Assembly (NCBI RefSeq): GCF_012275375.1
Contig: NZ_JAAZQJ010000002.1
Location: 248,001 to 312,000 of the forward strand
Direction: 5' to 3'
DNA length: 64,000 nucleotides
Origin: Dyella sp. SG609
GTDB lineage: Bacteria > Pseudomonadota > Gammaproteobacteria > Xanthomonadales > Rhodanobacteraceae
Position 1 is the first letter of the stretch, and every line of letters starts with the position of its first letter. Below are positions 1 to 64,000 of the stretch, one piece after another. Made by a program: the position numbers and the translations under genes. The notes below the pieces were generated by a model that saw nothing but the letters and a program-made list of their open reading frames with translations, made no database searches and was not told the origin of the DNA.

Positions 1-2646
1 GCGGCCCTGGTCGGCATCCGCGCGCCATTCCGCACCGGCGCTGACGTTGGTGGCGTTCTGCCGGTAGCTGCGGCCGTCCGCGCTGTCGCCCTTCAGGCTG
101 CCGCCGTCCGTATCGGCCCAGAAGGCGGAGCCGGCCGGCGCGTCGTCCAGGCGCGATGCTTCGCTGCGGCGGGAGACGGCGCGCTCGTCCAGTTGCCAGA
201 GATTGGTCAGTGCAAGCGCGGCGTCGGCGGCGACCAGTACGCCGGTGGAGGGCGCGATCGCCACGTTGCCGGCGGCCGGATCGGAAGCGGCCGTGCCGGT
301 GGCGGGTGGCGTGCCGCCGCTTGTAGTGGTGCCGCTGCCGGTGTTGGCATTCCCACCCGTCGTCGTGCCGCTGCCGGCGCCGGTATTCGAACCCGTCGTC
401 GCGCCGCCGCCGCCGCCGGAGCCGGAGCCGGAGCCGGTGCCCGTGGTGCCGCCGCCATTCGGCGGCGCGCTCGATCCATCGCCAGCGATATCGATACCCG
501 CCAGCAGGATCTGCCGATGATCCGCGCTCAGGCTCACCCGCGGCGTATAGCTGAAACGCACCAGCGCGTTCTGATAGGTGCCGCTCCACTGACCCGACAA
601 CCCGGCAGCGGCCAGGAAATTCGCCGTGCCGTTCGCCGCCGTGCTGGCGTCGACGATCACGATCGGACTGGCGGCGAGGATCGACGTGCCGGTGCGCAAG
701 CTGGTGGCATTGATCCAGGACGTATCGTCCAGCGCCGGGTCGTACGCCAGGCGCACGTTCTGCGTGCCTTGCGCGCTGAACGAGCTGACGCCGCTGCCGA
801 ACACCACCTTGTCCGCCGTGCCGTTGCGCACGTCGCTGAGCAAGGTGAACGCAGCGCCGTCGGCAAGACTGACCGCCGCGCCGCTACCCGCACTGCTGCC
901 GATCTGCAGCGTACGCAGGCTGTATGCCGGCACGCTGCCAGGCGCAAAGCTGCCCCAGCTGGCGGCCATGTCGATCGCACTGCCGCTGCCTACGCTGAGG
1001 CTGCCGGCGCCGAAGTCGGTGGCCAGGGCGCCGCTGCCGGCGGCGATCCAGCGCGCGCCGTTGTTCACCACCAGGTTGGCCGCGCCCACGGTGCCGTCCG
1101 TATCGGCCAGCACCAGGCCGTTGAGCCAGGAGCCGGAAGTATCGAGCTTCAGATTCAGCGTGCCGAGGAAGCCGCCGCTGTTCGAAGCGGTGAGCACATC
1201 GCCCTGGATGGCGACGGCATGGCCGCCGCCCTGGTTGATGTTGGTGGTGGCCGACGCCCCGGCCGTGGGCCGCGTGACCACGCCGTAGTGATTGGCCGCC
1301 GTCGAGCCCGCCGCCTTGGCGATGGACAGCGCGCCGTTGAAGTCCGCCGCGCCGTAGTTGGCCACACCATAGGTGGCGCCGGCCTTTTCCGACACCGTGA
1401 TATCGACATCGCTGGCCGCCGTGAACGACATGCCGTTGCGGATGCCGTACGCCGAATGCGTGCCCTGGTTGCCGGTCGGCAGCAGCCGCACCAGCTTGCC
1501 CGCGGTGGCCAGGGTCATGCGGCCGTTGTTGTCGATGCCCAGCACGTCCGAGTCGCCCTCGAAGGTGCCGTTGGTGGCGGTGACGGTCAGGTTGCCGTCG
1601 AAGCGCATGTAGCCGTTGCCGCCATTGCCGCCGAAGTTGTACGCGCCGACGGTGTCGCCGAAGCGGTTGGGGCCGCCCTGCACGGTGATGGTGGCGTCGC
1701 CGAAGAACTCGGTCTTGGACAGGCGGTGGCCGGCATTGACGCCGAAAGCGGTGCGGTTGCCGAACGCCGTGATGGTGGTGGTGCCGACCACGCCGATATA
1801 GCCGTTGTTGCGGATACCCATCACCGTCGAGCCGCGGGCGATGGCGTACAGCTTCAGGTTGCCGCCGATCTCCGTGCGCGTGGATACGCTGGGGTTCCAG
1901 ATGCCGTTGACGTTGTCCGACGGGTAGATGCCGCTGGCGGTGAGGTCGACGTTGCCGCTGATGCGCAGGATGCTGCGCCCGTCGCCCATGATCGCGTAGT
2001 TGGTGTTGTTGCTGTCCGACTCGGCCGTGAGGTTGCCGTTGATGGTGATGCGGCTGCCGTTGCCGGTGAGATAAATGACGCGCCCATAGCCCGGCGTCGA
2101 CGCGTGCAGCGTGGTGTCGCCGTTGATGGTGATGCTGGCGAAATCGTCCGCCCACAGCGCGTAGGCATTGCCGTAGATGCTGCCGTTGCCCTTGGAGTTT
2201 TTGTCGTTGGCGGTGACGCTGATGGGCCCGTTGACGGTCACCGATTTCGGATCGGACTGCGGGCTGGAGGCAAAGATGCCGATGGCGCTGCCGCCGGTGG
2301 TGCCGGTGGCCGGCACGTCGCGCGTGGCGGTGATCGACACGTTGCCCGCGGTGGCGTCGATCACGCTGGACGAGGAAGACGAGGTGATGCCCACGCCCAC
2401 CACTTGCGTGTTGGCCGATTCCACGTTGATGGCATCGCCCTGGGCCAGGGTGTAGGTAGGCGTGCCGTTGTTGCTGGTGATGATGTAGCCGGGGTTGTAG
2501 CCGCCGCTGCCGCCGGGCGCATCGTTGCCGGCCACGCCGGTGACCGGTTGCGTATAGACCGTGGCGGCCGCTTCGGCCGGCACCGCCACGCAGGTCAATG
2601 CCACCGCGATCGACAGCGCCAGCTCTTGCCTTCTTGCCTGGAGCAT
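1..2646 (-). CDS. Autotransporter adhesin, pertactin-like passenger (5' part; gene continues off left edge)
   Basis: Open frame of 882 codons running off the left edge without a stop. The first residues form a Sec signal peptide (MLQARRQELALSIAVALTCV, then ...PAEA before AATVYTQP). Next come about 700 residues of Gly/Asn/Thr/Ser-rich sequence with regular short strand repeats (VNGPISVTAN, ITINGNLTAES, MTLATAGKL), typical of a right-handed beta-helix passenger. A Gly/Ser/Thr linker follows near residues 735-790, then ALTNLWQLDERAVSRRSE...AFWADTDGG...SYRQNATNVSAG, which matches the junction and first strands of an autotransporter beta-barrel. The barrel itself lies outside the window. ATG 2646 is preferred because AAGGGGAG lies about 10 nt upstream; an in-frame ATG at 2685 would add 13 residues but lacks a Shine-Dalgarno. 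Expected role: self-translocating surface adhesin (type Va secretion). Family call is firm; ligand unknown. Confidence 0.85.
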   Translation of the reverse strand, partial: MLQARRQELALSIAVALTCVAVPAEAAATVYTQPVTGVAGNDAPGGSGGYNPGYIITSNNGTPTYTLAQGDAINVESANTQVVGVGITSSSSSSVIDATAGNVSITATRDVPATGTTGGSAIGIFASSPQSDPKSVTVNGPISVTANDKNSKGNGSIYGNAYALWADDFASITINGDTTLHASTPGYGRVIYLTGNGSRITINGNLTAESDSNNTNYAIMGDGRSILRISGNVDLTASGIYPSDNVNGIWNPSVSTRTEIGGNLKLYAIARGSTVMGIRNNGYIGVVGTTTITAFGNRTAFGVNAGHRLSKTEFFGDATITVQGGPNRFGDTVGAYNFGGNGGNGYMRFDGNLTVTATNGTFEGDSDVLGIDNNGRMTLATAGKLVRLLPTGNQGTHSAYGIRNGMSFTAASDVDITVSEKAGATYGVANYGAADFNGALSIAKAAGSTAANHYGVVTRPTAGASATTNINQGGGHAVAIQGDVLTASNSGGFLGTLNLKLDTSGSWLNGLVLADTDGTVGAANLVVNNGARWIAAGSGALATDFGAGSLSVGSGSAIDMAASWGSFAPGSVPAYSLRTLQIGSSAGSGAAVSLADGAAFTLLSDVRNGTADKVVFGSGVSSFSAQGTQNVRLAYDPALDDTSWINATSLRTGTSILAASPIVIVDASTAANGTANFLAAAGLSGQWSGTYQNALVRFSYTPRVSLSADHRQILLAGIDIAGDGSSAPPNGGGTTGTGSGSGSGGGGGATTGSNTGAGSGTTTGGNANTGSGTTTSGGTPPATGTAASDPAAGNVAIAPSTGVLVAADAALALTNLWQLDERAVSRRSEASRLDDAPAGSAFWADTDGGSLKGDSADGRSYRQNATNVSAGAEWRADADQGR

Positions 2647-2921
2647 GGCCCCGGCACTCCCCTTCGTATGCTGCGTCTTGCCCATGGTCTGGTTTCGGCC
2701 GCCGATAAAACGTTGGACAAAGCACGCCACGGCTGGTCATTTCGGGCCAACCCGCGGGAGCTTCATCATGGACGGCGCCACCTTCGGGACACCGCGTTGT
2801 CGCGCTGCCGACGCATGCCCTTGCGGGCAAACGGCACGTCCCCTGTAGAACGCGGTCGACTTGCTTGGCGGTGGCTTTAGTAACACACGGGCCGCGCCAG
2901 GTGCCGGCGGTGTTGGCGCGG

Positions 2922-2948
2922 GCGTGACTGCAATCACGCGGGGTTTTT
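2922..2948. other. Hairpin with T-tract in autotransporter upstream region
   Basis: Inverted repeat GCGTGA-CTGCAA-TCACGC followed by GGGGTTTTT. It sits in the 421-nt gap 2647-3067 between the autotransporter (-) and the GNAT gene (+). Read on + it looks like a weak intrinsic terminator, but no + gene precedes it; read on - it could be an operator for the autotransporter. I see no RNA gene and no other convincing ORF in this gap. Confidence 0.3.
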
Positions 2949-3067
2949 CAGTGCGGTGAGCGGGCGCACATACCGCGAAAAAACATAAAGCAGGTGGTGG
3001 ATATCGAAAAACATCCACCATTCGCACCAGGCGCGGTCCAGGCACGCCACGCGCTAGGCTGTGCGGC

Positions 3068-3514
3068 ATGACCATCGCTATCCGCCTCGCCACCGACGAC
3101 GACCGCCCCGCTCTGCGCGAACTGTTCCTGCAGGCGCGCCGGGCCACCTTCACCTGGGCCGCCACCGACAGCTTCCGGCTGGAGGACTACGACGGCCAGA
3201 CGCGCGGCGAGCGCGTGCTGGTGGCGCTGGACGGCGACGGCAGCCTCGCCGGCTTCGTCGCGCTGTGGGAGTCGGACCGCTTCGTGCATCACCTGTATCT
3301 CGCCGCCGGACAGCAGCGGCGCGGCATCGGCCGCGCGCTGCTGCAGGCGCTGGGCTGGCCGGAGCAGCCGCTGCAGATGAAATGCCTGCGCCGCAACGAG
3401 GCGGCGCTGGCGTTCTACGAGAAGCTGGGCTTCGCGGGGATCGGCCAGGGCCAGGGCGCCGACGGCGAATACGTGCTGCTCGCCTCGCACCGGGCGCGGG
3501 CCGTTTCAGGCTGA
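3068..3514 (+). CDS. GNAT family N-acetyltransferase
   Basis: 148 residues, one GNAT domain over the whole length. The acetyl-CoA loop is HHLYLAAGQQRRGIGRALLQ (the Q/R-x-x-G-x-G/A motif), and the C-terminal strand has the usual N-x-x-A-x-x-FYEKLGF signature (RRNEAALAFYEKLGFAG). This predicts transfer of an acetyl group from acetyl-CoA to an amine; small single-domain members act on antibiotics, polyamines or protein N-termini, and nothing here picks the substrate. The 3' end overlaps the convergent NmrA-like gene by 9 nt. No signal peptide, so cytoplasmic. Family certain, substrate unknown. Confidence 0.9.
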   Translation: MTIAIRLATDDDRPALRELFLQARRATFTWAATDSFRLEDYDGQTRGERVLVALDGDGSLAGFVALWESDRFVHHLYLAAGQQRRGIGRALLQALGWPEQPLQMKCLRRNEAALAFYEKLGFAGIGQGQGADGEYVLLASHRARAVSG

Positions 3515-4360
3515 GCGCTGCACGATCCGGCGCAGCGCCGTTTCCAGCGAGGTGGCCGCCTTGCGCGGCGCGCCTTCGAAATCGATCCAGCCCTGATTGA
3601 AACCGTCGAGCATGCGCATGCGCGGCTGCGGGTGCTGCGCGCCTTGCTGGCGAAACAGCGCTTCCCATTGTTCGCGCGGCACCGCCTGCGCACCTACCGG
3701 CTGGCCGAGCACGGCGGCATAGGCGCGGGCGATGTCCTCGGCGCCGTAGCGCGCCGGACCTTCCAGCTCCTGCACCAGGCGGCCGTTCCAGCCGCGCAGC
3801 AGCAGCTCCGCCGCCACCGCGCCGATGTCCTCGGTGGACACCATCGGGATACGGTGATCCAGCGGCTGCAGGAAGCTGTGGATCGTGCCCTCGCGCGCGC
3901 CGGGCAGGTCCCACGCCGCGTTCTCCATGAACCAGGCCGGGCGCAGGAAGGCCACCGGTATCGATACGCCGCCGAGCGCGCGCTCCATCAGCCCCGCATT
4001 GTTCAGCAGGTTCGGTTCGGCGACGTGCGCGCCGACGGTGGAGAGAAACAGCGCGCGTCCCGGCTGCGCCTGTTCGAGCGCCTGCCTGAAGCGTTCCGCC
4101 AGCGCATGGATCTGCGGGAAGCCCGGCGCCGGATCGTAGTCCGGCGGCATCATCAGGAATACGCCGTCGACGCCTTCGAAGGCGCGCGCCAGCGCGTCGC
4201 CGTCGTCGTAACCGGCCAGCGCCACCTCGCAGCCGCGCGCCCGCCAGGGCTCCCCTTTGGCCGCATCGCGCACGACGGCGCGTACCGCCGCACCGTGTGC
4301 CAGCAGCGCGCGCGCCACCGCGCCGCCAACCTGCCCCGTGATACCCGTGATCGCATACAT
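3506..4360 (-). CDS. NmrA-like NAD(P)-binding oxidoreductase / sugar-epimerase-like protein
   Basis: 284 residues of an atypical short-chain dehydrogenase (NmrA/QOR2-like). The Rossmann glycine motif GITGQVGG is at residues 6-13, followed by a basic stretch (RAVVRDAAKGEP) suited to NADP. The middle has FLSTVGAHV and LRPAWFMENAAW, usual landmarks of this family in place of a full YxxxK site. Likely a soluble redox sensor or NAD(P)H-dependent quinone-type reductase. It is divergent from a LysR gene, the normal arrangement for a regulator and its target; a second, similar pair lies at 47.4-49.2 kb. Its 3' end overlaps the GNAT gene. Confidence 0.82.
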   Translation of the reverse strand: MYAITGITGQVGGAVARALLAHGAAVRAVVRDAAKGEPWRARGCEVALAGYDDGDALARAFEGVDGVFLMMPPDYDPAPGFPQIHALAERFRQALEQAQPGRALFLSTVGAHVAEPNLLNNAGLMERALGGVSIPVAFLRPAWFMENAAWDLPGAREGTIHSFLQPLDHRIPMVSTEDIGAVAAELLLRGWNGRLVQELEGPARYGAEDIARAYAAVLGQPVGAQAVPREQWEALFRQQGAQHPQPRMRMLDGFNQGWIDFEGAPRKAATSLETALRRIVQRSA

Positions 4361-4400
4361 GTCGAAGTTCTCCTCAAGCCAGGCGGCGTACGGCCGCGTC

Positions 4401-4427
4401 GGCGGGCATTGTTCGACTTCGCCCGCC
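4401..4427. promoter_or_regulatory. Inverted repeat in divergent NmrA/LysR promoter
   Basis: GGCGGGC and GCCCGCC separated by 13 nt, in the 111-nt gap between the divergent oxidoreductase (-) and LysR (+) starts. The position suits a LysR operator, but the high GC makes chance palindromes common and the T-N11-A core is not clear. Confidence 0.3.
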
Positions 4428-4471
4428 CTGCGGCGATAACATCAATGGCATTTCATCCATGACTGGCGCGC

Positions 4472-5389
4472 ATGAGCGGATTCGACGAACGCACCCTGGC
4501 CGGCCTGCGCGTGTTCTTCGCCGTGGTCGATGCCGGCAGCTTTGCCGGCGCGGGCGAGATCCTGGACATGTCGCAGCCGGGCGTCAGCCGCGCCATCGCG
4601 CGGCTGGAACAGCGCCTGGGGCTGCGCCTGTTCGACCGCACCACGCGCGCGGTCGCGCTGACCGAGGAAGGCCGCCGCTTCCACCGGCAGGTGACGCCGG
4701 TGCTGGCGGAGCTGGAGGAAGTGGTCGACGAGGCCGCGGGCAGCGCGGGCGCGGTGCGCGGCAAGCTGCGCGTGGGGCTGCTCGATCCGCTGTTCGCGCA
4801 GCTGCTGCTGGCGCCGCGCATCGAGGCCTTTCTCGCCCGCCATCCGCAACTGCAGCTGGAACTGCTGGTGCGCGACCAGCCCGGCGACCTGGTCAGCGAA
4901 GGCATCGACCTGGCCATCCGCTTCGGCGAACCGCGCGCTTCTGCCCTGGTGGCGCGCAAGCTGCTGGAAACGCGCGTGGTCACCGTGGCCGCTCCTGCCT
5001 ATCTGCGCCGCCATGGCCGGCCCGCCACGCCGCAGGCCTTGAGCGCGGACGGCCATACCTGCATCGACTTCCGCGATCCGGCCAGCGGCCAGCCCTATGC
5101 CTGGGAATTCCACCGCGGACGCAAGCGGCTGAGCGTGCCCACCGGCGGGCGCCTGATCGTCAACGACGTCGGCACCATGCTGCACGCCTGTCTCGCCGGT
5201 TATGGCATCGCGCAGATGATGTCGCTGGGCATCGGCGAGTTCCTGGCCAAGGGCAAGCTGGTGGAATTGTTTCCCGACTGGCCGGACGAGCGCTTTCCGC
5301 TGTACGTGCTGTATCCGTCGCGCAAGCATCTGCCCGCGAAGACGCGGGCGTTCGTGGATTTCCTGGTGGAGATGTGCGGCGCAGGCTGA
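4472..5389 (+). CDS. LysR-family transcriptional regulator
   Basis: 305 residues, normal for the family. The N-terminal winged helix-turn-helix spans about residues 5-65 (SFAGAGEILDMSQPGVSRAI followed by LEQRLGLRLFDRTTRAVALT). The rest is a periplasmic-binding-protein-like effector domain of the D-[TS]D/AaeR-like kind (GKLRVGLLDPLFAQLLL, LAGYGIAQM, ending LPAKTRAFVDFLVE). The translation start has no strong Shine-Dalgarno but gives the standard N-terminus. It is transcribed divergently from the NmrA-like gene, its probable target, and is convergent with the serine hydrolase gene downstream. Inducer unknown. Confidence 0.93.
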   Translation: MSGFDERTLAGLRVFFAVVDAGSFAGAGEILDMSQPGVSRAIARLEQRLGLRLFDRTTRAVALTEEGRRFHRQVTPVLAELEEVVDEAAGSAGAVRGKLRVGLLDPLFAQLLLAPRIEAFLARHPQLQLELLVRDQPGDLVSEGIDLAIRFGEPRASALVARKLLETRVVTVAAPAYLRRHGRPATPQALSADGHTCIDFRDPASGQPYAWEFHRGRKRLSVPTGGRLIVNDVGTMLHACLAGYGIAQMMSLGIGEFLAKGKLVELFPDWPDERFPLYVLYPSRKHLPAKTRAFVDFLVEMCGAG

Positions 5390-5400
5390 GCGCTGCGCCG
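5377..5400. terminator. Candidate bidirectional hairpin terminator between convergent genes
   Basis: CGGCGCAG and CTGCGCCG arms (8 bp, perfect) with an 8-nt loop, overlapping the LysR stop codon and lying just before the end of the convergent hydrolase gene. There is no U-tract, so this is a modest candidate. Confidence 0.35.
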
Positions 5401-5413
5401 CGGCCGGAACCCT

Positions 5414-6793
5414 TCAGCGATATGCCTCGATCGCCGCCTTGATCAGCGCCAGATCGTCGCGCATGCCGTAGTACGGCGGTGCGGAATAGCCGAAGCGCGT
5501 GATCACCAGGTGCGCCGAGGGAATCACGTAGATGCGCTGGCCCATGGTGCCGCTGGCGTAGAAGCCTTCCTTCGGATAGCCGGAATCGATCCGCCACTTC
5601 GCCTCTTCGCTGCGTCCGTCGTTGGTCCAGAAGCCCGCGCCATACGGGGAATTCAAGGTCGAGCGGCGCGACCAGTCCATCCAGCCTTCCGGCAGCACGC
5701 GCTTGCCGTCCGGCGCGATGCCGTCGCGCAGGTACAGCCAGCCCAGGCGTGCGTAGTCGCGGGCGCTCGCATACACGTAGGTGGAGCCGATAAAGGTGCC
5801 CGCGCCGTCGAATTCCATCGTCACGTCGCCCATGCCCAGCGGCGCGAACAGCTCGCGGCGCGCGAACTCACGCATGCCCGGCGCACCGCCGCCGACCACG
5901 CTGCCAAGCTTGCGCGCGAGCAGCACGGTGTCGGCCGAGGTGTATTCGAACGTACGGCCCGGCGGCTCCTTCGCCGGCTGCGCGGCTGCGAAGGCAGCCA
6001 TGTCGCCGTGCAGGAATTCCATCTTCGCCACGGGGCTTTCGGCGGACTCCGCTTCCTCCACCGCCAGGCCGCTGCGCATGCGCATCAGATCTTCCAGCGT
6101 GATGACGCGGCGCGGATCGTTCTTGTCCTTCCATTCCGGCGGGTTCAGGGGTTCGTCCACGCGCAGCTTGCTCTCGCGCACCAGGATGCCGAACAGCGCG
6201 TTGGTGAACGACTTGGCTACCGAGAAGCTGAGCAGCGGCGAGTGCTCGTCGATGCCGTCGGCGTAGCGCTCGGCGACGACCTGGCCGTCCTTCACGATCA
6301 CCACCGCCTTGACGCGCTTGACCGGCTGGCCCGCATGTTCGGCGAACACGTTGTCGATCGCGGCCGTGACGGCCGGCTTGCTGGAAGCGACGCGCCCCTT
6401 CGGCGCGAAGCCATCGGCCCTGGGTGCGATGGGTGCGTCGGCGACCGTCGGCAGCGGCTGGTCGCCCGGCAGCACCAGGCGGCAGCCGTAGCCGGGCGTG
6501 AAGCGGGCGCGCGCCAGCTCGCTCAGCGGACCGGACACTTCGACCGTGCGGGTGTCACGCGATACGTGCACTTTCAGCATGCGGCCGAAATCGCCGAGCA
6601 CCGGCATGACGAGTTGGTCGAAGGTCTGGTCCGGATCCTGCCCGCCGACGAAGGTCATCGAGCAGACGTGGTGGGCGGCGACGCCGGCGGCCACCGGCAG
6701 GATCTGGCTGAGCTGCGTAGTGCCGTAGGCGCCGGCCGCGGCGGCGAAAGCCGTGGTGGCGAGGCTGGCGAGCACGATGGATGTCTTGCGCAT
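5414..6793 (-). CDS. Exported serine hydrolase of the beta-lactamase (class C / PBP-like) family
   Basis: 459 residues with an N-terminal signal peptide (MRKTSIVLASLATTAFAAAA). Residues 1-130 are a variable region containing two cysteine-flanked strands; the catalytic domain begins near 145. The active-site SxxK is SVAK at 191-194, the Tyr motif is EYTSAD near 283-288 (Y284, S286), and the third motif is probably the SGTMGQ stretch near the C-terminus. Family members hydrolyse esters, amides or D-amino-acid peptides; substrate cannot be read here. The product should act in the periplasm. The gene is divergent from a small exported-protein gene at 7030 across a 236-nt gap. Confidence 0.88.
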   Translation of the reverse strand: MRKTSIVLASLATTAFAAAAGAYGTTQLSQILPVAAGVAAHHVCSMTFVGGQDPDQTFDQLVMPVLGDFGRMLKVHVSRDTRTVEVSGPLSELARARFTPGYGCRLVLPGDQPLPTVADAPIAPRADGFAPKGRVASSKPAVTAAIDNVFAEHAGQPVKRVKAVVIVKDGQVVAERYADGIDEHSPLLSFSVAKSFTNALFGILVRESKLRVDEPLNPPEWKDKNDPRRVITLEDLMRMRSGLAVEEAESAESPVAKMEFLHGDMAAFAAAQPAKEPPGRTFEYTSADTVLLARKLGSVVGGGAPGMREFARRELFAPLGMGDVTMEFDGAGTFIGSTYVYASARDYARLGWLYLRDGIAPDGKRVLPEGWMDWSRRSTLNSPYGAGFWTNDGRSEEAKWRIDSGYPKEGFYASGTMGQRIYVIPSAHLVITRFGYSAPPYYGMRDDLALIKAAIEAYR

Positions 6794-7029
6794 GGCGGTC
6801 GGTCTCCGTGGGTGTGGCCAGAGTCTGCGGAGACCGGCGGGACGGAGGGGGACGGGCTGGGACGAAGGCCCCGGGGGCGGGGACGAAACCCGGATGGGCT
6901 GGCAGAGAGGCCGGAAAACGGTGCCCGTTTGCCGCGGACTTCCAGGCGGGCCATGCCATCGGCGGCCGCCCCGGTGTCATAGGCGGCTATGGCTCAGCCC
7001 CTCCCTCCCATCTGAAAACAGGTGCCCGC

Positions 7030-7476
7030 ATGATCGAAACCACGCATCGCACGAAAACGATGTTGCTTATCTCACTGTTCGCCTGGATGGCTTCGCCCGG
7101 GGCGCCGGCGCAGAGCGCGCCGCCCCCGGACGCTCCGGCCAGCCTAAATCTGCAGCTTCCGCCCCAGCCCGCGGGCGAAAACCACGAGGCAAAAGAGCGT
7201 AGCGACTTGAACGGCAAGGCTCAGGCCGAACTGCGGCAGGAAATGCGTCGGGGCGTTCCGCGAATGCGCTTTACTGATCCGGAAGAACAGCGCCCCTCTT
7301 CCATCACTACGGCCGAACGGCAGTTCGAAGCCCACCGGAACATGTTCGACCGTCTGCCCGCGTGTCCCACACCGTTCGGACCGCCGCAGGCGCCGACGAC
7401 GATGTCACCGGAACGACAGCAGCCTCGATGCCGCACTTGGCGAAAATCCAGGAATGGCTGGCAAGACAGCCCATAA
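7030..7476 (+). CDS. Small exported protein of unknown function
   Basis: 148 residues from ATG 7030 (138 from ATG 7060). The N-terminus has a signal peptide (MLLISLFAWMASPGAPAQSA) with likely cleavage after the Ala-rich stretch. The mature part is Pro/Gln/Arg-rich and polar with no recognised domain (LPPQPAGENHEAKERSD, PTTMSPERQQPRC). The gene has only a weak Shine-Dalgarno (AGG 7 nt before 7030). It is followed directly by palindromic repeats. I do not recognise the family; coding is supported by the signal peptide and the absence of a better ORF. Confidence 0.5.
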   Translation: MIETTHRTKTMLLISLFAWMASPGAPAQSAPPPDAPASLNLQLPPQPAGENHEAKERSDLNGKAQAELRQEMRRGVPRMRFTDPEEQRPSSITTAERQFEAHRNMFDRLPACPTPFGPPQAPTTMSPERQQPRCRTWRKSRNGWQDSP

Positions 7477-7495
7477 AACAACGCGATGCCCAGCC

Positions 7496-7644
7496 CCCTC
7501 TCCCCTCCGGGGAGAGGGTTGGGGTGAGGGGCCGGGCGGAGCGGAGAAGCAGGAGCGGAAAGCATGCGCTGCGCTGTCGATCTTCTTCCGCGAGCACCCG
7601 CCCCTCATCCGCCTGCCGGCACCTTCTCCCCGGCGGAGAGAAGG
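7496..7644. repeat. REP-type palindromic repeats between convergent genes
   Basis: Two units. The first is a 23-bp palindromic hairpin at 7496-7518 (CCCTCTCCCC...GGGGAGAGGG) followed by TTGGGGTGAGGGG; the identical 23 bp occurs in opposite orientation at 44451-44473. The second, 7589-7644, begins with CGCGAGCACCCGCCCCTCA, a 19-mer also found at 44427-44445, and ends in a CCTTCTCCCC/GGCGGAGAGAAGG hairpin. They fill the gap between the small exported protein and the response regulator and may act as bidirectional terminators. Confidence 0.8.
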
Positions 7645-7652
7645 ATTCTTCG

Positions 7653-8414
7653 TCAGATGGATATCGACAACCCCGGCGGCAGGTTCTCCAGATACCGCTT
7701 CGTCCACGTCACCCGCGCCCCATCCCGCAACAGTAGCCGCTTCTCCCCTTCCGGCCACGGCTGCACTTCGCGGATGGCATCGATCTGCACCACGGTGGAA
7801 CGATTCACCCGCACGAACCGCGACGGATGCAGCCGCGCCTGCATCGCATCCAGCGTGCCGCGTAAACGGCGCGGTTCGCCATCGACGAAGACCTGCAGAT
7901 AATTGCGGTCCGATTCGATGCGGTCGATGCGCTCCACCGGCACCAGCTCCGCCGCATCGCCCACCGGCAGCAGCAGGCGTTCGAGATAGCGTGCCGGCGG
8001 CGGCGCGTTTTCCAGCAGGCCGTCGACGCGGGTGCTCACGCTCAGCGATGGCGCAACCTTCTCGCATAAACGGCGGATTGCAGCCTGAAAACGCTCAGGG
8101 CCAACGGGCTTGAGCAGATAGTCGAACGCATGCACTTCGAACGCGCGCACGGCCTGGTCGTCATGCGCCGTGACAAAGACGATCTCCGCCGGCAGCGGTT
8201 CGCCCAGCGCCTGCAATACGGCAAAACCGTCCATGCCCGGCATGCTGATATCGAGAAAGACCACGTCGGGATGCTCGCGCTGGATCAGCCGCACCGCTTC
8301 GCGCCCGTCGCCGGCTTCGCCCACCCACACGACACCTTCGGCCTCGGCGAGATAGCGCCGCAGCTTGGCGCGCGCCGGCGCCTCGTCGTCCACCACCACC
8401 GCGCGCAGCGTCAT
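7653..8414 (-). CDS. LytTR-family response regulator
   Basis: 253 residues. The receiver domain (about 1-120) has acidic pocket DDE near residues 9-11, the phospho-acceptor D55 in VVFLDISMPGMDG, and the conserved Lys in YLLKPVG. The C-terminal half (about 150-253) is a LytTR DNA-binding domain (VERIDRIESDRNYLQVF, RFVRVNRSTVVQID). It is encoded with a 4-nt ATGA overlap behind its sensor kinase, so the two form a LytS/LytR- or AlgZ/AlgR-type two-component system. The frame was chosen from conserved motifs, with ATG at 8414. LytTR regulators commonly control exopolysaccharide, toxin or competence genes; the target is unknown. Confidence 0.93.
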   Translation of the reverse strand: MTLRAVVVDDEAPARAKLRRYLAEAEGVVWVGEAGDGREAVRLIQREHPDVVFLDISMPGMDGFAVLQALGEPLPAEIVFVTAHDDQAVRAFEVHAFDYLLKPVGPERFQAAIRRLCEKVAPSLSVSTRVDGLLENAPPPARYLERLLLPVGDAAELVPVERIDRIESDRNYLQVFVDGEPRRLRGTLDAMQARLHPSRFVRVNRSTVVQIDAIREVQPWPEGEKRLLLRDGARVTWTKRYLENLPPGLSISI

Positions 8415-9499
8415 GCCGCCTCCCAGCGCCGCGCGGGCAGCCAGACGGTGACCACGCTGCCGCCTTCCGGCAAAGGCTCGAGGCGAACACCGGCCTCGTC
8501 GCCATAGAGGTGCCGCAGACGGGCCTCCACATTGCCCAGCCCGATACCGTGGCCCGCGCGTGCGACGCCACCGCCGCCATCGCGCACTTTCACGGTGAGA
8601 CGGTTGGCATCGCGTCCGGCTTCCACGCGCACCAGGCGACGGTCGCCCTGCCCGCCATGCTCGATGGCGTTTTCCACCAGCGGCTGCAGCAGCAGGAAGG
8701 GAATGCGCAGATCGTCCAGTGCGGCGTCGCCCTGCACGTCCGCGTCCAGGCCGGCGCCGAAACGCGCCCGCTGGATGTCCATATACAGCGCCAGCAGTTT
8801 CCACTCGTCGGCCAGGCGATGCTCTTGCGCACCGGCCGACAGCGTCGCGCGCAGCAGCGAGCCGATGCGCGAAAGCATCTCGTCGGCGACGGCCGGCCGG
8901 TCGTACATCAGCTCGGACACCGCATTGAGCGTGTTGAACAGAAAATGCGGATTGAGCTGCAACCGCAGCGCCTCCAGCCGCGCCTCCGACAGCGCCGACT
9001 CCAGCTGCGCCGCGCGCAGCTCGCGCGCCCGGCCTTCGCGGTAGCGGTCGAACAGCCACAGGCCGAGCGCGATCAGCACGTAGAAGAACAGCTGGGTCGG
9101 CACTTCCATCACGTAGCGCCATACGGTGGGCGCATAGTCGTCCGCCGGGGCCCCCACCAGGCCGAACACCAGCAGGCGCAGCCCCATCATCAGGCTGGTC
9201 TGCGCCACCGACAGGCCGGCGAACACGGCGAGGTGCCACGGCAGGCGCCAGCGGCGCCGGCGCAGCCAGCGCAAGGCGTAGAAAACCGGCGGCAGGAAGG
9301 CGCCGAAGCTGAGCGAGCCGGTCAGCTCCTCGATCAGCAGCGGCGGAAACGGCGCGACGTGGCCATAGGCCACGCCGACCAGGTAGCGGTTGAGCGCACG
9401 CATCGCGCCGATCGCCACCAGCAGCAGCACCCAAAGCACCAGCGCGTACCGCCGCCATACCGGCGGCGGCGCGGCCGCGCTGCCCTGCTCCGCTGCCAT
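8411..9499 (-). CDS. LytS/YehU-type sensor histidine kinase
   Basis: 362 residues. Four hydrophobic segments occupy about residues 18-150 (ALVLWVLLLVAIGAM; GAFLPPVFYALRWL; LAVFAGLSVAQTSL...LLVFGLVG; LFFYVLIALGLWLF). The His_kinase domain follows, with the phospho-accepting H185 in LQLNPHFLFNTLN, and a HATPase domain with LLLQPLVENAIEHG (N box) and GIGLGNVEARL (G box). There is no periplasmic sensory domain of size, so it probably senses through the membrane. It overlaps the response regulator by 4 nt and starts 2 nt after the CocE-type hydrolase stop, so all three are likely one operon. Confidence 0.92.
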   Translation of the reverse strand: MAAEQGSAAAPPPVWRRYALVLWVLLLVAIGAMRALNRYLVGVAYGHVAPFPPLLIEELTGSLSFGAFLPPVFYALRWLRRRRWRLPWHLAVFAGLSVAQTSLMMGLRLLVFGLVGAPADDYAPTVWRYVMEVPTQLFFYVLIALGLWLFDRYREGRARELRAAQLESALSEARLEALRLQLNPHFLFNTLNAVSELMYDRPAVADEMLSRIGSLLRATLSAGAQEHRLADEWKLLALYMDIQRARFGAGLDADVQGDAALDDLRIPFLLLQPLVENAIEHGGQGDRRLVRVEAGRDANRLTVKVRDGGGGVARAGHGIGLGNVEARLRHLYGDEAGVRLEPLPEGGSVVTVWLPARRWEAA

Positions 9500-9501
9500 G
9501 C

Positions 9502-11478
9502 TCAGTGCGCGCCGGCCTGCTCGGGCACTACGGTCAGCACGATCTTCGACGGATAGGCGCTGCTGTGGTGCACGGCATTGTTGGCGATCACGCCGGCCGC
9601 CTCATCGAAGTTGTTGCCGCCGGTATTGAGGTTGCGGTCGAAGCGCGGGAAGTTGCTGCTGGACACCGCGATGCGCAGCTTGTGCCCGGGCTTGAAGTAG
9701 TAGCTGGTGTCGATCGGCTGGAACGTCACCGGATACACCTCGCCGGCCTTCATCCACGCCAGCGGCTTGTCGTAGCCGTTGCGGTAGCGCATGCGCTGGA
9801 TGTTCTCGGTGATGTTGAAGGCCTGCCCGTCCGGATAGACGTCGATCACCTTGAAGGTGAAGTCGGTGTCCTTGGCGCTGGAGGAGACATTCAGCGTGAC
9901 CGTGATCGGCCCGCTCACCTCGGTGCCCTGCGCGAACGCCTCGCTGTCGTAGACCAGCACGTCGTTGCGGGCTTCTTCCTTGCGCTGGTCGAAGGAGCCG
10001 AACTTCACCGCGTTGCCCTGGCAGCAGCCGCCGCCGCCATAGGTCATCACCGGATTGGCCGGGTCGTAGACGAACCGGTCCGGATGATCGTCGGCTTCCG
10101 GCTGGGCGACGAGCTTGCCGTCGCCGTACATGGTGTTGGCCTTGCCGCCGCTGGCGAAGTAGAACTCCCTGGTGGTGGCGCCCGCCGGCGGCCACGTCGC
10201 CGACTTCTTCCACTCGTTCTTGCCCATCAGGTAGTACATGACCTTGGGCTGCTTCTTCACCACCTCGCTGTCCTCGCCCTTGAGGAAGCGGTCGAACCAG
10301 CCGAACACCAGGGCGTTGTAGTCGTAGCGCGCATCGCCCATGTCCAGGTCGCCGACCATGGTGTGCTCGCTGGCGCGGGTGTAGGCGCAATGCAGCACCG
10401 GCGCGATCACGGCGTACTGCTCGTCCGCCACTTCCTTCGGCGCCGTGCGGCGCACTTCGTTATACGCGGCGAGGTTCGGCGACACCGACACGTCGAACCA
10501 GCTCATGAACCACAGGCCCGGCTTGGCGATCTTCATGTTGTCGTGCCACAGGCCGCCCTTGTACCAGGCCGGGTCGTTCGGCGCGCGCGCGATCATGTTG
10601 CCGCCGGTGGCCACCGGCATGCGCGTGTCGAAGATGCCCGGCGGGCCGTCCAGCGCCTTGATCATGTCCTTCACCGGCAGGTGCCAGAACGCCTTGTCCC
10701 AATCCACCGGCGGCATCTGCGTGGCCAGGTCGAAATAGCGCGAGGCGTTGACCAGCTCGGCCTGGGTGGTATTGGCCGGGAAGTTCGGCCGCACCTGGTT
10801 CTGGATGCCGTAGTCGTAGATCCAGGCAATGAACAGCATCTGCACCGCGCCGCCGCGGTACCAGTTGCCCTGCTCATAGTAAGGACCGACCCGGCCGACG
10901 CCGGCACCGAAACCCTGCACATTGAAGGTGGCCAGCGACGGTTCGTTCTGCGCCACCACCGCCATCTGCCACTCGGCGGTGGACGAACAGCCGGTGGTGC
11001 CGACCTTGCCGCTGGACCAGGGCTGCGAGGAAATCCAGCGCACCGCGTCGACGCCGTCGGTGACCGGCGCACCGAGGATGTCGTAATTGCCCTCGGAGAA
11101 GAAATGGCCGCGCTCGTTCATTTCGACATAGGCGTAGCCGTGCTTCACCGCATCGAGCGCGCGCGTCATGTCGCGCGGGGCGCCGAGTTTCACATCCCAG
11201 TAATTGAAGTTGTACGGCGTGCGCGAAAAGATCGTCGGCACCTTGCCCGCGCCCTTGGGCCGATAGATGTCCGCAGCCATGCGCTTGCCGTCGCGCATCT
11301 TCACCATCACCTTGCGGTCGACCACCGCCACTTCCTGCAGCGACTGCTCGGTGGCGTTGCGCTTGGCGATCTGTTCGGCCTGGGGATCCTTGGCCTGGGC
11401 GGCGGCCGCGAACGGCAGCGCGAGACAGAAGGTGGCGGCCATGCCGCCGAACATCGTGGGCAGGTGCTTGCGTAGCAT
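9502..11478 (-). CDS. CocE/NonD family exported hydrolase
   Basis: 658 residues from ATG 11478, which has GGGGAA upstream; an in-frame ATG at 11547 exists but gives a non-signal N-terminal extension. The signal peptide is [10 protein letters not shown]...[13 protein letters not shown]. The alpha/beta-hydrolase domain carries [20 protein letters not shown], an IFSRTPYN strand, and the nucleophile elbow [11 protein letters not shown] (S165), the family's usual GxSxxG variant. The C-terminal jelly-roll domain has [20 protein letters not shown] and [16 protein letters not shown], typical of X-Pro dipeptidyl-peptidase/CocE members, which cleave acyl esters or beta-lactam acyl amides. Probably periplasmic or secreted. 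It is the first gene of a likely operon with the kinase and response regulator. Confidence 0.9.
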
Positions 11479-11725
11479 ACGAGTTTTCCCCAGGGACCAA
11501 GCCGCGACTATACGCGAGCTTGCGCGGCGGGAATGGTGCGCCTGCACATCGCGGCGCCCACGGCGGATGCGCCGCTATCTCTTTCTGTCCTAAATGTCGG
11601 TCTTTGGCGGCAAGGAGCCAGGCCGCCTCGCCTACCATCGCGCCCAGAAATTCCCAACTGAAAGTTGCGCGCGCCCCGTTCAAGCGCAGGGCGTCACCCA
11701 TTGACGTTCAAGGCGAGAGGGAGAT

Positions 11726-13384
11726 ATGGGAAGGACTTCGATTCATCCAGGAAAGCTTGCGCCGATTCACCGAGTGCCATCCATGCATCGAATGCGCCGT
11801 CCGTGCCGCATCGTGGTGCAGATAGCCCTCGGCATAGCCCTGCCGGCGATTTCCCATGCACAGGCATCGGAAGACGAATTCTTCTATGTCATCGACACGC
11901 GCCAGTACGACACGCTGGACGAGGCCTGCCATGCCGGCTACGACGCGATGAGCGAATCGCTCAGAAAACACTACCAGGCAATACCCGACCTTGAAGTGAT
12001 CGTTCGCCCCTACAAAGCCCCGGAACGCTGGAGCGGATCGGGCGATACCCCAACCTATTACGACTGCCGCACGTACTACGACGTCGTCCATGCCGACTTT
12101 ACCGACAATGATTACGAGAGCACTTTCATCCAGCAGAAACGCAGGCGCTGCCCCGCCGGCCAGCAACTCGACTTCATGTCCGACACCTGCAAGCGGCCAG
12201 CGGATCACCAGCTGCGCAAGGAACTGGGCGATCCTGGCCTGCCGCTGCTGGGCGGGCCTTCGCTCTGCGTAGGCAACCCGATCAGCGCGTCCACCGGCAA
12301 CAAGTACCAGGAGGAGGAAGACTACCGCGATGCCGATGGCGAACTGCAGCTGGTCCGCCACTACAACGGGCTGAGCGGGCTGTGGCAGGTGAACTATGGC
12401 AAGGCGCTCTACATCGACCCCTATGGCCGCGGCTTGACGCTCTTCCACGGCGATGGACGCCAATCGCAATTCGCGCTGAACCATGGGTCCGCCACGGCCG
12501 AGACAACGGAACAAGGCAGCCTGGAAAAGATGGACGACCATTGGATATACACCGCGCCGAACCTTGAGCAATACAGCTTCGATGCGCAAGGCGCCTTGAC
12601 GGCCTGGCGATTGGCGGACGGCCGGGTGCAGACACTCGCTTACCGCCCCATGGGCCCCGGCGCACTGACGATCGTCGTCACCGACTCTTCCGGTCACAGC
12701 CTGCAACTGCTGGTGGTCAATGGCCTGCTTGCCCGCGCGAAGACAGGCAAGCTCACCGTGACGTACGGATACGACAGAGCCGCCCGCTTGACAAAGGTGA
12801 CACGTACGTGGCCCGGCCATGCGCGTTCGCGAAGCTATCTGTACGAAGACACGGCGCATCCCGGAGCCCTCACCGGCATCGTCGACGAACGGGGCGTGCG
12901 CTATGCCACGTGGCGGTACGACGCGTCCGGCCGCGCCATTTCAAGCGAGCACGCCGGCGGCGCGGACAAAACCACGCTGAGCTTCAACGATGACGGCTCG
13001 ACCACCGTCACCAACGCCCTCGGCAACGCGGTTACCTATCGCTACCGGGTCATTCAGGGCGTCAAGCGCGTCACGGCCATCGAGGGCGAGCCTGCGCCGG
13101 GCTGCCCCGCCAGCAATACCACCTACACCTATACCGGGCTCGGACAGGTAGCCACCAGGACGGATGCCCTGGGCACCGTCACGGCCTACGACTACGACGC
13201 GAAGGGCCGCGAGATCCGCCGGGTGGAAGCCAAGGGCACTGCGCTGGAGCGCACGACCGCCACGACCTGGGATGCCACCCGCTCCCTCCCATTGACGGTG
13301 ACCACCGCCGACCGGGTCATCACCTACACCTATGACGACCAAGGCCGGGCGCTGAGCACCAGCGTGCGCGCCACCGAGGAGTGA
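11726..13384 (+). CDS. Rhs/YD-repeat protein, N-terminal half (exported)
   Basis: 552 residues. A signal peptide lies at residues 20-46 (MHRMRRPCRIVVQIALGIAL). ATG 11726 is chosen for AGAGGGAG immediately upstream; ATG 11783 is the alternative. Residues 47-190 are a Cys/Tyr-rich region of unknown fold, then a DUF6531-type Rhs entry motif (CVGNPISASTGNKYQEEEDY) starts the YD repeats (YDRAARLTKVTRTW, YDASGRAISSEHAGG, YDYDAKGREIRRVE). It stops abruptly in a YD repeat (YTYDDQGRALSTSVRATEE). The next gene overlaps and continues the repeats, so the two probably form one Rhs cage. Acts outside the inner membrane. Confidence 0.85.
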   Translation: MGRTSIHPGKLAPIHRVPSMHRMRRPCRIVVQIALGIALPAISHAQASEDEFFYVIDTRQYDTLDEACHAGYDAMSESLRKHYQAIPDLEVIVRPYKAPERWSGSGDTPTYYDCRTYYDVVHADFTDNDYESTFIQQKRRRCPAGQQLDFMSDTCKRPADHQLRKELGDPGLPLLGGPSLCVGNPISASTGNKYQEEEDYRDADGELQLVRHYNGLSGLWQVNYGKALYIDPYGRGLTLFHGDGRQSQFALNHGSATAETTEQGSLEKMDDHWIYTAPNLEQYSFDAQGALTAWRLADGRVQTLAYRPMGPGALTIVVTDSSGHSLQLLVVNGLLARAKTGKLTVTYGYDRAARLTKVTRTWPGHARSRSYLYEDTAHPGALTGIVDERGVRYATWRYDASGRAISSEHAGGADKTTLSFNDDGSTTVTNALGNAVTYRYRVIQGVKRVTAIEGEPAPGCPASNTTYTYTGLGQVATRTDALGTVTAYDYDAKGREIRRVEAKGTALERTTATTWDATRSLPLTVTTADRVITYTYDDQGRALSTSVRATEE

Positions 13385-13389
13385 CCACC

Positions 13390-16311
13390 GTGAACAAGCG
13401 ATTCCGCTGGGTCATTGCCGGCCTCGGCCTGCTTATGGCCGTAGCACAGGCCGCGGCACCCGAGCGCACCACGAGCAGGATCTACGACGCTCAGGGGCGG
13501 CTCACCGGAGTGGATGGCCCGCGCACCGATGTCGACGACGTCACCCGATTCACCTATGACACGCAAGGCCGCCTCGCCAGGGTGACCGACCCGCTCGGCC
13601 ATGCGACGAGTTACGGCGCGTATGACATGTACGGCCATCCGGGACGGATGACCGATCCGAACGGCGTGGTGTCGGTCATGACGTACACGCCCGAAGGCTG
13701 GCCCCTCACTGTCACGCTCGACAGCACCGGCACCCCGGCGACGACAACGCTGACCTACGATGCGATCGGCAACGTTACGCAGTCCAAGGATGCCGATGGC
13801 GTCAACATCCATTACGCCTATGACGATGCGGGTCGCCTCACCGACATCACGGATGCGATGGGGAACCGCATTCACTACACGCTGGACGCTGCCGGGAATC
13901 GCCTGAAGGAAGAAATCTTCGACAGCGCCCATACGCTGAAGCGGACCGTCTCGCGCACGTACAACGCCCTCAGCCAGCTGATGGCCGTAACCGATGCTTT
14001 CCATCGGACCATCCTCAGCTACGACCGCACGGACGGCTACGACGCGGCAGGCCATCCGATCCATCGCTCCGACACGGTAGGCGTGCAGCAGAAGCGGACG
14101 TACGATGCCCTGCACCGGCTGGTCAGCACCATCGACGACTACAACGGCACCAACGCGGCGACGAAGAACACGCAAAGCGTCTACTCCTACGATGCCGGCG
14201 GCCATCTGGAGGGTGTGGGCGATCCCGATGGACTGAATACGCTTTACGACTACGACGGATTCGATGACCTCAAGTCGGTGCAGAGTCCGGATACCGGCAG
14301 GACCAGCTATGTCCACGACGCCGCGGGCAATGTCATACGGCGTACCGATGCAAAAGGAGTCACGAGCACCAGCACGTATGACGCGCTGAATCGGCGGACG
14401 GCACTGAGCTACGGCGACAGCTCGCTCGATGTCGCGTATCTCTACGACGAGCCCGACACCGTCACCGGCTGCGCCGCCTCCTATCCCGTGGGCAGGCTTA
14501 CCCGGATCGTGGAGCGTGCGGTCACCACGACGTATTGCTACGACGCGCGCGGAAACGTAGTGAGGAAGGCCCAGACGCAAGGTGCACACACCGACACGGT
14601 AAGCCACACGTACTCTCTCGCCGGCCGCCTGACCGGCACCGTGACACCCGGCGGGACCTCGATTGAATACGACCGGGATGCCACGGGCCGCATCAGCGGC
14701 GTAAGGGTGCGTCCGCCCGGTGTCGGCGTCGCAAACGCCGCCACTCGCATCACTTACCTGCCCTTCGGCCCCATCACCGGCTACACGCTGGGCAACGGGC
14801 AGGCAGTGACGCGCAGCTACGACGCAAACTACGCCTTGACGGACGTGGTGAGCCCCGCGCTGAACCTGCATTTCGCGCGCGACGCCATGGGCAACATCAC
14901 CGCCCTCGGCAACCGCGAGGGTGCCGATCCGGCGACCGAGACCTATCGCTACGACGCGCTGTATCGACTGGCCAGCGTCCACGGTCCTTCCGGAACCGCC
15001 ATCGAGGCGTACACGTACAGCAGGACCGGCGACCGCCTCGGCAAGACCGGCTCTGGCTTGGCCACGGGCGCTTACGGCTACAAGGCCGGCACGCATTGGC
15101 TCACCAGCATGGGCAGCAGCGCGTTGAGTTATGACGCCAACGGCAACGTCACCGGCTACGCCGCCGGCGGAGAAATCTTCGGTTTTGGATACAACGGGCG
15201 GAACCGGCTGATCGCCGTGCAGCGCAACGGACAGACCGTTGCCAGCTACGCCTACAACGCCGCCGGCCAGCGCATTGCCAAGATCGCGTCGATACCTCAG
15301 GCAAGCAGCCAACGCTTTGCCTACGACGAAAGCAGCCGGCTCCTGGGCGAGTACAGCTCCGCGAACAGGGACTACATCTGGCTGGGGGACATACCGGTTG
15401 CCGTGGTGGACTCGGTAGGTACGGCGAGCACGGTGAGTTACGTTCATGCCGACGGGCTCAATACACCGCGTGCGGTCACCGACACCTCAGGCTCGGTCCT
15501 TTGGCGCTGGGACCTGCAGGGCAATCCGTTCGGAGAGAAAGCAGCAACCTCCTCCCATGGATACGTCTTCAACCTGCGCTTTCCAGGGCAGTATGCCGAT
15601 ACGGAATCCGGCCTTCTCCACAATGGCTTCCGGGACTATTGCGCGGCCTGCGGGCGATACATCCAGAGCGATCCGATAGGACTCGATGGTGGGCTGAGTA
15701 CGTATGGATATGTGAGCGGGAATCCGCTGATCGCGATCGATCCGCTTGGTACCGAACAGAGAAGCCCGGATGTACTTCTGGCGCTTGTCCCGGGACAAGG
15801 TGCCTGGGATGCCGCGATCAATGCCTGGGAGGCGGGTCGCTATGGCCCGGCGGCCGCATATGCCGGCGCGATGGTGAGTGAGCAGTTACTGTATGTTGCT
15901 TCGTTCGGGCAGTCGCAGGCGTGGCGTACTGGTGCTCTGTGCGCCGGGAAAGTAGTAGCCAGAGCCGCTGCCACAGAAACTTATGTAGGAATTGGAGCCA
16001 ACGGCAGGATTGGAGAGGAGGCCTTAAAGTCTCTTGGAGGCCAGTCTCAGGTTTACTTCATGACAAGTCGTGGCGCACGCTATATAGATCAATTTGCAAA
16101 TGGCGTAGCGTATGAAGCGAAAGTTGGACACCTAAGCATGTCACCTAGGGTTAAAAATCAGATTGCCAAAGATCAAGAGCTTCTAATGAAAGAGATCATC
16201 TTGTCCGCGGAGTGGCATTTCTTCATGAGTCCAACTACCGGCAAGGTCGGTGCGGCACGATCAGTAATAGACATGCTGAACGAGGCAGGCATTGGCGTTG
16301 TCATGCATTGA
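13390..16311 (+). CDS. Rhs/YD-repeat protein, C-terminal half with PD-(D/E)xK nuclease toxin domain
   Basis: 973 residues from GTG 13390, which has GAGGAG with an 8-nt spacer; GTG 13381 is in frame but lacks it. It has its own signal peptide (MNKRFRWVIAGLGLLMAVAQ). About 30 YD repeats follow, then the Rhs core end RYIQSDPIGLDGG...IAIDPLG near residues 760-785, whose two DPxG motifs fit the aspartyl autocleavage site (the final Leu is Thr). The last ~190 residues are a variable toxin tip: GARYID...NGVAYEAKVG...IAKDQELL...AEWHFFMS supplies the D...ExK pattern of restriction-endonuclease-like nucleases. G+C falls clearly over the tip, as expected for a swapped module. Overlap with the upstream gene implies coupled translation. 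Confidence 0.87.
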   Translation: MNKRFRWVIAGLGLLMAVAQAAAPERTTSRIYDAQGRLTGVDGPRTDVDDVTRFTYDTQGRLARVTDPLGHATSYGAYDMYGHPGRMTDPNGVVSVMTYTPEGWPLTVTLDSTGTPATTTLTYDAIGNVTQSKDADGVNIHYAYDDAGRLTDITDAMGNRIHYTLDAAGNRLKEEIFDSAHTLKRTVSRTYNALSQLMAVTDAFHRTILSYDRTDGYDAAGHPIHRSDTVGVQQKRTYDALHRLVSTIDDYNGTNAATKNTQSVYSYDAGGHLEGVGDPDGLNTLYDYDGFDDLKSVQSPDTGRTSYVHDAAGNVIRRTDAKGVTSTSTYDALNRRTALSYGDSSLDVAYLYDEPDTVTGCAASYPVGRLTRIVERAVTTTYCYDARGNVVRKAQTQGAHTDTVSHTYSLAGRLTGTVTPGGTSIEYDRDATGRISGVRVRPPGVGVANAATRITYLPFGPITGYTLGNGQAVTRSYDANYALTDVVSPALNLHFARDAMGNITALGNREGADPATETYRYDALYRLASVHGPSGTAIEAYTYSRTGDRLGKTGSGLATGAYGYKAGTHWLTSMGSSALSYDANGNVTGYAAGGEIFGFGYNGRNRLIAVQRNGQTVASYAYNAAGQRIAKIASIPQASSQRFAYDESSRLLGEYSSANRDYIWLGDIPVAVVDSVGTASTVSYVHADGLNTPRAVTDTSGSVLWRWDLQGNPFGEKAATSSHGYVFNLRFPGQYADTESGLLHNGFRDYCAACGRYIQSDPIGLDGGLSTYGYVSGNPLIAIDPLGTEQRSPDVLLALVPGQGAWDAAINAWEAGRYGPAAAYAGAMVSEQLLYVASFGQSQAWRTGALCAGKVVARAAATETYVGIGANGRIGEEALKSLGGQSQVYFMTSRGARYIDQFANGVAYEAKVGHLSMSPRVKNQIAKDQELLMKEIILSAEWHFFMSPTTGKVGAARSVIDMLNEAGIGVVMH

Positions 16312-16318
16312 GAAAAAA

Positions 16319-16888
16319 ATGAGCTATCACATCATCCAGCCACCATTTACTCTTCGCTTTACTGAAATGACCCGAGGAGAACTGAAGGAATACTTCGCCT
16401 GGTTTCAATCGGTCCTTCAGACCCGAATTGATGAGCTGGCAACTTATGTCCAGGAAGATCCTGCATCCAAGGACTGGAAGCCGGCTTACAGCCCAACTTC
16501 TTTGGAGGCGCTTGGCGATTGGCTTGCTAGACATGTCTCGACCCGAAAACGTACGCAAGAAGAGAAAGATGAGATCGAAGCGCGACTGAGCCATTTCATA
16601 GCCATCCCCAACCATGATCTGACGAACGAGAGTTACTCGCTTGGATTCGATGTCGGAATCTACTTCGGCCTCACGTTGCTCAAGAATCATCCTACGCTTC
16701 AGTGGGACCAGAACCTAAAAAACAAGAAGTTCGCCGACTACGGTCAACCTATTATTGTCGGCTTTGGCGCCGTCCCACTTAATCCGGTGCGAATTGGCCT
16801 AAATTTCGCTTATGGCTTTTCCAGCAAGAAAATTTCAAGCAGGCGGATTCACGAAGTCTACGAGGCTTGGTCAACTCAGATGCAGTGA
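16319..16888 (+). CDS. Putative immunity protein to the Rhs nuclease tip
   Basis: 189 residues starting 7 nt after the toxin stop. ATG 16319 gives MSYHIIQPPFTLRFTEMTRG. No recognised domain; mixed alpha/beta, soluble, with YFAWFQSVLQTRIDEL, a basic middle helix (STRKRTQEEKDEIEARL) and GFDVGIYFGLTLLKN. Base composition is markedly more AT-rich than the flanking genes and matches the toxin tip, so both probably arrived together. Function is inferred from position: genes directly behind Rhs tips usually encode the cognate inhibitor. It is convergent with the Ser/Pro-rich gene at 16914. Confidence 0.7.
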   Translation: MSYHIIQPPFTLRFTEMTRGELKEYFAWFQSVLQTRIDELATYVQEDPASKDWKPAYSPTSLEALGDWLARHVSTRKRTQEEKDEIEARLSHFIAIPNHDLTNESYSLGFDVGIYFGLTLLKNHPTLQWDQNLKNKKFADYGQPIIVGFGAVPLNPVRIGLNFAYGFSSKKISSRRIHEVYEAWSTQMQ

Positions 16889-16913
16889 TTGACGAAGCCC
16901 ATATCAGGCACCC

Positions 16914-17759
16914 TCAGAACGCCCCCTGGCCACCACCCTTACCCGTCGAACTGGCCGTCGAAACGTGCCGCGACAAAGCACCGGTGCTGGAAGAAGTTGT
17001 GCTCTGCCTCGCACCCGTGCTGTTAGCCGATAACGATGGCGGCGGCTGATGCGGTGCCGGTGCCGTAGGGAAATGGGGTCCGGAAGCCATGCTCGAAAGA
17101 CTGAGCGTGCCGGGCGGTCTGGAGCTCGAGCTCTGCGCCGGCACCGATGGCGTGGGCCGGATACCTGGAGGAGGCGGGACCGCCAAAGGTGGAGGCATCG
17201 ACGAGGCGGCGCTTGAAGACGCCGCGCGCAGCGTCGATGAAGAAGTTCCCGGACTGGAACTGCTGCCCATGCTCGACGCGGCTGCCGCCGGGGCTGCATT
17301 GAGCGCAATGGGCTTGGACATTTTCACTTCGTACCGCCCTGTTCTACGCGGGACGCCTCCGCTCTTGTCCTTGATTTCCCTGCGATAGAGAAATTGCGCC
17401 GAATCGGCCACAAATCGTCCTGACGAGTCTCGATGCCCATCGGCGAAATCCCTGATCGCCCGCTTGCTTATCTTGTAATTGTGATCGCCGCTGACCAGGT
17501 CGAACACCAGGCGTTGTTCGGTATGGACGGGCATGCGCTGCCTGCGCCGCTCGAACTCCTGCTTGATGCCTGGCTCACCGTTCTCTGGCTGATAGAACTC
17601 GCGCATGAATTTGCCAGGCTTGTACAGCGGGACCTTGAGATCGAACGCGATGGTCTTGTAGCTGCCGTCGCCCTGCCGGGAACGGGCTACCCAATCCGGA
17701 TAGGTCTGCCCAACCCCGGAGGCAAGTTCCTTTCCCTTGTCGACGCGCTGCTGCTCCAC
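16914..17759 (-). CDS. C-terminal part of an amber-interrupted Ser/Pro-rich protein
   Basis: 281 codons from GTG 17759. It is in the same frame as the upstream 389-codon ORF and separated from it only by TAG (17771-17769) and three sense codons (Tyr-Gln-Gly). GTG 17759 has no usable Shine-Dalgarno spacing, so independent initiation looks poor and the two parts most simply form one interrupted gene of 675 codons. Residues 1-150 look folded (GVGQTYPDWVARSRQGDG, YKTIAFDLKVPLYKPGKFMR, VFDLVSGDHNYKISKRAIRD); the rest is Ser/Pro/Ala-rich and disordered. No family recognised. It is the last element of the cassette behind the T6SS genes. Confidence 0.55.
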   Translation of the reverse strand: MEQQRVDKGKELASGVGQTYPDWVARSRQGDGSYKTIAFDLKVPLYKPGKFMREFYQPENGEPGIKQEFERRRQRMPVHTEQRLVFDLVSGDHNYKISKRAIRDFADGHRDSSGRFVADSAQFLYRREIKDKSGGVPRRTGRYEVKMSKPIALNAAPAAAASSMGSSSSPGTSSSTLRAASSSAASSMPPPLAVPPPPGIRPTPSVPAQSSSSRPPGTLSLSSMASGPHFPTAPAPHQPPPSLSANSTGARQSTTSSSTGALSRHVSTASSTGKGGGQGAF

Positions 17760-17768
17760 TCCCTGGTA

Positions 17769-18938
17769 CTACCGTCCGGCATACAAAGGCTCCAGCGCCA
17801 CGCTGCGCGAAGATCCGCCCTGGCCGTTCGGCCCGGCCAGGGCGCTGCTGAAGGCAGGGGCATCGCCCAAGCCGCGCCTGCGCTGGAGAAACTCCAGATG
17901 CTCCCTGGGCGCTCCCGACGCGCCGACAGAACGCGCGTCCAGCTCGCTCAGCGCCCTGATGGAAAACCTGGCGGGATCACGGGTGCGCCGCATCTTGTCG
18001 CTCTCCGGCAGATCGCGCTTGCCCGCATCTCCCGCGATGGGATGCTCGACGTTCTCCTTGTAGCGGGATCCCGGCGCAAAGCGCGGCTGCCCGCTCCACC
18101 ACGACCAGTTCCTGGAAAAACGATGCTCGGCCGCGCCCCTGGATTTATTCAAGTCCTCCCATGACGGCGGCCTGGACGGCACCGCCGACGTCGATGGTGC
18201 GGCAAACGCCGAAACCGGCATCGGCGGCGCCGACGGCCCCGGCTGCGGTGCCGAAGAAGAGGAGCTGGCATGCGACACCGGCGCAAAAACCGGGTGCGCC
18301 GAAGGCTGGCGCGCTATCGGCGATGGCGATCGGCTACGCCAGGACGGAGAGTCGGCGTCCTGGATCGGGTCGAGTTCCTCCATCGAAGAGCTACGCGGGC
18401 GCGGGGGTCTCTCGTTGCGTGGCCGCGGCGACAGCGATGGCGATGACGAGAACTGCAACCGCGGGATGCGGCGGCTGCGCGGTCCGCCCCGCGGCGTCCG
18501 CGACCCCACCGGCGAGGATGTTGACGTGCCGCCACGGGAACGCGCACCGCGCGATGGCGGCTCATCGTCTTCGATGGGGTCATGCACCGCGGGGGCAAGC
18601 GGCTCCGGCGGAAAGGGGCCGAACATCGACGAGATCGTCCGTCCGCCGCCGGAAGAAGGCGCCGAAGGTGCCGCAACGCCGCCGATCCCGCCAGGAGCGG
18701 CAGCGCGTCTGGAAGCATTGCTCGGCGACAGCGAAGGGCCATGCCTCGCGGCGGGTATGGGGGACGGCATGCGCGACGGCGGCGGGGAGACGTCTTCGAT
18801 CTCGTCGATCGGCGATGGCGGCGCAAGCGGCGGGTGGGTCGCGTCCCGGCCCCGGCCGGCCTTCCTGCCGTCGTTCGGGTTCGGCTCTCTGCCGCCTTGC
18901 ATTTGATCGGACGAGCGCTTTTTCCAGCCCTTGGACAT
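17769..18938 (-). CDS. Ser/Pro/Arg-rich disordered protein (N-terminal part before amber codon)
   Basis: 389 codons ending at TAG 17771-17769. ATG 18938 has AAGGG with a 6-nt spacer. The sequence is almost wholly low-complexity (PPLAPPSPIDEIEDVSPPPS, SSSPSLSPRPRNERPPRP), with a more ordered end containing RFSRNWSWWSGQPRFAPGSR and LEFLQRRRGLGDAP. The frame continues past the stop into a folded region (GVGQTYPDWVARS), so the product is probably a truncated form of a ~674-residue protein. Long disordered N-termini followed by a folded domain occur in injected effectors, which with its position suggests a T6SS cargo; that is inference. No catalytic motif seen. Confidence 0.6.
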   Translation of the reverse strand: MSKGWKKRSSDQMQGGREPNPNDGRKAGRGRDATHPPLAPPSPIDEIEDVSPPPSRMPSPIPAARHGPSLSPSNASRRAAAPGGIGGVAAPSAPSSGGGRTISSMFGPFPPEPLAPAVHDPIEDDEPPSRGARSRGGTSTSSPVGSRTPRGGPRSRRIPRLQFSSSPSLSPRPRNERPPRPRSSSMEELDPIQDADSPSWRSRSPSPIARQPSAHPVFAPVSHASSSSSAPQPGPSAPPMPVSAFAAPSTSAVPSRPPSWEDLNKSRGAAEHRFSRNWSWWSGQPRFAPGSRYKENVEHPIAGDAGKRDLPESDKMRRTRDPARFSIRALSELDARSVGASGAPREHLEFLQRRRGLGDAPAFSSALAGPNGQGGSSRSVALEPLYAGR

Positions 18939-18983
18939 CGGGAACCCTTATCGTGACCTCAGTGGAACCCGTCCATCCCGCGC

Positions 18984-20081
18984 TCAATCCTTGTACCGCT
19001 TCACCATATCGCTCACCGGCGTCGGCGCCGGCGACTTCCCGGTCAGCCCATGCCAGGCCTTGCTTATCCCGGACCGGTTGTCGAACAACGCATCCCCCTT
19101 GGCGATCGCATCATCCGTATCGCCGGGCTTCGCCTTCGAATAATCGGCACGCGCCTTCAAGCCGTGCTCCGCGCGCAACATGTTTTCCGTCGGGTTGAAC
19201 GCACCGCGCGGTGTCTTGGACAAGCCCACCGTCTCGAACTCCTCCTGCAGATGATTGGTATGCGAGACCACATTCTTCAGGTGCTGCCCGAACGCCACGT
19301 TCTGCGCGGAATCCGCCTGCGAACCCAGCGAGGCGGGATTGGTGAACAGCGCATGGTTCGGCTGATTGACATCCGGTACGCCCACCGCCTTGCCGTGCGC
19401 CAGGCGGTGCGCATGCACCATCTCATGCCCCAGGCCGATAAAACGGTTGGCTTTCGCCTCGTTCGGGTTGATCCGCACCTCGCTGCCCCAGCCCTTGCCT
19501 TCCTTGCCGTCGAAGCGGTAGCCCTGGCCCACGCTCTGCGCGAGTCCTTGCCCAGGCGCGATATGCGGGGCATTCATGTTCGAGGTCTCGCCGGGCTTGG
19601 TCGAACTGATATGCACGCCTGCATGCTCGCCCGCGTGCTGGCGGTTCTGCGTGATGCGTGCGTCGAGCTCTTTCATCATCTGATGCCCGCCCGGCTTGCT
19701 CATCAGCGTGTGCATGGACCGGCGGGCATCGGCAGCCAGGTCGGTGAACGCGGCCGCGCTCTCGCCGGCGCTGCGCTTCACATGCACATTGGACAGCTCG
19801 CCGTGCACCTGCACCTTCTCCACCCGCTTCAGCTTCTGCGCCTGCGCCTGCAGCAGTTCCGGCGTGAATCCCGCCGCCGAAGTGCGCGCCACGCGCGCCA
19901 CCACCGGCGCCCAGCGCTTGGGGATATCGGCGCGCTTGCCCTCGGCATTCGCCTTGGAAAGCTTGGACGTAATGTCCTTGACGAAGCGCTGTTCGCGCGG
20001 AGCCACTTTCGGTGCGACGCCTGCGCTGTTGGCCGCCGCGAACTTCTCGACCACCCGTGTTCTCAGACTGTCCTTGGGCAT
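18984..20081 (-). CDS. Putative M91-family zinc metalloprotease effector (NleD/HopH1-like)
   Basis: 365 residues; ATG 20081 has AAGGAA with an 8-nt spacer. The zinc site is GLGHEMVHAHRLAHG (H219, E220, H223, with the family's HExxHA form). Downstream NHLQEEFETVGLSKTP matches the EE..TVG segment of M91 peptidases that supplies a further ligand. Residues 1-90 are basic and look like a leader or N-terminal domain without homology I recognise. Known M91 members (E. coli NleD, Pseudomonas HopH1) are injected by type III systems and cleave host proteins such as MAP kinases; here the gene sits behind T6SS genes, so delivery by T6SS is inferred. No immunity-like gene follows. Confidence 0.75.
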   Translation of the reverse strand: MPKDSLRTRVVEKFAAANSAGVAPKVAPREQRFVKDITSKLSKANAEGKRADIPKRWAPVVARVARTSAAGFTPELLQAQAQKLKRVEKVQVHGELSNVHVKRSAGESAAAFTDLAADARRSMHTLMSKPGGHQMMKELDARITQNRQHAGEHAGVHISSTKPGETSNMNAPHIAPGQGLAQSVGQGYRFDGKEGKGWGSEVRINPNEAKANRFIGLGHEMVHAHRLAHGKAVGVPDVNQPNHALFTNPASLGSQADSAQNVAFGQHLKNVVSHTNHLQEEFETVGLSKTPRGAFNPTENMLRAEHGLKARADYSKAKPGDTDDAIAKGDALFDNRSGISKAWHGLTGKSPAPTPVSDMVKRYKD

Positions 20082-20125
20082 GGGGAATTCCTTGAATAAT
20101 GGCCTTCGCTACGCAACCGCCGGAC

Positions 20126-20716
20126 TCAGGTGCGGTTGAAAGTGAATTTGTGGAAAGTACGGTTGCCGGTGACCAGATGCTTGACGCTCACCATGTACAG
20201 CCGCCCGGTGGGCTGCCCCGCGGCGTTGAAGGTCTCCCTCACCACGATGCCGCCGCGCACCCTCGTAGGGTTCGTATTGCCGCCGCTGGCCGCGTGCAGC
20301 AGCCGCCCGATACGGTTCTCGATCACCTTGTGCCCGCGCAGATTGATCGAGCGCCGCTCATTGGAAAGATTGTTCTGGATGCTCGGCCCGCCGAACTTGT
20401 CGGCGATCAGATGCGATTTGTTGCGGGGCACCGGCAGGTGCCCGGGGTTAAGCACATTGGTCGCGGCCAGCAACGCCCGCGCGGCACCGGTCCGGCGCAG
20501 GCGCAGCTTGCTCGACGCATAGGCGCGCTGTATGCCAAGGCCGGGGCCGTGCGGTACCTGCCGATGGCCGAAGCGCGTGCCGGGCGCGCGCGCCGCATTG
20601 GCCTCGGTCTTGAACGCGCGGTAGCTGGCGCGGTCGGAGACGGCATAATTGACGCGCCCGAGGGTCTGGTTGCCCTCCTTCACCGGCGCCCAGGTCCAGT
20701 TGCGGTTCTTCGGCAT
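20126..20716 (-). CDS. DNA/RNA non-specific endonuclease-like protein (paralogue A)
   Basis: 196 residues; ATG 20716 preceded by GAGGAG at a 6-nt spacer. The central segment KSHLIADKFGGPSIQNNLSN followed by INLRGHKVIENRIGRLL resembles the Endonuclea_NS_2 type of beta-beta-alpha-metal nuclease (GHLIA..fgG...NLvp...N...EN). The remainder is basic and includes RGGIVVRETF and PTGRLYMVSVKH. It shares these blocks with the gene at 21915-22496, so the two are paralogues flanking an unknown gene. Candidate T6SS nuclease cargo. No inhibitor gene is recognisable beside it. Activity is inferred from motif; the first catalytic Gly is Ser. Confidence 0.65.
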   Translation of the reverse strand: MPKNRNWTWAPVKEGNQTLGRVNYAVSDRASYRAFKTEANAARAPGTRFGHRQVPHGPGLGIQRAYASSKLRLRRTGAARALLAATNVLNPGHLPVPRNKSHLIADKFGGPSIQNNLSNERRSINLRGHKVIENRIGRLLHAASGGNTNPTRVRGGIVVRETFNAAGQPTGRLYMVSVKHLVTGNRTFHKFTFNRT

Positions 20717-20761
20717 GTCGGTCTCCTCTTTACGTGCGTCGCATGGACGCCGGGGCTGCGG

Positions 20762-21895
20762 TCAATGGCCGCGGCTGTTCTGCGGCGGCGCCACCGGCAG
20801 CATGCGCGCGTCGCTGAGCGAGCGTTGCCGGCGTCCGCTGGTATTGGTCTTGGTCGCCATGTGGTGCAGCGACTTGGTGGTCAGGTCGCGCGTATCCGAC
20901 TCGACCGATGTATTGATCGGCGGCTTCTTGTTGGTGCTGTGCGCGTCGCTGCGGAACGCTTCCATGGCGGCGCGCGGCTGGTTGCCGTGCGCGTGCAGAT
21001 AATTGCTTATCACCGGCGGCACCATCCCGGCCAGGCGCGCGTCGCCGCGCATCACCGCACCGACCTCCCATTTCTTGCGCTCGCGCTCTTCCTGCACGTG
21101 GGCGACCAGATTCTTGAAGTGCTTCTTCTTGCGCAGATCCTTGCTGCCGGTAAGCGCCGCGTAGCGCGCGCCCGGCAGCGCTTTCACATGCGGCCTGGCC
21201 AGCTTGAGCCGGGTCGACGGATCGGACATGTACTTGATGGTCGCCAGCGAGCCCATGATCAGCGTGTCGGTAAAGGGCTTGGGCGAATTCGCGTCCTGCC
21301 GGGTCTGGTCCACCGCCAGCTCGCGCAGGCCGTCGCGTCCGCTGCCCGGCCGGCCATTGCCATGGCCTTCGGTAATGGCTCCTGAGGTTCCGCCGACTGC
21401 CTTGGACTTGATCGCCGGCGTATGCCCGGCGATGGGCTGCCAGCTGCCCACGGCAGCGCCCTGGTTCGGCGGCGGGTTGTACCAGACCAGGTCGGCGGTA
21501 CGCGAGCGCGTATCGAACAGGTTCTTCGCCTTGCGTTTGCTGACGCCTCCCCACAAGGCGCGCATCTTCAGCAGGCGCGTGGCCACGTGCTCGTCCAGGC
21601 CGATGCCGACGAAACTCTGCATGGCGCCGGCGCGGCTGGTCAGCGTCTTGTCGGTGCGCACGCGAATCTTGCTCGAATACTGCCCGCCGCCGCCCTTCCT
21701 CACCCAGGGCACCCATTTGCCGCGCAGTTGCTTCAGCTCGGCCCTGAGCGGGCCGGCCAGGCCGCGGCGGGCCAGCTTGCCCAGCTCCTGTTTCTGCAGC
21801 GAAGGCTTGCCCGCCTTCTTGTAGCGCACGGTATTGCGCTTCTGCATGGACAGATGCAGCGGCGTCGGTTTGTCCTTGGCGGGATGGGATGGCAT
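20762..21895 (-). CDS. Unknown basic protein between two nuclease-like paralogues
   Basis: 377 residues; ATG 21895 has GAGGT at a 5-nt spacer and starts 19 nt after the upstream paralogue ends. Lys/Arg-rich, soluble, no signal peptide or membrane segment. Visible pieces: RKGGGGQYSSKIRVRTDKTL, FVGIGLDEHVATRLLKMRAL, DLVWYNPPPNQGAAVGSWQP and an Arg/Ser-rich C-terminus. I recognise no family or catalytic motif. Position inside the 3' effector cassette suggests cargo, adaptor or an inhibitor shared by the neighbouring nuclease-like proteins; none of these can be shown from sequence alone. Confidence 0.6.
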   Translation of the reverse strand: MPSHPAKDKPTPLHLSMQKRNTVRYKKAGKPSLQKQELGKLARRGLAGPLRAELKQLRGKWVPWVRKGGGGQYSSKIRVRTDKTLTSRAGAMQSFVGIGLDEHVATRLLKMRALWGGVSKRKAKNLFDTRSRTADLVWYNPPPNQGAAVGSWQPIAGHTPAIKSKAVGGTSGAITEGHGNGRPGSGRDGLRELAVDQTRQDANSPKPFTDTLIMGSLATIKYMSDPSTRLKLARPHVKALPGARYAALTGSKDLRKKKHFKNLVAHVQEERERKKWEVGAVMRGDARLAGMVPPVISNYLHAHGNQPRAAMEAFRSDAHSTNKKPPINTSVESDTRDLTTKSLHHMATKTNTSGRRQRSLSDARMLPVAPPQNSRGH

Positions 21896-21914
21896 GCGTA
21901 CCTCGTGCTCGGCG

Positions 21915-22496
21915 TCAGATCGGCTTGAATTCCAGCTTGTGATAACTGCGCGTATTGGTCGTGTGGTCCTTCACGCTGACCATGTACGTGCGCCCCGTCG
22001 GCCTCCCGCCAGGCGAATAGGTTTCCCTCACGATCATGCCGCCGCGTGTCCGGTTGGCATTGGTATCGCCCGGCGCGGTGACGTCCTTGATCAGGCGGGC
22101 GATGCGGTTCTCGATGCGCTTGTGGGCGCTGAGGTTGATCCTGCTTTTCTCGTTCACCAGATTCTGCGCATTGCTCGGTCCGCCGAAGCGGTCCGAAGCC
22201 AGGTGGGCCTTGTGCACATTGGCCGGCACGTAGCCGGGATTGACCACGCCGATCCCCGCCAGATTGTCGCGCGGCGCTCCAGTCGGGCGCGTGCGCAGCT
22301 TTGCCGACACATAGACTTTCTTGACGCCGCCGCCCACGCCCGGATACGTGCGCTGCCGCTGCCCGAAGCGGTTCTGGCGCGCGATGTTCGCCTTCTCCTT
22401 CATCGAGCGGTAGCGCGGCTGGTCGATCTGCGCGTAGTGGATGCGACCGATCGTCGTGCCGTTTTCCTTGATGTCTCGCCGTGTCCAGGCAGGCAT
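21915..22496 (-). CDS. DNA/RNA non-specific endonuclease-like protein (paralogue B)
   Basis: 193 residues; ATG 22496 has AGGGGAT at a 7-nt spacer. KAHLASDRFGGPSNAQNLVN then INLSAHKRIENRIARLI parallels the Endonuclea_NS_2-like core of the gene at 20126-20716, and RGGMIVRETY, PTGRTYMVSVKD and SYHKLEF are shared with it. The N-terminus (WTRRDIKENGTTIGRIHYAQ) also matches the paralogue (TWAPVKEGNQTLGRVNYAV), so the genes arose by duplication. It is the first gene after tssA, 25 nt downstream, and is probably co-transcribed with the T6SS. Likely nuclease cargo; function inferred. Confidence 0.65.
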   Translation of the reverse strand: MPAWTRRDIKENGTTIGRIHYAQIDQPRYRSMKEKANIARQNRFGQRQRTYPGVGGGVKKVYVSAKLRTRPTGAPRDNLAGIGVVNPGYVPANVHKAHLASDRFGGPSNAQNLVNEKSRINLSAHKRIENRIARLIKDVTAPGDTNANRTRGGMIVRETYSPGGRPTGRTYMVSVKDHTTNTRSYHKLEFKPI

Positions 22497-22521
22497 GTCG
22501 TGTATCCCCTGTTGATCGCCG

Positions 22522-23667
22522 TCAGGCGTCCGCTTCGCCGCCGAGCAGCTCGAAGATCTCGATCCGCCCGCCCCCTTTCTGGAACACTTCCCGATACAGC
22601 TCCGCCGCGTTCAACCCGCCCCACGCCACCGCGCGGCGGATCAGGTACGGCACGGGGCTGTGCGGCTCCACCTGCATCAGGTATTCGCCGATCTGCGCCA
22701 GCACCTGGTAGGCGCGTTCGCGCTCGCCGAACAGATCGCCGGCCGCGTGCGGCGCACCGTCCTCGTCCTGCTCGTCCGCTTCCTCGTCGAACGGCATCGG
22801 CGCCGCCGGCGGCAAGGCCGCCGGGCCGCGCCGGGTCAGTTCGCCGCGCAGCAGCGCCTCGATGCGCGCGAGGAACTCGTCGAGCCGTCCCAGCGGCGGC
22901 GTCTCCGGCCCCAGCCGTTCGCGCAAGGCGTGCTCGAAAGCGGCGATGGCGGCGCGGCCTTCGCCAATCTCGGCGTGGCGTCCGCGCAGGTCGCCGGCAT
23001 CCATGCGCGCCAGCAGGCCTTGCAGGTCCTCCAGCGTGGCCGCGTCCTGCGCTTCCTCCGGCAGGTTGCCGTGCACCGCGCGCATGCGCTCGTGGTAATG
23101 CGCCAGCTCCCATTGCGACCAGCTGGCGACGTGTTCGTCGTCTTCCACCAGCGGCAGCAGGGCGATGGTGTTGAGCAGCTTCTCGTTGATCCAGCGCACG
23201 ATATTGCAGCGCGCGTCGTAGCCGTCGCCGTCCTCACGCGGATGCAGGCCGTCCCACCAGGTTTCGCACAGGCCGCGCAGCAGCGCGAAGCACGGCTGCA
23301 GCGCGGCATAGCCGCCTTCGTGCAGTTCCGCCTCCAGCATCCAGGCGGCCAGCTGCAGGTCCTTGCCCACCGTGTCGAGCATGCCGGCCGCCAGCTGCGA
23401 CACCTTCGGCCAGTTGGCGCGGCGCGGCTCGATCGCCCAGGCGCCCATCGGCAGGCTGGCGTCGTCGCTCTGGCGCAGCTGCTGGATCATGCGGAAACCC
23501 ATGCTGCCGCGCGCGGAAGCGCCGGCCGGCTGCGGGCCGTCCAGCGGCGCGAGCAGCCGGGCCAGCGGCACGCCAACGCGCCGTTCGAAATAGCCGCCGT
23601 CGTCGCAGCCTTCGGCCACCGCTTCCGGCGTGGCCTCCAGGTTCCTGGCTTGCGCGTACTGGCTCAT
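22522..23667 (-). CDS. tssA: Type VI secretion protein TssA
   Basis: 381 residues; ATG 23667 with GGAG upstream. The N-terminal ImpA_N domain carries the family hallmark LRGLCETWWDGLHP near residues 125-140; the C-terminus has REREAYQ-like RERAYQVLAQIGEYLMQVEP and HSPVPYLIRRAVAWGG, the short VasJ-type end. TssA caps and primes tail-tube/sheath polymerisation at the baseplate. It lies 16 nt after tssM and is the last core T6SS gene before the effector cassette. Confidence 0.93.
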   Translation of the reverse strand: MSQYAQARNLEATPEAVAEGCDDGGYFERRVGVPLARLLAPLDGPQPAGASARGSMGFRMIQQLRQSDDASLPMGAWAIEPRRANWPKVSQLAAGMLDTVGKDLQLAAWMLEAELHEGGYAALQPCFALLRGLCETWWDGLHPREDGDGYDARCNIVRWINEKLLNTIALLPLVEDDEHVASWSQWELAHYHERMRAVHGNLPEEAQDAATLEDLQGLLARMDAGDLRGRHAEIGEGRAAIAAFEHALRERLGPETPPLGRLDEFLARIEALLRGELTRRGPAALPPAAPMPFDEEADEQDEDGAPHAAGDLFGERERAYQVLAQIGEYLMQVEPHSPVPYLIRRAVAWGGLNAAELYREVFQKGGGRIEIFELLGGEADA

Positions 23668-23683
23668 CGCATTGCTCCGTCGG

Positions 23684-26600
23684 TCACCACAGCACGGGCG
23701 CGTCGCGCGGGAACGCGGGCGCCTCCAGCGGCACCGGCGCCTTGGTCGTGGCGTCGGTGCCGGAAAGTTTCAGGATCAGGTACAGGTCGGCCTTGTCCGT
23801 GGCCTTGGCATCCCTCGGCGCGCTGCCGTCGAGCACCGGCACGGCGAAATGCAGCATGCGCTGGCCCGGATCGAGCGCGCCGTTCTCCGGCGGCGCGGCA
23901 TGCGCATCCAGCCAGCGCAGCAGCGCCCAGGAGCCGCCGGTGTCGAACACCGCGTGATAGCCGCTGGCCCGCAGCTCCGGCTGCGCGGCGTCGGGCACCG
24001 GCATATAGCGCGAGCGGTCGGCCCATTGCAGATCCAGCGACAGCGGCGTGCCCACGCTCCAGGCGAAGCTGTCGTCCGCGCCCGGCCATGCGGCGCCCTG
24101 CGCGCCGCCCGCGCGCAGGGTCCAGCCGATCAGCTGGTTGCTGATCGGCGAGCGGTCCGGCAAGGCGCGGAAGCCCACCTTCACCTGGATCGGCAGGCTC
24201 TGCGGCTGCGCCGAGAGATTGCCGGCGAAGAATGCTTCCACCGCATCGAGCTGGCCGATAAAGGCCTTCATCCTGGCGGCGCGCGGGCCGGTGGCGTGTT
24301 CCAGCCAGGCCTTGAGCTCCGGCTTTTCCTTGCCGTAGTAGACGAAGAACGCCTTCACCACCGCCGGCGACACTTCGCGCGAATCCACCGGGCCGAACGG
24401 ATAGCGCCCCGCCAGCTGGCTGTTGAACAGCATGCCGATGCGCGCGTAGTGCAGGTCCGAACTGGCCTGCCCGCGGCCCGAACACGCCGCCCTGGCCAGC
24501 TTTTCCATATCGCCGCGGCGCGAAGAGAACAGATCGTTGCCCACCGCGGCCGGCACATACGCGGCCAGGGTCGCCTCGCAGTTGGCATAGCTCAGGCTGG
24601 CCAGCTGCTTGAGGAAGAAATCGTTGAGGTGCGCCACCTGCCCCGCGGGGTCGGCGAACTGCACCGCGCGGTTCAACTCGCTGATGGTGCCGCCCCAGTA
24701 AGCGTCGACCTGGGTATTGATGCGCTGGCTGTTGTTGACGCCGCGCGTCTGCTTCAGCAGCGTCACGAACGGCGCCGCGTAGCGCGACAGCACTTCCGCG
24801 CGCTGCAGCTGGCGATCCAGGTAGCCCTGCAGCACCGGCACGCTGCCCAGGTCGAACAGCGGCGCGCTGTCGTCGCCGCCGCTGGGCGCGGGCGGGTCGT
24901 ACAGATGGCTGGCCGAGGCCAGCTCCGACACATCCAGCAGCATGCTCGAGGCATAGTTCTGCGCGCACTGCCCCACCTCGTCGGCCAGGCTGCCGAAGCC
25001 GAGCTGGCGCATGCGCTGCTGGGCCTGCAGCAGCGGCTCCACCGAGGCGGCCAGGCTGGAGCTTTCGTCCGCCAGCTCGCGATCGAGCTGCGAGGTGGCG
25101 TCCAGTCCCGTATCGATCGCCTGCACCTGCCCGCGCTGGTTGCGCGCCAGGCTGTCCTGCAAGGCGAGCTGCAGCTGGGTGCGCGCCAGGCGCTCGTACA
25201 GCGGCTGCCCCGTGCTGCTGCCGGTCTGGTCGATCTTCTCGTGGCTGGCGAATTCCTGGTATTCGCGCAGCTGGGTCAGCAGTTCGTCGAAGGTGCTCGG
25301 CCGCCAGCCGCCGGCGGCGCCGTTGCAGCTGTACTGCTGCGGCGACTTCACCTGCATGAAGGCGGTGCCGGCCAGCGTGCGCAGGCCGCCGACTTCGCGG
25401 CCCAGGCCGGGGCTGATGCCTTCGAGCTGGTGATTGCTGGGATTGACCACGAACAGCGCGCCATACGGCGCCAGCGTGGCGCTGCGCAGGCTGTCCACCG
25501 CGGGCTGGTAGCAGCTGTCCAGGTCGAAGAAGCCCAGGGTGGTGCGCAGCTCGGGGTCGTAGTGGTGGTTCTTGATCAGGTGCTCGATGCCCGGCGCGAT
25601 CTCCTCGCCCATGCGCGTGCAGGGGTTGTCCTGCGGCGTGCTCAGCAGCCAGCTCTTGTGCACCCAGGCCAGCCAGCTGTTGAAGCCGCGCAGCGTATCG
25701 AGCAGCGGCGGCTTGCCTTCCTGCAGGGCCGACAGCAGCGGCACGCCGTCCGCCGCGCGGTGCAGCAGGTCGTGCTCGGCCTGCGCGGCCATGCGCTCGA
25801 ACTGCTTGCCCAGCCGCTCGCGCAATTCCGGCGAAATCGCCGGCGCGTCCGCATAGGTGGCCACCGACAGCGCGTCGGCCAGTGGGCTGTCGCGCTTGAT
25901 GGTGTCGGCCGGCAGTGGGCTGCCGTAGAGGTAATCGGCCAGCGCGCCGAAATCCAGCAGCTGGGCGTTGCGGTCGGCCATGCCCGGCTGGGCGATGCGG
26001 CCGAAGCGCATCAGGCCGCCTTCCAGCGCCGACAGCTGGTCGAGCTGGCGCTTCAGCTGGGCGAGATAATCGGCATACACCGCATCCGGCGCCACCGTGT
26101 TCTCCGACACCTTGAGCGTGGCGGCGGACATATCGTCGATGCGCTGCTGCAGCTTGCACGCCATCGAGGGCAGCACCACTTGCTGCAGCGCGTTCTTGGA
26201 CACCACCTCGGTAATGCCGCGATGGATGCGTCCGTCCACCCACGACAGCGGAATGGCGGCGTAGCGCGTGTCCTCGCTCAAGGTGGTGATCTGCGCGATC
26301 AGCTTGTACACGCGCTCCTGGTCCAGGCAGCCGTGCTGGGCCAGCGAGCGGCTGTTGAGCTGGATGTTGAGCAGCGTGTCGCGCAGCCCCTGCGCATGGT
26401 GGTTCACCCGCGCCGCGCTCCACGGCAAGGCCACCGCCAGCAGCACGGCCAGGCCGACCAGCGCCAGCTGCAGGCGGCGGATCAGCCGGTTGCGCGCCAG
26501 CAGGCCCTTCTGCGTGCGCTGCGCCAGGCGCTGCTCGCCCAGCACCTTGTCGCGGACCAGGCTTTCGGTGAAGGCGACATCCTTGCGCGGCCCGGCCACC

Positions 26601-27700
26601 TCCGGTCCCTTGCCCGCATCCACCACGCCGCAGAAGTACAGGCCGCGGCAGAACGAGCGCGTCTCGTACACATTGGTCTTGAACAGCGTGGAGAGGAAAT
26701 CCAGCGCTGGCGCCTGCAGGCTGCGCATGTGCTGCGGAAACAGGAAGAAGCCGTCGACGTCGTCGATATGGTCGTGGCTGGTGGCCGCTTCCAGCACCAG
26801 GCTGCGCATGCCTTCGATCACCTTGTCGAAGGCCTTGGGCACCCAGTCGGCCGGCAGGCCGTTGTCGTCGAGCGTGGGGCTGGACCAGCCCACGATCTGG
26901 CGCTGCAGCCGCGCGTCCTGCGTGCGCCAGAAACCGTCGAAGCCGGGAATGCTGTCGCAGTGGCTGAACACCACGTACACCGGCAGCGCGTAGGCAAACG
27001 CATCCTGCAGCTCGTGGATGCGCGCATACGCATAGCGGCCCATCGCCGCGCGCTGCTCCGCCGTGGCCTGGCACAGGCGCTCGGCCGAGATCACCCACAC
27101 GATGCCGTCCAGCGCGCGGTCCGGGCGCAGGCTGTCGATATCGGCCAGCATCTCGCTCCAGCGCGCGCCGGGCGTGTCGGTGGGGGAGCCGCCGATGCCG
27201 GCCGCGGGCTTCAGCGGTTCGCCCAGCACGCTGTCCGGATCGATCAGAATCCCCCGCTCCAGGAACAGCCACTGGCTGTTCGGCACGGCCTGGCTGAGAT
27301 ACGCCTCCTGCTTGGCCTCGCGCTGGTGCGTGGCGCGCTGCATGTCCTTGGGCAGCGAAGCGGCGAGGCTGCTCTTGCCATCGCCGGGGAAGCCCATCAG
27401 CAATACCCACGAGCTCTTGTAGCGCCAGTCGCGGCGCGCCCACAGATAGCGCAGCGCGCGCTCGATCACCGCATAACGCCGGCGCGCGCCGTCGCGGAAG
27501 CGCACCCACCCGCTCTGCCCATCGCGGTTCTGCGCCGGACGCGTGGCGATGGTCTTGGAGCGCGCGCGCCACATCAGCCAGGCGATCAGCAGAAACGCCA
27601 GCGCCGCCAGTACCGCCAGCACCAGGAACAAGGGATCGAAGCCGCCGCTGGACGCGGCGGCAGTGCTGGAAGCGGTAGCGGGCGCGGGGTTCGGGCTCAT
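23684..27700 (-). CDS. tssM: Type VI secretion membrane-complex protein TssM (IcmF)
   Basis: 1338 residues, normal TssM size. ATG 27700 forms a 4-nt overlap with the tssL stop. A transmembrane helix lies at about 21-44 (FDPLFLVLAVLAALAFLLIA), then the cytoplasmic GTPase-like domain with Walker A GFPGDGKS at 103-110, and another membrane helix (LQLALVGLAVLLAVALPWSA) before the large periplasmic part (IcmF-related, then the C-terminal VasK beta domain). The intact Walker A suggests nucleotide binding. TssM with TssL and TssJ spans the envelope. A long antisense frame over this gene is a composition artefact. Confidence 0.96.
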   Translation of the reverse strand: MSPNPAPATASSTAAASSGGFDPLFLVLAVLAALAFLLIAWLMWRARSKTIATRPAQNRDGQSGWVRFRDGARRRYAVIERALRYLWARRDWRYKSSWVLLMGFPGDGKSSLAASLPKDMQRATHQREAKQEAYLSQAVPNSQWLFLERGILIDPDSVLGEPLKPAAGIGGSPTDTPGARWSEMLADIDSLRPDRALDGIVWVISAERLCQATAEQRAAMGRYAYARIHELQDAFAYALPVYVVFSHCDSIPGFDGFWRTQDARLQRQIVGWSSPTLDDNGLPADWVPKAFDKVIEGMRSLVLEAATSHDHIDDVDGFFLFPQHMRSLQAPALDFLSTLFKTNVYETRSFCRGLYFCGVVDAGKGPEVAGPRKDVAFTESLVRDKVLGEQRLAQRTQKGLLARNRLIRRLQLALVGLAVLLAVALPWSAARVNHHAQGLRDTLLNIQLNSRSLAQHGCLDQERVYKLIAQITTLSEDTRYAAIPLSWVDGRIHRGITEVVSKNALQQVVLPSMACKLQQRIDDMSAATLKVSENTVAPDAVYADYLAQLKRQLDQLSALEGGLMRFGRIAQPGMADRNAQLLDFGALADYLYGSPLPADTIKRDSPLADALSVATYADAPAISPELRERLGKQFERMAAQAEHDLLHRAADGVPLLSALQEGKPPLLDTLRGFNSWLAWVHKSWLLSTPQDNPCTRMGEEIAPGIEHLIKNHHYDPELRTTLGFFDLDSCYQPAVDSLRSATLAPYGALFVVNPSNHQLEGISPGLGREVGGLRTLAGTAFMQVKSPQQYSCNGAAGGWRPSTFDELLTQLREYQEFASHEKIDQTGSSTGQPLYERLARTQLQLALQDSLARNQRGQVQAIDTGLDATSQLDRELADESSSLAASVEPLLQAQQRMRQLGFGSLADEVGQCAQNYASSMLLDVSELASASHLYDPPAPSGGDDSAPLFDLGSVPVLQGYLDRQLQRAEVLSRYAAPFVTLLKQTRGVNNSQRINTQVDAYWGGTISELNRAVQFADPAGQVAHLNDFFLKQLASLSYANCEATLAAYVPAAVGNDLFSSRRGDMEKLARAACSGRGQASSDLHYARIGMLFNSQLAGRYPFGPVDSREVSPAVVKAFFVYYGKEKPELKAWLEHATGPRAARMKAFIGQLDAVEAFFAGNLSAQPQSLPIQVKVGFRALPDRSPISNQLIGWTLRAGGAQGAAWPGADDSFAWSVGTPLSLDLQWADRSRYMPVPDAAQPELRASGYHAVFDTGGSWALLRWLDAHAAPPENGALDPGQRMLHFAVPVLDGSAPRDAKATDKADLYLILKLSGTDATTKAPVPLEAPAFPRDAPVLW

Positions 27701-28464
27701 GTCGCTCCGCTGTTGATCGCGTCCAGCAGCGACCAGGTGAGCAACAGCCAGACCAGCGACGACAGCACCAGGTAGATCGCCGCGCCGTAGGCCGCGGCGC
27801 GCAGCCACGGCGCCAGCGCGATGCGCGTGTTGTCGCGGTCGGACACCACCGTGTAGTCATAGGCCTGCGGAAACGCGCGCGCCTCCACGCTGCCGAGCTT
27901 GCGGCCGCTGGCCAGCGGATACAGCCGCGCGCGGTACTGGCGCAGTTTCTTCAAGCCTTCGGCGCCGCGGTACATGCCCTGGAAGCCCAGCTGCATGGCC
28001 AGCAGCAGCACGGCGGCCAGGTCCGCATCCAGCGTGCTGCGCTCGCCCGCGCCCATCAGGTCGTCGACCAGGTCGAAGAAGCGCCGGCCGGCCACGCGCG
28101 AGCGTTCCACCGTGTATTCGAGCAGGTGCTCGGGCCAGTGTTCGGCGCCGGCCCAGTGCAGTTCGAGAATGAAGATCTCGTCGGCCAGCGCCACCATCGC
28201 GTAGCGCGCGCGGCGGTAGGCCTCCAGCTCCGCGCTGGTGGCCGCGGCCTGCACGTCGCGCGACTGGCGGTCCAGCACGGCCAGCAGGCGGTGCGCGATG
28301 CGCTCCACGCTCTGGTGCGCCTCCAGCTCCCCGTGCGGGTTGTCCGGCTGCAGCAGCCGCGTCAGCTCGCCCTTCTGGATGGCGAGCTTGACCTGCGCGA
28401 CTTCCTCGTAGAACGCCGCGAAGCGTCCCAGCAGGAAGTTGGAGGAGGCAACCGTTCCGTTCAT
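27697..28464 (-). CDS. tssL: Type VI secretion membrane-complex protein TssL (DotU), short form
   Basis: 255 residues. ATG 28464 overlaps the tssK stop by 4 nt. Cytoplasmic DotU domain with ARYAMVALADEIFILELHWA, FFDLVDDLMGAG and LLLAMQLGFQGMYRG, followed by a single C-terminal membrane anchor (AAIYLVLSSLVWLLLTWSLL). There is no OmpA/peptidoglycan-binding extension, so wall anchoring must come from another protein or be absent. TssL pairs with TssM in the inner membrane. Confidence 0.95.
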   Translation of the reverse strand: MNGTVASSNFLLGRFAAFYEEVAQVKLAIQKGELTRLLQPDNPHGELEAHQSVERIAHRLLAVLDRQSRDVQAAATSAELEAYRRARYAMVALADEIFILELHWAGAEHWPEHLLEYTVERSRVAGRRFFDLVDDLMGAGERSTLDADLAAVLLLAMQLGFQGMYRGAEGLKKLRQYRARLYPLASGRKLGSVEARAFPQAYDYTVVSDRDNTRIALAPWLRAAAYGAAIYLVLSSLVWLLLTWSLLDAINSGAT

Positions 28465-29867
28465 GGCCGCGCGGTGGCTCCTTCGCGCGGCAGGTACAGG
28501 GTGATTGCGGCCGGCACGTGCTCGTCCGGCTCGCCGAGGATGACGAAAGTATGGCCTTCGCTGATCAGCGGCCGCGCCGCACCGTCCTCGCCCTCGATGG
28601 TGGCGTTGTTCACTTCGTAGACGAAGGCGCCGGGACGCAGGTTGATCGCGGCCACCTGCTGCGGCGTGGCCTCCTTCACCGTGGCGCCGGGATAGCGGCG
28701 GCGCACCAGCAGGTAGATCAGCTCCTCGTTGGCCATGCGCGCGCTGCCCAGCCACTGGCTCATGGTGGCGGCGTTCTGGCCGGCGCGCGGGGCCAGCTCG
28801 ATCAGCAGCTTGCCGGTGTCGATGCCGCGCGGCAGCTGCAGGCGGAAGCCGGAATTACCCACGCGCTGGAATTCCAGCACGCGGAAGTTGGCATTGAGCC
28901 GATTGAGCTGGTCGCGCACATAGGCAATGGCGCGGGTGAAACCGGGCACGCAGTCCTCATGCTCGTAGGCGCCCAGCACCGGTGGCGGCGGCGCACCCGG
29001 CGTGGCGGCGACGAAGCCCACCAGCTGCGACAGGCCCAGATAAAGATCGGCCGGATGCGTATGCGGCGACTGCAGCATCACGTCGAAGGTCGGCATCGCC
29101 ATCACCAGATGGCGCGCGGCCTGCACCTGCGCGCTGCTCTCGCTGTCCAGGCGCGGCTGGCCGCGGTCGTCCAGGCGCACGCCGAGCAGTTCGCGGTATT
29201 TCTTCCACAGCAGTTCCGACAGCGAGGCCAGCGAGCGCTGCAGGCTGCCGTCGCCCTGGAACGCCGAGGCGCCGATGTTCAGCATCGGCGGATGGAACGG
29301 CGCCAGGTGCACGCCGCGCGAATCGCCGTACAGCTCAAGCAAAGGCACCGAGCAATAGCTCTTGGCCACGTTGTCGCCCGCGGCCAGGCTGAGCTTGGGC
29401 CGCATGCGGTCGACCACGATCTCGTCCTTGCCGGTGTTCTCGTCCGCCTCCAGGTTGCCGCGCTCGATGGTGTAGCGCTGCATGTCGCCGATGTCGCTGG
29501 CCGCGCCCTTGCCGCGCACCGGCACGCGCAGATGCACGCGGACCTGCTTCTGCTGGTTCCAGTCGGTGCCGCTCAGGTCCAGCGACAGGCCCGCCGGCGC
29601 GAAATGGCCGGGATAGTCGATCACCAGCCCGTCGGTCATCACGCAGCGCAGGCGCTGGAACACCACCCGGCCCTTGCTCAGTTCCGTGGGGTCCAGCGCC
29701 ATGTCCAGCACGCCCCAGGCATGCGGCTGCAGCATCACCAGGCGGCGGTGCAGCAGGTTGTTCCAGTAGATGTCGTTCTGCTGGAAGTGATGCGGCGACA
29801 GCAGCATGCCCTCCGACCAGGAGACCGGCTCCGGCAGGCTGTCCAGGGTATCGACGGTGGCGTTCAT
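28461..29867 (-). CDS. tssK: Type VI secretion baseplate protein TssK
   Basis: 468 residues starting MNATVDTLDS with AGGGGAAG upstream. The N-terminal shell domain has the hallmark VSWSEGMLLSPHHFQQND, the middle helical bundle includes LASLSELLWKKYRELLG, and the C-terminal receptor-binding-like domain contains YVRDQLNRLNANFRVLEFQR. TssK trimers link the baseplate to the TssLM membrane complex. It overlaps tssL by 4 nt and follows tssJ by 22 nt. Confidence 0.95.
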   Translation of the reverse strand: MNATVDTLDSLPEPVSWSEGMLLSPHHFQQNDIYWNNLLHRRLVMLQPHAWGVLDMALDPTELSKGRVVFQRLRCVMTDGLVIDYPGHFAPAGLSLDLSGTDWNQQKQVRVHLRVPVRGKGAASDIGDMQRYTIERGNLEADENTGKDEIVVDRMRPKLSLAAGDNVAKSYCSVPLLELYGDSRGVHLAPFHPPMLNIGASAFQGDGSLQRSLASLSELLWKKYRELLGVRLDDRGQPRLDSESSAQVQAARHLVMAMPTFDVMLQSPHTHPADLYLGLSQLVGFVAATPGAPPPPVLGAYEHEDCVPGFTRAIAYVRDQLNRLNANFRVLEFQRVGNSGFRLQLPRGIDTGKLLIELAPRAGQNAATMSQWLGSARMANEELIYLLVRRRYPGATVKEATPQQVAAINLRPGAFVYEVNNATIEGEDGAARPLISEGHTFVILGEPDEHVPAAITLYLPREGATARP

Positions 29868-29889
29868 GGCGCTTCCCCTGCTGTCGCGT

Positions 29890-30354
29890 TCATGGCTGTT
29901 CGGTCACGGCGAGCTGGGTGGCCTGCAGCCACACCACCGCCCGGCGGAATTTGGTGAGATCGGCGCGCGCCTGCCCGTCGGCCGACAGATAGTTGGCAAA
30001 GGCATACACGGCCACCGCCTTGCCCGCGCGCTTGGGCAAAGGCACCGGATCGATCACCTGCGCAGGCGGGATCTCCAGATGCACCGCATCGACCGAGATG
30101 CCCAGCCCGTTGATCAGCGCGGTTTTCTGCGCGAACCACTCCGGCCCGGTCTTGGGCAGCATGGCTTCGTTCTTCAGGTCGTACAGGAACACCAGGTCCA
30201 GCTGCACCGCCGAATTGAGATTGGCGCCCGGCGGCGCGGCCACGCGCACGCTGGACAGCGTGGTGGTCGGCGTGCGGCCGAGCAGCTTGTTGACCGAGCT
30301 GCATCCGGCCGGCGCGGCCAGCAGCAGCAACAGCAATAGAAGTCGCGCGCGCAT
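29890..30354 (-). CDS. tssJ: Type VI secretion outer-membrane lipoprotein TssJ
   Basis: 154 residues. A lipoprotein signal (MRARLLLLLLLLAAPAGC) ends in the lipobox APAGC with acylated Cys18. The mature domain is a TssJ-type transthyretin-like sandwich (LNSAVQLDLVFLYDLKNEAM, VDAVHLEIPPAQVIDP). The start overlaps the PAAR-gene stop by one base (TGATG). It anchors the TssLM complex to the outer membrane. Confidence 0.93.
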   Translation of the reverse strand: MRARLLLLLLLLAAPAGCSSVNKLLGRTPTTTLSSVRVAAPPGANLNSAVQLDLVFLYDLKNEAMLPKTGPEWFAQKTALINGLGISVDAVHLEIPPAQVIDPVPLPKRAGKAVAVYAFANYLSADGQARADLTKFRRAVVWLQATQLAVTEQP

Positions 30355-30752
30355 CAGCTCAGCACCAGCACGGTGACCTGGGCGGGCGTCAGCGACACTC
30401 CCACCATGTTCGGCAGCAGGCCGTTCTGGCCCACCAGGCCCAGCATGTGCGTGCAGGGAATGCCGCCCATGAACACCTTGAAGCTGCCCAGGATCGAGCG
30501 GAACGGCCCCATGAACAGATGCGAGACCACGCCGCCTTCCGCACCCGGCTGGTCGCCGTTGCTCAGCGCGCCCACGGTGACCAGGTTTTCCGCCAGGCCG
30601 CCGCCGACGATCACCTCGAACTGCGCGGGGATGTCCGCGAACGACAAGGCGATATTCGGAAACGGCATCGGCGTGGGCACGCCCAGCACGGGCACGAAGC
30701 ACACGTCCGGGAAGGCCAGGTTGAGCACGCCGAGATTGGTGTTGACGAACAT
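30354..30752 (-). CDS. PAAR-like spike-tip protein (DUF4150)
   Basis: 132 residues from ATG 30752 (MFVNTNLGVLNLAFPDVCFV). The DUF4150 signature is visible: NTN..G.NLAFPDVC.VP, PMPFPNIA, and FMGGIPCTHMLGLVGQNG. These proteins replace the classical PAAR cone at the tip of VgrG and recruit cargo. There is no C-terminal toxin extension, so the protein is a carrier. One-base overlap with tssJ, and it follows the DUF3540 gene by 4 nt. Confidence 0.88.
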   Translation of the reverse strand: MFVNTNLGVLNLAFPDVCFVPVLGVPTPMPFPNIALSFADIPAQFEVIVGGGLAENLVTVGALSNGDQPGAEGGVVSHLFMGPFRSILGSFKVFMGGIPCTHMLGLVGQNGLLPNMVGVSLTPAQVTVLVLS

Positions 30753-30756
30753 GGGC

Positions 30757-31308
30757 TTATCCCAGGCTGATACGCTCGGCATCGATCTTGGCGTCCTGCC
30801 GCGCGGTGATCATGGCCTGCTCGCCATGCAGCCGCAGGAACTGCCGCGCGTCGAGCAGGAACTGTTCGACCTGGCCGACATAGGTGCGCGCGGTCTGCAC
30901 CAGCGACTCCGCGGCGCTGGCGAACAGCTGCCGCCCGCTGAGCGCGAGCGCGCCCTGCACCGCCGTCACTTCCACGCCTTCGCCGGCGCGCAGCGCGATG
31001 TTGCGCGTGGCGGCGATATCGACCTCGGCCTGGCGGATCGACACGGCGTCGGCGCCCGGCACCGCCAGCGTGGCGCGGCCGCCTTCGGCGCGCGCCAGCA
31101 CGTGCAGCACAAAGCATTCGCCGTCGGCGGTGGCGACCAGCAGCACGCGGTCGCCCGCCTGCGGCGTGACCAGGCAGGACACCGCCTGGCGCGCGCAGCG
31201 GCCGTCGTCCAGGCGCCAGCCGTCGCGGCCGGCGGCATCGCGGATGGTGGCTTCGAACCAGGCGGGCGCGGCCGCTTGAACGGGTTTGGCTTGGCGGGCG
31301 GCGAACAT
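30757..31308 (-). CDS. DUF3540 protein of the T6SS spike cluster
   Basis: 183 residues from ATG 31308 (MFAARQAKPVQAAAPAWFEA). Pattern: CLVTPQAGDRVLLVATADGE, then short beta repeats (VDIAATRNIALRAGEGVEV) and a C-terminal helix. This is the DUF3540 family, always seen beside DUF2169, pentapeptide and DUF4150 genes in T6SS or contractile clusters. The beta repeats suggest a needle or spike-adapter piece; precise role not established. One-base overlap with the upstream pentapeptide gene. Confidence 0.82.
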   Translation of the reverse strand: MFAARQAKPVQAAAPAWFEATIRDAAGRDGWRLDDGRCARQAVSCLVTPQAGDRVLLVATADGECFVLHVLARAEGGRATLAVPGADAVSIRQAEVDIAATRNIALRAGEGVEVTAVQGALALSGRQLFASAAESLVQTARTYVGQVEQFLLDARQFLRLHGEQAMITARQDAKIDAERISLG

Positions 31309-32387
31309 CAGGCGGTCTCCAGGGCAAGGGCGCGGGCCTCGGCGGCGAGGCGGGAGGACGAGGTGCCGCGCAGGCGCTGGGTCTGCGCCGCGTGCAGGTC
31401 GGCTTGAACAAAGCGGGTGTTGTGGAAGCTGGCGTGGTCCAGCCGCGCGTGGCGGAAACCGACGCGTCCGCCGCTGGCATGGTCGAAGCGCGCATAGCTC
31501 AGCGTGGCGTGGCCGAAGTCCACCCCGGTCAGCCGTGCGTGGTCCCACACGCTGCCGGTGCCGCGCGCTTCCACCAGCGACACTTGCTGCAACTCGGCGG
31601 ACTGGAACAGCGCGCCTTCGCAGGACAGGCCGGCCGCATCCACCTCGCTCCAGCTGGAGTCGAGCAGCAATGCGTTGTCGAGTTTCGCTGCGCGCAGGCT
31701 GGCCTTGGCGAAGACGGCCTTGCGCAGATTGGCCTCGCGCAGGTCGGCGCCGTCCAGCCGCGCGCCGGTGAAGTCGGCGCCTTCCAGCAGGCAGCGCTGC
31801 AGCACCAGACCGCGCAGGTCCATGCCGCCGAAAAGCCCGCCTTGCAGCACCGCCGCCTGCGCGACCAGGCCGGTGACGTCGATCACGCGGAAGTCCGCGC
31901 CGGGCAGCACCGCCTGCGCCAGCGTCGCATGCGCAAGCACCAGGCCGGCAACGTCGCATTGGGTGGCGACGGTGCGATGCAGGAGCGCATGCGCGAAGCT
32001 GGCCAGGCGCAGATCCGTCTGGGTGAAGGCCGACAGCGCCACTTCCGCCTTCGTCCACGACGACGCCGACAAGTCGGCCAGCGCAAACGAACACTGCTGC
32101 ACATTCGCCCCGCCCCAGCGCGAAGCGCCCAGCTTGCAGCGCGTAAAGCTGCAGCTTTCCAGGGTCGCGCCGCTGAAGTCCGCCTCGCGCAGATCGCAGT
32201 CGATAAAGTTCACGTGCTGCAAGCGCGCGCCATGCAGATCGGCGCCGCGCCAGCTCACCTGGTTGAACAGCAGCGATTCGATCGCGCGGCCGCTGCTATC
32301 GAGCACGCCCAGGTCGACGCCGTTCACCGGACGCCCCAGGCGCTGCAGGTGGGCGATATCGTCCCAGGAGATCGCCGCCGCGCTCAT
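31308..32387 (-). CDS. Pentapeptide-repeat protein of the T6SS spike cluster
   Basis: 359 residues from ATG 32387. Most of the chain is A(D/N)LxX pentapeptide repeats (ADLHGARLQHVNFIDCDLRE, ADFTGARLDGADLREANLRK), predicting a right-handed quadrilateral beta-helix. No enzyme motif. It overlaps both neighbours (4 nt with the DUF2169 gene, 1 nt with DUF3540), so stoichiometric co-production is likely. In this conserved block it probably acts as an adaptor or chaperone for spike-loaded cargo. Confidence 0.87.
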   Translation of the reverse strand: MSAAAISWDDIAHLQRLGRPVNGVDLGVLDSSGRAIESLLFNQVSWRGADLHGARLQHVNFIDCDLREADFSGATLESCSFTRCKLGASRWGGANVQQCSFALADLSASSWTKAEVALSAFTQTDLRLASFAHALLHRTVATQCDVAGLVLAHATLAQAVLPGADFRVIDVTGLVAQAAVLQGGLFGGMDLRGLVLQRCLLEGADFTGARLDGADLREANLRKAVFAKASLRAAKLDNALLLDSSWSEVDAAGLSCEGALFQSAELQQVSLVEARGTGSVWDHARLTGVDFGHATLSYARFDHASGGRVGFRHARLDHASFHNTRFVQADLHAAQTQRLRGTSSSRLAAEARALALETA

Positions 32388-35002
32388 GGCAGCCTCCGTC
32401 CCGGCTCCAGCCGCACGCCTTCCAGCCGCGCGTGGTCGAAGCGCGCCTCGGCGCATTCGGCCTGCACGAAGTTCGCTTCGCGCAGGTCCGCCTCGCGGAA
32501 GTCCGCGCGGCGGCACATGGCCTGGTAGAAGTCCGCCGCTTCCGCATGGCAGCCGGTGAGTTCGCCGCCCATGAACAGAGAGCGGTAGAACAAGGTGCGT
32601 TCCAGCACCGCATGCGGCAGGCGCGCGCCGCTGAAATCGCATTCGCGGAACTGCCCCTCGGCCAGGTTGGCATCGGCCAGGTTGGCGCCGCGCCAGCTGC
32701 TGTGGTCGGCGCGCACGCGCTGCAGGTCGGCGCGCGACCAGTCTGCGCCGCCGCCGCCCTGCACGCGGGCCAGGTCGGCGCCGGCCCAGTGGCTGTCGGT
32801 AAGCCGGCATTCCATCAGCACGCTGCGCGACAGGGCCGCCTCGCGCCAGTCGCTGCCGGCCAGGCTGGAACCCAGCGCCACCGTGCGCTGCCAGGCCGCA
32901 TGCGCCCAGCGGCTGCCGTCGGCCTTGGCGTGCAGCAGCACGCAGTCGGCCAGGGTGGCGTGTTCCAGGTTGGCGCCTTCCAGCACGATGTTCGGCGCGA
33001 TCCAGCGCTCGAAGCGCGCACCGGCCAGGTCCGCGCGGCTCCAGTCGGCATCGCCGGCCTGCGTGCCGGCGAAGCTGGCGCCGCGGAACACGGCGTCGTG
33101 CGCGCGGGTGCGGGCGAGGTTGGCGCCGTCGAAGCAGGCGGCGGCGCAGTTGGCCGCATCCATGGTGGCGCCGGTCAGCGCCACTTCGCTCAAGTCCGCG
33201 CCGTCGAGCTGGGCGCCGCGCAGATCGGAAGCCTCCAGCAGCGCGCCACGCAGATCCGCACCGGACAGCATGGCGCCGCGCAGGTCCGCGCCGGCCAGAT
33301 CGCAACCGTGCAGCGAGCCGCCTTCGCGCACGCGCAGCAGCAGCCATTGGCCGATCGCGGCCGCCACCGCCGGTTGCAGCGGCAGGCCCGGCACGCTCGG
33401 TTGCGGCGAGGCCAGGCGGCCCTTGCGCTGCAGTTCGTGGATCTGTTCCACCGCCACCGGCGGCACGCCGGCCAGCGCGCCGAACTCACCGAGCGCGCCC
33501 ATCGCGCCGCCCTGCCCGGCCGCGCGCGCCAGCGCTTCCTCGGTGGTGGCCGGCACCGCGGGCGGCAGCTCCGGCAACTGCGCCAGCTGCGCGGCGGCTT
33601 CGTCGCGCCGCGCCTGCGCCTGCTCCTTCGCTGCGCGGCCGATGCGTTCGACGGCGTCGAGCATCGGGCTGAGATCGAAATCGCCGCGGCGGATCGCGGC
33701 TTCGCCGGGCACCGGCAAGTCCACCGCCAGCGGCGCTGGCGCCGGCGGCGGCGCGGGCATGCCGGAAGACGCTTCGAATTCCGCGGCCAGGCCCGCTTCG
33801 CGCGCCGCGCGCACGGCGACGCGGCGCTGCTGTTCTTCCTGCACTTCCGTCTGCCGCGCGGCGCGCAGGGCGGCGTCGGGTTCCGGCGTCAGCTGCGCTT
33901 CGTTGAAGACGTGGCGCGCGGCGGTGTCGCGGTTGAGCCGCAGCGCCAGCACCTCGCCGTAATGCGACAGCGCACGCGGCGCATCGTCGGCATGTTCGTA
34001 GGCCACCATCAGCGCTTCCACGTCCAGCGCCAGGCTGTCCTCCACCTCGATCTCGCCGCGGTGGATGGTCACGCCCAGCTCCGCGTCGGGGAAGAACCAC
34101 ACCGTGTCGAACGACAGCGCCACCTCGTCCACCGCATCCGCCGGCTGGCCCGCGCGATGGGCAAACGCGCGCGGCCGGAACTCCGGCAGGCAGCCTTCGA
34201 TCACCGGCAGGCGCGGATGCATGCCTTCCAGGCGATACGTCTCGCCGCCGGTGAAGAAGCCTTCGATGCGCTGGTCCAGCGGCGCCGCGTTGAAGAATTC
34301 CGGATGCGTATCGTCGGCCAGCCCCGGATAGGCCTCGCTGCGCCAGCGCTTGCCGTAGCTGCCGATCCACTGCCGCCGCGGCGTCCAGCCCACGTCGAGC
34401 TGGCCGAAGCCGGCCGGCGCGTAACGCCGGCGGGGGCTCCGCACGGGCCGCTGCGGCTGTTCCACGTTCGGCATGTCGCCGTGGTTGCGGCCGAAGAATG
34501 CGGCGAGCGGATGGCGCGCGTAGCCGCGTCCTTCCGGGTTCGCCGGATGGCCCGCGCCGCCGTAGGCGCGGCTCCAGGTCAGCGGCATCTGAGTGAACGG
34601 CAGCGGCTCGGTCACCTGCAGCCAGGGCAGCATGCCGTACATCCACTGGCGGTCGCCGACCACGCGCAGGCGCTTGTCCACACCACCCGATTTCCCGCCG
34701 TTCGACATCGCGCTGCCCACCACCAGGCGCACCATCTGCTCGGTCACCGCCAGCCCGTTCGCCGCATGCGCGCTGCCGGCCAGCAGCACTTCGCCGCGGG
34801 TCTTGGGCATCAGCTCGTCCAGCGGACGGCCCGGCGGCAGCGCGGACATCACCTTGCGCCACTGCAGGTTGTCGCGCAGCAAGGCATCCGGCCGCCCGCC
34901 CAGCGCGAAGAAACCCAGCGTCGCCACCAGCAGGCGGTCGCGCCCCTGCCAGCGGTACGGGCGGTGCATCAGGCCGAGGGTCATCGGTTTGACGATCTTC
35001 AT
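32384..35002 (-). CDS. DUF2169 protein fused to a pentapeptide-repeat domain
   Basis: 872 residues; ATG 35002 with GAGG overlapping the vgrG stop. The N-terminal ~340 residues are DUF2169 (LTWSRAYGGAGHPANPEGRG, DVGWTPRRQWIGSYGKRW, FFNAAPLDQRIEGFFTGGE, FFPDAELGVTIHRGEIEVED). A Pro/Ala/Gln-rich hinge covers about 390-530, and the rest is pentapeptide repeat (CDLAGADLRGAMLSGADLRG). DUF2169 proteins accompany VgrG/PAAR genes and are thought to help load cargo onto the spike. Position directly behind vgrG fits that. Confidence 0.87.
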   Translation of the reverse strand: MKIVKPMTLGLMHRPYRWQGRDRLLVATLGFFALGGRPDALLRDNLQWRKVMSALPPGRPLDELMPKTRGEVLLAGSAHAANGLAVTEQMVRLVVGSAMSNGGKSGGVDKRLRVVGDRQWMYGMLPWLQVTEPLPFTQMPLTWSRAYGGAGHPANPEGRGYARHPLAAFFGRNHGDMPNVEQPQRPVRSPRRRYAPAGFGQLDVGWTPRRQWIGSYGKRWRSEAYPGLADDTHPEFFNAAPLDQRIEGFFTGGETYRLEGMHPRLPVIEGCLPEFRPRAFAHRAGQPADAVDEVALSFDTVWFFPDAELGVTIHRGEIEVEDSLALDVEALMVAYEHADDAPRALSHYGEVLALRLNRDTAARHVFNEAQLTPEPDAALRAARQTEVQEEQQRRVAVRAAREAGLAAEFEASSGMPAPPPAPAPLAVDLPVPGEAAIRRGDFDLSPMLDAVERIGRAAKEQAQARRDEAAAQLAQLPELPPAVPATTEEALARAAGQGGAMGALGEFGALAGVPPVAVEQIHELQRKGRLASPQPSVPGLPLQPAVAAAIGQWLLLRVREGGSLHGCDLAGADLRGAMLSGADLRGALLEASDLRGAQLDGADLSEVALTGATMDAANCAAACFDGANLARTRAHDAVFRGASFAGTQAGDADWSRADLAGARFERWIAPNIVLEGANLEHATLADCVLLHAKADGSRWAHAAWQRTVALGSSLAGSDWREAALSRSVLMECRLTDSHWAGADLARVQGGGGADWSRADLQRVRADHSSWRGANLADANLAEGQFRECDFSGARLPHAVLERTLFYRSLFMGGELTGCHAEAADFYQAMCRRADFREADLREANFVQAECAEARFDHARLEGVRLEPGRRLP

Positions 35003-35009
35003 GCGCGCC

Positions 35010-37592
35010 TCATACGTAGATATAGACCACCGGGATCGACACGCTCAGGCCGACGATTTCCATCGAGATGCGTGCGCCGGCGATGGTCACCGAGGTGCCC
35101 ACGCCGGTGATGTCCACCGAACTGGACGAACCGTGGATGCTCATGCGCGTCTCGCTGCCGGTGACGCCGACTTCGGTGCTGTCGCCGGTGACGTTGATGC
35201 CGGTACTGCTGCCGGTGACGTTCATGCGGGTGGTGCTGCCGGTCACGCCGATCTCGGTGCTGCTGCCGGTGACATTGATGCCGGTGCTGCTGCCGGTGAC
35301 GTTGATATTGGTGTTCGAACCGGTGACGCTGGTCTGGCTGGACGTACCGGTCACCGAGATCATGCTGCTGCTGCCGGTCGCCGAGACCTGCTCGGAGATG
35401 CCGGTGACATTGGTGCTGTCGCTGCTGGCGGTGATCGCGGTCTCGGTGCGCACGCCGGTGAGCGACACCTGGTCGGCCAGGCCGGTAAGCGACACCGCCG
35501 CGCTGCGCCCGGTGCTGGACATCGTCGTGGTCATGCCCATCGTCTCCACCCCGTTGTTGATGCCGGTGGTGGTGAGGTTGCTCTGCATCGCGGTGGTGGT
35601 GACGCCGTTGACGATGTTCTGCGTGGTGATGCGCGTGGAGGTGCCCTCCACCGTGTCTTCCGCATAGGTATCGCCGGTGACGGTGCTGTAGCTGGTGCTG
35701 TCGCCGATGGTGCTCTTGCTCCAGGTCACCGCCGCTTCCATGGTGCTGTAGGTGCTGCCATAGGATTCGCTGCGGCTGAGCAGGCCGCTGGCGCCGTTCT
35801 CCGAGGTGGAATAGCTGTAGCTGGCGCCCTGCGCATAGCTGGTGTCGCGGTACTGGCCGCTCTCGTAGGCGCCGTTGACGATGCTTACCGCGTGGTCGAG
35901 GTTGTAGGCCGAGTGCAGGCCGTAGCGGATGCTCTGCCCGTCGCCGTAGGTGGTGGAGTAGTTGCTGCCCACATGGGTGTTGGCGGTCCAGCCCGACGGG
36001 GTGACCACCAGGCTGCCGTTGGGCGCGATCAGCTGCTGCACTTCCGGCAGCTCCGACTCGTCGCTGGCGCGCGTGACCAGCACGGTGGCGCCGATCTCCG
36101 GCACTGTGTTCATGCTGGCCGACAGCTTCACCCACACCGGCCCGGTCGCCGCGCCGGGGCTGGAGAACTGCACGTACACGCCCTTGGCCATCAGGTTGGG
36201 CGGCGCGGCCTGGCTGTCGCGCAGGCGGCTGGTGGCCGGATCGAAATTGGCCGGCTCGTAATAGCGCCAATCGGTGGGGCCGCGCCCGGCCATGTCCACC
36301 ACCTTGGCCAGGATGCCGCCCTGCTGGGTGTCCTGCACCGAGAACGCGGTGAGCATGGCCGCCGCGTCGGTGGACTCGAACTGGTTGGTATAGCCGCCAT
36401 CGGCGGTGGCCTGATGGGTGACCTTGCTCAGCACGAAGGCCTTGTTCTCCAGCGACGGGCGCACCGGCGCGGGCGAGGTGCCTTCGGCCATGTCGCCGCG
36501 CATGGTGAACTGGGTGCCGACGCGGAAGCCCGCGCAGGTGCTGCTGCCGGTGAGCTGCCGGCCGGAGGCGGCCAGCGTCGACGCGGTGGTGCGCACGTAT
36601 TCGCGCACGGTGCCGCTGCTCATGCCGTACTGATAGGTGCGGTACTGGTTGAACGGCAGCTCGCCCGGATCCGCCGGCGTGAACGCGCCGAAGGTCTGGA
36701 AGGTGGGAATCGGATCCTCGTCCGGTGCGTTCTCCTGGTGCGCGAAGCGGCCGCTGACGCCGGTGCTGGTCAGCGACTGCTGGTAGCTGTACTGGAACAC
36801 CACGTCATCCTGCTGCATGCCCAGCTCGTCCAGCGCCGTATAGGTGTAGCGCAGCGGACGGTCGAACGCCTGCAGGTAGGCCGGACGGTTGGCGAACACC
36901 ACGGTATGCCCGTTGCCGGTGTGCTTGAAGTAGTAATAGATGTGCGCCTTGGACATGATCCGGCGCAGGAATTCGTAGTCGCTTTCGCCGGCCTGCAGCC
37001 AGTCCTGCACGCGGGCGATGGCGATATTGTCCTCGCCGGAAACGGCATCGAGCGAACAGTCGATGTAGTGCTTGCGCATCAGGTCCGCGATCACGTCGCG
37101 CACGCTCATCTGCGCATGCACTTCGTAGCGGTTGGTCAGGTTCAGCCGCCACAGCGCGGGCTTCATGCCGACGCGGTACACGCCCGGCTCGTCCATGGCG
37201 AAGGAGCCGACGATGCCGTTGTAGAAGCTCATCGACGGCGCCGAACCGCTGCGCAGCGCCTGCGCGAAACGCGCGGCGGCGTCCGGCGCCTGGCCTTCCA
37301 CCGGGCGGTTAAGCCCTACGGTGACGGGGCGGCCGATCAGCGCATCGAAGGTGAGCGGCGGATTGAGCTTCGGATCGGTATTGCCGCGCAGCTGCAGCTG
37401 GAAATCGAAGGGCTCGGACACCGATTCCTGGCCCTCGAACGAGAGCAGGCGGAAGGTCTCGTCGGCCAGCCAGCGGTTGCCCGGCAACCCGATGCCGCAA
37501 TGCAGGTACAGCAGCGGCGAGCTGGCCTGGCCCTGCTGGCCGATCGGCTGGATCGCGGTGCGGCCGGCGGTGTCGGTGGGCAGCGCACTCAT
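35010..37592 (-). CDS. vgrG: VgrG spike protein (TssI) with extended C-terminal beta-repeat
   Basis: 860 residues from ATG 37592, overlapping the tssG stop by 4 nt. Gp27-like part: FRLLSFEGQESVSEPFDFQL, AQMSVRDVIADLMRKHYIDC, ESDYEFLRRIMSKAHIYYYF. Gp5-like OB fold: PVWVKLSASMNTVPEIGATV. The C-terminal ~290 residues carry a long Ser/Thr/Gly repeat with a 9-residue period (NVTGSSTGI, NVTGSSTEI, GVTGSTTRM), a triple-stranded needle. No catalytic C-terminal domain, so cargo is carried non-covalently by the DUF2169/pentapeptide/PAAR set encoded next to it. Confidence 0.94.
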   Translation of the reverse strand: MSALPTDTAGRTAIQPIGQQGQASSPLLYLHCGIGLPGNRWLADETFRLLSFEGQESVSEPFDFQLQLRGNTDPKLNPPLTFDALIGRPVTVGLNRPVEGQAPDAAARFAQALRSGSAPSMSFYNGIVGSFAMDEPGVYRVGMKPALWRLNLTNRYEVHAQMSVRDVIADLMRKHYIDCSLDAVSGEDNIAIARVQDWLQAGESDYEFLRRIMSKAHIYYYFKHTGNGHTVVFANRPAYLQAFDRPLRYTYTALDELGMQQDDVVFQYSYQQSLTSTGVSGRFAHQENAPDEDPIPTFQTFGAFTPADPGELPFNQYRTYQYGMSSGTVREYVRTTASTLAASGRQLTGSSTCAGFRVGTQFTMRGDMAEGTSPAPVRPSLENKAFVLSKVTHQATADGGYTNQFESTDAAAMLTAFSVQDTQQGGILAKVVDMAGRGPTDWRYYEPANFDPATSRLRDSQAAPPNLMAKGVYVQFSSPGAATGPVWVKLSASMNTVPEIGATVLVTRASDESELPEVQQLIAPNGSLVVTPSGWTANTHVGSNYSTTYGDGQSIRYGLHSAYNLDHAVSIVNGAYESGQYRDTSYAQGASYSYSTSENGASGLLSRSESYGSTYSTMEAAVTWSKSTIGDSTSYSTVTGDTYAEDTVEGTSTRITTQNIVNGVTTTAMQSNLTTTGINNGVETMGMTTTMSSTGRSAAVSLTGLADQVSLTGVRTETAITASSDSTNVTGISEQVSATGSSSMISVTGTSSQTSVTGSNTNINVTGSSTGINVTGSSTEIGVTGSTTRMNVTGSSTGINVTGDSTEVGVTGSETRMSIHGSSSSVDITGVGTSVTIAGARISMEIVGLSVSIPVVYIYV
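35080..35480 (-). repeat. 27-bp in-frame repeats coding the VgrG needle
   Basis: About a dozen degenerate 27-bp units encode consecutive nonapeptides of the form xVTGSSTxI. Period and phase are constant through the coding frame. Confidence 0.75.
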
Positions 37593-38713
37593 GCGGCCTC
37601 CTGCACGTCGTCGGCGCGGATGGTGAAGGTCACTTCGCGCTTCGCTTCCGGACGGCCGCTGACCCACGCGGTCTGGCCCAGGCGCAGGCCGTGGCCGCTG
37701 CCGAAACCGGCGAGGCGGCGCGGCTTGCCCATCCAGGAGGCGGGGATATCGGCTTCGTCCACCTCGATGGTGACCACCGCATCGACGTGGCGGTCGAACA
37801 GGTAATGCACCATCGCCGCCAGCCCGCGATAGCCGTTGCCGAACTGCGCGTCGTGCGCGCCGCCCGGCAGGTGTGCGCGATCCGGCAGCAGCAGGCACAG
37901 GCGCGCATACGGCACCGGGCCGATGCGCAGGCCTATAGCCGCATGGTTTACCCATACGCGCCGGCCCAGCGGCGCGCCGTCGCCCAGCACGCGCCGGCCG
38001 AGCAAGGTGCGGTCGCGCGCTTCGATGTCGCGCCAGGCGCCGACCAGCGCCTGCACCTGCACCGGCGCCTGCAGATACACGCCCAGCACGATCTGCGCCT
38101 GCGCCGCGCTCTTGCGTCCGTTCGCCACCAGGCCGGCCAGGGCCAGCAGTGCGCGGCGCGGCACCGGCACGCGGCGCGCGAGGATCGCCGCGCCCTCGCC
38201 TTCGAAGGCCGACAGGCCCATCAGCGCGCCGGCCGCGTCGGCCTGGCGCGTGTCTTCCGGCCGCACCGCGTCGAAGGCCGGCACGCTGGCGGCCTTCAGT
38301 TCGTAGCGCAGCGTGCTGAGCCGGTGATTGAAGATGTCCAGGAACTGCGCCATCGCCGGATCGCGCTCGGCCAGGCGCTGGCGCGCCCAGTCGGCGAAGC
38401 TGTCCGGCATCGGCCCCAGCACGCCGGACAAGGCGAAATTGGCCACGAACAGTTCCAGCCGCGGATCGTCCAGCGCCATGCTGCGCTCTTCGCGCAGGCG
38501 GCCCTTGGATATCTCGCTGCCGGGAAACACCGGCGACATCTCGCCGCGGAAGCGCAGGCGCGGCGACACGTAGCGCGCGCCGTCGCGGCGCGCAGGCGTA
38601 CCGCGGCGCGGCCACGACTGCAGCCGCACCCACTGGAAGAAATCGAAGCTGGCCGGCCGCCGCAGCAGCCGGTCGGCTAGAGGCTCACCTGTGCGCCAGT
38701 CAGGGGTGGCCAT
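37589..38713 (-). CDS. tssG: Type VI secretion baseplate protein TssG
   Basis: 374 residues from ATG 38713 (MATPDWRTGEPLADRLLRRP). Family marks: FDFFQWVRLQSWPRR, RFRGEMSPVFPGSEI, FVANFALSGVLGPMP, FLDIFNHRLSTLRYEL. TssG bridges TssF and TssK in the baseplate wedge. The start lies inside the 3' end of tssF (37-nt overlap) and the stop overlaps vgrG by 4 nt. Confidence 0.93.
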   Translation of the reverse strand: MATPDWRTGEPLADRLLRRPASFDFFQWVRLQSWPRRGTPARRDGARYVSPRLRFRGEMSPVFPGSEISKGRLREERSMALDDPRLELFVANFALSGVLGPMPDSFADWARQRLAERDPAMAQFLDIFNHRLSTLRYELKAASVPAFDAVRPEDTRQADAAGALMGLSAFEGEGAAILARRVPVPRRALLALAGLVANGRKSAAQAQIVLGVYLQAPVQVQALVGAWRDIEARDRTLLGRRVLGDGAPLGRRVWVNHAAIGLRIGPVPYARLCLLLPDRAHLPGGAHDAQFGNGYRGLAAMVHYLFDRHVDAVVTIEVDEADIPASWMGKPRRLAGFGSGHGLRLGQTAWVSGRPEAKREVTFTIRADDVQEAA

Positions 38714-40500
38714 GACTTGAGCTCTCCTCGGCGGTCGGAAGATTCGAGAATCAGTTCGATGACGGTATTGACCTCCGCATAGAGCGCCAGGAAGCGGTGC
38801 AGCACGCTGCCGAACAGCACCGCGCTGCCGCCTTCGAAATGGCCCAGGTCCACCTGCAGGCGCACCTGCAGGCAGTCGACGAAGCCGCGCCAGGCATCCC
38901 GGCGCGGCATGCGTTTCTGCACGCGGCGGGTGGACATGGCGCGCAGGCCGTCGATCTGCCGGTAGCCGGTGAGGCTCGCCGGCCCCACATGCAGGCGCAG
39001 CATGTTCTTCAGCACCGGCGGGCCGCGCTGGCCGTCCACCAGGGACAGATGATTGAGCGACAACTGCGACACCAGCGCCCACGGCCGCTCGCCCACCATC
39101 TGCGGCGGCTGGTTCGGCGTGGGCTTGCACGCCACCCGCAGCGAGGTCACGGGGCCGGCGCCTTCCAGGAACAAAGTGGTGCCCACCACCAGCTGCGACG
39201 GCAGGCGGCGGTTGGTGCACAGCGCGGTGCCGCCGATCATTTCCTCCGCCGGCAGCACGGTGTCGAATTCCGGATCCAGGAAGGACACGAAGGTTTCCGT
39301 GCCGTGCACCGCGCCGGTCTGGTTGACCTCGCGGCGGGTGGCATAGAAGTAGTCGATCTTGTCCAGCCGCTGCATCTCGTCCAGCGCGAAGTACGGCGCG
39401 ATCGGGCGCGGGCTGCGGTCCGGGCGGATCGAGACCAGCTCGTCCAGGCTGTATATCTCGCAGTAGCGGTGGTTCTGCTCGTCGGCGACCAGGCGGTATT
39501 CGTACTGGCGCTGGTCCAGCACGAAGGGTTCGATGCGCTGCGGGAACAGGTTGATCAGCGGCAGGCAGTTCAGCCGCAGCAGGTGCTTGTCGTAGTGGTG
39601 GTCCTTGGACGGCGGCACGTCGAGCAGGAACAGCAGCTCGAAGTCCTTGTCCACGCCGGTCAGGTCCATGCCGGCCACGTCGAAGAACAGGAATTTCTGC
39701 GGAAAGGCGAAGTATTCCTGCACCAGCCGGTAGCCCGGATGGGTCAGCGGGTTGGCGCCGAGCACCGCTTCCTTGTCGTCGAAGCCGCGCCACTGCAGCT
39801 GCGCGGCGTCCAGATAGCGCAGCTCGCCGGTGGCGCGCACGCGCACCGCCATGCGCACCAGGTGCATGGCCAGGCCGTCGTACAAGGCATAAGCCAGCTT
39901 GTGGTCGGCATGGATGCAGAAGCGCAGCGACTTCATCTGCATTGCATGCACCGGCTCCTTGCCGGTGCGCGTGATGGTGGCGCTGAGGATGGACGCTGTG
40001 CGCGTGTCGTTCGGGTCCAGCGGATAGGCGTTGGCCGCCATCGACTCCACGTGGGTAATCTTCAGCGGCCACAGCGGCGTGTCGTAGCACGTGCGGAAGC
40101 GGCAGCGCACCTGCTGGCCGAATTCGTTGGTGGCCAGCGCGTAGACGTAGCGGCCGCGCTCCAGGGTGGCGCCGTGCGCGAAGTTGGCGCCGTCCGGGCG
40201 CACTTCGATCTCGCCCACCAGCATCGACGGCAGCGGTGCCTCCAGATGCGGATACAGCAGGCCCATCAGCGCATTGGGCAGCACCGCCTGGTCGGTCTCC
40301 AGCTGGTAGCGCAGGCGCCCCGCCATCCAGGCGAAGGACTGCACCAGCATCTCCACGTGCGGGTCGCTGCTGCGCCCGCCGCTCAGCTCCAGCGCCTTGG
40401 CGATGGCCGGGAAGGACGCGCCGAAATCTGCCGCCTCGTCGCGCAGCGACGCCAGCTCCTGCTCGAACCACATTTTGAGGCGGGGCACATCGGCATTCAT
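38677..40500 (-). CDS. tssF: Type VI secretion baseplate protein TssF
   Basis: 607 residues from ATG 40500, which overlaps the tssE stop (ATGA). Hallmarks: WFEQELASLRDEAADFGASF, the DPHVEMLVQSFAWMAGRLRY segment, LMGLLYPHLEAPLPSM, and a C-terminal REVNQTGAVHGTETFVSFLD stretch. TssF is the main wedge protein around the VgrG hub (gp6-like). Confidence 0.95.
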   Translation of the reverse strand: MNADVPRLKMWFEQELASLRDEAADFGASFPAIAKALELSGGRSSDPHVEMLVQSFAWMAGRLRYQLETDQAVLPNALMGLLYPHLEAPLPSMLVGEIEVRPDGANFAHGATLERGRYVYALATNEFGQQVRCRFRTCYDTPLWPLKITHVESMAANAYPLDPNDTRTASILSATITRTGKEPVHAMQMKSLRFCIHADHKLAYALYDGLAMHLVRMAVRVRATGELRYLDAAQLQWRGFDDKEAVLGANPLTHPGYRLVQEYFAFPQKFLFFDVAGMDLTGVDKDFELLFLLDVPPSKDHHYDKHLLRLNCLPLINLFPQRIEPFVLDQRQYEYRLVADEQNHRYCEIYSLDELVSIRPDRSPRPIAPYFALDEMQRLDKIDYFYATRREVNQTGAVHGTETFVSFLDPEFDTVLPAEEMIGGTALCTNRRLPSQLVVGTTLFLEGAGPVTSLRVACKPTPNQPPQMVGERPWALVSQLSLNHLSLVDGQRGPPVLKNMLRLHVGPASLTGYRQIDGLRAMSTRRVQKRMPRRDAWRGFVDCLQVRLQVDLGHFEGGSAVLFGSVLHRFLALYAEVNTVIELILESSDRRGELKSWPPLTGAQVSL

Positions 40501-40889
40501 GCCAGGTCGTCCGGGCAAGGCAGTTCGAAACGGAACGTGCTGGGCTGGTCCTCCACCTGCACGGTGCCGTGCACGACCAGCGCATACGGCTTGAGCGCCC
40601 TGCCCGTCGCCAGCCATTCCAGCCGCGGCGCGCGCAGGCGCGGTTCGAAGCGCGCGATCGCTTCCAGCAAGCGCGCGCCAAAACGTTCGTGGTCAGGCAG
40701 GCCGATGCCGGTGTCGACGATCGGCGGCATGCCGAAGTCGCACACCCGCGCACCGCCCAGGCCTACGTAGGGCCGGCATTCGACGATGCGCTGGATCTGC
40801 GCGGCCACCGCGCCGATCGGATCGAACGGCGGCGCCTGTCCCATGTCCGGCTCGCTGCGATTGACCAGCCGCTCCATCAGGAATTGCAC
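40497..40889 (-). CDS. tssE: Type VI secretion baseplate protein TssE (gp25-like)
   Basis: 130 residues from GTG 40889 with GGAG 6 nt upstream (MQFLMERLVNRSEPDMG). The gp25-like lysozyme-related fold is indicated by RPYVGLGGARVCDFGMPPIV, ARLLEAIARFEPRLRAPRLE and VHGTVQVEDQPSTFRFEL. TssE starts sheath polymerisation on the baseplate. A repeat-filled 192-nt gap separates it from hcp, the only large gap inside the core operon. Confidence 0.9.
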   Translation of the reverse strand: MQFLMERLVNRSEPDMGQAPPFDPIGAVAAQIQRIVECRPYVGLGGARVCDFGMPPIVDTGIGLPDHERFGARLLEAIARFEPRLRAPRLEWLATGRALKPYALVVHGTVQVEDQPSTFRFELPCPDDLA

Positions 40890-40930
40890 GACGATCTCCC
40901 GCCCGTATGACTCAACACCACTAGTGGAAC

Positions 40931-41065
40931 CCTTCTCCCTCCGGGAGAAGGTGGCGGCAGCCGGATGAGGGTTCGGCCGGAGCGGTGCACATCACCCTTG
41001 CGCTCCGCCCGCACCCTCACCCCAACCCCTCTCCCCGTGCACAAATTGGTAAACGGGGAGAGGGG
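40931..41065. repeat. Composite REP-type element between hcp and tssE
   Basis: Three consecutive palindromes: CCTTCTCCC/GGGAGAAGG (40931-40951), a middle imperfect one (GAGGGT..CGGAGCG / CGCTCCG..ACCCTC), and a perfect 12-bp hairpin CCCCTCTCCCCG / CGGGGAGAGGGG (41026-41065) whose loop holds TGCACAAATTGGTAAA. About 88 bp (40945-41032) is near-identical to 47230-47317. Lying directly after hcp, it could act as a partial terminator or 3' mRNA stabiliser. Confidence 0.82.
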
Positions 41066-41081
41066 CTCAAGCACATCATGC

Positions 41082-41648
41082 TCAGGTAGTGAACTGCCCG
41101 ATCGGACGGTTGCGCGCGATACTCCAGCCCGCCGCCAGGTTGCCCGAGGTATTCATGTCCGCCTCCTGCACCGTGTACGTCCACAGCACTTCGGTGAAGT
41201 TGAGCTTGAACTGCTCGGTGGGCATGTCGTCCGGGTTGGACTGGAATTGGATCTCGCTGATGATCGCGTCGCGCAGCTCGATGGTGAGGATGTTGGCGGT
41301 CTTCTCGCCGGAGTTGCGCGCGATATAGATCTTGGTCGGGTTCTTCTCGCCCTTGCCCAGCGGCTGCGCGCGCAGGCAGTACTCGTAGAACTTCACCGAC
41401 GTCTTGTCCACGTACTTCACGCAGGTGAACTCGGTGATGATCGGGCGGCCCGAGGTACGCGCCGAATTGCTCACGTCGGTGGTGATCTGCTGTTTCATGC
41501 CCTGGTGCACCGAGACCAGCTCCAGGCACTGCCCGAGCTTGAGCACCTCGTCGCGCCATTGGTCGTCGATCAGGCTGCCGCCGCCTTTCCAGCCGTTGGG
41601 GCCGCCGAAGATCGACGAGTCGCCGGGTTGCAGAAGTATGAGGTCCAT
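41082..41648 (-). CDS. hcp: Hcp tail-tube protein (TssD)
   Basis: 188 residues; ATG 41648 with GGAG at a 6-nt spacer. Hcp family features: HQGMKQQITTDVSNSARTSG, PIITEFTCVKYVDKTSVKFY, TIELRDAIISEIQFQSNPDD and FTEVLWTYTVQ near the end. Hcp hexamers stack into the secreted inner tube and can carry small effectors. It follows the fused sheath gene by 49 nt; palindromic repeats follow it, which may raise its mRNA level relative to tssE. Confidence 0.95.
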   Translation of the reverse strand: MDLILLQPGDSSIFGGPNGWKGGGSLIDDQWRDEVLKLGQCLELVSVHQGMKQQITTDVSNSARTSGRPIITEFTCVKYVDKTSVKFYEYCLRAQPLGKGEKNPTKIYIARNSGEKTANILTIELRDAIISEIQFQSNPDDMPTEQFKLNFTEVLWTYTVQEADMNTSGNLAAGWSIARNRPIGQFTT

Positions 41649-41697
41649 GGTCGCTCCAGGTTCTTGATCGGGTGGCGTGGCGGGTCGCGGCTATGCG

Positions 41698-44058
41698 TCA
41701 GCCCGCCGGCAGATCCGCCACCAGGCGAATCGACGTGGTGAGTTCTTCCAGCTGGAAATGCGGCTTGATGAACACGGTGGCCTTGTACGAGCCGGGCGAG
41801 CCGGGCACGTCGGTCACGGTTATCTGCGCCGCGCGCAGCGGATAGCTGGCCTTGACCTCCTGCGAGGCGTTGTCGTCCAGCAGCACGTACTGGGCGATCC
41901 AGCTGTTGAGGTAGGCCTCGATATTGCCGCGGGTGAGGAAGGCGCCGATCTTCTTGCGCATGATCACCTTGATGTAGTGCGCGAAGCGCGACGCGGCCAG
42001 GATGTACGGCAGCATGGCCGAGAGCTTGGCGTTGGCGTTCGCCTCGTCGCTGATGTACTGGCGCGGCAGGTTGGCGGTCTGGCCGCCGAAGAACGCAGCC
42101 TGGCCGGTGCCCTTGCAGTTGCACAGCGCGATGAAGCCCAGGTCGTTGAGTTCCTTCTCGCGGCGGTCGGTGATCGACACCTCGGTCGGGCAGATCATGT
42201 TCACCAGGTCCGCATCGTCGCGGTAGGTGAATACCGGCAGCCCGTCGACCAGGCCGCCGCCTTCCACGCCGCGGATCGCCGCCGTCCAGTGATACAGCGC
42301 GAACGAGTTGGTGATGCGCTCGGCCAGCGCATAGGCGGCATTGCCCCACAGGAAGGCGTTGTGGTCCGGGCCGTCGGGACCGGTCACGGTCTCCTCGTAG
42401 CGCAGGCCTTCGGCCGGGCGTGCGTCCTTGCCGTACGGCAGGCGCAGCAGGACGTGCGGCAGGGCCAGCGCCACGTAGCGCGAGTCCTCGCTGCCGCGGA
42501 ATTCCATCCACTGCGCCAGCTCGGGCGACTCGAACAGCTGGCTGAGATCGCGCGGCTTGGCCAGCTTGTCGAAGCCGTCCAGGCCGAACAGGCCGGGCGC
42601 CGCCGCGGCCAGGAACGGCGCGTGCGCGGACGCGGCGATCCTGGTCATATTGGTCAGCAGCGACATGCTGGCCGGCGAGTGGTCGAATTCGTAGCCGCCC
42701 AGCAGCAGGCTGTAGGGTGAGCCGCCGTAGGTGCCGAATTCGGCCTCGTAGATCATCTTGAAGATGCAGCTCTGGTCGAACTCGGCCGCCTTCTCCAGCT
42801 CCTTGCGCAGTTCGTCGGCGCTGGCGTTGAGCACGCGCAGCTTCAGCAGGCGGCCGCTCTCGGTGCGCGACACCACGTAGAACAGGCCGCGCCAGGTGGC
42901 TTCGAGATCCTTGAACGACTTGGTGTGCAGGATCACGTCGAGCTGCCCGCCGATCTGCACGTCGATGCCGCCGGCGCGCTCGTCCATCAGGCCGTTGGAA
43001 CCCAGCGCCACCTGGTGCAGATCGTTGTTGCCCAGCGGCACCAGGATCTCGTTGGTGAAGCGGCCGGCGAGGCGGCGTGCCTTGCTCAGCGGATCGATCG
43101 CAAGAAAGGCCTGCTGCCGCTCGGCCGCGACCGCCGCCTGGCGCTTGGCCAGCTCGGCGGCGGCATCGGCCTGCGCCTGCGCGGCAAGCGCGGCGGCGTC
43201 GGCATCGTTCTTGGTCTTGGTCGCATCGACCACCGCCTTGTTGGCGTCGGGCACGGCGTCGCCCTTGGCCTTGCTGGCGGCGTCCTGCGCCTTGGACAGC
43301 GCGGCGGCGGCATCGCTGGCGGCCTTCTGCGCGGCGGTGAGCGCGTCCGTGGTGGTCTTGATGTTCGCCGTGGCCGTGACCGATGCGGCGGCCGCCGCAT
43401 CCGAAGCCTGCTTGGCCGCAGCCGCGGCCTGCGCATTGCCGGCCATCTGCGCGGCCAGCAAGCCGACCAGCGCGCCGGGAATATCGGCGCCCGCCGCGTT
43501 CGGCGGCGGGTTGTCCTTGGCGTCGACGGCCGCGCCGGCCCAGTTGTCGGTGGCGTCGGCCGCGAAGCCCGCCTTCAAGGCGGTGATCGCCGCGCCGTCG
43601 GTAGTCGACCGGTCGAGCAAGGCGCCCAGCGCGTCGTTGCATTCGGCCATCGACTGCAGCGAGCGCAGGTCGGCGCGCGCGTCGTAGCGCTGGCGCAGGC
43701 TGGGCACCGCATTGACCACCGCCAGCGGCTCGAAGTCCGACAGCGCGCTGAAATGCAGCTCGCCGGCAAGCACCTTGCCCCCGCCCGCGATGGTGTCCGC
43801 GATGCCGTTGAGTTTGATCATGGGCGAGCTGTCGGCCAGGATCTTGTCGAACGACTCGGCGTCGATATCGCGCATGCGCCGATCCTTGAGCGCCGGCAGC
43901 TCACTGGCCGCCAGCTCGCCCGACAGATTGGCGAACATGCCCACGATAAAGGCCAGCTCCACTTTCTCGCTCGAGCCGCCCGTTTCGACGTCGTAGGTGA
44001 TGCGCACGCGCGGCGGCCGCACGCGCAGCAGCTTCTGTTGAATGCTCTCGACAGTCAT
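41698..44058 (-). CDS. tssBC: Fused contractile-sheath protein TssB-TssC
   Basis: One 786-residue ORF; ATG 44058 has GAGG at an 8-nt spacer. Residues 1-155 are a TssB/VipA domain (RVRITYDVETGGSSEKVELA, FIVGMFANLSGE, FSALSDFEPLAVVNAVPSLR). Residues ~155-205 are a bridge and ~205-315 an Ala/Lys/Asp-rich helical linker (AAQKAASDAAAALSKAQDAA). Residues ~320-786 are TssC/VipB (TKSFKDLEATWRGLFYVV, FDQSCIFKMIYEAEFGTYGG, EETVTGPDGPDHNAFLWGNA, LPYILAASRFAHYIKVIMRK). Normally these are separate subunits of about 165 and 490 residues. No stop or frameshift is present, so the fusion is genuine as given. The ClpV-recognised N-terminal helix of TssC is where the linker joins. Confidence 0.93.
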   Translation of the reverse strand: MTVESIQQKLLRVRPPRVRITYDVETGGSSEKVELAFIVGMFANLSGELAASELPALKDRRMRDIDAESFDKILADSSPMIKLNGIADTIAGGGKVLAGELHFSALSDFEPLAVVNAVPSLRQRYDARADLRSLQSMAECNDALGALLDRSTTDGAAITALKAGFAADATDNWAGAAVDAKDNPPPNAAGADIPGALVGLLAAQMAGNAQAAAAAKQASDAAAAASVTATANIKTTTDALTAAQKAASDAAAALSKAQDAASKAKGDAVPDANKAVVDATKTKNDADAAALAAQAQADAAAELAKRQAAVAAERQQAFLAIDPLSKARRLAGRFTNEILVPLGNNDLHQVALGSNGLMDERAGGIDVQIGGQLDVILHTKSFKDLEATWRGLFYVVSRTESGRLLKLRVLNASADELRKELEKAAEFDQSCIFKMIYEAEFGTYGGSPYSLLLGGYEFDHSPASMSLLTNMTRIAASAHAPFLAAAAPGLFGLDGFDKLAKPRDLSQLFESPELAQWMEFRGSEDSRYVALALPHVLLRLPYGKDARPAEGLRYEETVTGPDGPDHNAFLWGNAAYALAERITNSFALYHWTAAIRGVEGGGLVDGLPVFTYRDDADLVNMICPTEVSITDRREKELNDLGFIALCNCKGTGQAAFFGGQTANLPRQYISDEANANAKLSAMLPYILAASRFAHYIKVIMRKKIGAFLTRGNIEAYLNSWIAQYVLLDDNASQEVKASYPLRAAQITVTDVPGSPGSYKATVFIKPHFQLEELTTSIRLVADLPAG

Positions 44059-44138
44059 GTACAGGCCTCGGTTCGGTGGGCGGCTGCAAAGTCCCTTCTC
44101 GCTAACGAACGCTGCCGCACGCGTTGCGGGAGGGATTA

Positions 44139-44155
44139 TTCAAGAGGCGTGCCAA
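44139..44155 (-). promoter_or_regulatory. Sigma-54 (-24/-12) promoter for the T6SS operon
   Basis: On the minus strand TTGGCACG-CCTC-TTGAA matches the consensus TGGCACG-N4-TTGC(A/T) at all but the -12 C (A here), with correct GG-to-G spacing. It lies 81 nt upstream of the tssBC start, on the right strand, and a sigma-54 activator gene is 1 kb upstream. Confidence 0.65.
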
Positions 44156-44426
44156 CGGAAAGGAATGGCGCCGCGGCGCGATTCTCCGGTGATCGCGAGC
44201 AAAATCGCGCACATCGAGCGTGTGCTTTTTCGCACGGCGACAGAGGATGCAAATGCGTTAATTCAAGTGCAATGCCTTGAATTGAAGGCGCGTGCAATGC
44301 GTTGCGTGCGGGCGAGATAAAAAGATCACGCTGTGATCGGAATTGCACGGCGGCACCATCGCGCACACGACGCCCTGCGCTTTTTCAGCGCATCGCGTGC
44401 AAATGAATGCTTCGATGAAGGGTTCT

Positions 44427-44477
44427 CGCGAGCACCCGCCCCTCACCCTGCCCTCTCCCCGGAGGGGAGAGGGGTGA
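44427..44477. repeat. REP-type palindromic repeat
   Basis: Contains the same 19-mer (CGCGAGCACCCGCCCCTCA) as 7589-7607 and, at 44451-44473, the exact reverse complement of the 23-bp palindrome at 7496-7518. Located in the 711-nt gap 44156-44866, which holds this repeat and the hairpin at 44676-44711; I see no gene in the rest. Confidence 0.8.
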
Positions 44478-44675
44478 TGGCGTGAGGCGGGCAGGAACGA
44501 AGAACAAAAGCTGGCGCCAGTCCTTGAACATCCTCTTCGCAACGGCACGTTGAAGCACCCGCTACGTAAACGCACTGTGGTTTCGTGTAGACCCAGGTTA
44601 ATCAAGTTACCGCAGCCGCCCACTGCTCCTTCTAGTCGCGTCGCGAGCCTTTGCTCTTAGGCCATTCTCTCTTTG

Positions 44676-44711
44676 GTTACTTTCTCTTTGGGCCAGCAAA
44701 GAGAAAGTGAC
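44676..44711. repeat. Long hairpin, intergenic repeat or terminator
   Basis: GTTACTTTCTCTTTG - GGCCAG - CAAAGAGAAAGTGAC: 15-bp arms with one mismatch and a 6-nt loop. Downstream (minus strand) of the small winged-helix gene, it may end that transcript before the T6SS promoter. Similar TTTCTCTTTG hairpins are common intergenic repeats in Xanthomonadales (recollection). Confidence 0.65.
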
Positions 44712-44866
44712 TCGGGCGCCGGCAGGCGTCCGAAATGCCCGCTGCATAAGCGGCCCCTTCGCGTCACCGCGAAAACCGAGCGATACCGTTACTGGATCCC
44801 GGCCTACACCGGGACGACGAGCAGCGAAGCCGACGACATCATTGCGATGCCGCCACAAAAGAAGCG

Positions 44867-45103
44867 TCACTCAGCCAACCGGCGCAGCCGCCAAATCTCC
44901 CGCGTCCCAAGCCGTCGACACTCGACAACCCCCTCCCCCTCCAACACCCTCAACCCCTCAACCACCACATCAAGCGAAACCTCCACCCCGCCTGGCCTCA
45001 ACCACCACTGCTGAATCCCTTCCGCAGAATCCGCACACCCCGGACTCGCCTCCAGATAGCGAGCAATCGCATCAGCCACGACACGTACGGAATGACCAGT
45101 CAC
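44867..45103 (-). CDS. Small winged-helix-like protein downstream of the sigma-54 activator
   Basis: 78 residues from GTG 45103, 22 nt after the activator stop and on the same strand. Sequence: RVVADAIARYLEASPGCADS, then EGIQQWWL, VSLDVVVEGLRVLEGEGVVE and a closing beta wing (CRRLGTREIWRLRRL). The helix-helix-helix-wing order resembles a compact winged helix, so a regulatory or anti-activator role is possible. Coding is supported by its tidy hydrophobic pattern and operon position; I do not know the family. Confidence 0.65.
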   Translation of the reverse strand: MTGHSVRVVADAIARYLEASPGCADSAEGIQQWWLRPGGVEVSLDVVVEGLRVLEGEGVVECRRLGTREIWRLRRLAE

Positions 45104-45125
45104 TCGCCCCGCCCGATGGATGGCA

Positions 45126-46118
45126 TCACTCGCCGGAATCTTGCTCCTGTCCGACCACGGAAGCGAGCCTGTACTTGCTCACCAGCTTGCTGAACGCACT
45201 GCGGTCCTGCCCGGCCATCCGCGCCGCCTGCGTGATATTGCCCCGCGCCCGCGCCATGGCCGAAGCCACGTAACTGCGCTCGAAATCGGCGATCGCCCGC
45301 GCCTTGGCCTGCTTGAAGGCGGCATCGTCGGCGGCCTTGGCCGGCGCCTCGGCCAGATCCTGCGGCGGGCCGCCCTGGATCAGCTGCCCCTCGCACATCA
45401 GGTATTCGCGCTGCACGAAGTGTTCCAGCTCGCGCACGTTGCCGGGCCAGCTGTAGCGCTGCAGCGAGGCAAGAAAGCCCGGATCGAAACTCTTGCGCGA
45501 AGTCTGCGCGCCATACTGGCGATTGAGCCGCGTAAGGAACGCTTCCGCCAGCTCCATCACGTCGCCGCCGCGTTCGCGCAGCGGCGGCATCACCAGCGGC
45601 ATCACCTTCAGGCGATACAGCAGGTCGCGGCGGAATTGCCGCGTCTTGACCATTTCATCGAGATTGGCATTGCTGGCCGCGATCAGGCGCACGTCGGTCG
45701 AGCGTGTCTGCGTGCCGCCGACGCGCCGGTAGGTGCCGTCCTGCAGGAAACGCAGCAGCGAGGCCTGCGCTTTCGGCGAGAGCGTGTCGATCTCGTCGAG
45801 AAACAGCGTGCCGCCCTCGGCTTCGCTGACCAGGCCGGGCGAGGCCTGGCGTGCATCGGTGAAAGCGCCGCGCTCGTGTCCGAACAGTTCGCTTTCCACC
45901 AGCGAATCGGCCAGCGCGCCGCAGTTGACGGCGATGAAAGGGCGGGACGCGCGCGCACTCAGGTAGTGCACCGCTCTTGCCCCCAGTTCCTTGCCCGTGC
46001 CGGTCTCTCCCCCGATCAGAACGGTCACGTCGAATTTCGCGATACGGCGTATCTGCGCAATGACGTGAGCGAACTGCGGCGAAGATCCAAGCAAGTTGGA
46101 CTCCGCGATATCGACCAT
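45126..46118 (-). CDS. Sigma-54-dependent transcriptional activator (AAA+ plus Fis-type HTH)
   Basis: 330 residues from ATG 46118 with AGGGGG upstream. Nearly the whole protein is the AAA+ domain: Walker A GETGTGK (37-43), L1 loop GAFTDA (84-89, canonical GAFTGA), Walker B GGTLFLDEID (102-111), and the WPGNVRELEHF segment. The C-terminal Fis-type HTH is GNITQAARMAGQDRSAFSKL. There is no receiver, GAF or PAS domain, so activity is probably set by abundance or by a partner. The neighbouring T6SS promoter of -24/-12 type is the obvious target. Confidence 0.93.
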   Translation of the reverse strand: MVDIAESNLLGSSPQFAHVIAQIRRIAKFDVTVLIGGETGTGKELGARAVHYLSARASRPFIAVNCGALADSLVESELFGHERGAFTDARQASPGLVSEAEGGTLFLDEIDTLSPKAQASLLRFLQDGTYRRVGGTQTRSTDVRLIAASNANLDEMVKTRQFRRDLLYRLKVMPLVMPPLRERGGDVMELAEAFLTRLNRQYGAQTSRKSFDPGFLASLQRYSWPGNVRELEHFVQREYLMCEGQLIQGGPPQDLAEAPAKAADDAAFKQAKARAIADFERSYVASAMARARGNITQAARMAGQDRSAFSKLVSKYRLASVVGQEQDSGE

Positions 46119-46312
46119 GACGCCCCCTGTACGGGGCATCGCGTCCTTTGCTCCATGCGACTCCCCGGACCGCGGATGTTGCCCCTCGCGGTGCGCGACC
46201 GCAATATGCATCGGCCAGGAAAAATTCGCGGATGCCGCGCGTCACGCTGGCGAAATGTCTTTTTCACGTGAAGACGCACAGGCAGATCGATGCGGCAGGG
46301 GGGCCGTCCATC

Positions 46313-46834
46313 ATGTTCGCCAAGCTTGGCTTGATCTTGCTGATCCTGTTGTTCGGCGCGCTCGCCTTTGCCGGCGGCATGATGGCGCCCGACGACTGGC
46401 GCGCACCGATGCAGGCGTTCGCCGCGCGCTGGCGCGATCGTCCGGTTCTCGCAGCGCCGCATCTTCCTGCGGCAGCCGCTTCCGCCGCGGCACCGGCAGC
46501 GGCCGCCAGCGTGGTATCGACCAACGCCTTGCTGGTCACCAGCGACGTGACCGCAGCAGCTCCCGCGCCCGGTCAACCCGCCTACGCCTTGCAGCTGGGC
46601 CAGTTCGTCGATGCGGGCGATGCGGATGCGCTGGAGCGCTCGGCGCAGGGGCTTGGCCTGCCGCTGCGGCGCATCGCTGCCGTCGATCCCGACCATGCCG
46701 CATGGACGGTGCTTGCCGCCGGCCGCTTCCCCTCGCCCGCCGCCGCGCAGGACGCGGCGCCGCGTGTACAGGCGGTGCTCAAGCTCGCCAGCACGCCGGT
46801 GATCCGGCTGCCGGAGAGCAAACCCTCATCGTGA
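46313..46834 (+). CDS. Inner-membrane protein with SPOR-like C-terminal domain
   Basis: 173 residues from ATG 46313 with AGGGGGG upstream. One N-terminal membrane helix (LGLILLILLFGALAFAGGMM), an Ala-rich periplasmic linker, and a C-terminal ~80-residue SPOR-like fold (AYALQLGQFVDAGDADALER, AWTVLAAGRFPSPAAAQDAA, VQAVLKLASTPVIRLP). SPOR domains bind denuded peptidoglycan. It is divergent from the sigma-54 activator (194-nt gap) and overlaps the convergent DUF6150 gene by 9 nt. A link to T6SS wall anchoring is possible but only positional. Confidence 0.75.
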   Translation: MFAKLGLILLILLFGALAFAGGMMAPDDWRAPMQAFAARWRDRPVLAAPHLPAAAASAAAPAAAASVVSTNALLVTSDVTAAAPAPGQPAYALQLGQFVDAGDADALERSAQGLGLPLRRIAAVDPDHAAWTVLAAGRFPSPAAAQDAAPRVQAVLKLASTPVIRLPESKPSS

Positions 46835-47110
46835 AAAGATGCCGGGCCGCGCGCGCGCCGGGTCGCGCCAGCCGGCTTCGCCCAGGGTCGGCACGAAGCA
46901 CACGGTGATCTGCGCCATGCCTTGCGAGGTGAAGAACACGCGCTTGGTGGCGGACTGGCGGTCCGGCGTGACGAACCAGCGCTCGTCGCCTATCGCCAGG
47001 CCCCAGGACGAGACGCGGCACACCCACAGGTCGGCGATGCCGCGCGCGCTGACCAGCGCCACGCGCACCTCGGCCTCGCCCATCGTGTCGGTTACGTAGA
47101 TGCGGGCCAT
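46826..47110 (-). CDS. DUF6150 family small protein
   Basis: 94 residues from ATG 47110. MARIYVTDTMGEAEVRVALV, DLWVCRVSSWGLAIGDERWF and a closing GMAQITVCFVPTLGEAGWRD match the DUF6150 pattern of small all-beta proteins of unknown role. No signal peptide. The gene ends inside the SPOR gene (9-nt convergent overlap). Confidence 0.8.
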   Translation of the reverse strand: MARIYVTDTMGEAEVRVALVSARGIADLWVCRVSSWGLAIGDERWFVTPDRQSATKRVFFTSQGMAQITVCFVPTLGEAGWRDPARARPGIFSR

Positions 47111-47202
47111 GGCTTCCCCTGTGCGAGGGCGAGACATTGAGGTGCAATGGAGTGGACGTCAACTGCCAGCACCGAAGCACGAGGTGGAATCCTTGTCCTT
47201 CT

Positions 47203-47345
47203 GGCGACCCGAAGGTAGTCCCCATGGGAGAGAAGGTGGCGGCAGCCGGATGAGGGTACGGGCGGAGCGGTGCACATCACTCTTGCGCTCCGCCCGTACC
47301 CTCACCCCAACCCCTCCCTACCACGGGACTACCTTCGGGTCGCCG
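47203..47345. repeat. Composite palindromic element with 20-bp terminal inverted repeats
   Basis: Core 47230-47317 is near-identical to 40945-41032. Its central palindrome has perfect 18-bp arms (47252-47269 and 47286-47303; GAGGGTACGGGCGGAGCG and its complement) with a 16-nt loop. The core is framed by GGCGACCCGAAGGTAGTCCC (47203-47222) and its exact reverse complement (47325-47344). It fills the space between the DUF6150 start and the NmrA-like gene end. Confidence 0.82.
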
Positions 47346-47365
47346 ATGGGAGATGGGCTTAAGCA

Positions 47366-48205
47366 CTAAGCAAAGCGAGCAGTGTTTGCGCGAGCCCACG
47401 CATCGAACGAACGCGGCGCCACGCCAGTGACACGCTGCACCGTCGGCGTCATCGCCCGCCCGCGTCCGTCGCGCACCGCCTCCAGCGACTGCGCCACGCC
47501 ACGTGCAACCGGCTCGGGAATTCCGCTGGCAACCAATCCCTGCACCGTGTCCTCGATGCTTACGTCCACGCTGCGCAGCGTGCGGCCAAGCAACCCGGAA
47601 AGAATGTCCACCTGCTCCGGCACGTTCAGCAGCTCGCCGCCGGTGAGTTCCAGCGTCTGGCCCGCCAGTGAAGCATCCAGCAGCGCGCGCACCGCCACCG
47701 CGGCAATGTCTTCCGGCGCGATCATCGGCGCCCTGCCGGTGCCCATGGCGTTGTAGACCACGTCCTCGGCGCGGATCGAATCGGCCCAGCGCAAGGTGTT
47801 GGTCATGAAGCCCGAGGGCCGCAGCACGGTGCTGCGCAGGCCGGATGCGGCCAGCGTTTCCTCGTTGGCGCGATGCATTCTTCCCAGGAAGAACTCGGGA
47901 TCGCCGGCAAGAATGCTGGAGAGAAACACCACGCGCGGCGCGCCGTTCGCTTTCAGCGCCGCGAGCAATGCCGGCAGCGCCGGCGGGTTCGGCCCGGTGT
48001 TGAGGAATACCGCCTTCGTGCCCAGTGCCGCGGCGCCCAGGCTGCCGGCATCGCTGAAATCGCCGCGGGCGATTTCGACGCGGTCAGCCAGTTCGCCGAG
48101 CTTGTCCGGGTCGCGTGCGAACACGCGCACCGCGTGTCCGGCTGCAAGCAATTGCCGCGCGATATGGCCGCCGATATTGCCGCTCGCGCCAGTGACCAGA
48201 AACAT
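47366..48205 (-). CDS. NmrA-like NAD(P)-binding oxidoreductase (second copy of this gene type)
   Basis: 279 residues from ATG 48205. Rossmann motif GASGNIGG near residue 6, cofactor strand VRVFARDPDKLGELADRVEI, then VVFLSSILAG and LRPSGFMTNTLRWADSIRAE. Atypical short-chain dehydrogenase of the NmrA/QOR2 group, probably NAD(P)H-dependent quinone or redox sensing. Ends with TAG. Divergent from a LysR gene with clear palindromes between, repeating the layout at 3.5-5.4 kb. Confidence 0.84.
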   Translation of the reverse strand: MFLVTGASGNIGGHIARQLLAAGHAVRVFARDPDKLGELADRVEIARGDFSDAGSLGAAALGTKAVFLNTGPNPPALPALLAALKANGAPRVVFLSSILAGDPEFFLGRMHRANEETLAASGLRSTVLRPSGFMTNTLRWADSIRAEDVVYNAMGTGRAPMIAPEDIAAVAVRALLDASLAGQTLELTGGELLNVPEQVDILSGLLGRTLRSVDVSIEDTVQGLVASGIPEPVARGVAQSLEAVRDGRGRAMTPTVQRVTGVAPRSFDAWARANTARFA

Positions 48206-48276
48206 GTCCGTCGCCTCGTTGTGGGTGGGGTGCGCGGACGATAGGCTCCGCCCTACATTGGAACAATCCGTCGTTT

Positions 48277-48303
48277 TGCAACGTTCTGTTGCACAGGTGC
48301 AAC
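48277..48303. promoter_or_regulatory. Overlapping LysR-type operator palindromes
   Basis: TGCAAC-GTTCT-GTTGCA (48277-48293) has the T-N11-A form of LysR sites; it overlaps GTTGCAC-AG-GTGCAAC (48288-48303), a perfect 16-bp palindrome ending 4 nt before the LysR ATG. The pair lies in the divergent NmrA/LysR promoter and could mediate autorepression and target control. Confidence 0.6.
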
Positions 48304-48307
48304 AATC

Positions 48308-49195
48308 ATGATCGACCTCAACGAGCTGCAGTACTTCGTGCAGGTAGCGCAGGCGCGCAGCTTCACCGCGGCGGGCGCGCACTTCGGCGTGCCCAAGTCC
48401 AGCGTCAGCCGCGCCATCGCGGCGCTGGAGCAGCGCCTGGGCGTGCGCCTGATCGAACGCACCACGCGCAGCATGGCGCTGACCGAGGCCGGCGAGATCT
48501 ACCTGGAGCGCTGCCGCCGCGTGATCGAGGAAGCGGAACTGGCCGACCTGTCGATCGGCACCATGCAGGCCGCGCCGCGCGGGCGCCTGCGCATCGGCGC
48601 GCCGATAGCCTTCGCGCGCTTCATGCTCGGCCCGCGCCTGGCGGAATTCGCGCGGCGCTATCCGGAACTGCGCGTGCAGCTGCAGATCACCGCGGGCGAG
48701 TCCACGCCGCAGCAGGCCAACCTCGACGTGCTGATCCGCCCCGGCCCGCTGGAGGATTCGTCCTTGCTCGCGCGCCCGCTCGCCACCATCGAGCTCGGCC
48801 TCTACGCCAGCCCGTCGTATCTCAAGGGCCGGAAACTGCCCAAGACGCCGGCGGACCTGAGCCAGCTCGACGCGCTGATCACCGCCTGCGGCCCGCTCGG
48901 CCAGCCGGCCGAACAGACCATCTGGCGCCTGCACCGCGGCAAGGACGTGCAGGAAGTGCGCGTCGAGGCGCGCCTGTCCGTACCCGACCCCACCATCAAT
49001 CACCAGCTCGCGCTGGACGGCGCCGGCGTGGCGATCCTGGCGCAGCACGGCGCGGCGCAGGCGGTGGCGAAGAAATAGCTGGTGCGCGTGCTGCCTGCAT
49101 GGGAACCGGAACCGGTGGAACTGTTCGCGCTGTATCCGGCGCGGCTCAATGCCTCGCCGAAGGTGCGCGCGCTGCTGGAGTTCCTGCGCGGCTGA
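48308..49195 (+). pseudogene. LysR-family regulator interrupted by an in-frame amber codon
   Basis: The frame reads 256 codons (HTH: SFTAAGAHFGVPKSSVSRAI; LEQRLGVRLIERTTRSMALT) to TAG at 49076-49078, then continues in frame for 38 codons to TGA 49193-49195. The post-stop stretch (LVRVLPAWEPEPVELFALYP ... KVRALLEFLRG) is the standard LysR C-terminus, so the ancestral product was 295 residues. As read, the protein loses its last strand and helix; it may be non-functional, or read through. DNA binding and most of the effector domain are intact. A single-base change (for example CAG or GAG to TAG) explains it; a base-call error is also possible. Confidence 0.85.
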
Positions 49196-49204
49196 GCTTC
49201 GCGC

Positions 49205-50092
49205 TCAACCCGCGCCGTCTTCCTGCCAGCGCAGCACGCTGTAGCCCAGGCCGCCCTTCAAGGCCGTCAAGCGGAACGTGACGATCACGCTTGCCGCCGT
49301 GCCCTGCCCGTCCGTCGCCGAAGCCACGATGGTGCGCACCAGCCCGCCGCGCCACGCGCCGGCGGACTGGCCGTTCGGCAGCGGCGGCGGCGGTGTGCTG
49401 GTGGAAGTCATCGCGCGCAGCGCGGCGTAGCGTTCGGCCTTGGGCATGTCCATGTCCGGCTGGCTGGCCAGCACCAGCGGCGGCGCCAGCGCCAGGGTCG
49501 GCTCGGGGCGGCGCGACCACACCGTGATCGCGGGCGCCAGCTTGCGGTACAGCGCGGGCGTCATGCCCAGCACGGTCTGCAGCTGCTCGGGCATGTCGAA
49601 TTCGCGATAGCGCGGTCCGCCGGCCAGCCCCGCTTCGGCGTAGCGTTTGGCGCCTTCTTCGTGGAACAGCTTGGCGTTCGTGTCGCGCGTCTCCTGGATA
49701 TTCGCGGCGAGCTGCGTCGCGGTGGCGTCGTCGGCGCCCGCGGCGACGAACAGCCGCTGCAGCACGCGCGGATCGGCCGCGTTGATGTCGACCTTGCCCA
49801 GCTCGTCCTGGATGCGGATATCGATATCGTGGTCCTGCAGCCGCAGACGGTAGCGGCGCCCGTCGCCGACCCAGCGCCCGCCGCTGCGGCTGACGCATTC
49901 GGCCAGCGCGCGCATGGCGCCGGCTTCGGCGAGATAGCGCAGCTGCACGCGGTTGGAGAGATAGCGGGTCTGGATGGATTCGGTGCGCGCCAGCGTGGCG
50001 AAGCCGCCGAGCAGGATGGCCAGCAGCGTGCAGGCCCACAGCACGACGAGCAAGGCGATGCCACGATTGCGACGGCGGTTTGTCGCGCTCAT
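49205..50092 (-). CDS. gspK: Type II secretion minor pseudopilin GspK
   Basis: 295 residues from ATG 50092. Class III leader RRRNRG then IALLVVLWACTLLAILLGGF, lacking Glu5 as is normal for GspK. The large GspK domain is visible: GKVDINAADPRVLQRLFVAA (SAM-like), QETRDTNAKLF, and DMPEQLQTVLGMTPALYRKL. GspK caps the pseudopilus tip with GspI and GspJ. ATGA overlap with gspJ; convergent with the LysR gene. Confidence 0.9.
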   Translation of the reverse strand: MSATNRRRNRGIALLVVLWACTLLAILLGGFATLARTESIQTRYLSNRVQLRYLAEAGAMRALAECVSRSGGRWVGDGRRYRLRLQDHDIDIRIQDELGKVDINAADPRVLQRLFVAAGADDATATQLAANIQETRDTNAKLFHEEGAKRYAEAGLAGGPRYREFDMPEQLQTVLGMTPALYRKLAPAITVWSRRPEPTLALAPPLVLASQPDMDMPKAERYAALRAMTSTSTPPPPLPNGQSAGAWRGGLVRTIVASATDGQGTAASVIVTFRLTALKGGLGYSVLRWQEDGAG

Positions 50093-50781
50093 GGCTTCGC
50101 TCCGTCCAGCGCCTTGGCCAGGGCGCCGACGTTCAGCGCATACGGGTTCTGGCGGATCGGCGCCTGCAGCCACAGCCAGGCGGTGGCGTCCTCGCGCCCG
50201 GCCTTGTTGCCCTCGTCGGCCTTGCCGCGTTCCAGCTCGATGGTCACCAGTTCCGGCGTGCGCCCGGCCACGTTCCAGCGATCGCGCCAGCTCGCTTCGG
50301 CGCCTTCGCGATCGCGGCCGTAGTAGCGGAACCGCCCGCCGCGCACGCCTTCCGCCAGCGACTCCGGCTCGAACGCGGCACCGGCGCCGCCGGAAGTCAG
50401 CGGAGCGCTGCCCAGCTCCAGCTTCAAGGCACCCTTGCCGTCGTCCACCAGCGCGAGCGCCTGCAGCTGCGGACCGGCACGATCGAGATAGCCCGGCAGC
50501 GGCGCGACGAAACGCATGCTGCGCGGCTCGCCTTCGAACACCACGCCGTCGCCTTTCGCATCCAGCTTCCACGGCAGCGCGCGCGCCTGCATCAGGTCGC
50601 GGCGCAGGAACTGCTGCAGCGAACGCGCCTCATCATTGCGCTCCAGCGCGGCGGAGCCGGTGTTGACCGAACGCGTGGCGGTCCGGATGCCGTAGAAAAC
50701 GCCAAGCAGCAGCAGGCTGAGCAGGGCCAGCGCGCTGAGCACTTCCAGCAGGCTGAAACCGCGCGGCGCGATGCGCTGCAT
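50089..50781 (-). CDS. gspJ: Type II secretion minor pseudopilin GspJ
   Basis: 230 residues from ATG 50781. Prepilin signal MQRIAPRG, then FSLLEVLSALALLSLLLLGV with Glu5. LQQFLRRDLMQARALPW and FRYYGRDREGAEASWRDRWN are typical of the GspJ globular domain. Overlaps gspI by 1 nt and gspK by 4 nt, so the three are made together. Confidence 0.9.
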   Translation of the reverse strand: MQRIAPRGFSLLEVLSALALLSLLLLGVFYGIRTATRSVNTGSAALERNDEARSLQQFLRRDLMQARALPWKLDAKGDGVVFEGEPRSMRFVAPLPGYLDRAGPQLQALALVDDGKGALKLELGSAPLTSGGAGAAFEPESLAEGVRGGRFRYYGRDREGAEASWRDRWNVAGRTPELVTIELERGKADEGNKAGREDATAWLWLQAPIRQNPYALNVGALAKALDGAKP

Positions 50782-51170
50782 TACGGCGTGCCCCGCCGCG
50801 CGGTGCGCAACGTGACGTAGGTGAGCTCGCGCGGCCGCCGCGCGTCGCCCCAGAGCACATGCAACTCCACGCGATACAGCATCAGTGCCGCATCCGGCGG
50901 CAGCTCGCCGTCCTGCCAGGGCAGCACGCGCAGCCGCCAGCGGTAGTCCTTGTCGAACCTGCCTTCGTGTTCGCCGGGCGCCAGCGGTTCGGCGATGCCC
51001 AGCGCGTCGAGCTTGCCCTGCGCGAGCATGTCCGCGTGCGTGGCCTGACCGAGTTTGTCGGTGAGGTTCAGCGAGGCGCTCGCCACGCGCATCAGCGCGG
51101 CGACGGCGATCGCCAGCAGCAGGATGGCGGCGATGGTTTCGAGCAGGCTGAAGCCTTGTTGCCGGTTCAT
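50781..51170 (-). CDS. gspI: Type II secretion minor pseudopilin GspI
   Basis: 129 residues from ATG 51170. Prepilin signal MNRQQG, then FSLLETIAAILLLAIAVAAL with Glu5, followed by a short GspI beta domain (YRWRLRVLPWQDGELPPD, LYRVELHVLWGDARRPRELT). Ends TAA, overlapping the gspJ ATG by one base. No gspG or gspH lies upstream in the window; the next gene is the phosphate-binding protein 134 nt away. Confidence 0.9.
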   Translation of the reverse strand: MNRQQGFSLLETIAAILLLAIAVAALMRVASASLNLTDKLGQATHADMLAQGKLDALGIAEPLAPGEHEGRFDKDYRWRLRVLPWQDGELPPDAALMLYRVELHVLWGDARRPRELTYVTLRTARRGTP

Positions 51171-51304
51171 AGGCGCACCCTACGCCGCACGCATGACAGC
51201 CAGACGCACGAAAAAACACCAGAGAACAAACCTCTGACACACCAAAAAACACAGGAGAGGCAAGCCTCTCCCGTGCGTTCCACGGCAAGTGGAACCGTCG
51301 TCGA

Positions 51305-52609
51305 TCAGTTGATGCAGCCGTTGATCTGGGTCTGCGTGATCGAGGTGGCGCTGACGTCCAGGAACGCCAGACCGGTGCCGGCGCCGATGGTGCCCGTGGC
51401 GGCGACGATCGAGCTGTTGTACGGGGCGCCGATCAGCGCGCGCACCGAAGCGGCGTCCGCGCCGTTGTTGGCGCTGTTGCCCAGCAGGTAGGACACGGCG
51501 ACGATCGGATAGCCCGCGGCCGGGGTGGCATACGCGTCCGGCTTCACCAGGGCGATGCAGCTGGTGGACGGGGCGCCGGCGATCGCGGCGAAGGTCGGAC
51601 GGCCGGTGTTGGCGTCCACGCCGGTGATGGCGTTGTTGTAGACCACGTCGGTGCTGCCGATAGCCACCTTGTGGTTCGTCGCGTCGCCGAGATCGGCCAC
51701 CGGATCCTTGCCGTCCACCGTGGCCACCGAGCCGAACGCAGCCTGCGCGTTGGCGGCTTCGGCGTAGCCGATGGCGCCCGGCACGCTGAGGATCTGGTTG
51801 ACGACGTTGGCGTTTCCGCTCTGGCCGTTCCAGTTCGGCGTGGTCGAGGTCAGCGTGAAGTACTTCTGCACCACGTTGACGTACGACTGGTCGGTGACGA
51901 AGTGCTTGGCCGGCGTGCTGCCCGGGCAGTTCTTCGACAGGAAGTTGGAGAAGCCGAAGCTGGTGCCGCTGCCGTCGGAACGGTAGACCACCGTGATGGT
52001 GTCCGGCGAGGAACCGGCGACGCCCAGGTCGCTCCACTTGGTGATGGCGCCGCTGAACACGCCGCAGACCTGCGCGGTGGTCAGGGCCAGCGTGCCGGAC
52101 ACGGCGGAGTTGTTATAGACGATGGCGATGCCGCCAGCGACGGCCGGGAACTGCACCGGGAAGCTGGAGGAACGGTTGGCAACGTAGTTGTTGTAGTCGG
52201 TGGTGGACAGCGGCGAATCCGAGCCGGCGAAGTTCGGCTGGGTCAGCGTGGTGCGGTTGATGTGCGAGTCGCTGGCGCCGAAGCCGGTCGGCGCGGTCGA
52301 GCCGTTCGGGCAGGCGTTCTGCACGCTGGTGCCGCTGACGCCGGCGAGGATGTTCTTGCCCGCGCCGCTGCCGGTCTGGCAGTACGAAGCGCCGGTACCC
52401 GTCACGCTCTTGTAGGCACCGAGCAGGGAGTTGGCATCCGGCGCATAGTTCAGGCGATTCGACACGTCACCGACGTAGCCCACCGCCGGCAGCGTGGCGC
52501 CACCGCCGACCTGGATGGCGGCATGAGCCGAGGAAGCGGCGGCGAAAGCCAGCACCAGGGCGCCCGCAAGCTTCTTCATGCGGGTATTTCCATTAAACCC
52601 GAAGATCAT
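51305..52609 (-). CDS. DING/PstS-like phosphate-binding exported protein
   Basis: 434 residues from ATG 52609 (AGGGG at a 6-nt spacer); ATG 52579 gives a more typical signal peptide (MKKLAGALVLAFAAASSAHA). Mature start AIQVGGGATLPAVGYVG resembles the DING/PstS N-terminus. Phosphate-loop-like segments SGTSFGFSNFL and FAGSDSPLSTTDYNN are present, with VSYLLGN and SIVAATG near the end. High-affinity phosphate binding is expected. Related proteins in pseudomonads are secreted by T2SS under phosphate limitation, and here minor pseudopilin genes lie directly downstream. No Pst permease genes are present. Confidence 0.83.
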   Translation of the reverse strand: MIFGFNGNTRMKKLAGALVLAFAAASSAHAAIQVGGGATLPAVGYVGDVSNRLNYAPDANSLLGAYKSVTGTGASYCQTGSGAGKNILAGVSGTSVQNACPNGSTAPTGFGASDSHINRTTLTQPNFAGSDSPLSTTDYNNYVANRSSSFPVQFPAVAGGIAIVYNNSAVSGTLALTTAQVCGVFSGAITKWSDLGVAGSSPDTITVVYRSDGSGTSFGFSNFLSKNCPGSTPAKHFVTDQSYVNVVQKYFTLTSTTPNWNGQSGNANVVNQILSVPGAIGYAEAANAQAAFGSVATVDGKDPVADLGDATNHKVAIGSTDVVYNNAITGVDANTGRPTFAAIAGAPSTSCIALVKPDAYATPAAGYPIVAVSYLLGNSANNGADAASVRALIGAPYNSSIVAATGTIGAGTGLAFLDVSATSITQTQINGCIN

Positions 52610-52823
52610 GACATACCCCTACTTTGAAAATACCTCCGGAGTGGAGGCCGTGGATTTTGTACAGGCCTGGAATGACGCATCGATTAAAGCTAGATGTAAT
52701 CGAAAATTTCTTTCCGATGACTCGTTTTTTCCAAATAATCCAAATGACACGGACGAAGACTTATTCGACACCGCCGTCACGCCGCGCATACGGATGCGCG
52801 CGGCGCGCGCGTAAAAAGCGCGA

Positions 52824-53225
52824 TCAGGCTCGCGCATCGAATTCGTGCAGCATCGAGATGACTTCCGGATCGAGCTCGCGCTCCTCGCGCAGCGCGCGCA
52901 GGTCGGCGCCGCCGAGTTCGCGCAGCACGCTGCGCACCGAGGCGCGGCGCCCCTCGCGGCACCACACGTTAAAAACGCCCACCAGCAGCGGCGCGGCGCT
53001 GTGCACGCCGCGCTCGCCCGGCGGCGCGCGGCGGCGCAGGCGCGACCTCAGCAGGTAGGAAAGGCGCGCGTTGAGCGAGGCGATGGGCGATTCGCTGATC
53101 TGCCGGATCAGCTCGGGACTGCATTGATCGATCAACCGCTCGGCCATTTTCTCCTGGCGCGCCTCAAGCAATTGGAGCAATGCCTCGGATAATGCGAAAG
53201 CCCTGCCCCGACCAGGCTGCTGCAC
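52824..53225 (-). CDS. Conserved-looking small protein of unknown function
   Basis: 133 residues from GTG 53225, with AGGGAG 11 nt upstream. Helical and basic: ALSEALLQLLEARQEKMAER, SPELIRQISESPIASLNARL, then SVLRELGGADLRALREEREL and DPEVISMLHEFDA. No signal peptide or known domain. It lies between the giant adhesin and the phosphate-binding gene, all on the same strand. Coding is supported by amphipathic helix periodicity; function unknown. Confidence 0.6.
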   Translation of the reverse strand: MQQPGRGRAFALSEALLQLLEARQEKMAERLIDQCSPELIRQISESPIASLNARLSYLLRSRLRRRAPPGERGVHSAAPLLVGVFNVWCREGRRASVRSVLRELGGADLRALREERELDPEVISMLHEFDARA

Positions 53226-53295
53226 GGTTATTTAACTCCCTGTCGAATGGATTTTCCCGAAAAAGCTAATAAAACTCCGGACAAAATCACGCCGC

Positions 53296-53318
53296 GGCGT
53301 TTCCATGATGGAAACGCC
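53296..53318. terminator. Hairpin terminator after the giant adhesin gene
   Basis: Perfect 10-bp arms GGCGTTTCCA and TGGAAACGCC with a 3-nt TGA loop, 24 nt after the adhesin stop (minus strand). A TTTT run follows on the minus strand after about 8 nt, so termination is plausible though not canonical. Confidence 0.6.
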
Positions 53319-53341
53319 CCATTATCGATGGCGCTGTCGAT

Positions 53342-56300
53342 TTACTCCGCCAGCCGCTTGCGCTCGTCCGCGGTGAGCTGCTGCCTGGCGCGCGTGCCCA
53401 GCATGCCGCCGCCCAGCACCTGCACCGGGCTGCTCGGGTCGTACGGCCGCGGCGCGCCGCGGCCGTTGTCCAGGCTCGCGCTGCCGTCGCCGTAGCCGAG
53501 CACCTGTACCGAGATCACCGAAGGCTGCTTGCTGCGCGCATCGTCCTGCTGCTGCCTGGCCATGTCCTCGGCGGCCTTGCTCACCGCGCTGGCCGCGGCG
53601 CTGGCCGCATTCAGCGCGCCGACGTTGACCGCCTGCGCCACCGGCACGCCGACTTTCTCGCCCTGCACCTGGATGTTGTCGGCGTTGACCACGCGCGCCG
53701 CCGCCACGATCAGGTTGCCCGACACGCGGATGCCGGCGTCGCCCGCATCCACCGTGCCGCGCGGCGCCACCAGGTACACGCTGCCGCTGGGCGCGCCCGG
53801 CACGGTCTGCAGCGTGGCGATGCCCGCGCCGCTGACCTGGCCGCGCGCATCCAGCCGGCACCAGGCGTCGATGGTGCACAGATAGGTGGGCGGCGGAATC
53901 TCGGTGGTGGTCTTGGCGCCCTGGCCGGCGTTGATGTCGCCGTTGGAACTCCACAGCACCAGGTCGCCGCCCTGTTCGGTGAACACGCGGCTCTGCGCCA
54001 GCAGCACGCTGCGGTCGGTGAACAGGTTGATGTTGCCCTGCTCCAGGGTCAGCACGCCCATGGTGTTGGGACCGGCCACCACCTTGCCCGAACTGTCGGC
54101 GATCACCGGTGGCGCCGAGGCGCTGCCGAGCAGCGCCTGGCCGCCCGGCCCCAGCACGGTGACGTCGCCGCCCTGCTGGGTCTGGATGGTGGTGCTGCGC
54201 AGATCCAGATCGCCGGTATCGACGGTGTGCTGCGCGCCGTTCAAGCCGCCCTGGCCCGAACCGTTGGCGGTGTAGCCCAAGTCCGCCGGGAACAGCGTGT
54301 CGATCGCCGCATAGCCGCGGGCGTACTGGTTGAAGTAGGTGCTGCTCTTGTCGTTGTAGTCGGCGCCCACCTTGGCCAGGATGCCGAACAGCGCTTCGGA
54401 CACGAACTGCCGCTGCACGTAGTCCGGCTCCTGCGCGAACAGGCGGCGCGCATCGGCCGGCGCCAGCGTCACGCTGAGCTGGTCCTGCGCATAGCCGGTA
54501 TCGACCGCGCGCCCGGCCACGCGGCGCTGCATGAAATCCACCAGCTCCGGCATCAGGCTGTCCAGGCCCGGCGCCGTGGCATCCACGTACCTGGCCAGGA
54601 AGTCGGCGGTCGCCACGCCCGGCGCGATGCCGAACAGCACGCTGACGTCGGCGCTGGCATGCGGCAGGTAAGGATTGAAGCGGTTGCCGATCGCCTCGAT
54701 GCCGGTCTCGCCGCTGCTGCGGATGGTGATGTTGTTGGCCACTTCGCCCTGATTGGTGAGCGGCCCGATATTGCGCCCGGCCTCGATGAGGAAGCTGCCC
54801 GGCCCGCCCAGCAGCAGGGCCGGCGCAAGCTGGTACGCGCCCGGGTCGTTCTTGACGTCGGGACGGAAGGTCTTGCTCACCGCCATGTCGTAGATGTCGC
54901 GGCCGGCCGAGACCAGGGTGACGTCGGCATCGTGCACGTGCTGGCCCAGCAGCGACAGGTTGACGATGTCGCGGCCGGCGCGGATCAGCGCGGGCTTGGA
55001 CGGCGTCAGCTGCAGCGAGCGGTACGGGAAGCCGGAAGCCGCGGTCACACCGTTGGCGATATCGCCATGCAGCGCATACACGCGCACCGGCTGGTAGTCG
55101 CCGCCGTGCAGCGCCACCTGCGGATGCAGCACGCTGCTGTAGACGCTGTTGAGGCTGTCCAGGTAGCCCATGCTCCACAGCGCGCCGAAGTTCGACGGAT
55201 CGCCCTCGCCCTGCGGATGCAGCGCCGACGGCAGCAGCCCCGCCGCCGCTTCGATCAATCCGAAGCCGTAGGTGTTGTCGCCGGTGCCCAGCTGCATGGT
55301 GTAGACCTGCTGGCTCAGCGCGATGTTCTGGTCGGCCAGCAGGCTCAGGTTGCCCAGCGCCGACGGATACAGCGCACCGGCGCCGCGGATGTCCAGGCTG
55401 CCGTCGAGCGCGCTCAGGCTGAGGCTGGCCGGCAGGATCGCGCCGGGATTGCGCACGGTGTCGGCATAGCCATAGTCGAACAGCGCACCCGGCAGCCGCA
55501 GGCTGTCGAACACCACGTTGCCGGCGACCGAGCCGGCGCTGAAGGAGGAACCGGTGCTGTAGCTCTGCGCATCGCCGCGGCCCGCCGGCAGCACGGCCAG
55601 CGCCAGCGGGTTGGCATCGGCCAGCACGTACGAGGGGTTGTAGACGCCGCCGATATCCACGCCGGCGCGCGCCCGCACGTCCAGCTGCGCATCCTGCAGC
55701 GCGAACAGCGTGGACACCGGCGTGCTCAGGCCGCCGTACTGGCTGTCGGAAGCCGGCGCGGTGAAGCTGAAGTCGGCGCCGATCGCGCCGCCCGCGGCGA
55801 TGCTGCCCTGGCCCTTGGCCACGAAATACGTGCCGCTGAGGATGTCGCCGCCGGCATGCACGTCGAGGTTGCCGCCGCCGTAGGTGGTCACGCCCTGGCC
55901 GCCGGTATTCGCCTTCCAGGTGGTGGGCAGCGACACGGAGAGCTGGCGGATATCGCCGCCCGCGTCCACCGCCACGTTGCCGCCGGCGCTCATCACGCCC
56001 TGGCCGAAGTTGGCGAAGTTGATCGACGAGGCCGAGCCGTCCGCCGCGTTGGCGGTCTGCATCCACGGCCACCAGTACTGCGAGATGTCGGTGCCGGCCA
56101 CCGTGGTGGCCGCACCGCTGGTGTCGACCACGCGCTGGATGCCGTCGATGTCGCCGCGCGCATCCAGGCTCAGGTCGCCGGCATGTTCCGGATTCACCTG
56201 GCCGGTGCTGAGCATGTACGGCGTGGTGGCCAGCGGCGAGTTCCAGTTCGGCCGGATCACGCTCACGCCGGTGGACGTGCCGGTGCCTTGCGCCGGCGTG

Positions 56301-59300
56301 CCGGCGGTGTAGATCGCCGCGGGTGCCGCCGCATCCAGCCAGCTGATGTCGCCGCCGCTGGCGATCTCGATCGAGCCGCTGCCGGTGCGCACCGTGGTGG
56401 GCAGCAGCACGGCCTTGCCGTTGGTCTTGCTCTGCTGGCCGGTCGGCGTGGTGGGCGTAAGCGTGTCGACCACGGCGAAGTGGCCGTCGAGGTTGACGTC
56501 GCCCGCGCCGGCCAGCGTGGCCAGCGGATCGACGGCGTCGACCTGCGCGCCGGCCACCAGCCGGTACGAGGTGCTGGAACCGCCCAGCAGCGTCGCCGAA
56601 GCGAGCGAGGCGGGGCTGCCGAGCGAAGGCATGTTCGACGGGCTGTTGTTCGCGGCGCTGGCCGGCACCGGCACGGTGGTGCCGCCGCCGGGCTTGAACG
56701 GATCGGACTTCGGCGCGAACGGCGCGTAGAACAGCTGGCTGCCGGCGGTGACGTTGCCGACGCTGCCGGACACGTACTTGAAGTACGCGTTGTGGCCGTT
56801 GACGTACAGCGCGTAGTCGGTGCTGTACTTGCTGTAGTCGCTGTCCAGCGGCAGCAGCAGCGGCGGCGGCGTGACGATGCGCTTGGCCACCGGGTTGGTG
56901 GCGAAGTTGGCCTTCAGCCAGGTCTGGTAGGCGCCGACGTAGTCCTGGTAGACCGGGTAGTCCGCGGGGTTCACCGGCGTCAGCGTGCTCGGCTTGTAGA
57001 CCAGGAAGCCCTTGGCCGTCGGTCCGCCGATGCGGTTGAAGGTGTAGGCCCAGGCATTGGCGGTGGTGCCGTCGCCGACTTCGCCGATGTATGCCTCGTA
57101 GTTGCTGTAGTAGTCGCTCGACTGTCCGGCCAGCGGCGCCTGCAGCGCCTGGTAGTACGGATCGCTGGCGATGCTGACGGTGCCGCCGCCGGGCGTATAG
57201 CCCTGCGCGGCGGCGCCGTCGCGCAGCTTGATCGAACCGTTCCACAGCCCGTTGGCATCGAGGAACTGCTGCGACTTCTGGTAATCGGCCAGCGCCTTGC
57301 CGTACAGCGGATCGCTCGGGTCGGACTTCGGCGCGAACGGCGCGTAGAACAGCTGGCTGCCCGCGGTGACATTGCCCACGCTGCCGGACACGTACTTGAA
57401 GTACGCATTGTGGCCGGTGATGTAGATCGCGTAGTTCGAGCTGTAGCTGGCATAGTCGCTGTTCACCGGCTGCAGCAGCGGCGGCGGCGTGACGATGCGC
57501 TTGGCCACCGGGTTGGTGGCGAAGTTGGCTTTCAGCCAGGCCTGGTAGGCGGTGGCGTAGTCCTGGTACGCGGCGTAATCGCCGACATTGAGCGGCGTCA
57601 GCGTGCTGGGGCTGTAGACCAGGAAGCCCTTGGCCGTCGGCCCGCCGATACGGTTGTAGGTATAGGCCCAGGCATTGGTGGTGCTGCCGTTGCCGACTTC
57701 GCCGATATACGCCTCGTAGTTGGTGTAGTACGCGGCGGTCTGGCCGGTCATGGGCGCCTGCAGCGCCTGGTAGTACGGGTCGCTGGCGATGCTGACGGTG
57801 CCGCCGCCCGGCGTATAGCCCTGCGCGGCCGCGCCGTCGCGCAGCTTGACCGTGCCGTTCCACAGCCCGTTCGCGTCCAGGTACTGCTGCGAGACGGTGT
57901 AGGCGGCCAGTGCGGTGCCGTAGCCGTGGTCGTCCACCGGCGGCGGCGGTGCCGGCGGATTGGCCAGGGCCGCGCCGTTGTTCTGCTGATAGAAGCCGTC
58001 GGTGATGCTCGCGGCCAGATCCAGGTCGCCCGCGGCGCGCACCGTCAGCATCGGCGCCATGCCGTTGTAGCGGTAGGCCAGCGCGATGCTGCCGTCGCTC
58101 TGCGTGGTGCCGGCGCCAAGGTTCCAGTGGGTCAGCACCGCGATGTCGCCGCCGCGCGTGCCGTCGGCCGGATTGACCAGCTCGATACCCGGGCGCAGCT
58201 GCAGGTTGGCGATGCCGGCGTAGCGCGCGCCGAAGGCATAGCCCGGCTGCTGCACGTAGCGCATCAGCGTGCCGGCGCCCTTGCTGGCGTCGCCGCCGAC
58301 GTAGCCGTAGAAACCGGCATGGTCGCCATTGGCCTGCTTCGGGACGAAATAATTGTTCTGCAGGTATTGCTTGAGCTGCGCATCGTCGGCAGGCGGCGGC
58401 AGGATCTTGCCGCTGGCATCGGTCCAGGTGCCGGCGACCAGCGACGGCGTGCCGCCGGTGCTGGTGGCATACCAGCCGGCCGGATCGATCAGCCCGTCGA
58501 AGTGTTTGGACGGATCGGCCGAGGCGTCCTTGGTGCTCCAGCGCGCGTAAGGCTCCAGCGTCACCACGCGCGCGCCCTTGACGCTGGCGCCGCCGCCGTC
58601 CAGCGCGATGCGCACGTCGCCGTTGGCGAGCAGCGGCGCGCGCAGGCTCAGCGAGCCGCCGGAGAACGCATCCGCCGAACCGCCGGACACGTCGATCAGC
58701 GCCTGCGCGCCCAGATGGATGGAACCGGAATCGGCGTACTGCACGTTCTGGTAGCCGTACTGGCTGTTGAGCGTGCCGTCCGTGTTGCCGCCGGTGCCGA
58801 TCACCACGTCGCCGCCGCGCTGCGCGGCCACGCTGCTGGTGGCGATCAGGCTGCCTTCGACGTCCACGCCGCGCTCGCCGTACAGCTCGATGCGGCTGCC
58901 CGAAGGCGCCGACGCATCGACGCGCCCGTCGATCGCCACCGTGCCGCCGGCCGCGGTGAGGAACACCTTCTGCGCGCGCAGCGTGTTGCCGGCCGACAGA
59001 TGCAGGTCGCCCGCGCCGGTGGTCAGCTGGAACAGGCCGGTGGCGCCCGCGGCCGCCGCCATCTGCGCGGCGGCATCCAGATCGATCGCGGTGCCGCTGC
59101 CCAGGGTGAGATAGCCGCCGCGGTAACCGTCCTTGGCCTGGCCGCGCAAGGTGCCGGCCAGCGACAGCGCCGCACCCGCTTCAGCATCGAGGCTGCCCGC
59201 ATCGCCGCCGCGCGCGGCGCCGGAGAAGTCCAGCGTGGCGCCCTGCGCCAGGCCGATGCCGCCGTGGTCGGCCAGCAGCGTGAGCGTGCCGCCGGCCGCA

Positions 59301-62300
59301 TACGTGGTGGTGTCGAAGAAGGTCTTGTTGATACCGCCGACCGTGAGCAGCGCGCCGCTGTTCATGGTCAGGTCGCCGCTGGTGGCATGCACGCCGAGCT
59401 GGCCGGCAGGCGCCGCCACCGTGGTGCCGATCGACACGCTGCCGCCGGTGAGATTGAGCGCGCCGCCCAGGTGTTCGCCGCCGATCGCGCCCGGCGTACC
59501 GACGATGCGCAGCGCGCCGATGGTGATCAGCTGCGTATTGGCGCCGTCGCCGGCAAGCAGCCACGGCGTGCTGAGGTTGACGTCCAGGCTGCCGAAGTCG
59601 AAGCGGCCGGTGCCCAGGCCCTGCATGCCCTGCGCCGCCGTGGCGGAAAAGCCGCCGAAGCCGCGCAGGCCGGTGTTGCCGGCGCCGAAATCCACTTCGC
59701 CCGCATGCGCCGTGAACTGGCCGCTGCCGGCCGCGAACGTGCCGTTGGCCGCGCCCAGGTCGTTGGACAGGCCGAGCTTGCCGCCGGCCTGGATGTCCAC
59801 CGTGCCGCCGTCGCTGGCGAAGGCGCCCGCGCTGAGGTTCAGGTCGTGCGCCAGGTCGATGCGCACGTTGCCGAGGAAGTTCATGTCGCCGCGGCTGCGC
59901 AAGGTGACGCTCTGCGCGCCGCGCAGCAGGTTGAGCGTGTCGCCGCCGATCACGAAGCCGCTGGTGCCGCCCGGCGCGCCGGCGCCGTCGCCGAGGAAGC
60001 TGATGCGGTTGCTGTTGGCGTCGATCGCCTGCGCCGAGAGTTCCGCGCTGGCATCCACATGGGTGTTGCCGGTGGCATCCAGGGTCAGCGCCGCGCCGCC
60101 GTCGATGCGCGCATCCGCGGCGATGCTCAGCGCGCCGCCCGGGTTCGCCGAAACGTTGTTGCGCACGATGCCTGCCGCGCCGTTCTGCGAGACGCGCAGC
60201 AGCGCGCCGTCGCCGCTGACCGCGGCGATCGCCTGGCCGTTGGCGCCGGTGCCCGCGACGACGCCGAACACCAGCGGCAGGCTGGCCACGCCGGTGCCCT
60301 GCCCGCTGGCGCGCAGCACGCTGCCGGAAGCCAGCAGCACGCCCTGCGCGCCGCTGTTCGCACCGCCATTGGCAGTGAGCAGGATTTCCGCGCCCTGCAG
60401 CGGATGCGCCGCGTCGTTGGCCAGCAGCACGCTGTCCGCCACCACGGTGACGTGGTCGCCGTCGGTGCCGCGCTGGCGCGTGCCGCCCAGCAGCAGGCTG
60501 CCGGCGCCCAGCGTGCTCAGGCCGTCGGCCGAGAGTGTGAGATAGCCGTCGCGCGCCGTGCTGTCGGCGCCGGCGATCTGGATCGCCTGCGCCGCGATAT
60601 CCACCTGCGAGCCGCGGCCGCCCTTGGCCGGCGCGGCGGTAAGCGTGGCGCCGAGATCGAGCGTGCGGGTGGCGGCCAGGCTCAGCCGGCCGGCATCCGC
60701 GGCCAGCGCCGGCGCCACCTGGGCAGCCTTGCTGGCGAGATTGCCGAAGAAGATGTCGGCATCGCTCAGCGTGTATTGCGAGTACTGCTGCCAGACCTGG
60801 CCCGACTGCACCAGGAAGCTGGTGTTGCGTGCATCGCGCGCGCCGCTCAGCGCGTCGGCGAAGTAGCCGCTGATCGCCAGCGTGCCGTCCGGCCGCACTG
60901 CGTTCGCGCCGAGCACGCTGTCCGTCGCGCCGGTGTCCTGCACCACGCGGTAGGCGCCCGGCAAGGTCGCGTAGCGCGCCGGCAGCAGCGTGTAGTAGCC
61001 CGCCGGCAGGCCGGGCGCACCCGAGAGGTAAACCGTCTGGCCCACCGAGGGACCGGCGCCGCCCTGCTTGGCGAACGCGGCGTCGTAAGCCGATACCGGC
61101 GCCTGATAGCCGGGCAGGATCGCGTAGATCGCGCGGCCGTCCGCGTACTGCGGCACCTGCGCGGACGCCGTGCCGCTGTAGCTGGTGCCGTACTGCGCCA
61201 GCACGTCGCGCGTGCCGCCGGTGCCGCTCACCCATTCGGCCGCCTGCAGATGGCCGCCGCCGGAAAGATCGATGCCGGCGCCCGCATCCAGCGCGAGGCC
61301 GGCGCCGTTGAGCGCGATCTGCTTGGACGGCGGCGCGGTGAGATCCGGCGTGTCGTTGGTGGGATCGGCGTCGTAGCGCCACTGCACGCCGTCGATGGTG
61401 CGCCCGTAAGGCACGGTGGCGCCGCCGAGCGAGACCGAGGTGAGGCTGCCCGGCGCCAGGTGCACCGACTGGGTCACGGCCAGCGGGAACAGCTTCGGGT
61501 CTGCACCGAGCGCGCCGGCCTGCGCCGCCGCATCGGTCACGCCCAGGATCAGGCTGCCCGACGGCGCGCGCAGCGTGCCCTGCTGCTCGATATGGTTGGC
61601 GCTGAGCAGCAGCGTGCCGCCGGCGGACAGCGGCGTGGCGCTGCTGCCGTTGGGCAGGATGCTGAGCGTGGTGTCGATCGCAGTGCCGCTCGCGTCCTTC
61701 AAACCTGCACCGTTCGCCACGATGGCGAAGCGGTAGTCGGTGGCCGGATACAGCTGCGCCGCCTTGAAGCTCAGGTTGCCGGTGCTGTACAGCAGGCCCG
61801 GCTGCGCCTTGCCATTGGCATAGGCGAGCAAGGCCGGCGCCTGGAAGCGGATGTCCGAGGCAGACGCAAAATCCGCCGCGTTCCAGCGCTGCAGATTCAG
61901 CCAGCCGCCGATATCGATGAAGTTCGCCTGTACCGACAGCGTGCCATCGCCGGCCATCGCTATCGGCGCCGCGCCCGGCACCACGCCGCCGGTGAGGTTG
62001 ACGTACGGCGCGGCGATGCTGACGTGGCCGTTGCCGCTGGCATAAGCCGTCGCGTTGCCGGCCAGGCCGGTCGCGCCTGCCGGCAGCGCCTGGATCGCGG
62101 GGGCGTTGACGATGAAGGCGCGGCCCAGCGAGAGATGCACGTCGCCCGCGAAACCGAGCGGCACGGCGGTGGCGAAGTCGGTGGTGCTGCCCTGCGACGC
62201 ATCGGGGCCGATCGCCAGCGTGCCGATGCCGGAACCGGCAAGCCGGTCGGCGGCGAAATGCAGCAGGCCCGAAGGCGCCGCCGCCTCGACCGCGCCGCCG

Positions 62301-64000
62301 CTCTGCGCGCCCTGCGGCAGCAACATGCCGGACTGCTGGATCAACACGCCGCTCGCCTGCGGCGCACCGTTCTGGCCCTGCTTGTGGCCCAGGCCGACCA
62401 GGCTCAGCGTGCCGCCTTCGGCCTGCGCCGCGCCGCCCGTGGCCTGCAGCTGTCCGTCGAAGTACAAGCCCGCCGCGGCGGCCAGCCGGATGCTGCCGGC
62501 GTCGCTCCATACCGGCGTGCTGAGGTAGCGCGTGGCATTACCCAGGCCGCCGGGATCGCTCGCCGGCAACTGGAAGTTGTCCGCCACACCGGCGACGTCG
62601 ATGCGGCTGCCCTGCTCGGCCACGACGTAGCCGCCGTTGCCCTGCAGCGTCACCGCGCCGCCATCCAGCACCGTGCCGGTGCGCGGCAGCTGCGGCGTGC
62701 CGTCCGCACCGGCCACCGCGGCGGCCCAGGGATCGATCAAGGCCACACCGGAAGCATCCAGCACAGCTGATGCGCCCAGCCACACGCGCGGCGTCACCTT
62801 CGGCAGGCCCGCATTGCGCGACAGCGCATTCGTGGAAACGCTGATGCTGCCGCCCGGTGCGCTCAGCACGCCCAGCACGGTGGTGGCCTGCGTGCCGGCC
62901 AGCGCGATGCTGCCGCCCGCATCCACCGCGATCTGCGCGCCCTCGCCCACCGACACCGAACCGCTCACGCCGGCGTACTGCGGCGCGCCCTTCGATGGAT
63001 CGTTGGGATTGACCGACCAGTCGAGGTACTGACCGCCGCTCAGCGAGAAACCCGGGCCGGCGCTGCTGTCGCGCGTGGCATAGCGGTGATACGCATCGAG
63101 CACGCCGACCGTGGCATAGATACCGGCCGGATGCGCGGCATCCCGTGCATACAGGTCGCTGCCGGTGGGCGCGGTAAGCAGCGCCTGGTAGTCCGCCAGC
63201 AGGTTGCCGCGCGTCACGCGCACCTGGGTGCCCGGCGCGACGATGCCGTCGGTGAGCGCGGTAAGCGCGTAGCGGTCGAAACCCTGGCCGGCGAAGAAGC
63301 CGGCGTCCAGGTACAGGCCATTGGCCATCGGCATCGCCGCGCGATCGCCGCCGACCTGCACGTAGTTCGCCTGCAGGGTCAGCGTGCCGCCGCCGCTGAA
63401 GCCGTAGCCCAGCAAGGTGCCGTCCAGGCGCAGCGCACCGTGGTCCAGCGCCCTGGCCTGCTGGAATTCCGCCTTGACGTTGCCATAGGTGACCAGGCTG
63501 ATATCGCCGCCCTGGCCGGCCGGCACGCCGTTCTTCAGCTGCACGCGCGCATCGGCGCCGACATAGCCGCCGCCGGAAACATCGAGCGTGCTACCCGTGT
63601 CGAGCAGCACCGAGCCGGTGGCGTCGGAGTTGTTCGGGCCGATCGAGGCATTCGCGGTCAACGCGATCCTACCGCCGTCGACATAGCGGTTGCCCACGCG
63701 CGCATCGGCGGCCAGGCCGCTGTCGTTCACCCACAGGCCGCGCGTGCTCAGCGTCGCGCCGTTGCCGATGGTGATGTCCGGACGCAGCATGCTGCCATCG
63801 GCCGCCTGCATGGCCGGCGTATCCAGCCCGGGGCCGTTCGAAGTGAGGCTGATCGAACCGGACGGCGTGCTGATGTTGCCGAGCACCGTCACGCGGCTGG
63901 CGGTGTACGCCACGCTGCCGCCGGGACGCAGCGCCAGCATGGCGCCGGCCTGCTGCAGGATCTGCGAACCGCTGTCGCCGGTGGACAAGGCGATGCTGGT
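53342..64000 (-). CDS. Giant filamentous haemagglutinin family adhesin (C-terminal 3552 residues; 5' end off right edge)
   Basis: A single open frame from the right edge to TAA at 53342. It is dominated by Gly/Ala/Asn/Asp-rich beta-helix repeats (GNISTPSGSISLTSNGPGLD, GALRLDGTLLGYGFSGGGTL, AGGDILSGTYFVAKGQGSIA). Residues around 2050-2450 contain a tandem duplication. The last ~450 residues fit the DUF3739 C-terminus of filamentous haemagglutinin family proteins (PELVDFMQRRVAGRAVDTGY, FVSEALFGILAKVGADYNDK, PSVISVQVLGYGDG). The signal peptide and TPS domain must lie to the right. Secretion via a TpsB partner is expected; none is in the window. No RGD or CdiA-type toxin end is seen, so adhesion or biofilm rather than contact inhibition is likely. 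Confidence 0.92.
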   Translation of the reverse strand, partial: TSIALSTGDSGSQILQQAGAMLALRPGGSVAYTASRVTVLGNISTPSGSISLTSNGPGLDTPAMQAADGSMLRPDITIGNGATLSTRGLWVNDSGLAADARVGNRYVDGGRIALTANASIGPNNSDATGSVLLDTGSTLDVSGGGYVGADARVQLKNGVPAGQGGDISLVTYGNVKAEFQQARALDHGALRLDGTLLGYGFSGGGTLTLQANYVQVGGDRAAMPMANGLYLDAGFFAGQGFDRYALTALTDGIVAPGTQVRVTRGNLLADYQALLTAPTGSDLYARDAAHPAGIYATVGVLDAYHRYATRDSSAGPGFSLSGGQYLDWSVNPNDPSKGAPQYAGVSGSVSVGEGAQIAVDAGGSIALAGTQATTVLGVLSAPGGSISVSTNALSRNAGLPKVTPRVWLGASAVLDASGVALIDPWAAAVAGADGTPQLPRTGTVLDGGAVTLQGNGGYVVAEQGSRIDVAGVADNFQLPASDPGGLGNATRYLSTPVWSDAGSIRLAAAAGLYFDGQLQATGGAAQAEGGTLSLVGLGHKQGQNGAPQASGVLIQQSGMLLPQGAQSGGAVEAAAPSGLLHFAADRLAGSGIGTLAIGPDASQGSTTDFATAVPLGFAGDVHLSLGRAFIVNAPAIQALPAGATGLAGNATAYASGNGHVSIAAPYVNLTGGVVPGAAPIAMAGDGTLSVQANFIDIGGWLNLQRWNAADFASASDIRFQAPALLAYANGKAQPGLLYSTGNLSFKAAQLYPATDYRFAIVANGAGLKDASGTAIDTTLSILPNGSSATPLSAGGTLLLSANHIEQQGTLRAPSGSLILGVTDAAAQAGALGADPKLFPLAVTQSVHLAPGSLTSVSLGGATVPYGRTIDGVQWRYDADPTNDTPDLTAPPSKQIALNGAGLALDAGAGIDLSGGGHLQAAEWVSGTGGTRDVLAQYGTSYSGTASAQVPQYADGRAIYAILPGYQAPVSAYDAAFAKQGGAGPSVGQTVYLSGAPGLPAGYYTLLPARYATLPGAYRVVQDTGATDSVLGANAVRPDGTLAISGYFADALSGARDARNTSFLVQSGQVWQQYSQYTLSDADIFFGNLASKAAQVAPALAADAGRLSLAATRTLDLGATLTAAPAKGGRGSQVDIAAQAIQIAGADSTARDGYLTLSADGLSTLGAGSLLLGGTRQRGTDGDHVTVVADSVLLANDAAHPLQGAEILLTANGGANSGAQGVLLASGSVLRASGQGTGVASLPLVFGVVAGTGANGQAIAAVSGDGALLRVSQNGAAGIVRNNVSANPGGALSIAADARIDGGAALTLDATGNTHVDASAELSAQAIDANSNRISFLGDGAGAPGGTSGFVIGGDTLNLLRGAQSVTLRSRGDMNFLGNVRIDLAHDLNLSAGAFASDGGTVDIQAGGKLGLSNDLGAANGTFAAGSGQFTAHAGEVDFGAGNTGLRGFGGFSATAAQGMQGLGTGRFDFGSLDVNLSTPWLLAGDGANTQLITIGALRIVGTPGAIGGEHLGGALNLTGGSVSIGTTVAAPAGQLGVHATSGDLTMNSGALLTVGGINKTFFDTTTYAAGGTLTLLADHGGIGLAQGATLDFSGAARGGDAGSLDAEAGAALSLAGTLRGQAKDGYRGGYLTLGSGTAIDLDAAAQMAAAAGATGLFQLTTGAGDLHLSAGNTLRAQKVFLTAAGGTVAIDGRVDASAPSGSRIELYGERGVDVEGSLIATSSVAAQRGGDVVIGTGGNTDGTLNSQYGYQNVQYADSGSIHLGAQALIDVSGGSADAFSGGSLSLRAPLLANGDVRIALDGGGASVKGARVVTLEPYARWSTKDASADPSKHFDGLIDPAGWYATSTGGTPSLVAGTWTDASGKILPPPADDAQLKQYLQNNYFVPKQANGDHAGFYGYVGGDASKGAGTLMRYVQQPGYAFGARYAGIANLQLRPGIELVNPADGTRGGDIAVLTHWNLGAGTTQSDGSIALAYRYNGMAPMLTVRAAGDLDLAASITDGFYQQNNGAALANPPAPPPPVDDHGYGTALAAYTVSQQYLDANGLWNGTVKLRDGAAAQGYTPGGGTVSIASDPYYQALQAPMTGQTAAYYTNYEAYIGEVGNGSTTNAWAYTYNRIGGPTAKGFLVYSPSTLTPLNVGDYAAYQDYATAYQAWLKANFATNPVAKRIVTPPPLLQPVNSDYASYSSNYAIYITGHNAYFKYVSGSVGNVTAGSQLFYAPFAPKSDPSDPLYGKALADYQKSQQFLDANGLWNGSIKLRDGAAAQGYTPGGGTVSIASDPYYQALQAPLAGQSSDYYSNYEAYIGEVGDGTTANAWAYTFNRIGGPTAKGFLVYKPSTLTPVNPADYPVYQDYVGAYQTWLKANFATNPVAKRIVTPPPLLLPLDSDYSKYSTDYALYVNGHNAYFKYVSGSVGNVTAGSQLFYAPFAPKSDPFKPGGGTTVPVPASAANNSPSNMPSLGSPASLASATLLGGSSTSYRLVAGAQVDAVDPLATLAGAGDVNLDGHFAVVDTLTPTTPTGQQSKTNGKAVLLPTTVRTGSGSIEIASGGDISWLDAAAPAAIYTAGTPAQGTGTSTGVSVIRPNWNSPLATTPYMLSTGQVNPEHAGDLSLDARGDIDGIQRVVDTSGAATTVAGTDISQYWWPWMQTANAADGSASSINFANFGQGVMSAGGNVAVDAGGDIRQLSVSLPTTWKANTGGQGVTTYGGGNLDVHAGGDILSGTYFVAKGQGSIAAGGAIGADFSFTAPASDSQYGGLSTPVSTLFALQDAQLDVRARAGVDIGGVYNPSYVLADANPLALAVLPAGRGDAQSYSTGSSFSAGSVAGNVVFDSLRLPGALFDYGYADTVRNPGAILPASLSLSALDGSLDIRGAGALYPSALGNLSLLADQNIALSQQVYTMQLGTGDNTYGFGLIEAAAGLLPSALHPQGEGDPSNFGALWSMGYLDSLNSVYSSVLHPQVALHGGDYQPVRVYALHGDIANGVTAASGFPYRSLQLTPSKPALIRAGRDIVNLSLLGQHVHDADVTLVSAGRDIYDMAVSKTFRPDVKNDPGAYQLAPALLLGGPGSFLIEAGRNIGPLTNQGEVANNITIRSSGETGIEAIGNRFNPYLPHASADVSVLFGIAPGVATADFLARYVDATAPGLDSLMPELVDFMQRRVAGRAVDTGYAQDQLSVTLAPADARRLFAQEPDYVQRQFVSEALFGILAKVGADYNDKSSTYFNQYARGYAAIDTLFPADLGYTANGSGQGGLNGAQHTVDTGDLDLRSTTIQTQQGGDVTVLGPGGQALLGSASAPPVIADSSGKVVAGPNTMGVLTLEQGNINLFTDRSVLLAQSRVFTEQGGDLVLWSSNGDINAGQGAKTTTEIPPPTYLCTIDAWCRLDARGQVSGAGIATLQTVPGAPSGSVYLVAPRGTVDAGDAGIRVSGNLIVAAARVVNADNIQVQGEKVGVPVAQAVNVGALNAASAAASAVSKAAEDMARQQQDDARSKQPSVISVQVLGYGDGSASLDNGRGAPRPYDPSSPVQVLGGGMLGTRARQQLTADERKRLAE
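56700..57920 (-). repeat. 618-bp in-frame tandem duplication in the giant adhesin
   Basis: Two adjacent copies with a 618-bp (206-residue) period, for example AGGTACTGCTGCGA near 57879 and AGGAACTGCTGCGA near 57261. Each encodes LDANGLWNG..KLRDGAAAQG, then YYQALQAP, NAWAY, RIGGPTAKGFLVY, ATNPVAKRIVTPPPLL and YFKYVSGSVGNVTAGSQLFY. The Tyr-rich content differs from the surrounding beta-helix. Confidence 0.88.

Follow-up and report, generated by a model that had tools for sequence, protein, structure and literature searches.

The type VI secretion system (T6SS) sheath in the 64,000-nucleotide window, the whole stretch of Dyella sp. DNA analysed here, is encoded by one gene, an in-frame fusion of TssB and TssC, and sequence comparison shows that the fusion is conserved across many species. 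This gene, tssBC, probably represents a T6SS lineage with a single-chain sheath, made of one polypeptide and free of ClpV. In the textbook T6SS, a two-protein sheath is recycled by ClpV, in contrast to the single-use, one-chain sheaths of phages.

The tssBC gene runs on the minus strand from 44058 to 41698 as one frame of 786 codons, opened by ATG and closed by a stop, and the plus-strand reading of 41698..44058 is interrupted by an internal stop. The original prediction, made without naming a strand, of one 786-codon frame with a TssB and a TssC domain was confirmed by this minus-strand frame and by profile searches, in which Pfam and NCBIfam matched both domains in the one 786-aa protein. 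The following features were assigned to the gene.

41698..44058, minus strand: tssBC, the fused sheath gene, 786 aa (frame, Pfam, NCBIfam and aligned orthologues)
43573..44025, minus strand: TssB (VipA) domain, residues 12-162 (Pfam PF05591, T6SS_VipA, E 9.3e-31)
43096..43443, minus strand: Ala-rich segment, residues 206-321, predicted antiparallel two-helix hairpin (AlphaFold2, block pLDDT 90-97; coding constraint and conserved length)
43030..43092, minus strand: residues 323-343, predicted helix corresponding in place to the one after the ClpV-docking helix of TssC (AlphaFold2 and alignment; putative homology)
41710..42969, minus strand: TssC (VipB and VipB_2) domains, residues 364-783 (Pfam PF05943 and PF18945)

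Within the TssC part, VipB covered residues 364-662 (E 9.1e-113) and VipB_2 residues 672-783 (E 3.3e-44). The NCBIfam model for TssB (TIGR03358) scored 105 bits against a cut-off of 97, and that for TssC (TIGR03355) scored 581 bits with a match starting only at profile position 43 of 473. In Pfam and NCBIfam, T6SS families alone reached E 0.001, and no phage or eCIS sheath family matched. The gene is the sole TssB and the sole TssC locus of the window's genome (5.13 Mb, 99.83% complete, 27 contigs), and its closest named relatives are from Dyella marensis (93% identity) and Dyella sp. OK004 (90%). The linker is coding sequence of constrained length, 180-184 aa in 12 Rhodanobacteraceae-group genes, with dN/dS of 0.22-0.56 in seven pairwise comparisons that used the window gene as reference; purifying selection was seen in both the TssB and TssC domains of this group. 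Since the two are fused, it follows that a TssB:TssC stoichiometry of 1:1 is fixed, unless the protein is cleaved.

The tssBC gene belongs to a T6SS cluster. The genes on its 3' side, likewise on the minus strand, are in order hcp, a tssE-like gene, tssF, tssG, vgrG, a DUF2169-pentapeptide gene and a second pentapeptide gene, and then a PAAR-like gene, a small lipoprotein-like ORF, tssK, tssL, tssM and tssA.

45126..46211, minus strand: sigma-54 activator, upstream of tssBC (PF00158)
41082..41648, minus strand: hcp (tssD; Pfam PF05638, E 1e-18)
40497..40889, minus strand: tssE-like gene, gp25 domain, a weak match (PF04965, E 3.5e-4, below cut-off; position fits)
38677..40617, minus strand: tssF (PF05947, E 5e-163; start probably over-called, overlapping tssE)
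37589..38713, minus strand: tssG (PF06996, E 7e-54; 4-base overlap with vgrG)
35010..37592, minus strand: vgrG (tssI; PF05954, E 2.7e-38)
32384..35002, minus strand: DUF2169 and pentapeptide-repeat protein (PF09937 and PF00805)
31308..32393, minus strand: second pentapeptide-repeat protein (PF00805, PF13599; start approximate, chosen by hand)
30354..30782, minus strand: PAAR-like tip protein (PF13665, E 6.7e-26)
29890..30360, minus strand: small lipoprotein-like ORF at the expected TssJ place (lipobox-like motif read by eye)
28461..29867, minus strand: tssK (PF05936, E 6e-43)
27697..28755, minus strand: tssL (DotU; PF09850; start probably over-called)
23684..27808, minus strand: tssM, IcmF N-terminal domain (PF14331)
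22522..23667, minus strand: tssA (PF06812)

Hcp, TssF, TssG, VgrG, PAAR-like, TssK, TssL, TssM and TssA, all parts of a type i T6SS, thus stand together in one cluster. At the place of the tssE-like gene, another locus (L018:8152-8679) gave a TIGR03357 match of E 2.2e-9, also below cut-off. The TssJ profile PF12790 had no match anywhere in the window's genome, and the lipoprotein-like ORF may be a diverged TssJ overlooked by the Pfam model; it lies between PAAR and tssK, and locus L014 has a similar ORF. A 1207-aa frame that would join TssG to VgrG was rejected as a spurious longer frame, tssG lying in another frame. By tblastn of the neighbours, a comparison across loci of unequal length in which ten unfused loci span 4.4 kb only, a similar sigma-54 activator adjoins a fused row in 24 of 47 cases and an unfused row in 1 of 42.

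Several further genes were seen around the cluster. Past the 3' end of tssA, the stretch 18984-22496 (minus strand) encodes an M91-type metallopeptidase-like protein and a pair of similar-sized ~195-aa proteins that match DNA/RNA endonuclease (NS_2), one above and one below the Pfam cut-off, with a 377-aa protein of no Pfam match between them; this looks like an effector array, possibly partly duplicated. Two adjacent Rhs-repeat frames of 552 and 976 aa lie near the cluster at 11726-16311 (plus strand), and a 3548-aa frame at 53342-63988 (minus strand) has a DUF3739 filamentous-haemagglutinin domain near its end.

To place the fusion among its relatives, genome contigs were scanned with an alignment of seven fused proteins. 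Among the best 80 of 231 relatives, classified by open frame, 45 were fused, 32 had separate genes and 3 were undecidable, indicating a widespread lineage and not an oddity of the window's genome. Fused members include Dyella, Luteibacter, Rhodanobacter, Oleiagrimonas, Chitiniphilus, Chitinolyticbacter, Trinickia, Robbsia, Janthinobacterium, Undibacterium, Thalassomonas, Oceanobacter, Planctobacterium and a SAR324 metagenome-assembled genome (MAG). In the window's family, 93 of 233 genomes have TssB and 14 of the 233 are fused, of which 11 were read directly and the other three match the frame lengths of named fused loci. A sample of the phylum gave TssB in 88 of 398 genomes and the fusion in four, the window's own among them; three genomes with TssB matches in long frames (G439, G471, G255) were left out of this fused count, and the G471 region, the one of the three that was read, had no TssB match to the window's protein. 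A long frame by itself proved a poor sign of fusion, given that L005 (in G019) and L007 have long frames yet separate genes.

This distribution also bears on whether tssBC reflects an error of sequencing or assembly, or a gene in decay, a reading for which we found nothing in support and which can practically be dismissed. Because the frame is equally unbroken in 45 of the 80 loci, which come from other assemblies, a missed stop or frameshift in the window's assembly is not the explanation; the purifying selection on both domains argues against decay, and the remaining T6SS genes follow in order.

A quick tree was built from 432 TssC-core columns and 92 rows, with seven long-branch rows among them: 47 fused (the 45 loci, the window and L019), 42 unfused and 3 undecided. 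In this tree, 43 fused rows and the truncated L048 formed one clade (SH-aLRT 99) that covers Rhodanobacteraceae, Betaproteobacteria, marine Gammaproteobacteria and a SAR324 MAG. The other four fused rows (L058, L081, L088, L100), from MAGs labelled Alphaproteobacteria or just Proteobacteria, were placed among unfused rows, and an all-fused clade was rejected by the AU test on this quick tree (p-AU 5.7e-58). On the sequence evidence, the TssB-TssC fusion therefore arose at least twice, and a single origin was discarded. A second, diverged TssC in tandem with a normal TssC was seen in G108:C43, G109:C44, G127:C14, G095:C5, G124:C8 and others, among them Azospirillum and Niveispirillum.

ClpV (TssH) is the one core T6SS component clearly missing from the window's genome. 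The best match to the ClpV model, at 851 bits against a cut-off of 885, is ClpB, which reaches 1463 bits with its own model; the second-best match is ClpA. We scored ClpV in 51 genomes, comprising the 44 behind the fused loci and seven added ones (G000, the window's own, with G005, G025, G617, G342, G137 and G195). Genomes reached under two labels (same contigs and coordinates, e.g. G003 and G062) were counted once, at most 16 candidates were scored per genome among the 44, and many genomes are MAGs that may be incomplete. Loci L048, L069 and L096 (no TssB on the contig) and L064 were left out of the searches. ClpV was above cut-off in none of the 32 genomes whose only sheath is fused (G617, G137 and G195 being classed so from TssB alone), and in 17 of the 19 genomes with both fused and unfused sheaths; all 17 fused-sheath genomes with ClpV also have an unfused TssC. 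Among the 44 genomes, with unfused TssC judged by frame length (<=602 aa) irrespective of TssB, ClpV was above cut-off in 16, all with unfused TssC, and in none of the 26 whose only TssC is fused; G069 and G076, the remaining two, combine an unfused TssC with a lack of ClpV above cut-off. In G076 a ClpV fragment at a contig end (624 bits as ClpV against 370 as ClpB) was excluded from the 17. Only G342 among the seven added genomes has ClpV, about 7 kb from the unfused TssB and about 60 kb from the fused gene. At least 20 kb of contig was available on both sides for 24 of the 44 fused loci.

ClpV was also scored in 32 genomes of unfused relatives and found in 22. The other 10 had no ClpV above cut-off, three with fragments only and several being small MAGs; loss of ClpV may therefore precede the fusion or be independent of it. 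In Dyella monticola (G069/G596; L030, L108), an unfused sheath also stands without ClpV, since G069 carries both sheaths and has no ClpV above cut-off. Within the fetched flanks, which differ in length between loci, a ClpB/ClpV-like gene was present at 14 of the 42 unfused loci and at none of the 51 fused loci. A phylogenetic contrast of fusion against ClpV gave only 2 independent pairs on supported branches, a number with which a sign test cannot reach significance. In this test, fused rows counted as ClpV = 0, there being no ClpV linked to any fused locus; the unfused rows L056, L057, L075 (fragments) and L002-L011 were left out, together with L064 and L019. In these data a fused-only sheath and missing ClpV go together without exception, but the events behind this association are few. 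The original prediction of altered assembly or recycling gains weight from the 32 fused-only genomes without ClpV, while the change in assembly or recycling itself is one that we infer.

In Vibrio cholerae, an LLDEII motif in the N-terminal helix of the TssC protein VipB binds ClpV, and Pseudomonas aeruginosa ClpV1 is reported not to need that helix (passages of PMC4239648). In the P. aeruginosa sheath structure, the two ends that the fusion connects (TssB1 136-172 and TssC1 1-37) are untraced and the TssC1 helix adjoining the untraced end sits in the outer layer (passages of PMC5807055); the resolved core therefore need not change upon fusion, and the joint falls at the ClpV docking site. Short-jointed fused proteins from marine Gammaproteobacteria run from the end of TssB through about 15 residues into the N-terminal helices of TssC, and when aligned with unfused TssC their L-L-D-x-I-I stretch is replaced. 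An LLDxII pattern, written after seeing the sequences, was present in 2 of 46 fused rows (L077, L078) and in 24 of 42 unfused rows; among the unfused rows that it misses, L002, L003, L004 and L007 nevertheless hold an LLD motif. The ClpV-docking motif is thus mostly lost in fused proteins. It had been proposed that the fusion lies at the TssC end targeted by ClpV, and this held for the end used in V. cholerae; the further idea that the ClpV signal is merely hidden behind the linker did not, given the loss of LLDxII from most fused proteins and the lack of ClpV itself in fused-only genomes.

In all of the 47 fused rows but L071, whose negative value is meaningless, the interval between the equivalents of residues 149 and 351 measured between 43 and 357 aa, and the long linker is a local feature and not general to fused proteins. 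The linker alignment behind the comparison of the short-jointed proteins used 13 of 42 unfused rows and omitted L038, L041, L044, L053, L059, L071, L078 and L081. Some Betaproteobacteria (L038, L041, L059, L078) have very long linkers, with 281-357 aa in this interval, that differ in sequence from the Dyella hairpin; these are perhaps independent expansions at the same place.

AlphaFold2 predicted the hairpin helices at residues 206-263 and 266-321 (58 + 56 residues), in agreement with the linker range of 205-315 suggested earlier; the program readily over-predicts long Ala-rich helices. The TssB and TssC parts are predicted to fold as a T6SS sheath protomer, with weak stretches towards the C terminus, where blocks from residue 590 onwards have pLDDT 34-79. 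The model aligned with the single-chain sheaths of phages, pyocins and eCIS across both its TssB and its TssC part, over a span of about residues 33 to 772, as given by the first and last aligned residues of a single-chain model. Two structure alignments, of 40 rows (A2) and 24 rows (A3), cover part of the fused set. In L076, about 12 residues join the predicted helices, with block pLDDT 87-93 in a model of 69.2 overall.

Compared with the canonical T6SS(i) sheath of TssB and TssC (VipA/VipB; 5n8n, 3j9g, 9n4v), the Dyella type shares the families, the fold and the kind of gene neighbourhood. It differs in having one polypeptide instead of two, a docking motif that is mostly lost and no ClpV in fused-only genomes. 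The sheaths of phages, R-type pyocins and eCIS (Afp, PVC) consist of one chain, as would that of Dyella, and those of phages and R-pyocins are not recycled (passages of PMC5807055). Unlike them, tssBC matches only T6SS families and stands in a T6SS cluster with TssL and TssM.

Other T6SSs share the lack of ClpV with the fused-only genomes. In Campylobacter, tssB and tssC are separate genes, unlike tssBC of Dyella. ClpV is reported absent from the Campylobacter T6SS (passages of PMC3428339). The Francisella T6SS(ii), with IglA/IglB, also has no ClpV, but its sheath is of two proteins and is disassembled by ClpB (passages of PMC5481754), whereas the Dyella sheath is of one. A T6SS(iv) has no canonical membrane anchor, the TssJLM complex, in contrast to the Dyella cluster with its TssL and TssM. 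The T6SS(iv) of Amoebophilus likewise has no ClpV (passages of PMC10433429 and PMC6745524).

We propose that one fused chain most likely forms one protomer, which would polymerise around Hcp into a sheath that contracts like other T6SS sheaths, with protomers that would be collinear with the sheath subunits of phages, pyocins and eCIS. The joint would stand on the outer surface, where two-protein sheaths show the TssC N-terminal helix to ClpV, and in Rhodanobacteraceae it would bear a long helical hairpin. Recognition by ClpV would be lost, and without ClpV-driven unfolding the TssB and TssC halves might no longer need to be separate. Spent sheaths could be left or degraded, as in phage-like single use, or a general unfoldase could act on them, for instance ClpB as it does in Francisella; between discard and handling by ClpB we choose neither. 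Tentatively, we suggest as a reasonable possibility a broader scenario in which, at least twice, a T6SS lineage re-evolved a phage-like one-chain sheath and dropped ClpV recycling. With the unfoldase gone, the constraint that kept TssB and TssC separate would have been lifted, and the freed surface site would have become a platform, bearing in Rhodanobacteraceae a long helical spike with a new role unrelated to ClpV (e.g. sheath bundling, stabilisation or turnover).

A competing reading, conceivable though rather doubtful, is that the fused sheath is recycled as usual by another unfoldase gripping the linker, most likely housekeeping ClpB, as for the Francisella sheath. Francisella, which has no ClpV, needs ClpB for sheath disassembly (passages of PMC5481754). 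In 29 of the 32 fused-only genomes, the ClpB score of the best match far exceeded its ClpV score (two of the 29 matches being fragments), and the hairpin is predicted as exposed helices of a length conserved in Rhodanobacteraceae. ClpB is a housekeeping gene, however, so its presence says little; the other three (G084, G089, G103), MAGs that may be incomplete, gave no ClpB-scale match, and no common recognition element is seen because the linker varies in length and sequence between fused lineages.

The single-chain sheath would also be only apparent if the product were a polyprotein cleaved after translation, leaving an ordinary TssB and TssC pair to form the working sheath. A variable linker would tolerate such cutting and the sequence is compatible with it, but no cleavage signal was noticed, and the short L076 joint, predicted with good local pLDDT, and the predicted order of the hairpin make cleavage unlikely. 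It is very unlikely that an internal start gives a separate TssC besides the fusion. In-frame ATG/GTG/TTG codons occur near residues 340-358, and in four of 12 genes (L022, L023, L017, L028) the codon at 350 is GTG and is accompanied by four Shine-Dalgarno-like bases. The combination is missing from the other eight, the window's gene included, and matches so short are expected by chance; we rejected the internal start as a family feature.

Automatic databases presumably list the fused proteins with both domains. Among the papers listed from the open-licence full text of PMC, we found no description of a natural TssB-TssC fusion. In the passages of a Xanthomonadales T6SS survey covering Dyella, the words 'fused' and 'fusion' are absent (PMC6653060), and none of the known ClpV-less T6SSs (Francisella, Amoebophilus, Campylobacter) is described with a fused sheath in the passages searched. 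Fused clusters may be misclassified by T6SS surveys that demand ClpV or TssB and TssC as separate genes. A widespread one-chain, ClpV-less lineage lets nature test why the T6SS sheath is in two parts and whether its recycling depends on that division, and a one-chain sheath from harmless soil bacteria would be a handy object for cryo-EM.
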